From NCBI GenBank assembly GCA_903813345.2, contig CAIIXF020000012.1:27910184-27974183 (forward strand): DNA of 64,000 bases, given 5' to 3'. The translations under genes and the position numbers were made by a program. The stretch is from Owenia fusiformis (Eukaryota; Annelida; Polychaeta; Sabellida; Oweniidae). Shown here in pieces: positions 1 to 64,000 of this stretch (position 1 is the stretch's first letter; each line of letters begins with the position of its first letter). Under the pieces are notes generated by a model. The model did no database searches. It was not told the origin of the DNA and saw only the letters and a program-made list of their open reading frames with translations.

Positions 1-1251
1 ATTAAAATGTTTTTATATCTTTTGTCATATCTAACATATTAAATTTCAAGCATGCATCACTTTAAATCTCTCTCGATTTTTACACGGTTTTGGGAAAGGG
101 AATTAAAACTTGAAGCTAAGGAGTCAATAATTAGACTTTAATGCCATCTATATTTCTAGTCATTAAATCTTTACGTAAAACGTATTATAGGAACTAAGAT
201 GATAGCTTATAAGGTCTACCTATAGTTTATGTGACTATGTAAAGTAAGAAACTAAAATGAAAGAACCATCAATTTACGTAAAATGTAATTGAACCTATAC
301 GTGAAGTATGAAACTAAAATTAAACAACCATATGTTGAAGCAGAATACATATCGTTGTGAAACTTCGATTATCGTATACTCCTTGTTAAGGTTTTTGCAA
401 ACTTGCCATAGTTATAGGCAAGCTTTGCATTCCAAACTATGATGCCATGACCATTTAATTTGCGAATAAACATATTTTGTCTTTCAAGATTTTATGGCCA
501 ATTTAAAAATCATGCTCTGGAGGCAAACTCTGGATGAGTGCATGACAATTAAGAATAGACAAAAGAAAATAATGAGGGGATTCCAAATGAATTGAACAAG
601 GCCCAATTGTACTAAATATTTATTAAGGCCACGATGGGTGACCGAGTCATGATATTTGTTTGGGTACCCTTTCTTGGCTTACCCTGTATGTGCATGGTCG
701 AATCCGGAAAGGGCGGAAAGAGGACATCAATGGAGATGAATGATCGTGAACGAAACGAGTAAATAATGGCATCGATACAGCACAATACAAAGTGATCTGT
801 GAAGTATAAAAGCTGCAAAATTTAGGTTATTGGAACAGGGTCGATTGACGAGTGAATTTACCAATCTGAATAATTAAAAAGCATTGATCTATCTTCTTAA
901 TAAAGATAATACATTTGATGTAAGATCCATATGCTAAATAAAAAAGCAATATATAGCAGTTAAATGACAATTGTCGATGCATTACTGTAATGAATTCTAA
1001 AGCAATTTCTTGTGTTTCATGTATCGATATTTTCCAATGATGTTCAATACAGAACAATAGGGGCAATTAGAAAATTAAACAACCGTGTTCAGGTCTGTGA
1101 TAGCAACAAACAATTGCTCTGTTGTACCGCAGACTTTGGCTGTACAGTGTTGTCAGCAAATAAAAGAGTATATAATTATGTTTTATATTTAACACAATTA
1201 ACAACGAATAGACTCAATATAATTTTGGCAAACATTGCACACGGGAAGAAA
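1..1251. other. Upstream non-coding stretch
   Basis: No convincing gene is visible. The open frames here are short and lack domain motifs or paired splice signals. A TATATAA string at 1169-1175 sits about 80 bases before the proposed start of the PAN/lectin gene and could belong to its promoter, but in DNA this AT-rich such strings are expected by chance. Confidence 0.5.
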
Positions 1252-4200
1252 ATGAATATGAATGTCATTTTCAAAGCTTTAATTCTATGTATCTTCATGG
1301 AGAGAATTAACGCTGAACTTGACATATTTTCGACACAAACGACAATTTATGAGATAATATTAAACGGGAAGGTTTTACCAAACGCTGAAATTAAGACAGT
1401 AACGGTTACGGATGTACTAGAGTGTCTTAGAGAGTGTAAAAAAGTGAACACATGCGTCTCCGTGAACTTCAAGATAATGGACACGAGTTCCAATGACAAG
1501 GATTGCGTACTCAATAACGAGCTGATGGATGAAACTTCGCCTCTTCAAGATGACGCCTCCTATCAGTATATACAGATGACCAAACAACATGCTGCAAATT
1601 CTAAAGTAACTATTCATATTTACTAAAATCTTCAATCTACATGCACTTTTTCTCAAATTAATTGTAAATTGAGTAATACTAAAAAGATTAACTCCAAAGT
1701 AACATTTTAAGAGAATAATCATATCTCACCACGAGTGCCAAAGGGAAAGGACCAAAAGTTCTAAATGCATACCAGTCAAGGAAAACAAACCCAAGATATC
1801 CCAAAACCATGATCTAACGTTAAAAGAAACAATGTCTAATACCCCTTTCCCCACCATTCAAGAACCGATATCACAATCAAAGACCAGAACACCTAGGGAC
1901 ATTTCATTCATACTGAAGTAATTACAATACATGTTGAAGAAAAAATTAGAAATTGGTAGCCAATACTCATAAAATCCCAAAAATAGTTGTAGATACAAGT
2001 ACGTACACAAGATAGAGCATTCAGTCTCAAATGATGTGGGATGGATAAAATCCATTCTCCAAGTCCATAGGCGTTTCAATTCATAATTCTTGAAATATTT
2101 CAATATGTTTTTTTCAGACGACATGTTCCAGAGATGTTTCTACAAGAAAGCTAAAATGCAAATGTACGTTCATAGTTACAGTTTCTAATTTTTCTAAGCT
2201 TAAGCTCGGTTTAGTCAATATTGGCTAGAAAAACATTTGCAACATGCTAAACACATATTGACGCCATGTTTTTTATAGCAATAATCATATATAATAGGAT
2301 ATACAAAATGTATTGCAGCTGCTTTCCCCTTTTCCCTTTTTATGATATCTCTTTCTACAAATTAAAATACCATTTTGAAAGTGACTTTTCGAACATCTAA
2401 TATTGAGCACTGTCAACCGAAAGCTGTGCAATTGAGGAAAATTCCTTGTATTGTTCTGTATGATTTATATATCGCGTATAATAACATGGTTTACTTGTTT
2501 GGCATGCTTAAAATGATATCTATTAGTTTTATAGATTATTTCGAAGTAAGAATGGTTTTAATCACAGGCTGGTATCGAAATATCTGTCCGCTGTGACGGA
2601 GCATGCTATTTTTTTTATAAAAACACTAAGAATACTTCACGATTTATTTTTTAACTCATATGTTTCGTTATACCATACAAAATTACTTACCCCGTGCAAT
2701 AGGTAAATCATTTGCGGGTAACTTTCACTTCTGTTTGAAGTCCAATTACGCTAGGAAGAAAAGCTATTGAAAATGGCGCCGGAGTATCATACTTCAAAAT
2801 GTACCATTTCTTGTTTAACTTTCTAATGGCACGATATAGTGACACGATAATATTTACACATGGTTTCAGCATAACTATGAAAGTATAAATGAGATGTTGA
2901 TGTATTTGGTTTTTTTAATTCGTTTATAAAAAATAATGTTTATTTTTTTTGTCCGCTGTGACGGAGCAGTTGCAAATGTGAACTGTGAAAATGCTCCGTC
3001 ACAGCGGACAAAAAATATTAATATTATTTTTTATAAAAAAATTAAAAAGACCCAATGCATTAATATCTCATTAATACATTCAGAGTTATGCTGAAAACAC
3101 ATGTTAATATTATCGTGTCACTATACCATGCCATTAAAAAGTTAAAAAAGAAATGGTACATTTTAGAGTTTGATACTCTGGCGCCGTTTTCAATAGATTT
3201 TACTTCTAGCGTTATTGGACTTCAAACAGAAGTGAAGGTTACACGCAAATGATATATCCATTGCATGGAGTAAGTGATTATCTTTGATATAACGAAACAT
3301 ATGAGTTAAAAAATAAATCGTGAAGCATTCTTAGTGTTTTTATAAAAAATAACATGCTCCGTCACAGCGGACAAATCTTTCGATACCAGCCTGTGTTAAT
3401 ATGATATAAAATATAAAAGAATAAATGTCCAATATACAGGCATGACGTAGATACCAAACTATTCAAATTAAAAAGTGTGATATGTATATATGTGATTATT
3501 TAGCATTTTCTGGATATCTGACCAATTCTCCAAACACCTACAACTACAATGGACACTGCTACGAGTTTGTAGAGCAACCCATGGTTCAATCAGATGCCCG
3601 GTTATACTGTCAGGCATTTAATGGCGACCTAGTCTCCGTTAATGACGAGTCCGAGCATGACTTTCTGGCGAACACAGCATTAACTTTACCTATCAGCTCT
3701 ATATATATAGGTATACTTCTTATTGTAGCCTAATTATATGCAAGCTATACTCTAGGACCATGCTAAAAGGTCTGTAATTTGAAAAAAGTAATGAAAAAGC
3801 AAAGGTGCCTTATTAAAGACAACTTGAAGTATTATTCAGATGCAAATAAGGTACTTTTTAAAATAGGCAAATGATTGCATAAGGCCGCCTGTGTGTGTTT
3901 AAGCATAATAGCACATTGCTTCTCCAACTGCGCAAGTAATAGAGCTGAATGTATTTTTCAAAATCAGATAGTATCGCATCGTATTAATCCATGACATGGC
4001 TCAGGGAATTGGGGATTCCGTAGCACACTATAATGCAGCAACATTTGAACCAGTATTTAAGGAGTTGCATACGTCTTGATTGTTACATATAAATTGCTAA
4101 AAAACTTTCAGCTTCCGGGTCAAAATATGCCTGCCATCACAAGGGGTGAAAAAAAGTTAACATTTCATAAAACAAAATGCTGGATATATGTAGGTAACTA

Positions 4201-5442
4201 TGCAAATATAAGTTCACATATTGCTGCACCATATTGTTCCACCAGCTCCTTCGTCAAATCCAGAGGTGCAATAAAAGATTTCCAAGCAAATGGTTATTTG
4301 GTCATTTTAGGTTTAGCAGGCTCTGGAAACATTTATGACACGTGGTATGATGGAACTCCAGTTGGGTTTACAAGGTAATGCTTTTGTAATGTACTGCTGT
4401 TGATTTTTTCTTTGGTACTTGTGCAGGGATACACCCCGAGCATGTAACTGTAGATTAACCGAAAGTTGAATGCAAATCTGTGTTACTTGGGCTTTCTCCA
4501 TTCTCTGTTACAGATGGAGGAGTGGTGAACCTAATAACATTGCAGAGGAGTGCGTATTCCACCGAACATCATCTAAAGACTGGATTGACACGAGTTGTAA
4601 TAGGGCATTGGCTTTCATTTGCGAATCAGAATCGAGAAAGGGTAGGTACCGTACTAGGTAGGGTAGGTAACTTAGACAAACGGCAGTTAAAATAGCAAGA
4701 ACACAAAAATACCAAAAGGGTGATAAAACTCAAGCAAAGTGTACTACTGAACATCTCTTTTAAAAACGCCTTTTCTGAATAATCGTGGCTTTGTTAATAG
4801 ATAGACTTTAATACTTGCTATTCTAAAACGGGTTGCAATAAGAATATTGTTTTGAAATCCCCATTAGACCCATCTTCAAAATATGAGATATTTTACATTA
4901 CCGATGTTTTTTTTGGAATGCAATATGCTTGTTTTGCATAGTACTTGGTAAGTTGGTATATGTTTAGTAATTTAATGTTTATACAATGTATTTCTTTACA
5001 TTCAGAACTCATACTTGATGGACCATATCTTCTTAAGCCGAACATCAATTCCGCTTACTATGTCGGTGTACATAACACCAATCAACTCTGGCTTTTCAAC
5101 CAGTCAACCAGCTCAAATGCCTTCTATGTCCAGTCACCTGGAATTACTTGGCAAAATAGCTCAGTATCTTTCTTCTCCGCTGATAAGACAAGGAACGTGA
5201 TGCACATCGTTGGCGAAAATGTTTTGCTTCAGAGCTTGTATGACAATACCCATAATGTGGACTTTGCGCAAGAATCAACATTTACTATGGTTGAAGGTGA
5301 ATTCCTCCAAGGTTTTGTCACGTTGCGAACATCTACCGGGGAGTACCTGAGGGTATCGGGAGGGCAGCTGATGGCGCATGCGTATGAAAACACAACTGCG
5401 TTTGAAAGCAGTGCAAGCTTTCAAATGTTCCCCTTTCTTTGA
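1252..5442 (+). CDS. Secreted PAN + C-type lectin + AbfB-like protein
   Basis: Five exons: 1252-1605, 3476-3710, 4311-4374, 4514-4641 and 5006-5442, joined in phases 0, 1, 2, 1 to give 405 residues. The start was chosen because it gives a signal peptide (residues 1-21, ending ERINA); the frame stays open upstream but without a leader. Residues 25-110 look like a PAN/apple domain (ECLREC and further Cys). Residues 119-261 form a C-type lectin domain with the N-terminal Cys pair, an EPN sugar-specificity motif in WRSGEPNN, WID where WND is usual, and the closing FICE. Residues 261-405 resemble the AbfB beta-trefoil (CBM42), with the repeated pattern VTLRT..GEYLR ... ASFQMFP. The phases of exons 2-5 fit exactly. 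The exon 1-2 join is weaker because the acceptor at 3475 has a poor pyrimidine tract, though it restores the lectin Cys pair. Likely an extracellular carbohydrate-binding protein; ligand unknown. Confidence 0.8.
2558..3400. mobile_element. 833-bp foldback element in intron 1 of the lectin gene
   Basis: The two arms (about 2563-2968 and 2992-3395) are near-perfect reverse complements around a short centre. The outer ends are CACAGGCTGG and its complement, flanked by the direct repeat TTAAT at 2558-2562 and 3396-3400, a likely target-site duplication. The motif GTCCGCTGTGACGGAGCA occurs at both ends of each arm, so it appears four times, two in each orientation. No transposase frame is visible. 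This is a non-autonomous element; the superfamily is uncertain, though a TTAA-containing target would suit piggyBac-like elements. Confidence 0.85.
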
Positions 5443-5800
5443 AACGAAAATGAACTGATAGATTGTAGATTAGTTGTTTTGCCTGTTTTATATAATGACT
5501 GCTTGCTTATTCTCCCTAAAAGAAGAAAGAATACAATTGTGGCATATTTTGTAATATCAATTTTATAACGACGATTCGAACATGACTGTATTCATGCCTT
5601 CTATAAACTGTGAACGAAGTCAATGCTTCAGCTGGGTTATATTCGAGATCAATTCCCCGGCTCTGTACTATTAAGTGCTTCGTTCAGTGCACTCATTGGT
5701 CAGTTTAGGCCGTTCCGTTCTTTTCGCATCCCCCTCTCGTCTGCAAAATTCAAAATGGCAGGGATTAAATGTATATTCGCCGTGATTTTTGTTTCTGGGC

Positions 5801-5806
5801 AATAAA
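5801..5806 (+). terminator. Polyadenylation signal AATAAA
   Basis: This is a canonical AATAAA about 360 bases after the lectin gene stop, with another at about 5852. Either could serve that transcript; their use is inferred. Confidence 0.4.
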
Positions 5807-6351
5807 GAATTAATTTCATTAATTATCAATGTAGTAGATATGCGTGAAACCAATAAAATATGCTGAAATGTCAAAAAAAACTTAAAGAGAGGGGTCTCCT
5901 AAAAACACAATTAGAGTGACCCCCTGATTTTTTCGTGTTATTTGTTGTAAAACAAGTTTGTTTATCAACTTATCAATTCTGAGGCTTGAATTAATTCGTT
6001 AACTGTATCAATTCGATGATTGTTTCTAGCCATGAATCTCCACTTACATCAATAGAAATTCAAATTAAATTTAAAAAGCCCGCTCAAATTTGTTCCAGTC
6101 TGATTGGCTTTTTCCTTTAGATAATTCTGGCTTAGAGAAGCCATATTTATTACTTCTAAGGGGTTACAATATAGATAAATCCCCAAAAAACATTGTATTC
6201 TGTTTTCTACTTATTGCCTTCAATTCTGACAGTTGGTTGTTCTTTTGGTTGTCCTGTTGATATCCTCAATATATTGTCGATATCGTGCTTATGGTTTGGT
6301 CGTAAATTGACAATTTTGCAATATTCTGGTGAGCTTTCATGATCGAATCGT

Positions 6352-6519
6352 AATATAGACCTCAGAGCAGGGCTACTAGTTTCGAATACACCCCTTAGGT
6401 CTTGGCAAAAAAGCTTTCGAACCCCTCACTCCCTTCGGTCGTTCGGGGTACAGAAAACGTTTGTGCCTAGACCTGCAAAGTGCATTCGAAACTAGTAGCC
6501 CTGCTTTTCGGTCTATATT
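6352..6519. repeat. Short palindromic MITE-like element
   Basis: Arms beginning ATATAGACC and containing GCAGGGCTACTAGTTTCGAA recur in reverse complement at the other end. The centre is the GC-rich phrase CTCCCTTCGGTCGTTCGG. There is no coding capacity and no clear target-site duplication. Confidence 0.75.
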
Positions 6520-8079
6520 TCTTAATTCTTATATGATACGAGACGTCACATAGCTAGAACAATTGATTTGCTGGTCTATATCGGAACATGTATTACCGCT
6601 AAAATTCATAAATGCAAATAGTTGTGTTTCTTGTCTGTTTATCATATTAGAATCGTAACAAAGACCTCGATTTTATGATTTATGTCGAATATATGACCCC
6701 AAATTTTATTCTGGCCATTGTCAAGGACCTCAATCGCTACGCCATTTCGGGCTTTTAAGAACAAACAGAATAACAATTTCGGTCAATACATTACGCCATG
6801 AATCATGAAATCCCCATCTTTACTCCTTAATTAGATTTCTGGAATATATTTTTTATATTACTCACATGTACTGTAATATACGTATAAGCAATTAGCATTC
6901 ACTGGACGTTCGTTGGGTGGCAAGAATTGGTTCTGGTTAAAATTGAGTAATTGCAATAAAATAGCAACAATCAGTATTGTTCTCCCAAAGAGAGACAAAT
7001 ATAATACAGATTGTACATATGAGCCTTGACATTTTGAATGAAATCTTACTGCCGTCAAATGCAGTCGCAGAAGATAATTAAAACTATATAGACAAGTGAC
7101 ATATTCGCAATACCTGATATTGAAATTATCAATATTTACGTACCTGTAAGCTACCCCCACGAACTTTGTCCGTGAATCTTAAATCGATGAAATCTTTACA
7201 GTGGTCCAATAACCAATGACAGTGACGTACAAGAATTGATATTTCAGGTTCCAAATCTAGGGATCTTTATATCATCGATAAATGTATCGATGTCAGGGCT
7301 GTAAATGTGTTTTATCGAGTTGAGAAGCATATTTGTGAGAAGTCATTTGTTTGTCTGTTCATCCACGTATCCGGGTAATAACTCAAATACAGGTTGTTGT
7401 ATTTTGTTTTAATTTATAAGTTGATGCATACATGTATTTGCTTTAGGACCTCCGCGTGCAAAATAATGTTCAATATGACCATTGAATTCTTTGGAAATGA
7501 TGGCTGAATACACATGTCACAATGCGACCTATAGTGTAATTTTCATAACCTTGGTGAATTTCTCTTTCCAACTAGGTTATGTCAGGGAAGAAGTTTTTGC
7601 CCAAAGAAGAAACGTTTACTGCCTTTTTAAAATTTCTATTAGGCAAGGCTCGGGACAAGAGTGATATATGATAAAACATGGAATTCAACCAATCATGTTA
7701 GGCTCCATAGAAGGACTTATGTGCGATTATAACTAATCCTTATGTTATTTTAATGTAAATGATAGTATATTGAGGGCCAATGCCACGGGTCATGGCCCTA
7801 TTGAATTTATATTAATTTCAAATTATTTCATACAGTATACTGTAACTGCTTAATGTTATAAACAGTTGACGCTTTAAAAACAATGAATGTTAATGGCTTT
7901 AAATTGAGATAAAATATTCATGCTTGTGTGAAGTCTATTTATATTAAACTATATGATTGGCATGTACATTCAAAAGAAAGTATACTATTCTATGAAAACA
8001 TAGATATGGGGTGCTTTTCGGACACTATATCCCCATCACCTTGATTTTTGCACCAAACGTGGTATTTTATATAATTATA

Positions 8080-8830
8080 TTACTTGAGCTACTACGGTAA
8101 TAATATATTTCGAAAATCTGGACCCCAAAATACCTCCAAATTTTTCCTAAATTACAATAATCGAAAATTGATGATAAATTTGATGATTTTTTGAAAATCG
8201 ACATTACCATGTCAACAAATGGGAAATGGTAGGTTTGCTGCAATTCATATGACAGAATATCCATCACTCTGAGTCCTTGCAAAAAAGGTAGGTAGGCAAT
8301 TGAATTTGCTAACTTTATTAAACAAAAAATGATACATTTCTTCAGGATCAGCAAAGTTATAGGTCTTTAAAGTCAAAATTATTTTTCAAAAACTTCTCCC
8401 ATTGAAAAAACACAGGAGGCGAAAAAATGACTTTGAAGCTCTGTAACTTTGGTCAAGTGCGCTAAACACTTAGTGTACAAAAAAGTTAGTCAATTCAATT
8501 TTTTATATTAAATATTTTTGCTGAATCTTTTACTGTATACTTAGATATCATGATTTCTGATTTGCCCCGAACCCACCATTTCCCATTGGTCTACATGGGA
8601 ATGACGATTTTCAAAATTTCATCAAATTTATCAGCAAATTTCGACCTATTGTAATCGAGGAAAAACATTGGGAAAAGAAGGTATTGGAAAAAAAGTCAAA
8701 GTACGTTTCCATCAATATTATAAGTTATTTCATCGCAGGTTAAGTGAATAAAAATTCAAACGTAAAGAGGCTTTAACACGAAGTTCGATGGGGGAGCTAA
8801 TTTGCCAGACTTATGGAGGGAAGTGTTTCA
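8080..8830. repeat. Foldback repeat, family X, copy 1
   Basis: The left half contains a string like ATTGATGATAAATTTGATGA and GGGAAATGGTAGG; the right half carries the reverse complement with mismatches. The same arrangement recurs at about 44560-45250 and, more diverged, at about 28890-29400. Boundaries are approximate. No transposase is visible. Confidence 0.65.
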
Positions 8831-8952
8831 TCGATTTACTTCTGATTTTAAGGACTTTTGGAATGAAAAATAAATATTTTCGAAAATGAGTAAAGAAGAT
8901 AAATCGTACATTGTTTGTGTGGTAACTGCAGATTTAAAAGCTCGCCTATTTC

Positions 8953-9440
8953 AAAATGGCCGCCATTTTTGTCTCGCGAAATGCACATGTGGACCATTTG
9001 CTAGCTTTATAAATAATTTCTGGTGTCTCACATTGTAAAAGCCATATCACTGTAAACTAGTTGTGAGAAATAATTTTGTTATAAAAAATCGGCAAGAAAT
9101 TATTTTAGCTATTTTAGTAAACATTGATTTGTTCATCTGTCTCGTTAACTTCACTTATGGAGCATTTGTTTTAAAACCTCTGTCGATGGGATTCCCGTTT
9201 TAAATTATTTTTGTTCAAAATCAATACAGAAAAATGGCCGCCATTTTTGTCTCGCGAAATGCACATGTGGACCATTTGCTAGCTTTATAAATAATTGCAG
9301 GTGTCCGGTATTGTAAAAGCCATATCACTGTAAAGAGAACTTGTATGAAATAATTTAGTTGCGGAAAATCCAATCAATTTAGTAGCTTTATAACTGATTT
9401 CAGTTGTCCTGCATTGTAAAAGAATTGGCAAAAATTTATA
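8953..9440. repeat. Direct repeats of about 278 bp period
   Basis: A block starting AAAATGGCCGCCATTTTTGT at about 8953 recurs at about 9231 with nearly identical sequence for more than 100 bases (both contain CTCGCGAAATGCACATGTGG). A third, partial and diverged copy follows at about 9380-9440. The AAATGGCCGCCATTT core is itself palindromic. Confidence 0.75.
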
Positions 9441-10215
9441 TCTGTTTTTAGCTCATTTTTATTGTCTGCCATTGTAGCCATCATTTTCTTTTCTTTTAAT
9501 GAGCAATGCCATGTGAGCCCAGTACCCAATGTATTTTTCATTTTACTTAAGGACTGGCCATTTCGCTTTTCATTACTTCGGTCACATTCTCATTGGTCAA
9601 TGAATACAGCATACACGTCAGTTGAGAGCGTCATACAGTTGGAGGTACAGACAATGTTATCACTGATCGATCCGATCACTGTACGATTTCTCAATCCAAT
9701 ATTTCTGAGCATCAACCACGGAGTATGTCAGACACTCGTGTTTACCGCATAACAAGAATAGTACAATAGCGTCATTTCAAAAGGCAATATAGTGTAATAT
9801 TGGACCAAGAGCCGAAGGGCCAAGGTTCAATAATTCTATTTTTTGCCCGCAGATATTACGTTATTAGTATTATTACCACCGTTTATGCCAAGGGCTGAAA
9901 TAGCATGAACGGACTGTACTGAACGAAAATTATACGCACTTAACGCTATCTAAATTCCTGGGGGTTATTGGACCGACACCATAACGTCATACATTGTTCA
10001 GGTCGATATAGTAAATAAAAGCCTTCTCAACTGGCACTCATACCCCTAGAACAGGCCCGACAAGGTGGTAATGATAGTAATTAATTTAGGAAAGGCAATT
10101 TTCCAGCAATTACAATATCTCATCCATGTGAGAAATTTTGAATTAAGAAAGGGTCTGTTTATCAGAATTTACTGTACGATCAACATAAAAATAGCGAACA
10201 TTTGGAAAGAAAATA

Positions 10216-10221
10216 TTTATT
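10216..10221 (-). terminator. Polyadenylation signal of the AprA-like gene
   Basis: AATAAA on the minus strand, 44 bases past the stop codon of the AprA-like hydrolase gene. Confidence 0.55.
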
Positions 10222-10264
10222 TCCATTGTATTATGTACATGACAAATACACTCCTCAATTACGT

Positions 10265-13200
10265 TTACACTAAAGATCCAGTGCACTCAAGAGGGTTACT
10301 GCAGAATGGGAACGGCCATGTATTTGGCACTACGTTAAGTTCAGTTGTCCCTTCGAACACACTGGCCTCCGAATCATTGAGAATAAAATCCACCTATAAA
10401 ATAATGTTTTTGAATGAAAATATGTACTTTAAGAAATAGAACACATTGGATTATGTAATTACAAGCATTTCCTCATAATTGCTCCATTGTAAGTAACTAC
10501 TTGTAAATAATACTGTCTATTTCAGAACGTGTTCCAATATGAAAGTGATCTTACAATTGATAGCTATTGATTATTGTTTTCATTATAAAATAAATAATAT
10601 AAAACACAAAATAAGAAATAAACACAACATGGCCTTTCTGTATTTTTTGGAACCCCTCTACACTTCAAATAGGTTGTTTTCAACATTTGAAATAATACGT
10701 TATTTATTTTGCATTGTTTATTATGTTTATGGCAAACATTATCTCCTTCTGATGAATGGAAAAAGGATTAATACCTCTATAAAGAAGCCAAGCCATCCCT
10801 CTGCTGGCCTATCGAACTCTACATAGTATTCCTCGTCCTCCTATAAATAACAAAGGTGCGATTTAATTTAAAATGTATGAAATTCAATTACGATAAACGT
10901 TTCACTACAAATAACATATTTTTCGAAAATGATTGACGATTCAGAATACCAGCCCAATATAAAAATAACCCTTTTATGACATAATACCTTTTATTCCATA
11001 GTTAGCATGATATTCATAGGATAACATGTGAAAATAAAAACGGTATTTTTGTAATCAGTGGTAAAATATGATATTTTTGACAAATTTTCACTTAACCATA
11101 GCATACGGTTTTTTAGCCATGACATACGACGTCGTATGCGATGGTTTATGGATTTTTGCTACTTCAGACTCAAAACGAGGCTAAGTGTCAACATCGCCGG
11201 ATCGTTTGGAAAATTCGAATTTAATCACTTAATGTCCGACGATTCTGACGATGACTTTAATTATGGAATAAAAAGAACATCCTATGATTTACTCGTGATA
11301 TGATTTTAATCCACTCATGGATATTGATATCTGCACTCCCTCGCTACGCTCGCTCGTGCAGATATCATATCCATTCGTGGATAAAAATCATATCACTCAT
11401 AAGTCATAGGATATCCTCTATGTATTTTAATATGACGGCCTCCCATTCAAATTAGCTTTTTGTTTCAAATATGTTGAATATGAATGTGGAATTACCGTCA
11501 CTGTGACAACATCTGCACTGGCGTCCTCCCATACTACTAGGTTTAGATCAACCTCTTCGGGTTCCTCGATGCTCCGAATAAACCAACGAAAGTCTCGTCT
11601 TTGATGTCCACTGGCGATATATATCAACATAAGTTTATTTATTTTTATTCCCATTATTACTTATTTAACTTTTCTCTTAATAATGTCGGACCTGCATGTA
11701 AAACCTTGGTTCAAATATTCAGAGATTGACGTGGGAGATAACACCCAGATTACTAGTTGTCCATCGTTAATTCTATTTCAAAGGAATATATAAACAAGAC
11801 TTGATAAAGAAGGTAATATGTCGGTAGCGATATTTTCATTTTTGAATGATAAGTTTGGAAATCTGAAGACTAATCATAAATGCCAGAACTGTTGAACTTT
11901 TGAAAAGGGGATGACATGGAAAGATGCAAACAATTTGTTGTCATATCGTGACATTTTTCAACAATTTACTCTACCCATTACTAGCTCCTTCAATATATCT
12001 GATTTGCCAGGTCGATATACGTTCGTGTATCTTATGGGAACATATGACAGAAAAAGTATATAATGTAAATCAGTCTTACAATTCACCATCGGCGGATCTA
12101 GCAAACCATGCTCTGACTTCTGCAGGAGGCGTGGTGGTGTAAACGGTCGTCCGTCCGGTACTGACACCCTTATGGGAAAAAGGGTAAAACATCAATCGTA
12201 TCGAAGCCATAAACAACATGCAGCCTAATGAAAAGCAGCTTAGGGTATTTGGTTTTAAACACCTTTTCAGATCGCAGTCCACAAGTTCAAAATTTATGCC
12301 ATTTGGTCCAATTTAAGTTACGACTCACATTTCACGACTCACATTTAATGATATGTGGCATATACTCTGGTGAGTATCAAGCGAAGGTAACGGACGTAAT
12401 CTTCACATCCAAGATGGCGGGCGGTAATTTTCGATTTCGACATTTTTAGTTTTACTACTTCATGGTTGATGTTATGCTTTAAAATTTGAACCAAATCAGA
12501 CTTACATGAAATGGGAACTCTGAAGTATGAAAATTTGTTCATATATTGTGCATGGGCGCTCCAGTTCAATGATATCTCAAACCGCTTAAGTGGAGATAAC
12601 TGGAAATGTATGATACGGTAACGGTCGTGTTAGTTTTCAATACACTGTTACTGAACATCTAATAGCTTCGATGTCATATACGCCTAATATAGTTCAAATA
12701 TCAAAGCATTACATCAGCTATAAAGTAGTTTAATTTGATAGAAACTAAAAATATCGAAATCGACACTTACTGTCCGCCATCTTAGATGCGAAGGTCATGG
12801 CCGTTACCTTCGCTTGATTCTGACCAGTGATATACATGTTCATGTCATAACCGTCAATCTCTATACACAGCATTGAACCTGTAATTTTGATCATGAGTGT
12901 AGTTACAGGTTGGCCAGTTGATCACATTGTAAAACAACACATACCCTACACGGAAGATAGTATACATTTAAACAAATCCCCTTCGCGTATAAACTTTGTT
13001 TTTTTGGTTAGATTTTAAGGTCTCTAATGAGTGGATTAACAAGATCATACCTGAGTGAGCTCCCATCTGAATTGAGGTAAGGGCTGGTTCTAAAATGTAA
13101 GAAATTGAGTGAATATGCTATGTTCGTTAATCACATTCTACAGTATTCCTAATAACTAACCATATACCTTCAATATAGCGCTTGAATTTCATGGTTTCAG

Positions 13201-16200
13201 ACTTCCAGTCATAGGTTGTGTATTAAAAGCGTGACTATATTTTATAAGTACAGATATTTATTATAGAATATTGCACAATTATGTATAACTAATTCGTTAA
13301 CCGTACCCCGATTGTGGTAATGCTGTCAATGAAACGTTAAATTGATGTTTACCTCATCCATAGATCTAAACATAGCAACGATTGAGTCAATGATGTTGTC
13401 ATAGCTACCGACAAGTGCATGCTGAGCATTTCTCATTAACCTGTAAAAATAAAGTATTCCTTTAATTGATAAATGGCGTCCTCATGATTTCACAACTATT
13501 TACACTCATATTTACACCTCATATAATTGTTAAAACAAAAAATTCACCAACTTGACATATTTTGGTCCAATAAGTTGATCGAACCAAAAGTTTGGTTCAT
13601 CAGGCCGGAAGAATTCATCTGCTGTCGCTTGAACGACAATCTTTGGCATGGTCATACGTTGACGATAACCTGAAGGGAAAATGAAATGAAATTAGAACTC
13701 GCTCTAAGTATGGTTGATTTGGCTTATTTTTAAGATTAATCAGGCTTTGTGCCAATGAGTCTACAAGAATAGCTAGACTATGTCTGTGTTCTCCTGCCGT
13801 TACGGTATTCGATTGCTCAATGTTCATCCAATGGCCAGGAGTTTACTCACTGAATGGGTCAATAAGATTAGCCAGGGCCTGTGTGGTAGGATGATACAGA
13901 TGCTGAGTGATATTTTCACTCCAGTAATCATTGAATGCAAACGACCAGCCTCCGTAAGCACGATAATGATGGCCCAGTGTCTAAAATAGTGTGACATCAG
14001 GGTCAAGATCGCGGATTAAGTCAAATTGGTGCAATCCACCAAATGATCAGGGGATCATAAGGTGAGTTATATAGACACTTGAATATATATCACTGAGACG
14101 GAAACAGGATGGGTCCAACAACGTAACATATTTCATTAGTAACTACCTCTATATATCCTGTGTTTGGAGCGGTAATTATTAAGCTAGAAATTTTTTAATA
14201 TTCCTGGTGAACATTTTGATCTCTGTTGAAATTGATACACAACCATACGTACCTCTACTAAATTTAAAATAGAAAGCACCATTGGACTCATTGCCATCAC
14301 TCTCCTGTCAACACAACCAAGCAACCACGTGATCCAGCCTCGTTTTGAGCCTCCCGCTGGGAAGAACTTATCGATGTTAAATTGGCTGCTGACGTTCTGT
14401 CTTGTGTATGAATGGATGGTGTCAAATGCCATTTTAGCAGCCTGAAAATACACTTGCAATCAAGTCACTTTATTCAGGAAGTCAAAGGAACTAAAGAAAA
14501 CGAAATGACTGCGTCAGATATTTAACTAATCAAATGTGACTTGGAATTTTTATTTCCATTGTCATTCTATACATATACAGGGCGTTCAGTAAGTAAAGCT
14601 AATTTTGCTCTCAAACTTTTATTTTTTGTCATTTATCTTTCAAATTTTCAGTGAAGAAGCATTTGACATTTTTCTAACTACCCTGAAAAATTAAATAAGA
14701 TATGATGAATAATAGCAAAACAATGGTTGTCATAGTAACGTGAATACGGGTTCTGCGGAGCAATTTCTTACTTTAATAAAAATGTTATAATGCAATGAAA
14801 TTGATTAAGATTAATGCTGCATATGTCTTTATTTGCTATGGCTGAAAGTCACGACAAACATAACAACAACATACACAAATATGATACCATTGCAACAGTA
14901 GTCTATGACATCACAGACAGATGATACAACAGATGGAATGATCCAGAATGATCCATCAGACACTGCTCCATGACATCATCAAAATCATGGCTGCCAGGAT
15001 TGCCAATAGAAGCACAATGAACAATGAAATGAAACAACAATCGAGAAGTAGCATCAGATACAATGTGTTGCTAAGGAAATCCAAGCAGGATACCATTAGG
15101 GATATCCAAAAAGCATATGGAGGTTCAAGGCCAGTTAGCGTATTCTCCTGACAAGGCACCGTGCGATTTTGGGGTATTTTCATGTTTGAAAAATGATCTG
15201 CGTGGTAAGATCCACACAAATATCCATGAGCTTCAGAATGCCGTTCAACGTTCGCTGACAAAGAACTTTCCAGATGGCTTCCACAGGATATATCAGAAGT
15301 GGATAGAACGACATCAGCTGTGTGTGAAAGCTAAAGGGAACTACTTTGAACATGAAATAGAATGCTAACTTGAAAGTAGAAATGTGGAGTAGCCACAGAA
15401 CTATGGTTGAAATATAGACAGGACAGAAACTAACGTTAACAAAATCTACTATGCTGTGAACTTATAAAATTGCTCCGCAGAACCCGTATTCGCGTTACTA
15501 TGACAACCACCATTTTGCTGTTATTCATTATATCTTGATCATTTTTTCAGGATAGTTAAAAAAGTGTCTGATGCTTCTCCACTGAAAATTTGAACGATGA
15601 TAGACAATAAATAAAAGTTTGAGAGCAAAATTAGCTTTACTTACTGAACGCCCTGTACATTCAACGCAGTACCTTGACCATTGGGAATTGTAAAATCATT
15701 TCCGGGTCTGATCTGTTAGTTTCGATATAATGTCGCCACGTCCAAGCTATCAAAGCATCTTCACTTCGGCGTCTCTCTGGTTCCGCCTAAATGAGTAATT
15801 AATTGAATGGATATGAACACAATTTTTTTATATTTTATGTTTCGAATCAATGCTGTAAGCATTATATTTCACATGTCTGCTGATTTGTGGTTCTGGAAAT
15901 GTATCAACATCGTTTACAACCTCTCATACGAAGTGTATCACAACTGGGGTTGAATATTTTGAAGGAGCTTAGACATGATCAAACTACAGTCTGTTGACAG
16001 ATGACACTACTTCGTGTTAGAAAGGTCCATGTGCAGTATGGCAAGTGATTTTAGACAGTCATATCTTTCACCACGAGTACGTTCTGGGCATAAACACAGT
16101 GGTTTTTATTAAAACAATATGTTTTGTTTCAAGTGAAGTACCCATAATGATAAAAATATCAATCGAACATTTCGAAAAATGAATAGGGACCCCATGTCAA

Positions 16201-18658
16201 CAATTTTTTAAAAATGTTGAACCTATTCACTCAAACGAGGATCTCCCTTTTGTGATTTTTATTGCATGAAAAGATTAGTCAAAAAGGGGTCTAAAACTTC
16301 TTCAAAGTAGAATGGTATTGAAAGTCTAGTTTTGAAGATATCAATTTTCGATGACCAAAATTATGCTGAAAACAATGGATAGCACGAGTTTTCCCTACGG
16401 AAAAATAACATGGGATATATGATTTTTTAGCATTTCAATACTTATCCCCTTTTCAGAAGTTGGTAATATAGTGTAGAAGAAACTTTCGATATGGTTAAAT
16501 CGAGAAAAACTAATATCCTCTTTTTAGTAAATAAGCCTAACATTTTTGAAAAAGTGCCCAGATGGGGTCCTAAACCATAATTTTTCAGAGATATTTTACT
16601 ATCACGGGAACTTCACTTGAAAGAAAAAATATTGTTTTTATAAAGAGCTTTAGTAATCTTGTTGGCTGTATAAAAAATATAAAACATGTGAACAATAGAC
16701 CAATCATATATGCCACCCACCACTCACATTATAACAGTTTCTACAAGACGGAAGAAGCATTTACTAATTTGTAATTTTAAACAGGGTAGCCCAAAAAGAA
16801 TGCAACCCATGAACGTGCTTGTAATTTCTATAACCAATACGATAAAATTTGGGTTCTGTCATTCAAATGGTCTGTCTTTTTGGCCTTTCAATAAACGTGT
16901 TCGATATGCGCATAACGTAATAAAAATAAGCACATACTCTAGTTTTCTTGAATTTTTATAATATGTCAGGATTAATTTGAAAGGTCAATTAGTCCATGTG
17001 CACAAAAGTGGAATGTTGTCGAACTTTACATAAATTCCACACTAGCCATGCAGTTTTTAAACGAGTTTGAACTGAATACATACTGACTGATAGAGGTACA
17101 TTGGTTGGTTTGGAATCTGTTTAAGGAATGCTCCCGCGCTCCCTAGCCTCACTGCCACTTCAGCGACTGCATCCAAGAATACATCTGTCTCTGGATCTGG
17201 TGGTCTGGAAATGTACAAGATAACAATGTTTTTTGTTTGTTTTTTTTCAATTCAATTTATTTATTTATTTCATAATAATGAATATGGTGTTCAACTATTT
17301 AAAGTTTGTTAAACAGACTGTAAATGACGGATTCGTACTGTAGCATAGGAGTATGGTTATCAAATACGATGTGTATCGTTTAGCTATATGTATGTATAAA
17401 CATTTTCGTTACACCCTCCTTAATACATCATGAAATTTACAAAAAAGTGGACAACAGCAAACTGCAGAAAATGTTAGAAAAGTCAGATCAAACAGCAAAC
17501 ATTGACATGAACATGAACAATGTAACCGCCTGCCTTTAACTCAGAAGCCGAACAACGACCACCAATTCAACTTCTGAACACCGTCAACAAAAAATTTGGT
17601 AACATAAAAAGCTGGTAAGCCATCAGCGGTGCGAAAATAAAATGTCTTGGGTTTGTTTACAAATAGACAAAAAATTTCTACACTGTCTTCCTTTTTGATT
17701 ATATTTTCTTACGCATTTCTCTGACTGCCTCCGCCAATGAACATGAAGCTCTTATCCCAAATTCTCACATTATCTGGAATAACTATCGATAGATGGTGCC
17801 ACCAGACGCTTTGCGAAGTGATGGTGTCTGAAAACGAATGATAATTTTATGGATTTATACCAACTGTAAAAAAAATGCATAGCATAAATATACGAGTCCA
17901 TAATCTAAGTTTCCAAACATGAAAATATCTAGGAGATCTTATATATGATATCATGGTAGAAACGTTTTCCGAGTTACCCTTAAAACGCGTTACGTCTTAC
18001 CATTTTGCCATTTCAGTGACGTCATGTTGAGAATATGAACAGTGCAGTCCTCTACACCGTCAGTTATGGCGTCATATCGTTGTGTGCTTAACAAGCTGTA
18101 TGTGTAAGCAGGGTCTGCGCGCGCAACATAGGCGTCCAGGGCGGTAGTGTCATTCCACTGTACATGTTTACAGGTAATTCAAAGTTGGCCATCGGAAGAT
18201 TAGCAAAAATAGAAGTTTAAAATCGTAAGTTTATATTTGACGAGGGAATGTAAATGATCGATGATTGGTTGGGGTAAAAGAAAATGACTTGGAAATGTAT
18301 ATAAATGATTAGAGTATGAATTGCATCAGCAAATATAATTGAAAATGGTGGCTATATTTTGTCGAAAACAATAGTTTATATCGATATTATTAATTATTTC
18401 ATTTAAGGCATGTTAATTATTGTATTCAAATATAGTCAAATATATAATCAAAATACAAAACGCTTCCGATCGCCATTTTAGTAAAGGGAAAAGCAAGCAC
18501 TGTTGGCAATCGGATTAAAAAAGTAGATTTCAAAATCAACGATGAACTAAAGCATTTCAATTGCATTTGTAAATAATACTAAGCGTCATTACCGTCCAAT
18601 CAGCTATTTGAGAGACAGCTGAATTAACGTAGAGGAATGCCAGTACAAAGCTGAACAT
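10265..18658 (-). CDS. Secreted PhoPQ-related / AprA-like alpha/beta hydrolase
   Basis: Fourteen exons on the minus strand, in coding order: 18593-18658, 18001-18157, 17713-17827, 17084-17204, 15673-15786, 14253-14441, 13851-13980, 13552-13669, 13353-13440, 13051-13089, 12080-12168, 11496-11610, 10775-10840, 10265-10393. All phases agree and the sum is 1536 bases (511 residues and stop). Residues 1-16 form a signal peptide. Family landmarks are LDAYVARADPAYTYS, SVWWHHLSIVIPDNV, IPNQP, RRRSEDALIAWTW, FFPAGGSKRGW, HHYRAYGGW, RRDFRW and a C-terminal WPFPFC. The GGSKRG nucleophile elbow places Ser223; Asp315 (ATADEFF) and His344 (RNAQH) complete a plausible triad. The family includes bacterial PhoPQ-activated pathogenicity-related proteins and Dictyostelium AprA, a secreted proliferation repressor. 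Substrate and role in animals are not established. Exon 8 uses the unusual donor GTTGGT. Confidence 0.93.
11279..11415. repeat. Hairpin element in intron 12 of the AprA-like gene
   Basis: The outer arms CATCCTATGA and TCATAGGATA flank longer complementary arms containing CCACTCATGGATAT and ATATCCATTCGTGG. The loop is CTCCCTCGCTACGCTCGCTC, a GC-rich string in otherwise AT-rich DNA. It has no coding content. Confidence 0.75.
12362..12840. repeat. Foldback element in intron 10 of the AprA-like gene
   Basis: The left arm (about 12370-12460) contains AAGCGAAGGTAACGG and AAGATGGCGG; the right arm (about 12740-12835) is the reverse complement with scattered mismatches. The middle is unrelated AT-rich sequence. 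It has the shape of a non-autonomous element; no clear target-site duplication was found. Confidence 0.7.
14578..15655 (+). mobile_element. Degenerate mariner/Tc1-like element with long terminal repeats
   Basis: The ends are CAGGGCGTTCAGTAAGTAAA and its reverse complement, each flanked by TA (14576-14577, 15656-15657), the target duplication of Tc1/mariner elements. The inverted repeats run about 190 bases, long for a mariner. Inside, 15117-15368 on the plus strand encodes a mariner transposase C-terminus: YSPDKAPCDF (the last catalytic Asp region) followed by LKNDLRGK and a WIERHQLCV..GNYFE tail. The rest of the transposase is missing, so this is an inactive internal-deletion copy. It fills nearly all of intron 5 of the AprA-like gene and ends 15 bases from that intron's donor dinucleotide. 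Confidence 0.88.
15117..15368 (+). pseudogene. Mariner transposase C-terminal remnant
   Basis: The 83-codon frame carries the mariner signature YSPDKAPCDFGVFSCLKNDL and the family's closing W-(x)n-C-(x)n-GNYFE pattern. The N-terminal DNA-binding half and the first two catalytic Asp residues are absent; the upstream frame 14948-15151 does not supply them. Not a functional gene. Confidence 0.8.
16100..16655. repeat. Foldback element in intron 4 of the AprA-like gene
   Basis: Complementary arms include TTTCAAGTGAAGTACCC on the left and its near complement at the right end. Both contain a GGACCCCAT phrase and an AAAAATGTT..GCCTATT-like segment in opposite orientation. Arms are about 80 percent similar by eye. 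There is no coding sequence. Confidence 0.65.
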
Positions 18659-18960
18659 ATTCTACAACTCCGGTGTATCAAGTCTAAAGCACACTACATG
18701 AAATTGTTCTCCTGTACATTTCGTATACTTGTTACCAAATGGTTATTTCTCATCGTTGTTTCAACGGACTTTTCAAAAATAAACGGCAATGTTGACCTTG
18801 TTTTTATATAGGTATATCTAAAACAACACGAAGGCTATGAGTTCGTTGGACCTTGTGAACTAAGGCAGAACTGTTTTTATCCAATGAAAGGCAAGCTTAT
18901 GTGTACAAATCGACAATGCATTCCATCCGTATAATGTTGGCTTCTTAAGAATAAGTGACA

Positions 18961-19214
18961 CATAGGGTTCATCCTCCGATCACAGGACTTCAATTCAGGA
19001 ATACTCCTTTCTTTTTACCCCCTGCGGTAAGCAGTTAGCATTTCCCCGATTAAGAACTCGCAATTTGATTCGCTGTCGCAGCAATCATGTATGCGTAATC
19101 GGCGCATAATTAGATCACGTGATTCAGTTTAATCGGGCGCTTCCAAATTGGTCATTGCAGGGGGAAAAAAGGAGGTACGGATTCTGGACACCTGCTTAGG
19201 AGGATGCATAGGGT
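18961..19214. mobile_element. 238-bp hAT-like MITE with 8-bp target duplication
   Basis: The direct repeat CATAGGGT stands at 18961-18968 and 19207-19214. Between them, ends reading TCATCCTCC and GGAGGATG, and internal CCCCCTGC/GCAGGGGG blocks, form imperfect terminal inverted repeats. An 8-base target duplication points to the hAT superfamily. No coding capacity. Confidence 0.8.
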
Positions 19215-20098
19215 ATTACATATAGTATTGCAAGCAAAGGTTTACCCCACCCGTTTAGATGTCATCGAATTAATGTCACTGTAATAAAAACGATCGACTT
19301 GGTTTTCATGGAGTTGTCATTGTGTGGCTGCATGTAATTGTTGACCGATGGAATCATCCCACCAGGCCACTGTTCAAGTCGCCGACACAAAAATATAAGT
19401 AACGACATATCACAGCATTCAAACAATGTTGAGTTTTAGCCGTTTTTAGCAGAGATCTGAGTATAAAACAAATCAATCAATCCCAAGGAACCATTGCCGA
19501 ATGCACGGACCAAAATACGTATGGTTTCGTTATTTATTCTCTAAATAGGAACTACAATTCTAATGTATGTACAAACAGTAGCATGTTAGTAATAATCAAC
19601 CACCTTACATACATTAGATAACACAAAACACAGATAAATTACACATTTAATTGAACATACATATTGCACTTTTATATTGCACTTCTGTCTTGTATTTCAC
19701 TTTTATATTGAAATTTTATGTCAAAAAATACCTTCGACTTGTAGAAAAATTATACTTCTTGCAATTGTTAATAAATACATGTATGCATAGCAGGCGCATA
19801 CCCGTACCCATCATTGTCCAAATATCCACGTGATGATTAACTTTAATTAGATTCATTTGTTCGATTAGTGTAAATTCTAAAAACGCGGATGCAAACGACA
19901 TAAATACTCAATAAACGAAATGTCATTTTAATATAAACAGTCCCTTGACAAATATTTGAGACTTAGTTCGTGGCTATTGGTATTGTAATACGAATATTTC
20001 ATATTGTAGCTATTTACCATAAAACGATACCCATTTTTTAGTTTCTTGTAATAGTACAGTGCATGCATAAATATTTAATAATGTATCTTATACACCAT

Positions 20099-20104
20099 TT
20101 TAAT
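20099..20104 (-). terminator. Polyadenylation signal ATTAAA of the membrane-protein gene
   Basis: ATTAAA on the minus strand 34 bases after the stop codon. This variant signal is common in animals. Confidence 0.4.
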
Positions 20105-20137
20105 GTCCGTCAATGTTTTTGAATTAGATTGCATTGT

Positions 20138-23100
20138 TTATGCAGAAGATGTGTCTCCTGTCTTAAATAATTGATTGCCCCATCCATCGGGGTTTGCTTG
20201 ATTTTTCTTCCACAGCACTCCATACATAATCCCAGCTCCCAACAGAAACCCGAGGATTGTCATTCCGATGCTCAAACCAGCAGCCGCACCTGTGAATGGA
20301 AAATTGCAATATACTACAAAGGATTATCGTTCTGATTTTATGATACTAATACTATTAATGTTTGCTTATTATGTAAACTACGTTTTTCTTTTCTGGGAGC
20401 ATAGTTGTATTTGAATTCAGAATCATGATGCTGAAATGCTTGTGTACATGTAAATACACATTTTGATTTTGCAAAAAACGGGCTTGGTTTTTTAAGTAAT
20501 CGCAGATCACAGACTTGTAAGCTAATCTTAAAAACGGCTCTCCGGTTTTTGAAATGTACATACGTTTTTTATCTTATAATTAAACATCTCCGGGATAGAC
20601 AGAAGATCCATTTTACCCACACACTTGATCCATCGATACAGAGCATTGTTGGTCTGAATCATGGAATCACCGAATGGTTTTGTTGGCCATTGACAACGCA
20701 CATGTTTTTCTCCCAAAGTGTACATATTGTACATTGTCAACATATCAAACCTTTATGTTTCGATAGATCAACTAATTAAAGTAATTATGGTTACCTGATG
20801 TGAATCCTGTTGGCTTTTGTACTCTCGTTGCCGTCGATTGTCCTAAAACGCAGGTATAAAATAAAACCTCTATAATCTATTTATGTGTACCTATTGCATC
20901 TTATACTGTCATTTTCCGTACAAAAATCATTTTCGACAGGACAGCTTGTTTCGTATCGTTGCTTGATGCATTGATGGTGTTTTATTATTATTAGGTATAT
21001 ATACTTAAAGTATAACAATAATTTTACATAATGTTCTGTACAACGTATTCAAAGCTTCGCAATGCCCTATTAGGTCAAGTCCGACGTAAAAACTCCCTCA
21101 GTCTGTCGTTCAACTTTTCAGAAACACAACATCACATTTAACTAAAGAAAATCCAATTCACATTACTTCAGAACTTACTTTCAAATATGCTACATGTCGC
21201 ACTGTCTACAATGTCACTTCCTTTCACGTCACCTGTAGATGCCCTACTTAGCGCACAAGCTGTACCCCCTCCATCTGTACAAATATCGAATGCCTTGCAC
21301 ACGAACGATGTCTCCCCAACGCATGCTTTAGCACAGCCTTCCTCTGTTGCGTTAGCGATGTATATATCGTTGTTCTTTAAAATAGCTTTGTTGTTAATCT
21401 GGTTGAATTGCCCAAGTATTGATTCTAAAATGCAAGGTTTATGACACTGAACTGTCTATCAGTTTGATTAGAAACGATTGCCTAAATAGGACAGGTGAGT
21501 TAGCATGTGGGAGATTTTGTTTTCATGATGACATGACCTTAAAACTGGAAACTTGATTAGAACAAAAATGCATGTACTGTGACATAAGGTCAACAAAACT
21601 GGCGTTGATTTAGTCCATACATAATTTGGCATACGTTTTGATAAAAAGTTTTTCCCATGCTTCACAAAGTACCTTTGGCTTTTATATTCCATTGAGGGTG
21701 CTCAATTGATAAATGAATACAAAAGCCTACCTGGCTCCTAAACATAATACATAAATGTAAAGCAACTCGTCTAAGTTCACTTACTCGAGAAATGATTGCA
21801 AGTTTTGTGCTCTACTAAATTGGAGTCAGAATTGTCCATATGCAGCTTACTCATCAGGCATTCTCGTATATTAGGGCAATAGTCGAAAGATTCACATTTG
21901 AAAGACTTTTCATCTAAGCAAGCCTTGGCGCATGACTCTGCAGACTGATCCTCTAGTTTTTTATCATTGTTCATTAGGATTACCTTTCCCGGAATCTGGG
22001 TGAAATGGGATTTGATGTATGATTCTGGAAAAGGAGTTATTGAAATAATAAAAACATGATTAAAAAAATGAATGTTTACTTTTGATTAACAAATGTCTAT
22101 TGTGCCATAGCTAGTTCAGAACCAAAACTTTACAAAAATGCTCCATTGATTGAACAGCGCTTTACACTATTGGTCAACTTTTAGCAAGTTTCATTGATAT
22201 CAAAAATGAAATAATAATTGTGTTAGTTCATCAAAAAACGACGCATCAATATGTTTATGACATTAAAATATTTTTAAAAGTTTTAAGAATTTAGATTTTA
22301 TCTTATCTTACTCTTGTGGTTCATAAGTTTGTCTTATGATCTTATGAACAAACACATTCATTCAATAATAATCCTACATTTTAATTTAAAAGAATTAATC
22401 ATTACTTTAAGATCTTACTTGAATAGTGATCACAAAATGAATGATTTTTGTATGAGCCTTTTTCAGAGTTCTCTGGGCTATGCAATGTGCTTAGTAGACA
22501 ATCTCCAACATTTGGACAGAAGCTGAAAGATTCACACGTGAAGTCCCTCGCAAGAAGACACTGTCGGGCACACTCCTAGATTACATACAATTGAGCGTGA
22601 GTTTGGTTCGTAACGCCATAGGGCATTCGAAATGAAAGAATATATTAGCATAACAAAGTGTGACCATCGCCAATCGCCACATCAAACGTTCAAAAAAGAT
22701 GCCATAACAATATGTCCAAACTTCTTTGTGGTAACAATTACATTAGAGGTGTCGGTACGCAATTAAATGCAATCATTGATTTAGAAGCCATTGTTACTTT
22801 CGAATTTACATACTTTTGCTTACTATTTATAACATAAAATTTGAGCATTTTACCTGGACTGGAACTCCATGTATTTTAAGTGCAGGATCAACAAAGATCA
22901 TCTTTCGATCCGAATCCTGAGAAAATCTTGACAAAAATGGATCTAGAATATATGTTAGAATTCAAGTGCAAGTAAGAATTTGTACCAACGATGTCTAGAT
23001 AAGTATATTCCATGCACGTGTAGCTAGGAATGGTGTATGTGTTTTTTAAATTTCAGCCCATCATACAGTATTTCAAACAACATAATTGTATTTTCGAAAT

Positions 23101-26100
23101 GGATTTAAGCACTCTGCTCAATGCTTTGATTGTAAAATATAACATCAGTGGATTGTTGTTCGATTCTTCCTGAAAGCTAGACGTCTCGATTTGGTTTAAG
23201 AGAGGAACAGTCCACTTTTCATATTATATTTTATTTTACAAAGCATTTAGTTCTTAAAACAACTGTATGTGAATTATAAATCATGACATTAATATACGTC
23301 TGCCTTTAATAAAGACCTTCATTTATATCAATCGTTCTTTGAATTTTGTAGCAATACAAGACAAAGACTGTATGTACATTTGAAATACGAAATTTGACTT
23401 AGTACAATAAAAAAAAAAACTATATGTCTGAAAGTGGGATTGAGAGAGATTGCACCGATTACGTATATTAGACACTCAAAATACTTACCATTTCCAATAT
23501 TTCCAAGGTCTGATCGCAAAATATTATTCCGCGCTTCTTCAGCAATTAGTGTCAGCTGAAAAGTATACGTCAACATTACCCTTAATGACACCTCCTATGT
23601 AAAGATGTAACCGAAATGATAACTCAACAAATCGGACGCATTTTTCTAAAGTGATCATGATCTGTTTTTAAAAGCAAAATATATATAATTGCTTGTTAGA
23701 TATCGTATACCCACATGTGCCATAATAGGTATAAAGTTGATCATTTTCCATGTTTCCAGTAGCTTTTTTTAATGAAACAATATACACGTCTACTAGTATA
23801 TAGTTACTATCTATGACAAATGCATGTATAAAAGCACCATCGAGGTCATCTTGGTCTTACCCCATTGCTGAATGTGACTTTGAAGTTCCCATCGTTGACA
23901 ACTTTCTCGATAAGCTTCCAGGCCGCAGCGTTAGATATAAGACGTAGATCAACACAATCAGGACCAGGAATACAATCTGATTCGACACTTCCAGGAGCTA
24001 CAAATGGTGTTTTTGAGAAATGCCAAAGTATTTCGAATGGTAAAAACAACGATATGTATGGTACCTAAGACAACTCAAAACGTTGCTTTTTATAAAAACA
24101 ACCTTTCCTGGAATTTCAGCTACACTCTGTTCAGTATTTTCACTAAAAATTACTTAACAACATAGGTCGAAGTTGGCTAGAGTCCGAGTTAACATGCAAT
24201 ACTCACCCATTATTGGTGGGTTAGGCAACAATGTCGAAGTCATGTACAACTTTTCTGGTGTGATATCAAGCTGGAATGTAGCATCGTTTAATTTTAGATA
24301 TGTAAATGTACCATTACATGTACATTATATTGACGAATTCTCGTTTTTGATTGATTAAACTCACATGATTGTGTTGTTTATTCTATGTTGTTGCAACGCT
24401 CTGCTTGTTCACCGCTTATCTTTGCATATAAAATATTGACATATCTACTTGCATAAGCATTCGTTATTTTTTTTATTCCAATATGTAAATGTGCATATTA
24501 TAGAAATTGAAGTTCTAAGATGACTCCGTCTTTATACATGTTTTATGCGCTCATTTGGAAGATTACCAAACTTCACATATACTCACCCGACTCTGCGAGA
24601 ACCTTAATATGGGGAGGCCAGTAGAGTTTGCAAGTTTTTCAATTACAGCGTCAACTTTATCAGGGGTGTTCATTTGGAGTTCAAATGAGATGTCCATTGT
24701 GTCGTCTGAAATGACATGAAAAAATGAAATACACGTAGGACTTCTGCGTTTGTTTAAGTTATTTTATTCCGAACTCAATTCCATTAAATTACTTTGTTTT
24801 CTCATCTGTCACCGGCATTGAATGGAATGCTGTACAGTATTTTGCACAAATATTACCTCTGGTATTTTTAAATGTCCATGACCCAGTATTTCCCTCAGTC
24901 GCAACTGCGAATGCATTCACCTCGAGAGGACTCGTTGCATCTACATACCGCATAAATTGACCCTCTTCCGGGTCGTTACCACGTCCAACTAAAACCTGGA
25001 AAACGTGATGTAAATTGTAAATATGTATATTACATATTCATTGTTATGGGCTTCTCATTGTCAGAAACACGATCTAAGAATATACAAAATTTCATACGGC
25101 ATTGTGAGGTTTACGTAGTTGAATATACTATAAATGTACACAATATAAAATGATAGACTCGAGGAACTATCCTGGACATTCAGCCATGATGTAAACAAGA
25201 TAGCAATAATAGTATGCATACACTGTTCTTACAATGTATTAAGGAAATTCCTGACTTTTACCATCTTAACTCTATTCAACAATTTTGCAATATTATGACA
25301 ACATCGAGCTTTACAAAGGACACTATCAAAAACACTTAAAACATGCTTAGTTTTAAAAAGAAGTACTTTACTGTGATAATTTTAACCTTTAAATAGTGGA
25401 CACTGAATTAAGTCTCTCATAGGTCGACGCCGGCTAAGCCAGATGGTTTTATTTTTAATAGATTTATAAATGTATGCATTTTATTGGCGTGAGACTTAAT
25501 AATTATTAAGATTATTAACATGTATGACAATATACTTGCAGATACTCCCAGAATTCAAGACCTAGCCTCACGGAATTATATTTATCTCCTTTTTTACAGT
25601 TTATTCTTCTAAAATTTGACCAATACAATAAATAACAAATGGTTACTTTGCTACACAGACTCATTAAATAAATACTTTTAAATATATACATTAATTAAGA
25701 TGATTTTAAATATGGCACTCCCACCTGTCCATTTTCCCAGCTTATCCAGAATGGCAACTTCAGATTACAGTTCAGTATACCCGGCGTTAGTGTTTTGGTC
25801 AACTCTTCTCCCTTAAAATCAAAAGTTGAAATGAAATACAAACTAAAAGGTATACGGATTATATGTACAAATATGTAAACGTGGTAGTATACATAAGCTG
25901 AAAATGATTTACTCCTAACTTATGTCCGGAAAATTGTTCTTGTCAGACATGGCATTCAAATAAAACATTCTAACGGATGTTTCCCATCCCCTTCATCAAT
26001 AATACTACCAGAAGTCCCCAATTAGATTGTTTGTTAGGAAAAGTCATTAAAATTGTTACAACTTTATTCCAAACTACTGAAATAAAGAAACAAGATAGAA

Positions 26101-29100
26101 ATACATCCAAAAATATGGAATATTCTAATGAGGTATTGCTCGCTAAATATGGCGGTAACCAAGATACATTACAATACACCCATACTCACATCATGGTTTG
26201 CTCTTATCGCAGAGGCACTGTTGTCCCAGCCTCCTATTACGATCTCATACGTGTCTGTCTCTGGCTCGTCGAGTACTTTAGACAGAGCAATATGGGCATC
26301 TTTACATGCTTGAATTTCGATCACCATCTTAGTTCTACCTTTCATGTTTATTGGGAGGTATGTGTACGTATAGTCTTCATTAGTTTGCACGGTATAATCC
26401 CCTATGATATAAAATGAAAATAAATCTACATATACCCTATGGGTCAGTTAGACGCCTTTGAATAAATGAACGCATTCGAACTGTAACCAATAGAAGGGGA
26501 CAAATATATGTTTTTAGTTATGTTATTTGAAAACGGATTATGATTTCATGTTTTTTTAAATAAACACTCTATTTATAACAATACTTGTTGGTGCGGGATC
26601 CATGGTGAAAGATCCATACATTTGGTACTAACCTCTGTTAAACGAGATCGTGAAATCTGTCTTTGGAAGTGTTTTGGGAATGTTTTTGCCAGGAATATAA
26701 CAATCCTTCACGTCATATTTCTTGAGATATGGCCTGTTGATGTCCCCGTCCCAGAGCATACTCGTCAATTGCCAGGACTGGAAGTAAAATTCAGACATGT
26801 TAAATATATCTAAAGCATATTAACTAATTTATAAGTTATAGTAGTTGAAGTGTAAGTCTGTGTACTAGACTTACTCACTTAAATCCTCGTTTAATCAAGA
26901 CATCCCCGTGACGGCAACAGCCATGCTAGGGTTGTATGACGCAATCAACTAAACAATCGATGTTTCCCTTTTTTGAATATTTTTCCTCGATCCTCGTCCA
27001 CGTATACAGTATTTATCAATATTGTGAGTTAAGATCGTCAGTAACTTTTGGAGGTCTTTAATACAAGAACGGAGTTGACATTTCGACAAAGAACGGGATT
27101 GATTCTTCATGAAATTACAATAAAAACCCTGAAGAACACACGGGCTATTTTATGAATTACGCTATAGTCTCATAAAAAGTCACAGAAAAATCACAATGCA
27201 ATGCCAAAATTACAAACAATTGTTCCCTTCCCTCCATTTCCATGCATTTGGATAGAAAACGATATTCCAAAGCATAAAATACTATTAACTCACTCCATCC
27301 AATGCGCCAGTAACAAGTTTCAATGGTTGTTCGTATTGTTCCTCCTCGAGATGAGTCTTATAAAATGCCCAATCACTCTGAAATTGAAAAACTGAAAATT
27401 TTACGATATGAATCCAATTTAATACGAATTGGCGATGGTTTCTACAGTGCTTTTAAGGGATCTCTTATTTATTAAATATTGAAGAAAATATGTATTCTAA
27501 TGCTTTTAAATTACACTAATTTTTGATAAATGGCTTTCTTTAGATCAGTACCTTCGACATGAACCACGTGTGGGTGAAAGTTGCGCCTGGGCTTTGCTTC
27601 TTTTTATATTTTGTTACCGGGACAACCCCATCTCTCACTTTGTCCTAGAAAGAATGTGCATATTAAGTAATCACAAATGTTATGTAAGAACAACATCTAC
27701 ATTGTGTTCGATGCATCTGTCTAACTGCAACCGAAAGTGCACTATCTAGCGTCTTTGAATTTAATAGCATGTGCCAACAAATTTAGTTTTAAAAATGGAA
27801 AAATATGCGTAGGTAGTTCCCAGGTAGTTATGCTAGCAAGGTAGTTAACAGAACAGTCAACTTGAAAATTAGAGATTGCTGAGAGTAATCAGTTTCACTC
27901 CTTGTCTAAATTAGCCATTCATCTGTTTAAAAAAGAGAAATGTAATTATTATATCGAATATTAAGCTAGCTACTTGCATATGTGGGGATGCATAGTTATA
28001 TATCTTGAACGTTATTGTTGATACCTTCTAAAGACAAACTATCCAATTATGATAAGGTGTTTTAATGATAAAATGCACTAAAAAGGCGAACGTCTATAAA
28101 ATACAAAATGAAAATATCTTACATTTCCTATATTTTCAAATGTGATATCAACGTGGAAGAGATCGTCTAAGTCGATGGAATGGTTTTCATCTAAGGGCAA
28201 CGTCATTCGTCCAGGAGGGAAACTGATATAATCACACATACCTGTTTGTTTCTTGTATATATGCTTAATACCTATACAAAAATAGTACATTAAGAAATAT
28301 CAAATATGTGACACATCTTGTATTTGGTTGGGACCATACAGAAGCGTTAAGAAGACTATCATTAAATGTAATAACATACAATCCATTTTATGTTATATAC
28401 TTGAGCGATGTAAGTTAATGTATAAGTACAGCCAATTCCATACCAAGTACATTTAAATTATATATAGATCTATAACCAATAATTTAAAAATGTTCTTTAA
28501 AAGTGGAATCAAAGTACTATTGACTATGCAAAGTAAAATGACTAAGTCTGTTCCCCAGATGTTATCGTGTTGAAATATTGATTTTGGATTTAATTTGAAT
28601 AAAATTGGCTGTACACAATGGGATTTGCATTATTGTATAACTGACATACTGCACCTAGTTTGAAATCGTATGTCTCTGTCACTGGACCCTTCCCTGTGAT
28701 AGTTCTTTCAAACTTCATTATTTTACGGGCCTGATCGAAACAACCCTGGAAGAAAGACACACATTTTTCATGAAATCAATGAATAAATAAAGTTTAAATT
28801 CATCTTATTTACTTAAATTACAACTTTTACTTTAACTGTAGATCAAGGTTATTTTAGTGTTGTTCATTGAAATTTATCTTATTTTCAGTTCTTCGGTTTT
28901 TCCTGAATTTTTACTCATTCACAAAAGGTTGAAATCGATGACAAAAATTGAAGAACTTTTGAAAGTTGTGATCTTCATGTTATCCAATGAATAATTGTGT
29001 TTGCTGAAATCTAAATAGCGGGCTATCCATTTATGTCATCATTTAAGAAAAAAGGATTTCCATATACAATATTGATTCGACAGGAAATTAATAAGTTATA

Positions 29101-29602
29101 TCAGATATAAAAAAGTTTTAGGCCCTCAAAGTCGAATTCATTTTTTAAAAATCCCTCTCATTGAAGCATTTGAGGTGAAATGTTCTCAAATTTGATACTT
29201 TGTAAAAACTTTTTGTTCGCGAAGCGAGTACAGCAGTTGTAAACTCAGCAAACCCATAATTTTGTAGTCATATAACATTTAGATTGCGATTTTCAAAAGT
29301 AAATCAAATATTTCATCAAAGTACGACATTTTGAAGGAAGGACCGGAAATGAGGTCAATTTATGGAATCAATAAACATGTATAAATCGTTCAAATTATTA
29401 TGAGGTTTTGAATAAAAATTCAACACGAAAAACATGTGCAAAATTGAATTGTTCTCACCCTGTGGTATTGTATAGTCTTCATTCCTATATCGATAAATTC
29501 GAAGTTCGCACAGAAATGTTTCGAAAGGTCAGATTTTATTGGCCCTTGAGAAAGTACAGATCTAAACGCTAATATACATAATAGCGTTGTTAAAGAAGAC
29601 AT
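20138..29602 (-). CDS. Type I membrane protein with FAMeT-like and PAN domains
   Basis: Nineteen exons, coding order: 29459-29602, 28655-28745, 28123-28271, 27552-27644, 27294-27377, 26633-26777, 26190-26401, 25725-25811, 24857-24995, 24587-24705, 24207-24270, 23861-23997, 23489-23555, 22854-22942, 22419-22575, 21785-22024, 21179-21424, 20795-20842, 20138-20289. All phases agree: 2463 bases, 820 residues. Signal peptide at 1-19. Residues 20-235 are an uncharacterised Cys-containing ectodomain, possibly LolA-like (weak guess). Residues about 240-382 match the farnesoic acid O-methyltransferase-like domain (Methyltransf_FA): KDAHIALS, YEIVIGGWDN, LVGRG, GSWTF. Residues 382-510 hold an internal duplication. 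Three PAN-like domains follow, with ECARQCLLARDFTCESF, SCAKACLDEKSFKCESF and GCAKACVGETSFVCKAF. A transmembrane helix (about 772-797) and a short KKNQ tail end the protein. A cell-surface recognition role is inferred; methyltransferase activity should not be assumed. Confidence 0.9.
28890..29400. repeat. Diverged family X repeat in intron 1 of the membrane-protein gene
   Basis: Phrase order (GATGACAAAAATTG, then a CTCAAAGTC block, then TCATTGAAGC and GAGGTGAAATG) parallels the foldback at 8080-8830 but with many differences. Its right end lies just before the first coding exon. Similarity was judged by eye only. Confidence 0.4.
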
Positions 29603-30620
29603 CTTGACTACGTGGTCCGTTTATTCTGAAAAAAAAGAAAATCATAAATTGGTTAAAAACGTGCGAGATTTGTATCTCAATATAGGGCACGGCATAGTGA
29701 CTGTGACTATTTCCTTTGCCGTCCAGAATCCTATGTATTCCAGAGCGTTGGGCTATATTGCTGATTTACATCAGCAACATGTGCCCCTGTATATATATTT
29801 GTTGTAAATTGTACACTTATTTTCTTATCTTTTTCTCTAATTATAATAGATAGAAAATTGATGACGAAAATGATAATATCATCAAACGTTCATAAGCTTT
29901 GAGACGGGATTCAAAAAGAGGTTTCCAGTCGTCAAACTTATGGAGGAGAATGTACAGTTGCTTACCTTTCATTATGCATTATAAGTTAATTTGCGTCAAT
30001 AATCAAGATGGGCTACAAAAACAATGATGAAGTCAATAAATATTATCACGCAATTGATAATGTATTAAACATTCGTAACTTCACAAATATTGTTTATATT
30101 CACTATAAATTATCTTTGATAATGCTCTTTCCGATTAGGAAAGAACAATGTGCAACAATTGTAGTGAATAGATTAATACATTACAAAATATTCCAAGAAT
30201 GAATAAAAGTTTATAAGGGGTTAGTATACCTGTTATTGAGATTTTAAATTACTCCCCCTAAAAAAAGTTTTAGTTCGTTATGCTAAGATATCTTTCAAAG
30301 TGAACAAAAGTAAAAACTTACGATACCAACTTCTTTGTGTCTAATTTTATGACAATATATTTATCAAACTTTTTTAACATAGCTACTATATCTCATTAAA
30401 AATGAATACCAAAGGTGACAACCACACGAGGTTTACAGTGCATGAGAAAATACGTATATCTGTTATCATATGATAATAATGTCAAGTGTTTTAAATTGAG
30501 TCACTTTTGTATCTTAACCAATACAAATAAAGTAGGTATTTTCGTACCTATCTCTTCGAGGTAGCATTCGGTTATGCGGATGTAAATATTAATGCTTATT
30601 TGGCCGGAACCTGTGACCAA

Positions 30621-30655
30621 CACCCCCCCCCCCCACACACACACACACACATACA
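30621..30655. repeat. Poly-C followed by CA microsatellite
   Basis: A run of about 13 C passes directly into (AC)n of about nine units with one interruption. Confidence 0.9.
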
Positions 30656-30762
30656 CACTTGTGGTGTAATTAGCGGCCTTAGATAAATTAGGGCTAGTAA
30701 GGGACATACAGAAGAAATATCACTATTCATGCTGCATCTTTATTTGTATCAAGCCGATGTGA

Positions 30763-30890
30763 AAGAAATTATGGTCCCCCGGGGACTATGGTCCCCCTTC
30801 TTATTGGCCCTTAAGGGAAAGAGTTCACCTTATAAATCAATGGAGAGTAGGACCATAAATTGATAGGACATCCTACCATTTTACACCTGT
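30763..30890. repeat. Dispersed repeat, copy 1 (inverted copy at 43005-43152)
   Basis: Shares in reverse complement with 43005-43152 the phrases GAAAGAAATTATGGTCCCC, TAAATCAATGGAGAGTAGGAC and the TTTTACACC end. The two copies differ by small insertions. No coding sequence. Confidence 0.65.
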
Positions 30891-32759
30891 ATAACTTTGA
30901 TTTCTGTCATAAAATTATGCACGTTAATAAAATGGTTTAGTAGTCCGGGCTTAATATATAATTTAACAGGCCAATAATAACGCTTCAAATTGTCATCACA
31001 ACATTCAAAGATAGCATTAAACCCCACGTAGCCTCGATGGTCGTATATTTCACATGCAGTATCGTTTCGGATGAACTTTCTCACATGGTTCCTTCTCCCG
31101 TGAGTATGATATTTTGAAATGCATATTCCCATAATATGAATGCTGATTATGTGATCGGCTACAGTTTCTCCGACGAAATTGACTCACTGGGTTGCCCTCG
31201 GGCTAGGAAATTTGACAGCTCAATCTTCATTTTGTCAAAACTCCATACCGCTCCCGCAAGTCACACGCAAACCTTTGAATGGTGCAGATCTTTAGGATAT
31301 ACATTTTCTGCGTAGTAGCTTTCTTATTGCACTACAGATAACATCATGTTTGACATACACAATACAAATAAAATATGATTGTTAATTTTACAATAACATT
31401 TTAAAGACAAAATCCGAAAATTTCCCGAATGATGTTTTTTAAACAAATTAATCAAACAAACTTAACAAGATTTCATAATATATTTTAAATCGCTTACCAG
31501 TTAGTATCTAGCATTAGAATTGAGTTATCAAGAATATAAAAATACATTTAGGGTCAAACTCCAGTGTTATCAAACTATAACAATACACTGACTTATCAGT
31601 ACTTACAATACAAGAGGAACCCTGATTACCGACTGCGTTCGTAGTAACATTTATTTTGTATACTGTATAATAGTGAAGGTTTATTTGTGCACAACTAAAT
31701 TATCTTTTTTGATTTGTATTCTCACTTGGCACAAAGGTAGAAAGTCAAATTAATATACCACGTAAAATTTTAAGAAAGGACCTGTATCACCTCATATCAA
31801 TAGTGGATGCATCTGAAGTCGACATTGGTTCCATGTATGCTAAAGTTAGTTATTCAAAGCAAAATAATATATCTCGTATAAAACTATGTTGATTTTGCTT
31901 ATAATGAACAATGAAATTCCGATAAGGAGGCTTAACAATTATGTTCAAATCAAATGAGCATCTGACGTTTGAAAAACTATCAGATGCGAGTAGGTAGTTA
32001 CCAGTTTCGCCACCAGGTGGCTGATTCGGGGGAAATAACATGGCAGGGTATTACAAAATTCCCTTAAACTTGAATATGCATCAGTTTTACTGGTTCACTT
32101 TTCAAATTACCCTTATGTATCTGATAGTTATACAAATTAGAATATGTCCAGTAAAAGGAAATATTATCTGCCCAACACAAGAAAAGATATTTCACTTTTT
32201 ATGGTTTTACAACATGGGGTCTATGGGGAATCTCCCCGACCTAGAAGTCACATTTTCAAAGTTGATAAACTCTTTTCAAAACCACATATTTAGATGTAAT
32301 TTTATATGTAGATTCCAAATATGACACCAGTTTGACAGAATTGTGAATTTTTATTGACGTAAATCAAGATTATTTCTACTCGCATCTAGGATAATATCCA
32401 ATGACAATGGCAATTTAGAAGGAACCTTACTTACTTACGGGGAAAATAAGATCTAGCAAGTAACCTTTAAAGTAACTTTTAAATATTTCGGACTCAAATT
32501 ATTCCTTATCATGTCTTTTTCTAAAAATTCCCAAAATTGCAAAATGAATTTACTTCAGGAAAACTAAAGATTTTTACAATAAAACATTGATTTTTCTACT
32601 TTTTAGGGTACCAGTTTAAGAATTCAAACATGTTCCCCAATTTTTTGCACTTTTAATCCTTAATAACTTCACCAATTTATAATATATGATTGTAAATATA
32701 TTGGGTCTTTTGGGAGATATTGTATATACGATTGTAAGGAATAGATTAGGCCTAGTAGG

Positions 32760-34130
32760 TGAATTCTACATGTTTCTTGGAAAAGACAAGTCTCTGTTTG
32801 GAGAAGAGTCTATCGCGCTAATAATTTATTTGATGAAAAATATAGAAATAACACCCAAATAAAAGTATGAATATTTAAACGAAGACATTTAAATCTACAA
32901 TATGTATAAAATATCAAAATTGTCAAAAGCAGGCGTAACGTGCAGACGTGTCGCAAAAAGGTGGCGCATTTGTTTTTAAGGGTATCGCGTGAATGTAACT
33001 TTGATTCCCCGGATTATAAGATAATATTCTAATTAAAGTTATATATCATTTTAAAGCTGTTTTGATGAAGTTTTTAGATCAACTACACTCCGTTCACGAT
33101 TCTTACGCGTCCTTTTTTAAAAAAGAGTTTTTTACCAAAACATCTGGCAAATATCCTCTGTTGACACGTTACATTTTGAATTATTTTTTGTCTTTAAACG
33201 CTCATAACTCAAACAATATATGACTATTATATTTATTTTTCGTCTTGATAAAGGTAGATAGACGTTTTATTTCAAAGGATGAATTTTAGTAAGCGTCCCA
33301 TATTGTGACGTCATGGAGTTTGTAAAATAGAATCTGTTGACAGCGACCTTTTTTGCTCATTTTTTGTTACCTTCAACTTTTCAGGTGTACATTAAACAAC
33401 AAATACGAGATCAATTTTTAATAAATCATAAATGATTATTTTGCTCTTAAACTCTAGTTTATTATTAAATAGTTGATTTTGTTCGCAAAAGTATGTGTTT
33501 CTGTTGTATGTGGAAAAGTGGAGGACGAAAGGTTTTCAAAATTCATTAAAATAGGGCTAATTTACGCCATTCGCCTATTTTCAAGCACAGCAACACGTAT
33601 ATTTATTTCACCTAAAATATCAATTGATTCGTGTTTTATGATGCTCCTATCCCAGTGTTAATACACATACGATATCAGAGTTGTACGCCTTAAATATTGT
33701 GAGATATAGAGGCAAATGTAGAGGACGAAAGAATTTCCATATGTGTACATTTTTTCTCAAAAAACGTCACATTCTGTGGTGTTAAAAAGCGAAAATGTGT
33801 AACAGTGCGTGCGCGACCTTTTTGCGACACGTCGCAGTAGACCGATTCAATAAATGACAAGTCTCAGTTTAGAGAACAAAGTTCATAAGTCATAATGTAA
33901 AAATATCAAAATTAACCGAAATAGGCATAACGTGCAGTAGACCTATTCAATGAATGACAAGGTTCAGTTTGGAAAACGAAGTTCATAAGTCTACTGCGCT
34001 TATATTTTTATGAAAAATATAGAAATAATATCAAATTATTAATATTCAAAAGAGGACATTTAAATCGAAAATATGTAAAAAATATCAAAATTGTCCAAAG
34101 CAGGCGTAACATGCAGTAGACTGATGAACG
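32760..34130. repeat. Nested repeat block with an 880-bp inverted-repeat element
   Basis: A unit containing AATATCAAAATTGTCCAAAG and GCAGGCGTAAC occurs at about 32905, 33900 and 34080, alternating with ACAAGTCTCAGTTT-type segments. Between about 32947 and 33828 lies a segment bounded by ACGTGTCGCAAAAAGGT and its reverse complement, interrupting the repeat at a GCAG junction. This suggests one element inserted into another. The inserted part has no recognisable protein. Confidence 0.6.
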
Positions 34131-34411
34131 TCTTCCTCCAAACCGACACTTGTCCTTTGTCAACCATATAGATCTGTTTCTGCGTTTCTTCACAGACACG
34201 ATAATGTTACATAACCAGATGTCTATGTTTAAACACAGAGGAAGTTTATGACCTGATGACGTGCTGTCGAATGGTATGATCTTTTTTCTTTTAAAATAGT
34301 TTTTATTTAGGAGGTTGCTATCGGAATGAATAATTAAGTACCTAAGATCAACTGTTTTAATCCCTATGGACATACGAGGTAATAACTTTCAATTGAATTT
34401 TGCCTTTTCAG

Positions 34412-34546
34412 CAATACGTGACAACGTATCCATCAATCAGTGTTTTAGACGACATGTTTATTATGTCGGGGTACGTCAAGGTTACTTTCGAGCCACTAAA
34501 TTATTATTTGGCAAGTGGTATATTAAGGCCTTCCACAAGGGATTAA
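34412..34546 (+). CDS. Possible isolated terminal exon, unidentified
   Basis: After a good acceptor (TTTTGCCTTTTCAG) a phase-0 frame of 44 codons runs to a TAA. The translation contains PSISVLDDMFIMSGYVKV and ends RPSTRD. It has reasonable composition, but no family was recognised and no upstream partner exon was found. It could equally be a remnant of a mobile element or chance. Confidence 0.2.
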   Translation, partial: QYVTTYPSISVLDDMFIMSGYVKVTFEPLNYYLASGILRPSTRD

Positions 34547-35547
34547 GACAGTAGTCAACTAAGGCACTCGAGATCTCCAAAGAAAGGTATTGTGATGGTT
34601 TTGTATATATAAATTTTCCATTTTAAATCCCATAGCACTCAAACGAGTTTCTTTATGAAGTAATTCAGTGAAAGAGGATCAACAAAATTCTGAGACTTTA
34701 CAGGATTGAATGTGGAAGTATTTTGCAAAATAGAAGACACTATCAATTCAGTTAATGATCCATTAATACCACTACTTGCAAAAAAATTTGTTCAATTGAC
34801 AATATGTTTCTCAAAATTAAAATAAAATTAAAACGTAACGAACGGTTTTAAATTTAAATCAATCAAATCACTAAAATAAGTATTCTTTATTCGAATTCAG
34901 ATTTCAGATGTTGCATCAAGATGTATGATCATATATATAATGTTTGTACATGCGACTTGTGCTTTTGACAATGAAATTGAAACTTTGCGTACTATTAAAT
35001 TGTGCTAACTATAGTAATATATGTATTTGTTTCATTGTTAACAGTTACTATCTTTAGCGAACTCTTCTCGTGCTTTACTTTCTTCAATTCGGTTTTCCCC
35101 ATTGCCCATGCGTTTTGGATATCAAGAGGGTAGCAATAAAACGAAATTGTATGTAAAACGAAAAAGGACAAGTTAAAGCCACATATACAGACACTTTACC
35201 TATATTATAAATCATCAAAAAGTAATATATAGGACACTGTCCTATATAAAATGAGATAAAGAAAATATATTGGGCTCAGAAAAAAAGAAAAAGAAAAATT
35301 ATTTGTCATGGTCAGGTTTTGTGTGACTTTCTAACCATCAGGCCATGGCCTAAGCTTGAATTTGCAGTGTAATTTTTGATATTATATGTTTATTTTGAAA
35401 ATATTGTTACCACTACGAAACAATTACCAAACAGGCAATGTCATGCTAATTATGTTAGAATACATATCAAAGTAAGTATTCTACACCAAATTCAGAATTA
35501 ATTATGTTAATCCAGTTTTCATTTTAATAATCTAAGTATTATAATGC

Positions 35548-36215
35548 ATCATATAATAATGAGCTATAATAATATGCATTGTGTAATATTGAGCTGAAGT
35601 AATATGCATCATATAATATTAAGCTAAAGCAATACGGTTCGTTCGTGCGATGTTGATGTAGTGTAATATACATCATATGATATTGATCTAAACTAATACA
35701 CATCATATGATATTGAGCTAAAGTAATATCCAACATACAATATGTAACTAAAGTAATTCGTATCATATGATATTGAGCTAAAGTAAAATGCATCATATAA
35801 TATTGAGCTAGAGAAATATGCATCATATAATAGTAAGATAAAGTAATATACATCATATGATTTTAGGCTAAAGTAATATGCATCATATGCTATTTAGCTA
35901 AAATAATACGCTTCATACGATACTGATCTTAAGTAGTATACATCATATGCTATTGAGCTAAAAGAATATGCATCATATGTTTTTAAGCATAAGTAATATG
36001 CATCATATGATATTGAACCTTAATAAAGGCATCATATGATATTGAGCTAAAGTAATTTTCTTCATATGATATTGAACTAATTTCTCTTCACACGATATTG
36101 ATCTAATGTAATATATTATATGATATTGAGCTAAAGTATATGCAACATACAATATTTAAGTAATTCGCATCATATGATATTGAGCTAAGATGAAGATAAA
36201 ATGCATCGAATATTA
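35548..36215. repeat. 30-bp minisatellite in the 5' region of CBM14 gene A
   Basis: About 22 diverged tandem copies of a 30-base unit reading roughly ATGCATCATATGATATTGAG then CTAAAGTAAT. It ends about 35 bases before the start codon, just ahead of the acceptor TTTTTAG at 36240-36246, so it probably lies in a 5' UTR intron or promoter. Gene B has a single ATTGAGCTAGTAC at the matching place. Confidence 0.9.
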
Positions 36216-36250
36216 TTGAGCTGGTACTTTTTTCGTGAATTTTTAGAAAC

Positions 36251-39200
36251 ATGATGATCCTAGCTTTGTTAGTGAGTGTGGCTGTTGCCCTTGACACCAG
36301 GAGTGGGAAAAGTGAGTGGCGTACAAATAATATTTCCAAATTATAAATTTGAAATCTTGATCTTTTCCTGATATATGTATACAAGACTAAAAACGAGTAC
36401 AGAGTCAAACATTGTGCTTTGAACGCGACCAAAGCAATCCAAGGATTAATATTTCATTATTGCATGTCGTCATGTTGTTAATATGGGAGGGGTTATTTAT
36501 TTGTTTAGCCGTTGTCTTATACTTTCTATTTTATTTGTTTTAGAATACGATCTAGACGAGGCCCAACAAGGTAAATTACTATGCATATTTAAATCTAAAG
36601 TAGCCAAATACTCCCACAAGTTCATTTTAGATTGTTGAAATGGTTGCTTCTTTATGAAAATATCTCTGTTCTGAATTTAAATTTACGAATGCATATTTTA
36701 GATACGTTTATAATTCTAAATTGATCGAAAGAAAAGCGTGTGTTGATCTCGCCTCCGTCTTACAATTTAATGAATTTTGACTCGTGCATTTTAGCTCTCT
36801 GCATCTCAAGCCAGGGTTACTTGTCTGGCGCTGATTTCGACGAAGGGGATTGCTGTTCATTCGTTGTCTGCAACGCTGCTGAACTTAACAAAACCGGCTT
36901 CCTTGGAAAATGCATGGGAGGAACTGCGTACAATGCAGAGCTCCAAGTTTGCGATGACCCCAAGTATGTGCCCGGATGTAACCCAGCAGACTGCGATGGT
37001 AACTTTATCATTATATTATTTATTATAACCGTTTATGACACTTGACACAATAAGAAAATAAGTTTATGATAAGTATTCTGTTTGCCTGAAGGCGTATGTG
37101 AGACCAGATCACTATCCCTATCTGGAGTGTAAAAAGCATAATTTGCGGATACCCAGAATTGAAACGTAGTAGATTGTAATCATTCCACATGATGTGTACA
37201 CGCTTTTTCTATAATTCATAAGAAAAATAATTTCTATTTTTGGTTATAACGATTACACATTACCCTTCACACGAATGAATGGAAATATTTTTAATATTTC
37301 AACATTTTTCGTTTTGAAAATGATCTAGCTAAGAAGTAGAATTACGATGAGTAGCATTTCGACCACATTAGCATTCCAGCAAATATATTTGGAAGAGCAA
37401 TTTCATTTATGGACACAGACTATCTGACAAACAATGTTACTGATTTTATTATCAAGTGTACATATATCTAAATTACATATAAGTGTTATTTTAATCGGTT
37501 AAGTAATATCATAATCATGTAATTCGTTAATTTGAATAATTTATTCTGTTTTAGTCCCAAAGAGAACTACGGCAGAATGCCCAGCTGATTTACCAGAAGG
37601 TACGTCCAAATACATTGAACAGACCAGTGCGAACGTATTGGATAATATTTATTATTTTATTAAAATCAGTAAATATTCCTAAATTGATAAGAATCAAATC
37701 GGACCGTTTAGAGCAATATTTAATTATTAATGATAAAATCCAACTCAATAAAAAATACTTTAAAAATATTCGCTTACGATGTATTCATCATGACGTCCTT
37801 TTAATTAGTTGGTATTACATCAATCAAATAAGTATGTTATAATGAAAGCCTCTAAGATATCATGTTAGATATATGATTCCACAATCAGAATTTAACAATA
37901 TATGATGGCAATTTGAATGACTTAACAAGCGTTGTCCTAAGCTGCCATTGGATAATAATAATTTGCTGAAATATGAGTGTGGGCTGTCCAGGCAACTTAT
38001 AATGCTCATGGTTAGAGCAAAATCATTGTTAAAAAGTTAAATGAAAGATGTGAAAAATAACCTGGTTATTTTGATTTAGAGAGGAAAGGTCATAAAGAGG
38101 GCAGCACTTTAGTTTGTTTAGTTTTGCTTATACACTATAGAGGGCCAGTTTCTATTGCGCAATAGCAGCATGCAAAGTTTGTGAAAGTTAAATGAAAGAT
38201 TGAAATAGAATGATTGTTTATCTATCAAAATGTCTTTAACTGCAACTGATTTATTCACATTATAGGAAGTTGTTGTGTTGGGGGCAGAGAGCCAGTTTAC
38301 GCAGCACTTAGTGCAAATAGTTACGCACTCCCCGATGGCACACCACAATTCTGCCCCGCAGGACAAGTGTTCAGCACATCAGACTGCTGCTGCGAATTTG
38401 AATGTAAATATTTCTTCATAGTTTTTATCCTGGGAGTACAAGGAATATGGTTTTAATGCCTTTCCTAAAAACAACGACTCGTGGTTAGGAAATCATCCAA
38501 AATTAAAAAAAATATCGGTAATAAATTAATGTATTTCGTCGTTGTGTTATGCCAAGTGACATTATATTCTTGCTTTTACTGGCCACATAGATAATATAAG
38601 ATTACCTGCTAGTACTATTGTTGCTATGGTTGGTGAGATATTGTCAGGTGATCTTCTGTAACAACTGACCTTTAGAACTCCTGCTATTTTTGACCGGATA
38701 TTTTCAAGTATGGACGTCGTTTTCTTTATATACGAAATGACAACGTGAATTCAAAATTGATAATGGAAACGTGTGTTATTCCAGACGAGGTAGTCCCTGA
38801 GTGTGTTGATGGACCATATGCTGCCAACCCTGACGATGTATGCTGTAGCTACCTTCAATGTTTCGCTAATGGGTAAGCAAACTAAACCTCAATAAATCTA
38901 ATGGCGGAGAAGGAGGGTTTAGACATTGTTTCTTAACACATTGGATCATTCATTGGGATAGTTGGGGTTTGTTATCTTTATGACTTGTTTACTCTTAGAT
39001 GTTTACTTTTTCTTATTGTGTTCCAGTAGTTGGTATGTTAAAGCGTTTTCAATATTCATGCGTGCTCTCGTATGCTTTTTGCATACATATTTTTTCAATA
39101 TGATTTGTTTTTCCCAGAATACAAATTTTTACTTGAATACACGTCATTTATCCTTACAAAACCAAATGTTACCATGCTCGAATCAAGTTTGAAATAAACA

Positions 39201-41874
39201 TATTAATTATTATTTAAATGGTTACTTTAAGGTGCAATGTCTGATAAAAGCACAGAGTAACCCCCTGATATTTTTGGCTCTAAAAGATGTACAAGGAATT
39301 GGTCTTCGTTATATTTATTACTTTCAAGGGTTTCATAATATTGATTAAACGGTTGTATGTTGATTTGGACTTATTGTGTTTTATCCGACATTTAGTTGTT
39401 CTGTTGATTTTCTCAATATGTCGGTGATATCATGCCCTCAATATTGTGCCCTCAATATGTTCTCAAGATATATCTTAGGCATGTAAGATATTATATGGGC
39501 AGTTATAATGTGACTTCAATGATTGTCTTTGGACAGACCTAGGCGAAATTGTCTCTTTTTTTAAAAGTGAAGACGCCAAAAAAGGTAAAATATAGAAAAA
39601 TGTACCTGTGGAAAAGAGATGAGAAATGGATGCATACCTTTCAAATGGGATACTCGAAATCCTCATCGTGGTCGGTCTTAATTGTGATCTACTATCCCGT
39701 GATATCAATCGGACGATCCTTAATATAGAATGCAGTTTTACAAAAAATTTATATGCTGCATGGTTATAACATCAGACATTCTAGACCCACTTACCTGAAA
39801 TCGGCATTTCATATGAATAGGCTCCAATAATATGCTCTTTTAAGTCAGATACGTCAATTAACTACGCCTGAAGCAATTTCAAAGTCAGACGGATGCGCAT
39901 CGTCAGTATCTTATAACATATTTATTTTGATTCATGGATAACAACAAGAGTATCATATTTTACCAACATTAAAATGGATATCCAATATTTAAGGACTGGA
40001 TATGTTGTCGTACAATGTATGCCCCCATCCGTGTGGAATGACGTCAACAAGACCTGTGACATTGCAGTTAACGTCATGGAATGCATGAACGAGATGTGTG
40101 GAGGTATGAATAAATATATTTTAACTGTTTTTAAAACCCGCTGAAGGTAGTACACAATAGACCAAACAGTTGATTATTTTTTCACGAATCTACAGCTACT
40201 GGGGGTCTGCGAGGATTGCAATCAGGAAACAAAAGCAAATCTTTTGTTTAGTGAGTGCAATCACAGTGGACTTTACGCCAAGTCGCCAACAACTGTATGC
40301 TGAAAGGGGCAAATATGTTTTCTCTAACTTAAAACCCTTACACTGTCACCTATGCAAGCTAAACGGTAATCTTTAGTAACCTACACGCTTTAGTAATATC
40401 CAATTTTCAGTTGATTTTATTTTCAGTTGACCTTGCATAGCTAAAACAAAGAATACATATTTAGCAAAAAAATCCATCTGGCAATTTTACTTTCAGAATG
40501 TGCACTCTTGATTCTTCGAGCTACAGTCAAAGAAAACAGTTATATTCATACCTTTTTCTGCTTTTCTTGTCGATATCCATATACATCCATATACAGGTTT
40601 TCCAAATCTAGTGTTAGAATCGGAGGAATATTCAGGGGCTGATAGGTCGGATGTTTCGACACTGTACCGTAAATCAAATGTGCCAATTTCACTACTATCT
40701 ATTTCATATTTATTTACTCCTCCTATAAGTTCCCCAAGAAAGATCTTCATCCGTGTCGAGATCTGTCAATTCCTTGAAGGTATCCTGAGTCAAGGTATCC
40801 ATCCTTTCGTATTCCATGCTTCTTCTCGAATGTTAAACTAACTGTACTGAACATAGCGTTGACACCACGTACATACCGTACATGCAATACATACAAATCC
40901 AATACAAACCACCATTGACCATTCAAATGATCACGGACCAGTGCACTCACTACGATTACTATAGTTCATTGAAAATTGGCGATTACTAGAGCGTGTAGGT
41001 TTCTAAAGATTACCGTTTAGCTTGCATAGGTGACAGTGTATGGGTTTTAAGTCAGAGAAAACATTCGTGAGAGTTAATTCTTTGAAATTAACGGTTCGGC
41101 TAACGCCTCGCCGTTATTTTCAAAGAATCAACTCTCACTCATGCTTTCGATTCTCTATAACATAAAACATGAATTACTGTATACGTGGTACTTAATACGA
41201 ACACTTAATTTGCCGAAGTGGCAATATTCGACTCACCAACCGTATTCTATAAATAAACATATTTTATTTGTTTATAAAACACGAATCTAAAAATTGTAGT
41301 GATATGTTGTATTTCAGAAACATGCCACGTGACACATGTGTGCGCGTTGAGCTTTATTAATCTTGCATATTGAACAGAATATAATGAAATATAAAGTACT
41401 GATATAATGAAATATTAAAAATCTCAACATTGCAAAATTGTTTTACATTTCAGTCGAAATGACCGACCCTCCTTGTCCACCCTCTGTAGGAGACGGTGAG
41501 TGTAGACTTAACTATCGACATGCATATAATGTAATACAATTAACACAATACCACACAGTACTCTCTGAGAGATAAGACATACTAGTTTTAACAACGAAAG
41601 AATAAGCGTTAGTATTTCCTGAATTTTTAAAAAAAAATGTTGTCCGGGAATTATTTTCATATGCGCTAAAAGTAAATTTAATCCGATTTAATTGCGTTTT
41701 CAATCAATTGTAGATCAATGTTGTATTGCTGGGATTACATATGACGTCATTGATGATACAACATACAAGATAGCTGGTGACGATGTCGAGAAGACAAATT
41801 GTTGCCCAGTCGATGGTATGACTGATGTACAACTTGTTTTCAACAAGGAAGATTGTTGCTGTGAGGCACCTTAG
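36251..41874 (+). CDS. Secreted two-module CBM14 / DCCC cysteine-rich protein A
   Basis: Nine exons: 36251-36311, 36544-36570, 36795-36998, 37555-37599, 38266-38403, 38785-38872, 39994-40103, 41454-41495, 41714-41874; 876 bases, 291 residues. All introns are phase 1 except intron 6 (phase 2). Signal peptide at 1-13 (MMILALLVSVAVA). Residues 32-96 form a CBM14/peritrophin-A chitin-binding domain with Cys spacing C-x16-CC-x4-C-x13-C-x12-C-x8-C. A linker (98-112) and a Cys-rich module (113-158, CCVGG to DCCCE) follow. Then comes a second CBM14 domain (about 160-224, VWNDVNKTCD), a second linker and a second Cys-rich module (239-291, CCIAG to DCCCE). The Cys-rich module is not one I recognise. 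Likely a secreted chitin-associated protein (cuticle, shell, gut or mucus). The upstream acceptor at 36246 suggests a separate 5' UTR exon. Tandem paralogue of the gene at 47660-53575. Confidence 0.93.
40312..41068. repeat. Foldback element in intron 7 of gene A
   Basis: Arms of about 90 bases (40312-40402 and 40978-41068) are reverse complements, with CACCTATGCAAGCTAAACGG at the core. The interior contains minus-strand open frames (40493-40750, 40747-40950), one reading through a hydrophobic stretch; no family was recognised. Possibly captured genomic sequence. Confidence 0.75.
41066..41140. repeat. Short hairpin beside the foldback
   Basis: GAGAGTTAATTCTTTGAAA and a near reverse complement are separated by a GC-rich loop (TTCGGCTAACGCCTCG). 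The design resembles the hairpin at 11279-11415. Confidence 0.7.
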
Positions 41875-41909
41875 AAATGTCAACTTCATAGATAAATACA
41901 TTTGATATT

Positions 41910-41915
41910 ATTAAA
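41910..41915 (+). terminator. Polyadenylation signal ATTAAA of gene A
   Basis: ATTAAA 36 bases after the stop codon of gene A. Confidence 0.4.
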
Positions 41916-43004
41916 GAACAAATCAAAAAGCGTTTGTGTTATTTGTGTTTTACTAGGTCAATTTCACATTCCTGTGAAGGTTCTCTTTAAACCATGCACC
42001 TTAACCCGACCACCCCCACCCAATAATAAAAAAATCAAAACATGCATTTGATATAACTTTTTAAAAGTGAATGCCGTTTAAGCCATTGAGCCTCTCATCG
42101 AATGGGAATTTTCAATATAGGCGCTCAATTAACAATAGAGAGCTTTCGATGAAGGTTGTTTTGAAAACGCATATGTAAACTTGTACTTTAAAGGGTTATG
42201 TCACACTAAAATCAATTTGGAATTGATTTTCATGAATTGTTCCCAGTTGACAAAAATAGTTGCCGTGATGTAAAGCATATTCATCAATTAGTGATCACAA
42301 ATGTTATATCTGCTGTACATCATCAACTCGATATCTAGCTTTTGTGGTGTGGTGTTCTTACAAACAAGACCCTTTAACGCGGTTCATTCACACGAACGAA
42401 TGAATAGTTCTTATGAACGTTTTAGTTGAGATATAAAAAGGGGCATATACACGATGATGGTAAACTGATAAAAGGATTGGTATCGATATGATGAACTGAA
42501 TTCAACAATGTTTTTTCTTAAACAATCTGTGTTATTTTGACTGATTGACAACCATTTAATGCGAAAATTATTTATATATATTTCATATAACTGTTTTTGT
42601 TAACATTTTTTTGATCAACTAATCATTGCACGAAGCAAGCCATTTGCATTTGCTGCATAACAAACTCTCTCTCTCCAGTATCTTTACAGTGAATTTCATA
42701 ATGTCCATCTCAAAAAATCAATTTGAGATAAAACAGACCCATTATATATATATAATCATTTAGGAACCTAGTATTTTATTTTACACCAAGACATTTGAGA
42801 GAGACATGTGACACTAAATACAGTTTAAAAGTAACAAATGGCATTTGAACTATACATTCGGAGATTTTTACCAATAGCCACATTATGTGACACCCTTTAT
42901 AGAGAGACGCGGGGAAGTCATGGCTAAGCACTGGTGAGGAACTAGAAACGAAGAAAGGTTCATTTTATCCTTCCAATATTTGGCACATGTGTAGCTCTGG
43001 TGTA

Positions 43005-43152
43005 AAAGGGTAGGTGGTCCTATCAAATTTTGGTCCTACTCTCTATTGATTTATATGGTGACATAATCACAATTATTTTCCTTATTATTTATACACAGTC
43101 AGGGCCAGTAAGGAACTTTCACAAAGGGGACCATAATTTCTTTCACACCGGT
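43005..43152. repeat. Dispersed repeat, copy 2
   Basis: Reverse-complement relative of 30763-30890, sharing GTCCTACTCTC, GGACCATAATTTCTTTC and GGTGTAAAA. It is slightly longer than the other copy. Confidence 0.65.
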
Positions 43153-43397
43153 TTCAGAATATGGTAACAACTTTGAAATTGATAGTACTTATGACAAACG
43201 ATAAGTTTACTTTTATTTGGCCTTCTAGTTTAGGTCTGATTTCAAAAAGAAATTAACTGCGCAATATTGTCATGGCGAAATTTACAAAACAATAACCGAT
43301 TTCTTTATTTTTCAAATATTATGAAAATAAGAGTTGCTTTTAGAGACTTGAAAAAATGTTACACATCGATTTTTTACCACAAATTACATACATAAAA

Positions 43398-43592
43398 TTA
43401 CCCTACTATCACACCAAACTAGTTCTCACTACGAGAACTCACTAGGACCTACCCGTTCGAGTACGTTCGATGAAGTTTGTAAATAGACCCCAAACGGTTC
43501 TAATTTATAAGTACGTCCAGTCCGTTCGTACACAGTTGAAGCCCGTTTTCGAGAACGTAGTGGGAACTAGTTTGTGTGATAATATAGGGTTA
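43398..43592. mobile_element. 189-bp Harbinger-like MITE with TTA target duplication
   Basis: Terminal inverted repeats start CCCTA.TATCACAC..AAACTAGTTC and are flanked by TTA at 43398-43400 and 43590-43592. A 3-base TWA target is typical of PIF/Harbinger elements. No coding sequence. Confidence 0.75.
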
Positions 43593-44559
43593 GCATCGTT
43601 CTGTTTTACCATGTTTTAACATGCTCCAATATTATAAGGCATATTCTGTGATCTAGGCTCACTTTGATTGGAGGACATCGAAACCGAGAGGAAAGATCTC
43701 AAAAATCCTCATTTCTTGGATCATCAAATCCAACTCACTATATCATGACATCTTAAGGCTGAGAAAAAATGAGATGTTGTGGTTTATCATAATGGGAATT
43801 CGTTCTGTGTGATTTTAATTTTAATTTAATCCGAAAGAAGTCCTTTAAAAGTGTTGCTTGGGCCAATTGGAGCCCTTGTAGTTAACGAAACGTCGATTTG
43901 TGCGAATCGTATATACTAACAGTGGGACTCATCGCCCGATGTGTTGACATCCAACTTGGAAATCAACTTTTGCAGAGACGTCCCCTTACAATTTGAGTTT
44001 TACGAGCCCTGAAAATTCAACAATGATTATGATGTTCTGCTGTCATAAACGTGGCCAACGTGTCTCTGAAAACAAAAAAGGTTCCAGCAGACTTGCTTTC
44101 ATATAATACATGTACATGGTTTTAGCGTTAAGGGGTAACTCAACTATTAAATGCATGGCCCCAAACAATTCAATTGAAAAGCATGGAAGTCTTAGGATCA
44201 ATTATGAAAAAACTAAGATTCCAGTTACCTAACCAGAAATTCAAACTCAAGACAACCGTCATACCTTTTATGAAATTATATACACACGAGATAAACAAAA
44301 AAAAATGTAAGAAACAGTTTTGTAACAGTTTTCTTTCGAATAACTTTATCGGAAATGGAATTCCCAACCTTTTTTTACATAACATATTTTTGGAAGTCGA
44401 AGTCATCCCACATTGATTGAAACTTTCATGGATGAAAAAACTGAATCAAATGATATTATACAAGATTGCGTTTAATAGAAAGACAATTTTTATGAATCAG
44501 TTTAGACTACTTTTAAACAGTTTGTCGATTTGATCATGTACACTCCCCTCCATTGGCAA

Positions 44560-45250
44560 CTTAGCTCCCCTATTGAACTACGTGTTAAAGGTTCTCTGAG
44601 TTTGAATTTTTATTTACTTAACCTGCGATGAAATAACTTATAATATTGATGGAAACGCAACTTGACTTTATTTCCAATACCTTCAGATTTTCTCAATTTT
44701 TCCTCAATTATAATAGGTCGAACATTGATGATAAATTTGATGAATTTTTGACAATTGTCATTCCCATATAAACCAATGGGAAATGGTGGAGCAAATCAGA
44801 AATCAGGATATCTATTCAGAAAAAGATTCGGCAAAAAAATTATATAGAAAATCGATTTGTCTAACTTTTTTGTTCACTAAGTTTTTAGTTTACTTGATGA
44901 ATACTAAAGTTACAGAGCTTCAAAGTCATTTTTGAAAATCATTTTCGCCTCCTTTGTTATTTCAATGGAAGAGGTTTTTTGAAAAACAATTTTGACTTTA
45001 AAGACCTATAACTTTGTTGAACCTGAAAAAACATATCCATTTTTGTTAAATAAAGTTGGCAAATACAATTGTTTACCTAACTTTATCTTTTGCAAGGATT
45101 CGAATGGATGGATATTCTGTTATATGACTTGCGGCAAACCTACCATTTCCCATTGGTTAACATGGGAATGTCGATTTTCAAAAATTCATCAAATTTATCA
45201 TCAATGTTTGAACTCTTACTGTGGAAAAACTTTAGAAAAGGAGGTATCCG
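44560..45250. repeat. Foldback repeat, family X, copy 2
   Basis: Contains, in opposite orientation, the same blocks as 8080-8830: AACCTGCGATGAAATAACTT, ATTGATGATAAATTTGATGA and CATTTCCCATTGGTTAACATG. The interior includes TTTAAAGACCTATAACTTTG-type sequence present in copy 1. The boundaries are approximate. Confidence 0.65.
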
Positions 45251-47659
45251 TATGGAAGATTTCTACTAGATTTTCAGCACGCAATGTATTAAAATCCATG
45301 TTAGACGGAGGAAAATTTACGCCCAGAATTAACCCAACATTGCCTTAATGTTCCACGCTGTAAACTAAAGTGATAGCAGAGGGGTATATATGGACACAGT
45401 GTTGCTACAGAAACCATCCGGATGACATCTGTTGAAACCCATACAATGTGGTTTTCACCCAATTAATCTACCATATTGTGCGGCTACATTGTACCAATTG
45501 CTGGTGGAGCCTGATCAACTCTGCTTGGGGTAACTCATTATATCTGCTTCAGTTTAGTCCCCGAAAGCAGGGGGAGTGAGACTGCTGATGAAGCATATCA
45601 GTAGCCAGCACTGTTAGAGCATCTATGATGTTTTAAACAATCATAATGTACAGACGGGGCAGGGAATCCCTTCAAATCGAAACGTCTTTCAAACATCAAT
45701 TTTGAATGCCAATTTGTCATACCCCTTCCCCAAGCCAACTGCTTAATTCACGAATAAGAACTAACCAATACTTGGATGGCTGTTTGGGAGGATTGCTCCT
45801 GTTACTTCAGTATTGCAGGCTGCACTCATTGTAGACGTCGATCTAGTCCTTATTAATATTTTGTTGAGTCTTTAGTTGAAACATGCATCCCCCATTCCTG
45901 GCTTGTGAAACAGCATATATAGGTCTACACAAAGTCATGTAGTTGTCGCCGCGTTTGTTGAGAAGATAGTATTCATTGTCAACAAAGCAGACGTTGCCAA
46001 GACAGAAAATGGAAGCTTTCAACTTCTTAGTTAAAGTTGTTTTTGATAACTCTTGAGAGTATTGACGAATAAAAGACAAGACAGTAACTTTTTCAGCTGA
46101 TCAAGCCTGACCAGTCCTCGAATTTTTGGAGATGCCATTCCCCCTATATGGATGAAGACAGGTTCGGGAGGGTGTTAAACTCCCAAAAGTGATGTTTGAT
46201 TAAGAAAAATAATATCCATGGATTTTCATGAAATAAAGTTTTTCTTTAACAGGACATTAAACGTGTTAAAAGCATGATTCTGGACATGGCATGTTTTTAA
46301 CGAAATCTCATCAGAATTGACACGTCGTAAAATGTTCGTGCACCAATTAAGGTTCAATGGTAATATTAAAATAAATAAATATTCAATCGGAGGATTTAAA
46401 TGGCGTAGGGAGACTGTTCGAGCCCATTTCTCATTCATGTTGTAAAAAAGTTACGCAAATTGGGATAATGTATAATAATCACAGGTGTTCGGCCGTTATA
46501 AAGATGGCATCGTTATTAGAATTCTTTCAATCCTATTAATTTTTGAAATGTTCTGTAACAATCCGAAACTCGCGATTCAAATAGTGAAGTGAAAAAATGG
46601 CGCCTGATTGATTAATTTTGAATTTGAAAAATATTTCTATCGCCCTTAAGACTGTGTAGTAATCGAGATTAACGTACATACTGTAGATAAATTAGTTGAG
46701 AGCCTTGATCCCTTACACACTTTGTATTTCAACGATATTCAGATATGGACAAGAATCAATCACCGCTTTTCCGACATATTTATTAGTGTACTTCTAGTTA
46801 AAGGCATGCTGTAGCAATCCATCACTTTCGACAAGTGAACCAACAACAAACGTAAAGTCGGTGGTCAAACTAACTTAGGAGTACTCGACACATCACTGGG
46901 TAAGCTTTTGTTTATAATTCATCTTCATTGTTACTTGTGAATATTGGCAATTGTTTCGAAATACGTTGGCTTCCTGTGGTTAATTGTGTAGATTAGGTTT
47001 GAAATGCCTTTAAAATGCTGTTTGCTGAAAAACTTTCGGGCTTTAGGAGGGTTGAAATATGCCTCTAATTACAAGGGGTCAAAAACTTAAATATTTTCAT
47101 TTGAATTTTTACATATTTTATAATACCCTAGACGTTAATGTAAATTGGATTATCATTTTGTCAAAATTAATTTTTTCAATCTTATTTCCATTGGTTAAGT
47201 ATGTAATTACATAAATGTGCTTGTTTTATTTCGTTTATTTTTTCAAATATTGGCCAGGCAGATTCGACAAAATTGTGTGGATTAATTGAAAAAATTCATA
47301 ATTTCAAATATATTGGTTTTTACTATTTCAAAGTTTTATTTAAAGACAGACTTCTGAACCACCCAGTTGCTCATTAAACCTTATAAGGCAAATCACATCC
47401 ATTAGGCTTGTCGCTCAAATCGTTGTCCAATCCAAAGCTAATAGTGATGCTTTGTGGGATAATATTTATGTTTAAAAACATAACCAAAGCGCATGTTATA
47501 ATTTAATACTTTACAGTAAGTGAACATGAACTGAATGATAGCAATTGATGACAAACATTTTTTCAACCAAGAGTTTTAATCAGTTATTTGTATATTTAGC
47601 AACATGATGATACCAATTTTTAAACATTGAGCTAGTACTTGTTATGTATTTTCAGCAAC

Positions 47660-50600
47660 ATGATTATCCTGGCATTGTTAATGAGCATGGCTGTTGCCAT
47701 TGACACCAGGAGTGGGAAAAGTAAGTAACTCGGACAAATATTCTTTAGTAATTTATCTGACAGTTTTTGGAGATTTTGTCTTCCTTAAACTTACAGTTAA
47801 ATTCTTTCCATTTTGACCAACAATCGAAATGAAACAGCAGTTATATACATACAGTAATATGCAAGTTGTCAAACTCATTATTCTTGTTTCATGTTTTAAA
47901 TTAGTTTGTATTTTTATTTTTGCCCAAGATATGTGTCAATAAGAAGGACACAGTGACGGAAATGGTCACACTTAGTCACGCACCACGACCACAGCCTTCA
48001 AATTTGAGCAACAGTGGGGTATATCTTTTTAATCGGATAGCTTTTTTCTTTCAGAACTCGTATTGGATGCTGCTGCACAAGGTAAATCATTGTCAAAAAT
48101 ATTTTAAAAACAGTAAGCTATAGGGTGACGCAAAAAGTAAGTCTCTAATCTTTGGAATAGCAATCTCATATTTGATAATGTCATCGTGTACATACATTGC
48201 AGGGGAAATCGGTTTACGTTTCATGCATCTACAATGTATTGAAATGACCCTTTTCAATTTAGAAATACCCTCCTACATTATCAAAATGCAGGTTCACTTT
48301 ATCTGTCTCGATCTCGAGATATCTTTAGAAATTTCTGAATCTGATATCAAAATTCAAGTTAAAATAGTCCTTTTCACATTGCAAATGCAACTAACACCTG
48401 CCGGCTGCCGGATTAATTTGCTTTTTATGGGCAACTCATTTAAATATGAATAGTACCTGCCACTATTCCATTCATATTGAAATGAGTTGGTCATAAAATA
48501 GTTGGTTAATCCGGTAACCGACAGGCGTTAGTTGCCATCGCGAATACAAGTTAAGATACGAGTACACGATCATGAAATAATAAACTCTCTTTCATAACTC
48601 AATGATTCGTTTATTCCAGCTGCATGTATAACAACCCAAGGCTATTTAAGCAGTGATTTTACGGACGACCCCGAAGCAGACTGCTGTTCATTCATCGTGT
48701 GTAGTGCTCCTCATTTGAACAAAACGGGCTTCCTCGGTAAATGCATGGGAGGCACCGTATGGAATACAGATCTTTCAGTTTGCGATGATCCAAAATATTT
48801 TCCAAGTTGTGACCCTGCTGACTGCACTGGTGAGTCTCATTTTCAATAGCTAATTCAAAATCAATGAATTGCTCTGTGTTACAGGGTGGGTCAAAAAGAT
48901 AACCCAAACAAAAGTTAACAATTCAGTCATTTAGCATGATAGCATGGAGATATCAATGACTGGTAAAATATGCTATGGAGAGAAATATAGAATAAACGGT
49001 AGATACGAGTTGATACGATAATCACTTTTGATTTGCACCACGAGTGTTATCAAACTGACGCATGAACGCCGTCGATCATATAGAATCCCGTGTGATGCGA
49101 AACCTACACTGTATATTTTTTGTCATCAGTAAAACAATGTAGTTGACTTGTATATTGATTGTTATAGTTCCTGTAAGGACGACGGCTTTGTGTGGAGACT
49201 TGGAAGACGGTATGTATACGAGGGGAGATTTTAAAGTAAAAGACACATTCTATGATATTAAAATTGAGGTGCAAAGCTCATATTTAGACTGAACCCAAAA
49301 TCACTTGATTTCGAACTAATGACCTTATACTTGTAATTACTACAGTCAGTGCCGAGCTTAAAACGTTTCAAGATCTTGCGTTTTTCTATTGTGACCATGG
49401 CTCATAAAATGTGATGAAGGGATGGCAGACTTCATTTTAAAAACTTCTGTTATCTATTTACAGTATTTTCCAAAATCATTTCCCTTTAAGGAACTTGCTG
49501 TGTCGGAGGGCGAGAACCAGTTTACACAGTCCTAAGTGATAACAGTTACTCACTGTCCGATGGCAAACCACAATTCTGCCCCCTGGGACAAGTGTTCAGT
49601 ACGTCAGACTGCTGCTGCGAATTTGAATGTAAATGGATTTATTTAGCATGTTGATATGTTTAATACTCTTATGCAGTCACAAGATATACAGCAACCGTAT
49701 GGCGGCCATAGCTTCCCAAAATCGGAATACATATAAAATATAGTCATAAACACTACGATATCGATTTTGTATATCGATTCTATAAAGCTACGGCAGCCGT
49801 ACGACTGCCGTAGATTAAATGTGACTGAGCCGTCATATTTATTAGACATATAGTATTTATCCAGTTGAGCGCTACGCTTAAGCATAACTATATGTGTATT
49901 CATCTCAAGCTATGTTTAGTCATTTGATATTTTCATGACTTTTGTAACTTTTGAGCTGAAACTTCACTAATACATGCTGTCCAACAAAAGTATACCAAAC
50001 TTCAAAGGCAGATTACTAGAATCCTGAGCATTATTTCTGAAATACAAATGTGGAAGTAAAAAGCCTAGTTTGTCCCAGATTTTCATGGACACCCTGTGTT
50101 TCAGTACCACGAATTACACGTAATTGACAAATGATCATATCTCAAAAAATGATTGGATAGTTATGGTCATGTTTCATTCCCGGTGCCTACCTAATATGAT
50201 TGGCTGGTTCTTGACTTGTGACTATTTAAAATGTGATTGGTTAGTTATGGTCACGTGGGGATTTCTCCTTCCAGATGTTGTTGATCCTCGTTGTGAAACT
50301 GAGCTGTACATTGCCGATCCTGATAACGAGTGTTGTGGATTCCTCCAATGCTTTGCTAATAAGTGAGAATTACTTCAACAAAAAATATATTGAATATGTG
50401 TACAACAACACGCTTATCAAGCACATGATCAGATGTCAAAAAACGAATATGTAAATGCAAAATAATTACGACATATACACAGTTACTTTCATACAGTGTA
50501 TGCTTGTGACGAAGACGCAAAACATACCAACCAATGTATTAGTAAATGACCAGATAATAGAACTTCCATATGCATAAACAGATCAAGAATATCTGGATAA

Positions 50601-53575
50601 ATTATAATCTGCAGAATACATTCTCGAATAGAGGAGGCTTGTCTTGGAGATTTAAGTTGAAGAAATTGTCTTGAATAAACCAAAGTTTTTGTCTATTATT
50701 AGGACAGGAACGGTTGCTATAGAATGCAGGCCACCCTCCGTATGGAATGACGTCAACAAGACATGTGACCTTGCAACCAACGTCATGGATTGCATGAACG
50801 CGTATTGCGGAGGTAAGAATCAACATTTTAAGCGTCTAAATTTTGGCAGATTTCACAAACTGTCAACAATCGATGTATTTTAATACGACAAAAATCCCCC
50901 TGTCAGTTAATAACGACTTTGAGGTGGCCAGCATGATATCGAATCAGAACCATCCGTATTTCTAGGCATATTTTCTGATTTTTTGGGGTTGGCGTCTGAG
51001 TACAAATCGCATTAGATAAGGCTTTGTATTGTTTACAGCAGGTTCACATGTTCGCTATTGCAAGGTTGGAATGGTTTCCGTTTTTTTAGCGTTCTCTTTG
51101 GATCTTGCTATCCTCCAATTAAATATGTATACAAGTCACAGGGGCTTGTCTCGAGGCGTCGGGCAAGCCCTCCGATGATAGTCTACTGTTATAAAGAGTT
51201 TAAGGTAGCTCGATTTTGATGCTACCTGAAATTTGTAGAAAATGATTGTTAGATATATCCAGTAAAACATAAGGAATCCTTTCAATAATCAACATGCTGA
51301 TTCAAACAACACTAGAGCAAAGTTACCTAAAATGGTAGCAATCCATCCACTAATTGCTGAGAAATCTGAAGAATATGTAAAGAAGTGATTAAAATGCAAA
51401 AGCCCACAATTTTCGCATCCTAATTATTACCTCCAGAGTCGATTTCTTCCTCAAGACACGTCCACTGTTAAAAATTGGTAGTTCCTAGAGTTCTTTGTTT
51501 CCTTAGGTTCATTCCCGTATATCATTTTTAACGAAGGACAGCCTATAACGACTGCTATACGCAAAAAGATGCATGAAATTAGAAGTTTCGAAACTGAAAG
51601 TTGAAAAATGGCGAACGCATGCGCAATAACTACATATATTCTTAGATAGATGTCACTTGCGTTCATTATTTCACAGCAGTCCCTTCCCATGATGCACCTT
51701 AAATTGCGGAAATATTTTCCTGATTTTAGTGATAAAACAAATAACTCTCATCTTCGAAATACGTTTTCCATTCCTTGGCAATAATCTTTCATTTGGTATC
51801 TAAGTAAAACCGAACCAACCGCCGAAAAGTAATTCGAATCCTTGTGAATCGTGGGAATTAAGTACTTTCATTTTTGCGCATGCGCATAGAACACAGGAAG
51901 TCGCCATTTTTCAACGTTCAGTTTCGAAACTTCTAATTTCATGCATCTTTTTGCGTATAGCAGTCGTTATAGGCTGTCCTTCGTTAACAATAATATACGG
52001 GAATGAATCTAAGGAAACACAGAACCCTAGGAACTACCAATTTTTAACAGTGGACGTGTCTTGAGGAAGAAATCGACTCCGGAGGTAATAATTAAGATGC
52101 GAAAATTGTGGGCTTTTGCATTTTAATCACTTCTTTACATATTCTTCAGATTTCTCAGCAATTAGTGGATGGATTGCTACCATTTTAGGTAACTTTGCTC
52201 TGTAGTGTTGTTTGAATCAGCATGTTGATTATTGAAAGGATTCCTTATGTTTTTACTGGATATATCTAACAATCATTTTCTACAAATTTCAGGTAGCATC
52301 AAAATCGAACCCCCTTTTTACTCTTAATAAGCAGTAGACTCATCGGAGGGCTTGCCCGACGCCTCGAGACAAGCCCCTGTGATACAAGTATATAAAACTC
52401 TCGATAAAGGTGTCTGTCCCAAAATGTCAGGACACGCATATAGGGTGTTCATAAAATCGTTTTTCACTTGCCAAAGTTATTGTATTGTAATTGTAAAATC
52501 AATTAACTGCCAACCTGTATCACCGTTCGACTGATAAAATAACCCATCGCTGTATTTGGGCTTCACAAAACGCAAACGTAATAGTCGAGTCTTTTTGTTA
52601 TTAAACTGAAAATTATTAATGTTTTAGATGAGGTGACTGATCTCCCTTGCCCACCCACATTAGGAGAAGGTAAGACGATTTTAATCAGACTTCTAACAAT
52701 TACTTACTTGCATACATTTTGGAAAAAGTTGTGCATCGAAACGCATATGTTTCAACCCAGTCCATGTTTGCATTACATATGTTGGGTTTGAAATCGAAGA
52801 TAACAAGGGCGTTAATTTAGCACTGTTCTGCACGGTGCGGTATCCAAACTGCGTGGAAACCTGCACGCAGTTTGAAACCCTGACAAACTGAGCGCATATT
52901 CAAAAATGACTGACGGGGAGAACACGAGGACACTCATTTAGACCATTTGAAAGATGAACAACAACTACCAGGGGCCATTATATTACATGTTTACGTTGAA
53001 GTACTCTCGAACGCGTATAAAAGTTGACCTCTTTAATAACTTTGAAGGTCAAAAGATCGTTAAATAAAGTTAAGTATCGTGTCATTTTCTATGAAATATA
53101 ATCTGACATTTTTAGTTTTTTCCATGATATCGATGGGTGACAATTACTTGCACACTGCCCTTCGATTCAAAGCTTGGCAAGCTTCTTTGTCTACCCCATT
53201 AGATGTTTTACCTAAGAATTACATTGGAATGTATTATTTTCTGATGATTTTAGACAATCGTAATTCACATATTTTGAATGTTATACCTGTCCAAATCAAA
53301 AGGACTTCACCCATTTTGGATTCATTTCAGTAACTCTAGCTATATTGCAATCCCCCTCTTGTAGTTTTTATACCAATAAATAAAATTTGCAACGCTACTA
53401 TTTGATTTCAGACCAATGTTGTATTGCTGGTATTGTGTATGACGTCATTGACGACATAACATACAGAGACTCCGGCTCTGATAGGGTCAACTGCTGCCCT
53501 GTCGATGATATGAGTGAAGTACAACTAGTCTTTAGCAAGGATGATTGCTGCTGTGAAGTCCCGGATGAACCTTAA
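47660..53575 (+). CDS. Secreted two-module CBM14 / DCCC cysteine-rich protein B
   Basis: Nine exons: 47660-47720, 48055-48081, 48620-48829, 49168-49209, 49491-49628, 50275-50362, 50703-50812, 52628-52669, 53412-53575; 882 bases, 293 residues. Exon order, lengths and phases mirror gene A almost exactly (exon 3 two codons longer, exon 4 one shorter, exon 9 one longer). Signal peptide MIILALLMSMAVA. Two CBM14 domains (KTGFLGKCMGG in the first, VWNDVNKTCD in the second) alternate with two Cys-rich modules (CCVGGREPVY to DCCCEFE, and CCIAGIVYDVIDD to DCCCE). Exon 5 is the most conserved part between A and B. As in gene A, an acceptor just before the ATG implies a non-coding first exon. Role inferred: extracellular chitin binding. 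Confidence 0.93.
48379..48550. repeat. Palindromic element in intron 2 of gene B
   Basis: Arms with CAACTAACACCTGCCGG, CCGGATTAA and ATGAATAGT recur in reverse complement around 48467. Arms are about 75 bases, imperfect. The matching intron of gene A is much shorter and lacks it. Confidence 0.75.
51129..52389. mobile_element. 1245-bp hAT-type foldback in intron 7 of gene B
   Basis: The direct repeat ATACAAGT stands at 51129-51136 and 52382-52389. The element (51137-52381) begins CACAGGGGCTTGTCTCGAGG and ends with its reverse complement. Arms run about 490 bases each and look roughly 95 percent identical, with a spacer of about 270 bases. The 8-base duplication and short terminal motif fit the hAT superfamily. 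No transposase is present. High arm identity suggests a recent insertion or ongoing arm homogenisation. Confidence 0.9.
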
Positions 53576-53620
53576 GCATTTAGAATATGATGTTAAAAGC
53601 ACTGTCTACATCGTAGTTTA

Positions 53621-53626
53621 AATAAA
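53621..53626 (+). terminator. Polyadenylation signal AATAAA of gene B
   Basis: AATAAA 45 bases after the stop codon of gene B. Confidence 0.6.
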
Positions 53627-53888
53627 TTCCTTTTAATTTAAAGGCCTCGTGTTAAGTTTGAAATAATGGTTTGATCATTCATATATTACTTTCCATGACT
53701 TGAAGACCATTTAAGACGTTTTTTCTTGAAAAATGTGACTTTTGGAAAAATAGTTCTTGAAAAATACATAGGATATCATATATCAGAAACGAATCGAATT
53801 GTCACGCTATTGATCCCGGCCGGTCATTATTTTCGCTACGTATACTAAGGATGTATAATCACCAATATATTTTGGCATGCCTTTAAAA

Positions 53889-54730
53889 TGTTAAAGTCCC
53901 CGTCTAAAGTTTGAAAATATTTTTTTATCATTCATTTACTATTTGTCAGGACTTAAAAAGTGATTTTAGAGATTTTTGAACAAAAAAAAATTTTTGAAAA
54001 AAAAGTTGTGAGCATTTCATTTCTCAAATATTCAAATTTCCCGCCATTTTTCAAAAAAAGTTGAAATTTCTTAATCATCAAATATTTCTTAATGCATTTC
54101 AAAAAAGATTATCTTTTTAACACTAATGCAAAGATTGAACAAAAGACACACTATTTCAATAAAAAATGTCATATTTAATGGGCCACTTCAATGTTTTAGC
54201 TTATCAAAAATATTTTGAAACATTAGTGATGTCACTAAGGTAACAAAAACTTTTTGAAAAAAATTGAATTTTTTTTTTCGATGTCAATCTTTTCCAAATA
54301 TGCTAGACTTTCATAAAAAACCAATGTTGATTGTCTAACCAGGTTAAAAGGAAGAATAAATTATGTTTTAGATATCATTGTACCATTGGTTTCTATGAGA
54401 ACTAAAATTTTGAAATGCCTTTTTCTCAGAACCATTTTCATGCACTGATAAGTTCATTTCTTGCTTGTTTACCAACCGATTTTCTTAATTTTTTCGGCAA
54501 AAAACATGGGAGGATGAATGCTATGCATTGATATGAATTGTGGCTAATTAGAAGATATGAGTGACCTCTAAAAGTTGGTTTTAAATAAATTCACAAATTT
54601 TGAAACAAAAAGTCTATCAAAAACCACTTTTTGAAATTTAAAAAAAAAGTTTCACATATCACACTTTGATAAGATGGGTAAGACTACAATATAAGCCAAA
54701 GTGGTTTAAACTTTACATGGGGCCTTTAAG
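53889..54730. repeat. AT-rich element with TTAAAG..CCC inverted ends
   Basis: The left end TTAAAGTCCCCGTCTAAAGTT pairs with a right end that reads, in reverse complement, CTTAAAGGCCCCATGTAAAGT. A related end also occurs at about 53637. The interior is T/A homopolymer-rich. No coding sequence was found. Confidence 0.55.
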
Positions 54731-56557
54731 TATATATTTGTTATGAATCAAACATCAAGGGTTTTGAGAGAGAAGGAAATCGAAAGGATGCTGCTTTTAG
54801 TGTAACCCCTTGGTACAAGATGTGAGCCACGAGATGGCAATGTCAGTTAACATCAAAATACTTAAATTGTACATTTTAAGAATGAAAAAATCAAAGAAAA
54901 AAACATCCTCGTAGACTAAATAAGATATGTTTAGCATTCAATATACAATATAGCTCAGTTTTCAAATATAACGCGAGCTAAACTAGTATATATAAGATAT
55001 GTTAAGCATTTAAAATGTTCTACCTCTCTTTAAAGTGTTTCATAAGATGTCCTGATTTAACTATCATACAATAAAAAAGATGGCATTCTCGGAATGGCAT
55101 CAAGACGTGGACTTTGACAATAGAGAGGTTTCGCACAATTTTTCCGTAGCGTATTCACCAGATATATGCGTAGTAGTTTTGTACAATACACTTCTACTAT
55201 GATTGAATTACGTGAAATGAACAAATTGACACATAAAGTAAATGTCCTTAACAGCTAGATAGTTTTAAAAGGTTGCAGTCACTTTGAAGGGGGTCTCATC
55301 AAATATACAGTTTATTATTAAATGCACTTAAACACACATGTTCAATAGTACAGACATGTGACCACGTTAATTGAGCCTGGGCATACATTAAAAAACGTAT
55401 TTAAAACCACATCCTAGACGCCACAATAAACCGCCTCTGCTTCGAGTGACTAAAAGAACGATTTTTTCAACAACTAACGCTAAAAATGAACACAATGCCT
55501 TCCTATTAAAAAGCTCATTATTTCCTTTACAACCAGTCTCCTTTTAAAGGTTAGCTGTGCAAACCGTCCTTAGTTAACAGCTCCTGACATGTTTAGGGTC
55601 ACGAAGAAGAGGTCACCAGACGAATAGCAAGCATAAAAATTACATAGAATGTTAAAGAAAGGGAACGAGACCGTGTTATTATACGTATAGGTGATCGGGT
55701 CAACTGTAAACCTCTATAAGCAACACTTGATACTTTACTGTGATAAAAACATTGATACCGACAAGCGATTATAACAACAAAGTCTGAATGCAACACTGAC
55801 GTGCAGGAGAAGATACTTCAACTCTTCAACTCATCATTGCATACATCGAAAAAACCTGGATCCTAGCTGGATGCCGCGACGTTTGATAGACAAGTATTCA
55901 GCGACCTGCTAGCTAGAGATATGATAAACGAAACATCATGTAGCTCAATCTCCCGAGCTGGCAGTCGTAGGTCTCAACATACCACTGTGGCCGCCGAATC
56001 GATTGTTTACCTCATTTTATTAATTGCATAATACTGATGCCTTCGATTAAATATGAATCAAGTGTCAAAATACAAATAATTTGTATTCTTCATTTTTCTT
56101 TATTTTACGACACTATAGTACCATAATTTTATTGAGACTCGGAGTATACAGACAAAATCCGAATGTATTGCTGCATCGACTGTAGTAGTACCGTGGTATG
56201 CCGAGAAGTATCGCCTCCATGGGGAGTCTGAAAATTGATCTAATTCTAGATTCAGGTAGTCTACAAGAAACCCGGAACACTTGAAACTTTCACAAGTTTA
56301 AGTTGTACCAAGACATGTAACACAAAACACGGTCGTGATAAACGGTAGCTGTAATTCATTTAGAGTCTCACAAAACATATATCCAGACATAGGAATGTTA
56401 TAGTAAGCATAAGGACCTCCAATTAAAGACATATCAAGTAGTTTATTATGATTTCATAATAATATTGTGAGAAAAACGAATAGGTTGACATAAACAATTG
56501 ATGGAGAAAGGCCCAATTGAGTATTTTTGAGACAGAGAGCAGTACTGTTGATGAAAC

Positions 56558-56812
56558 GACAGTAAGAGGATACTATTTGAAGGATAGTACAGTAAGAGGA
56601 TTGTATACATGAATTATTGCACAGTTAGAGGGTAGAACACTTGGAGGATTGTACAGTTAGAGGATAGTACACTTGGAGAATTGTACAGTTAGAGGATAGA
56701 ACACTTGAAGGATTGTACAGTTAGAGGATAGTACACTTGGATGATTGTACAGTTAGAGGATAGAACACTTGGAGGATTGTACAGTTAGAGGATAGTACAC
56801 TTGGAGGATCGT
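56558..56812. repeat. 29-base minisatellite
   Basis: Repeats of GATTGTACAGTTAGAGGATA followed by GTACACTTGGA, alternating GTACAC and GAACAC variants, so the higher-order period is about 58. The first units near 56560-56640 are the most degraded. Confidence 0.9.
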
Positions 56813-57727
56813 TGAGTCGCAAGATTGTACATTTGTAGGAAGTGGAATTTTGGTGGATATTACACTCGGAGGAGAGTACATGAAGAATATAGTATAGTTT
56901 GCTGAAGTGATTATGCAGTAGACTTCTATATTGACACATGGCCTAAATAAACACAAGTTATAAAGCACTGGGTAAGTGGCGTATATATGTGTCTTTTGCC
57001 ATCAATAACTCTTTTTGTTTGTATAGTCTGCCAAGTCTGGTTGCCTCTATAAAGTTTAAAACATAAAAAGGTCATTGAAATGGGTCTATGAATGTTGTGT
57101 TGGATAACATAAATTAGACCAAGAGGGCTATATGGTACCCTAATTTTTGATACGAGTCCAAGCCTCTTAACCCCCCCCCTCCCCACCCCCTCTGAAATAA
57201 TAACATCTAAGCTTAAATTCAATTATCCTTCATATATTATGCTACATGTACCTGAGGCATAATAGAGAATTTAAGCTTGCAATATTTTTCACAACCTAAA
57301 CGTGAACAGAAAATATTTAAGCGATGCATTTGTATGGGCGATTGGCCATACGTATAGGTTGGCGTTTCGATTTTACATGTAAGGTTAAACTCACTATTAT
57401 GGACTATCCCCGGCCTCGTTGTAAACTGATTTGACTGAACAGGAGCTGCTATATTCCTACTGCTCCTCTAAACAATATAAACAATTACATATAAAAGCAT
57501 ACCAATCGCCATGTGGCATTGTAGATTGCTTTGATTAAATTAAACATAGTTTTCATGTGGCTTTAGATATCACAATTAGGAAGTAAGTAAAATATTGTAA
57601 ATAAAATAGATAAATATTGGAAGTATTTATTTGGATCCAGGAGGTTGAAGATGCTATATAAGTTAAAGTTTTAACTTTAGATTCTAGTTGGGTGTCCTCT
57701 AATCATAAACTTCTACATTCACGTACA

Positions 57728-57782
57728 CCCCCCCCCCCCCTTTAATATGGGAGATGTGTAGTAAGGAAGGGGGGGGGGGGGT
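57728..57782. repeat. Paired poly-C and poly-G runs
   Basis: About 14 C, a 25-base spacer, then about 15 G. The runs are complementary and could form a hairpin or quadruplex; their exact lengths may be assembly-sensitive. Confidence 0.85.
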
Positions 57783-58589
57783 AATTGATGCACTTTTTGA
57801 CATTAACATAGTGCACACATGTTGTTGTTGACTGAAAAATACACGTCCTTTTTGTTTTTTAAGTAACTGTAATATATTGCCCTCGATATTGATGATTCAT
57901 TTCCCAAAGGTTCATCTTTGGCATAATTTTCGTACTCACTTTTGGAGAATCATCATTTTACCATGTACATGTGTGAGATTTAATTCATTACGATCGTATG
58001 GCAATATTACGTAATATAATCATTTGTCATTTATGGAGTTAGTGGACTGGACTGCTTTAGGGATTGTTCGCTGAAAAAGGGTAGTTTAGAAAATACATCA
58101 CCAAGAAAATGCATTTTCTAAAATTTTGGGGCTCCCAGAGGGTAAATTTAAATTATGAATTTTACTTTTAGATTTTTATGAAACAAATTGCCTACATCAT
58201 TATGTATGTTGTAATATTATACATTAATTAATAAGAGGTACTAAAGTATTACTACTACACATTTAATTTTTAAATGTTATTATCGAATTCAAATATAAAT
58301 CAACTATTTTATCTGAGCCAAGTATTGGATGATCGGAGGCAGTATTGATCAAATTTGCAAAGGGTTAATTTTATTCTCACCTGTCTCAACAAAACAGGAA
58401 TATCCCAGAATTCATACAGTCATACTTCTCTTATGTAAACTATATCATTGATTGGCCAAGGGTTCATCTATAATCCTGGGAAATGACCTCTTCTGGACGA
58501 AAAGCGTGGGAACATCTGATATGACCAGTTCCCATAACAGTGTGTCACCTCACTGTATGTACAGTGATCGCCTACTATTAAAAGTGCGT

Positions 58590-58890
58590 GATCAAAGACT
58601 CGACAAGGGGGGGGGGGTTAGGTACAGAAAATTTCGAAAGGAATGCGTGACATATACGTAATTCGCGTGAAAAGTCCGAACGAAATGCGTACGTTTTTTT
58701 CCGGCGTTCGTATTTTTGCTGTGTAGACGATATTTTTTAGAAATTTTTCTACAGAAATATCTTTGCTTGACAATTACCAGGTAAAATGCGTATTTGCGTG
58801 ACATTTTCTGTCACGCAAAAATAACTGGCGTGACTTCAAATTCTTCAGCAAATGCGTGACAAATACGCAAATTGCGGGACAGTTGACAGG
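58590..58890. repeat. Dispersed repeat with GCGTGAC motifs
   Basis: The phrases AATGCGTGACA, CGAACG.AATGCGT.CG and TTCGTATTTT recur in diverged form at 59390-59510. A G-run occurs at about 58607-58617. Confidence 0.5.
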
Positions 58891-58917
58891 CCTGAATCCC
58901 CTCTAAAAGTTACTGTA

Positions 58918-59280
58918 ATCACTGGCTGGGAATTGGTGTTCGCTTACACACAGGTGTTCAATAGAGTATACTCATATGTTCGCTGGGCACAGTATTTCAC
59001 TAAAGAGATGTTCATTATGACAGTTTTACTGTACTGGGAATTGGTGTTCACTATACACAGGTGTTCAATAGAGTTGACGCATGTTTTCACTGGGCACAGA
59101 TCTTCACTAAAGAGGTGTTCATTAGGATATTTTTACTGTACTGAACTCACTGGCTGGGACGGAATCGGTGTTCACTATAATATACACAGGTGTTCAATAG
59201 AGTAGAGGCATGTCACTGGGCACAGATCTTCACTAAAGAGGTGTTCACTATGACAGTTTTACTGTACTGAAATCAATCAC
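58918..59280. repeat. Tandem repeat of about 120 bp, three units
   Basis: Each unit contains CACAGGTGTTCAATAGAGT, CTGGGCACAG, TTCACTAAAGAG and TTTTACTGTACTG in the same order. Small length differences separate the units. Open frames within it are repeat artefacts. Confidence 0.88.
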
Positions 59281-62253
59281 TGGGAATTCACTATATACAA
59301 AATTGAAATCTGTGTATCATGCCACCCCTGCAAAATAATTGACTTGCCCACTTGGTCTCTTGGATCCACTTGCAAAATATATATAGTAGATGTGAATATT
59401 TTCGAAACAAATGAGTGACATAAACGGCAATCGCGTGCAAAGACCGAACGGAATGCGTTCGCTTTTTTCGCCATTCGGTATTTTACCGTGTTGGCCAGGG
59501 GGGAGATTCCCCAAAGATGCCCTATCATATTAGCACGTTCGAAAACAAATTTTATAAACAGGCCTCAATTTGCCGTTGAAATGGATCTCCAAATTTTCAC
59601 TGTAGTTTTATGAGTATTCTTTACAAGTATGGATCGAGTAACTTCAATAGTATTACCGTAGGTTTGAAATGACGATGTTGAACTGATGTAAACGCCATTA
59701 TTCCCACGATTTCAAATTTAACTCTGCGCATGCGCAGCACTGAGAGAGCATGTGCCCATGATTGTTCACGTGATCGAATCCTGCAATTTGATTGGAGATG
59801 AAAAAAGCACTTGGTGAAAAATGTGTATACCCTCTGGGAGCCACCAGCATGCATTTTCTTGGTGTTGTATTCTCTAAACTACCCTGAAAGAGTGAATTTT
59901 AGAAATAAGAGAGGTGAGTGAGAGAGGTATGGTTTAAGGTTGTATGTAATGATCTATGTAAGGGAGGTGGGGGTTAAAGGTTGTATGTAATGATCTATGT
60001 TAACGCTCTAGTGATATTGGTAATGCTCAATGAATACAAATGATCATGATTCAACAATGATTAGTTCCAGCTACTGCGTGATATTATACACAGTCCAAAA
60101 TGAATACAGTTATAAAATGATCGATATTGAGCATAAACATGAAGAAAGGCATGGGACCGATCAAAATTGTACAGATAAACTCACTTATTGAGACGTGTTT
60201 TTCATCTAGAAAAAATCTGGTGGGAAAATTCTTCCCTCAGTCTGAACTTGCCTTTCCTATTATTTTCTCCTCGCTAAATTAAGATCCTAGATACGCCCCT
60301 GTAAGTACCCATTTTGAAATTAAACTGTTCACGATGTATTAAGTTATTAACGCAATTAATAAAAGGGCAAACTATTAGAATAACCGCAAGAGTGTAGAAA
60401 ATAAACGAGCGTGTGATTTTTTTGTCATAACGCTCCGTTAATGTCAGGCATAAAACATTCTGATCCTTTGAAAGAAAAGCTTGTAAAGCATATCTAGAGA
60501 GAATTCTTAGTCACGGGTATATAGCAGGCGAACAAATAACAATAAAATAACCTATAAAATGATACATTGTGTTTTTTATTAAACTCGATCACAGCGGCCA
60601 TTATGTTAAGCATGTGGCTCTGACACGAGTAACCCTTAAGCATTTCCTTAAAGCTAAGCTCTGGTAAAAAAATCATTTATTTAAAAGGCTAAGTCACGAT
60701 GCTCATAGAAGGAAGTCTTTTGGGATACGAAATACGGTATAAAAGCATTTTGTAGTAATACATATTTTACATTTTACAGTATTAAGCATATATTATATGT
60801 AGTATATAGTAGTCTAGTGTTAAATCATATATATTCTTTTTGTGTACTGCACTTTCTTGTACCTGACCCTCAGGGGTGTGAATGTACTCAATAAATATTC
60901 ATATTACAGCTGTATTCGCAATACAGCACTGTACATGCACAAATCAAGTACACAGGTCACGGTGACCTCGTGAATCCAAAAAAATAAAGTCAATAAAAAG
61001 TGTACAAATGTGCCGTATCTCAAAGGCCTAACTTAAAGTAAACATTTGAGAATCTTCAAAAAAAGAACACGTTTCTCATAAATTGCGCCTTTTTTGTATA
61101 CTATCGCTGGCGGTGTGTATAAGAATAATTCACGTCAATTTGCGTATGATGTATCTTGTGATGTAAATGCTTAAAACTATTTTGATTGATATTTTTTCTG
61201 AATACCTTTTTGTTACCTTATATAGACGACATCCTGATATTCAAATTGTATGATCTATCAGTTATTGTTTAGATAGGAACTATCTGATAGCGGGTACAAT
61301 GAAGACATGCTTTGATATGTTTACATTATCATGTTCTCATATTCATTTACTAATTGTACATTTCTGATATTTAAGCTTACGGCTAAATTCTCTTGATTAG
61401 AAGGATGATATAAATCATCTCGGTGTTCATTTTGAAGTTGAAATTCCCCAAACGTGATGTGATAATAAGCTGATTTGTTTAAAAACGATACAAATATTTA
61501 ACTTAACATATAACAGCTCTAAATAGACTAGCTATATACGTGTATACTCTCAAGAAAAAAATAAAGAGGAAAAGGTGAAGCAAACCGATCGCCTCCCTTT
61601 ATAAAATAAAGCAATTGATGGGATTACATTAATATATTGTACATCTATAGAAATAGATTTATCTCAGGCCTAATGAAAAAATCGTCTCCCTCAAGGAATA
61701 GGTGTTAAACTAACACTGTTAATAATAAGGACATAAACTGTGTAACTTGTATACAATTACATACAACGGTTACACTATTTATGACGAAATGTCACTCGGA
61801 GTACACATAATGTCACCGTGACATTGTGGCACAGCCTTTACCCTTGAGAAAAATGATAGGGTTGTCATATTATAAATATCGAAAATAATGTAAAAATAGT
61901 GAAAAATAGCAAAGAATAAAGTAATAAAACATAACGTCATACTCATAAACACACCTTAATGCAGGAAAAAGAAGTTACTTTTTAGAGATCAACTGCGAAT
62001 CAGACACATTTAAAAAGAGCTTTTTGCCCGTGTACAGTGCTCATTCATGTCGTAATTAAAGATAGACTCTTGGTTAGAGGCTGACGGTAATATCGGTTAT
62101 ACGGTTTCGGTACGGAATTGAGCATTTACCGGTATTGAAATTATTAACCGGTTAACCGACGATAATCCCCGGGGAAATAAAAGACACGTCGTTTTTTTAA
62201 TTATTTCGTTTAATTTCCACTTTCACGATGCGTACATTTACATAGACATTTAG

Positions 62254-62334
62254 ATGTCCATGTTTGGCAGTTCAGGTGTGATTTCCATGTTTGGCAGTTC
62301 AGGTGTGATGTCCATGTTTGGCAGTTCGGGTGTA
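62254..62334. repeat. Three 27-base tandem units inside the hAT element
   Basis: Three copies of a 27-base unit (ATGTCCATGTTTGGCAGTTC, then AGGTGTG) with single-base differences. On the minus strand they read as TPELPNMDI repeats in the frame 62250-62441; the length being a multiple of three keeps the frame open, and coding is not otherwise supported. Confidence 0.85.
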
Positions 62335-62456
62335 GTAGCTTCATGCTCAGGCTCAGATTTGGTTGTAGTTGTTTGGCAATTCCGGTGTAGTTGTAGTGTC
62401 AACGTCAGATCCAGAAATTGAATTATGTTTGTAATAGTCATTTACGAACAACAAAA

Positions 62457-63205
62457 TGTTTTTACGAACAAAGGAGTGGTATTGATATGGAGAACTTTTT
62501 GAACACACGTTTCTCTTAAACCAGTCATAAGAAAAATCTAAAAATTTAACACATCGTCAATTTAATGGTCATCTTTTGAATGGTAACAAAATAATTTGAA
62601 ATATATATATATACTTACATCTATATTATTTTAGAAAACACATCAAACATTTGTTTTGTTCTTGGTATCATGTTTCCAGAGTGAAATGAAACATATTTCC
62701 TAACCTCATTGGAACAAAACGACATAAACATAACATGTTTAGGTCTCTCAATATTGTAATTGTACGAAGGAAATTTTTGTTGATTTCAAAAAAGTATCTT
62801 GTTGATGAATAAAATAATTTATCTTGATTTTTATCTATTTTGGGGGGATTTTGTTTTAATTTTTTGAATACTTTAAAAATTCCTTTGTATAAATATAATA
62901 TTGAGAGGTCTAAAAACATGTCGTATATGCTATTTTGTTCCAACAAGGTTCGGAAAGACATTTTATTTCATTCTCAAGAATTGATAGAAAGGAGCAAAAA
63001 AACTGCACTAAAAAAAACAAAAAATGTTAACAAAAACAGTTATATAAAATATTTCTAAATAATTTTCGCATTAAATTGAAGTCAATCAGTCAACATTAGA
63101 TAAAATGCCGTGTTTTTACAGAATGTTTTCAATGATTGGTTTAAGAGAAAAACATTGTTGAATTCAGTTTTCCATATCGATACCACTCCTTTACAAACAA
63201 CAAGG
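62457..63205. repeat. Foldback nested in the hAT element
   Basis: The left arm carries AAAGGAGTGGTATTGATATGG and TTTCTCTTAAACCAGTCAT-type sequence; the right arm carries the reverse complement. A second inner pair (TTGGAACAAAA, AGACCTCTCAATATT) continues the palindrome towards a centre near 62820. Confidence 0.75.
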
Positions 63206-64000
63206 CATTGACAACCTCAGGTGCCCGTTTGGAAGTGGTGGTGTTGCCAGCTGCACTGAATCTATTTTACCTACCCCACCGCCATGTATACTGCACGTCG
63301 CTTGCTATTGATACAGTTGAGAAATGGTTTGAAATGTGTAATACATTTAATTTAAAACTAAATATACATCTAGATTCGTAAGATAGTTACATACTATTTC
63401 GTGAAGTTCATCAGTATGGGTTCAAATCGGTCTCGCACCATGTATGCATATATACTTGAGAACCTACGGAGAGAGTTAGGAACAAAGTGGGGGTGGCAGC
63501 GCATTGGCATTTTATCTTACATATCTTTACCGGTATTTCGGTAACGGTACGGTTATTAGCGTGACGGTTACCGGTACTGGTTTTCAGTACCGTTGCGACC
63601 TCTACTCTTGGTTTATTTATTCACATTTTTTACAAAAGTAAACGCAATAGTGTTTCTTTACACCAGCTGTCGAAGATAAAATAATGAATAGATAGAAAAG
63701 CGAGGCATTATACCGTACTCGCTTTGGTTTGAATCGCTACTGTCATCCTAAAAGTTCGATTCGATTGAACTTAAAGCTTGGATCAACCTTTTATCACTGT
63801 GTGTTATCGTAGTATAAGTTTTGCTTTGCCTCGATATCGTTTAATGTTGTGGCATACTCCATAAATATTGGATAATAATACATAATTAAAATGATCTAAC
63901 ATTCTGGTGAAGGTGAACGTAAGCTTATAAAGCAGAGTAAAAGGTAGGCAGTTTCAAGACATTCCCCATTTTACGATATTAATTCAACACGTCAGTTCAG

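What the first reader, a model, noticed from the sequence alone, without database searches (positions are those of the whole stretch)
36251..53575. Tandem genes with an apparently undescribed cysteine-rich module paired to CBM14
Each protein is two repeats of CBM14 plus linker plus a 45-50 residue module with the pattern CC-(V/I)-(G/A)-G ... C-P ... V-F-x3-DCCCE. The module occurs four times in the window (two per gene), always in its own phase-1 exon following a CBM14 exon set. The triple cysteine ending and conserved exon boundaries argue for a real domain. I cannot name a family for it.
Basis: partly seen in the sequence, partly recalled or inferred. Interest (0 to 1): 0.8.

Follow-up and report, generated by a model that had tools for sequence, protein, structure and literature searches.

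The report
Diverged chitin-binding domain, mass-copied
The unnamed cysteine-rich module is real and is most likely a far-drifted form of the common CBM14 chitin-binding domain, found in at least 77 copies in this animal's genome, usually beside ordinary copies of that same domain.

Summary
Two tandem nine-exon genes each encode a probably secreted protein of about 290 residues, built as (CBM14, short linker, cysteine module) twice, with clean splice sites. Module exons evolve under constraint by NG86, while the introns no longer align. The module is larger than reported: the preceding small exon supplies its first cysteine. At least 77 complete copies were found in this genome, the window's four included; a CBM14 exon lies near the module in 20 of 20 longer loci examined.

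Pfam names nothing. But the predicted structure of module A retrieves CBM14 proteins: 7 of the top 8 PDB rows, and 24 of 50 listed viral rows are named chitin-binding or VP91, though no E-value reaches 0.001. Eight transitional domains of the same genome bridge module and CBM14 by profile. So this is probably not a new fold but a CBM14 derivative with a changed cysteine pattern. It fails CBM14's formal tests, so I file it as CBM14-derived, a new variant of a known kind. Proposed role: chitin-matrix protein. Expression, binding and disulphides are untested.

The parts
36251..36311 (+). gene 1 exon 1: start codon and signal-peptide-like N-terminus (MMILALLVSVAVA...)
   Evidence: gene model; signal peptide judged by eye only
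36544..36570 (+). gene 1 exon 2 (9 codons)
   Evidence: AG acceptor, GT donor, phase 1
36795..36998 (+). gene 1 exon 3: first CBM14 domain
37555..37599 (+). gene 1 exon 4: linker, supplies the first cysteine of module A
38266..38403 (+). gene 1 exon 5: module A (GSCCVGG...CPAGQVFSTSDCCCEFE)
38785..38872 (+). gene 1 exon 6: second CBM14, first half
39994..40103 (+). gene 1 exon 7: second CBM14, second half
41454..41495 (+). gene 1 exon 8: linker, supplies the first cysteine of module B
41714..41874 (+). gene 1 exon 9: module B (DQCCIAG...NCCPVDG...VFNKEDCCCEAP) and stop codon
47660..47720 (+). gene 2 exon 1: start codon and signal-peptide-like N-terminus
   Evidence: signal peptide judged by eye only
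48055..48081 (+). gene 2 exon 2
48620..48829 (+). gene 2 exon 3: first CBM14 domain
49168..49209 (+). gene 2 exon 4: linker with first cysteine of module A
49491..49628 (+). gene 2 exon 5: module A
50275..50362 (+). gene 2 exon 6: second CBM14, first half
50703..50812 (+). gene 2 exon 7: second CBM14, second half
52628..52669 (+). gene 2 exon 8: linker with first cysteine of module B
53412..53575 (+). gene 2 exon 9: module B and stop codon

Best explanation
The module is a CBM14 (peritrophin-A, chitin-binding type 2) domain that has drifted beyond sequence detection. Computed: it has six conserved cysteine positions (C1 in the linker exon, adjacent C2 and C2', C4 before proline, and C5-x-C5'); it lacks the canonical C3 (Tyr-x-Cys) and C6; the predicted structure of module A resembles CBM14. 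Inferred: three disulphides are kept in number but re-partnered (C1 with C2' in place of C1-C3, C2 with C5' in place of C2-C6, C4-C5 unchanged). The C-terminal type (module B) adds a fourth bridge between an extra Cys before C4 and the middle Cys of CCC. Each protein is thus a secreted chain of two ordinary CBM14 domains alternating with two derived ones. Most likely it binds chitin through the ordinary CBM14s and uses the derived ones as stable spacers, extra weak glycan contacts or thiol cross-link sites in a chitin-based extracellular matrix. Module A leaves an odd cysteine (31 per protein), which would suit a bond between chains. The family grew by repeated duplication in this lineage.
For: Foldseek on the module A model (pLDDT 82): 7 of the top 8 PDB rows are CBM14 proteins (PfAvr4 twice, human chitotriosidase twice, its isolated CBM14 6so0, EHEP twice). 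In the viral library 19 of the 50 rows shown carry chitin-binding names and 5 are VP91; best probability 1.00, E 0.054. The only PDB sequence hit of the 28-copy profile is chitotriosidase CBM14, E 1.3. Eight transitional domains (C..CC..C..CxC, no C3; five end in CDWP and one in CDYP) compare with CBM14 at probability 98%, E 4e-13, and with the module at 77%, E 2e-5, cysteines in register; in the reverse direction 53%, E 1.4e-4, score 23.0, which 0 of 200 Cys-fixed column shuffles reach (maximum 17.2). The CBM14 profile A6 (14 rows, one of them transitional) scores above 0 bits on 50 of 77 modules against 7 to 16 of 77 in 20 Cys-fixed shuffles. A CBM14 exon lies near the module in 20 of 20 longer loci (17, three more). 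NG86 dN/dS of the module exons with linker is 0.114 and 0.134.
Against: No structural match reaches E 0.001 (best 0.43 in PDB; 0.054 in the viral library). The module B model gives only weak hits: 10 rows up to E 10, chitotriosidase fourth by E-value (7.0) though with the highest TM-score, 0.52. None of 28 copies hits Pfam CBM_14. Module against canonical CBM14s without the L017 rows is not significant (probability 1.7%, E 0.029). The Trp of the CDWP ending is present in 1 of 77 modules, and it is also missing from the ordinary CBM14s of both window genes (CDDP, CDIA, CDLA), so chitin binding is unproved for either kind of domain here. YN00 gives dN/dS 0.80 for module B. No expression, binding or disulphide data.
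Confidence: 0.7

Rival explanations
1. The module is an unrelated small beta-rich disulphide domain that converged on a CBM14-like shape and a C-P-x-G-x-x-F...C-x-C ending.
For: No family library recognises it; the direct comparison with canonical CBM14s alone is not significant; canonical C3 and C6 are absent; structural E-values are all above 0.001.
Against: Transitional domains with the module's cysteine pattern and a CBM14 ending; both structural libraries retrieve CBM14 with module A; CC and C1 also stand in the CBM14s of the same proteins.
Confidence: 0.15
2. The module has lost glycan binding and serves only for protein-protein or covalent cross-linking, the odd cysteine of module A forming bonds between chains.
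For: g1, g2, L009, L011 and L027 each show 31 cysteines, 8+7+8+8 by domain (first exons of L009 and L027 not included). In module B the extra Cys and the middle Cys are both present in 17 rows, both absent in 3, mixed in 2 (Fisher p 0.0065), which fits pairing there and leaves module A's middle Cys without that partner.
Against: L014 comes to 30 by domain (8+7+8+7), its 31 including a doubtful first exon; L017 has two A-type modules (7 and 7) and reaches 31 only with a doubtful first residue. The middle Cys is replaced in 11 of 64 A-type rows. Related copies were counted as independent. Loss of the CDWP Trp is no special sign of the module, since the ordinary CBM14s of g1 and g2 lack it too.
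Confidence: 0.27
3. The proteins act in gut or surface immunity (soluble chitin or glycan lectins against microbes), not in a structural matrix.
For: Large diversifying tandem families are common among immune lectins (recalled); window neighbours include PAN and C-type lectin exons.
Against: No direct evidence either way; tandem-expanded CBM14 proteins are found in a siboglinid tube proteome (PMC8476170, passages).
Confidence: 0.25

Closest known systems
CBM14 / peritrophin-A / chitin-binding type 2 domain (Pfam PF01607)
   Same: Predicted fold of module A; matching places of C1, C2, C4 and C5 through the transitional domains; C-P-x-G-x-x-F stretch; alternation with true CBM14 in the same proteins.
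   Different: No C3 or C6, adjacent C2C2' and C5-x-C5', no Pfam hit in 28 copies.
CBM14 of human chitotriosidase (6so0, 5hbf)
   Same: The one PDB row of the 28-copy profile and the highest TM-score among the rows shown in both PDB fold searches (0.52, 0.65): CPTGLVFSNSCKCC against CPAGQVFSTSDCCC.
   Different: Keeps Tyr-x-Cys and, as recalled, a Trp after the last Cys; attached to a chitinase.
EHEP of Aplysia kurodai (8in3, three peritrophin-A domains)
   Same: Cysteine-rich multi-CBM14 protein; among the top fold hits.
   Different: Canonical CX15CX5CX9CX12CX5-9C with C1-C3, C2-C6, C4-C5; binds tannic acid, a phlorotannin analogue (PMC10619976, passages).
ChtBD2 tube matrix proteins of the siboglinid Paraescarpia echinospica
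   Same: Tandem-expanded CBM14 proteins in a marine worm, found in its chitinous tube proteome (PMC8476170, passages).
   Different: The passages mention no derived module; I had no sequences to compare.

Membership tests
CBM14 (Pfam PF01607) - the module | Reaches the Pfam gathering score (22.1 bits) | tested here: not met
   0 of 28 copies match CBM_14 at E up to 10
CBM14 (Pfam PF01607) - the module | Six cysteines spaced about CX15CX5CX9CX12CX5-9C (pattern from PMC10619976, passage) | tested here: not met
   C3 and C6 missing; six conserved cysteines in a different arrangement
CBM14 (Pfam PF01607) - the module | CBM14 fold (three- plus two-stranded antiparallel sheets) | tested here: inconclusive
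   All-beta models; 7 of top 8 PDB rows CBM14 for module A, but best E 0.43; weak for module B
CBM14 (Pfam PF01607) - the module | Common descent with CBM14 | tested here: inconclusive
   Favourable through the transitional domains: E 4e-13 to CBM14, E 2e-5 (probability 77%; reverse 53%) to the module, 0 of 200 shuffles; direct comparison with canonical CBM14s alone not significant
CBM14 (Pfam PF01607) - the module | Disulphides C1-C3, C2-C6, C4-C5 | not testable with these tools
   Model coordinates not available; C3 and C6 do not exist in the module
CBM14 (Pfam PF01607) - the module | Binds chitin | not testable with these tools
   Needs a binding assay
CBM14 (Pfam PF01607) - the other two domains of each protein | Reaches the Pfam gathering score | tested here: met
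   29.0 and 33.1 bits for the whole proteins, two stretches each
Pfam CC domain (PF04942) | Pfam match | tested here: not met
   1 of 28 copies, E 0.67
Galaxin-type di-cysteine repeat (resemblance recalled) | Match to a galaxin model | tested here: inconclusive
   No such row among 28 copies, but that the library holds a galaxin model was not checked

The most novel reading that the evidence does not exclude
A CBM14 domain was duplicated inside a gene, lost two of its six canonical cysteines and gained two at new places, so that the same small fold is held by a different disulphide network and, in module A, left with an odd thiol. The pair (old CBM14 plus re-wired copy) then spread to dozens of genes as the building unit of a disulphide cross-linked chitin matrix. 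Surviving intermediates in one genome (C3 lost, CxC gained, CDWP and the C-terminal cysteines kept) would make this a step-by-step record of disulphide rewiring in a domain.
Probability: 0.3. Interest if true: 0.6.

Novelty: new variant of a known kind. Interest (0 to 1): 0.38.

Why it matters
It gives a name and a lineage to a domain that the family libraries tried here miss, present in at least 77 copies in one animal genome, so that annotation of such proteins can be corrected. If the rewiring reading holds, the transitional domains let one test how a disulphide-held fold changes its bonding pattern without losing shape, and whether the odd cysteine makes a covalently linked chitin matrix.

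Tried and rejected
Other known domains: Pfam on the two proteins and four modules, on 7 paralogue proteins or parts of them and on 28 module copies, NCBIfam on 4 copies and PDB sequences with the 4- and 28-copy profiles gave no alternative. A weak DUF7747 hit on gene 1 (E 0.011) did not recur in the 7 paralogues, and a genome search with that family gave one match, below its cut-off (E 1.87), so I dropped it. VWC-, TIL- and galaxin-like patterns were resemblances from memory and got no support.

Relatives outside this genome could not be sought well. The search for related loci with the 28-copy alignment found no stretch conserved enough to search with, for either collection, and I did not try single proteins; the other genomes on hand are prokaryotic. 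So how far the module spreads among animals is unknown.

Tree of 77 modules: A and B types (60 and 16; one unclassified) each fall on one side of a branch, but with weak support (20/93; 14% of bootstrap trees), so the order of duplications is not settled.

Literature: 8 searches. In the listings I saw nothing that I recognised as this module. Passages were read of PMC8476170, PMC13121700, PMC9539403 and PMC10619976; no paper was read whole. Most subscription papers are not held, so this is weak evidence of absence.

One search shows that the residue after CxC is Glu in 67 of 77 modules, where CDWP has Asp; that the next residue is Trp in 1 of 77; and that the ordinary CBM14s of both genes lack this Trp too. 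I lowered two odds slightly for that (0.72 to 0.70 and 0.30 to 0.27). A last count (68 rows) used a pattern that also matches the CCC end and is not used.

Full report
Setting. That would fit the annelid Owenia fusiformis, which has 12 chromosomes (PMC9539403, passage), but no call shows the species.

The genes. Both genes are on the plus strand with nine exons each and standard splice sites. Gene 1 gives 291 residues and gene 2 gives 293, 70% identical. Each starts with a signal-peptide-like stretch (by eye) and reads CBM14, linker, module A, CBM14, linker, module B. At E 1e-3 five blocks of the two gene regions align as DNA, on exons 1, 3, 5, 7 and 9. NG86 dN/dS is 0.144 over the aligned coding sequence, 0.114 for module A with linker and 0.134 for module B with linker. 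YN00 gives 0.279, 0.115 and 0.797; the last rests on a dS of 0.374 where NG86 gives 1.322, so constraint on module B is less certain.

The module. In 28 copies read with their linkers, C1, CC, C4, F and C5-x-C5' are invariant; these came from an alignment that favours cysteines. C1 can be read directly in 15 rows where linker and module share one open stretch: L009 (A and B), L010, L011, L012, L013, L027, L028, L049, L050, L051, L052, L053, L063 and L083. A profile of the 28 run on all fetched loci gives 87 rows at i-E 1e-3 or better after removing one duplicate; 77 are complete and 10 are pieces. 'Complete' was defined by a pattern from CC (or CY) to C-x-C, so the constancy of C2, C4, C5 and C5' in the 77 is partly by definition. 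Not so: C2' is Cys in 76 of 77, P after C4 in 72, F in 76, aromatic (Tyr or Phe) at the two tyrosine columns in 74 and 77, Glu after C5' in 67, and the middle residue of CCC is Cys in 64. Candidate places came; weaker members may be missed, so the number is a lower bound.

Pairing with CBM14. Of 20 longer stretches, 17 contain a CBM14 exon. For the other three (L020, L021, L022) one was found just outside the stretch (L094, L089, L086). The short stretches were not tested for this.

Identity of the module. Family libraries are silent. Two structure models were made from the four window exons alone, without C1: module B first (pLDDT 81, pTM 0.52) and module A first (pLDDT 82, pTM 0.57). Module B gave 10 weak PDB rows; full-length chitotriosidase had the highest TM-score (0.52) but ranked fourth by E-value (7.0), and 6 of the 10 rows are MPS1/TTK kinase entries. 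Module A gave 144 rows up to E 10, 50 shown; ranks 1-6 and 8 are CBM14 proteins, as is rank 29 (Blo t 12); rank 7 is not. For chitotriosidase the aligned range was not printed, but its isolated CBM14 (6so0) is rank 4. In the viral library there were 283 rows, 50 shown: 19 carry chitin-binding names, 5 are VP91 (which carries a CBM14; recalled), one is a reovirus protein, the others are baculovirus proteins without a telling name or rows without any name. No row in either library reaches E 0.001. As a control, ordinary CBM14s of these proteins (profile A6) find solved CBM14s by sequence at up to 8.2e-9 while the module profile finds one at E 1.3, which shows how far it has drifted.

Bridge. Eight domains near modules in loci L017 (two), L084, L085, L086, L087, L089 and L092 have C-x(7-8)-CC, no C3, then C...C-x-C, and keep the CBM14 tail of two more cysteines; five end in CDWP and one in CDYP. 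Taken alone, Pfam sees CBM_14 above cut-off in one of the eight, below it in three, and gives nothing for four. Profile comparison: with canonical CBM14s E 4e-13, probability 98%; with the module E 2e-5, probability 77%, and E 1.4e-4, 53%, score 23.0 in the reverse direction, which 0 of 200 Cys-fixed shuffles reach (maximum 17.2). The module against canonical CBM14s without the L017 rows is not significant, E 0.029, probability 1.7%; with those rows included it was E 8.5e-4, probability 24%, 0 of 200 shuffles of either kind. So the link rests on the intermediates and on the fold.

Cysteine network. The canonical bonds are C1-C3, C2-C6, C4-C5 (PMC10619976, passage). The module lacks C3 and C6 and has C2' and C5' instead, six conserved positions in all. 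My inference is C1-C2', C2-C5', C4-C5; no call tests it. In 22 B-type rows (partial ones included) the extra Cys before C4 and the middle Cys are both present in 17, both absent in 3, mixed in 2 (Fisher p 0.0065, relatedness ignored), which fits a fourth bridge. In 64 A-type rows the middle Cys is present in 53 (one of these also has the extra Cys); 3 rows were not classifiable. g1, g2, L009, L011 and L027 count 31 cysteines, 8+7+8+8 (first exons of L009 and L027 not included), so one should be unpaired. L014 and L017 also count 31 there, but by domain L014 is 8+7+8+7 and its extra one lies in a doubtful first exon, and L017's includes a doubtful first residue; I do not count these two as support.

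Function. The likeliest role is a secreted chitin-matrix protein. This follows from the CBM14s and from known siboglinid tube proteins (PMC8476170, passages), not from any data on these genes. The Trp of CDWP-type CBM14s is present in 1 of 77 modules, but is missing from the ordinary CBM14s of both window genes too, so chitin binding needs testing for both.

Verdict. Observation confirmed; interpretation partly supported; new variant of a known kind. Because the module fails the Pfam threshold and the cysteine pattern, I do not file it as a CBM14 member but as CBM14-derived.

Noticed in passing
window 51136-52382: A fold-back element lies inside the seventh intron of gene 2: inverted arms of 43, 66, 54 and 301 nt, 95-100% complementary, nested in the same order.
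   Followed up: partly
window 40315-41064: An inverted repeat with 95-nt arms, 94% complementary, lies in the corresponding intron of gene 1.
   Followed up: no
window 35544-36188: A 30-bp minisatellite of about 22 diverged copies ends just upstream of gene 1.
   Followed up: no
L021 1247-1827 (C1, about 16.796 Mb): A 60-bp minisatellite (9.5 copies) directly upstream of a module exon repeats what looks like the splice acceptor and the first codons of that same exon.
   Followed up: partly
G000 C4 6382183-6383449 (+) and C4 6999107-7001433 (-): Two genes of the family about 0.6 Mb apart in opposite orientation have identical module A sequences: a recent duplication or an assembly duplicate.
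   Followed up: no
window 994-1626, 3446-3733, 4942-5442, 14184-14459, 21168-22085, 26169-26447: Neighbouring open stretches match PAN, C-type lectin, AbfB, PhoPQ_related, PAN (twice) and Methyltransf_FA domains.
   Followed up: no
L048 (C12 21525498-21525626): A weak profile hit with a single Cys at the CC position and a Tyr-x-Cys looks like another half-way form between CBM14 and the module.
   Followed up: no
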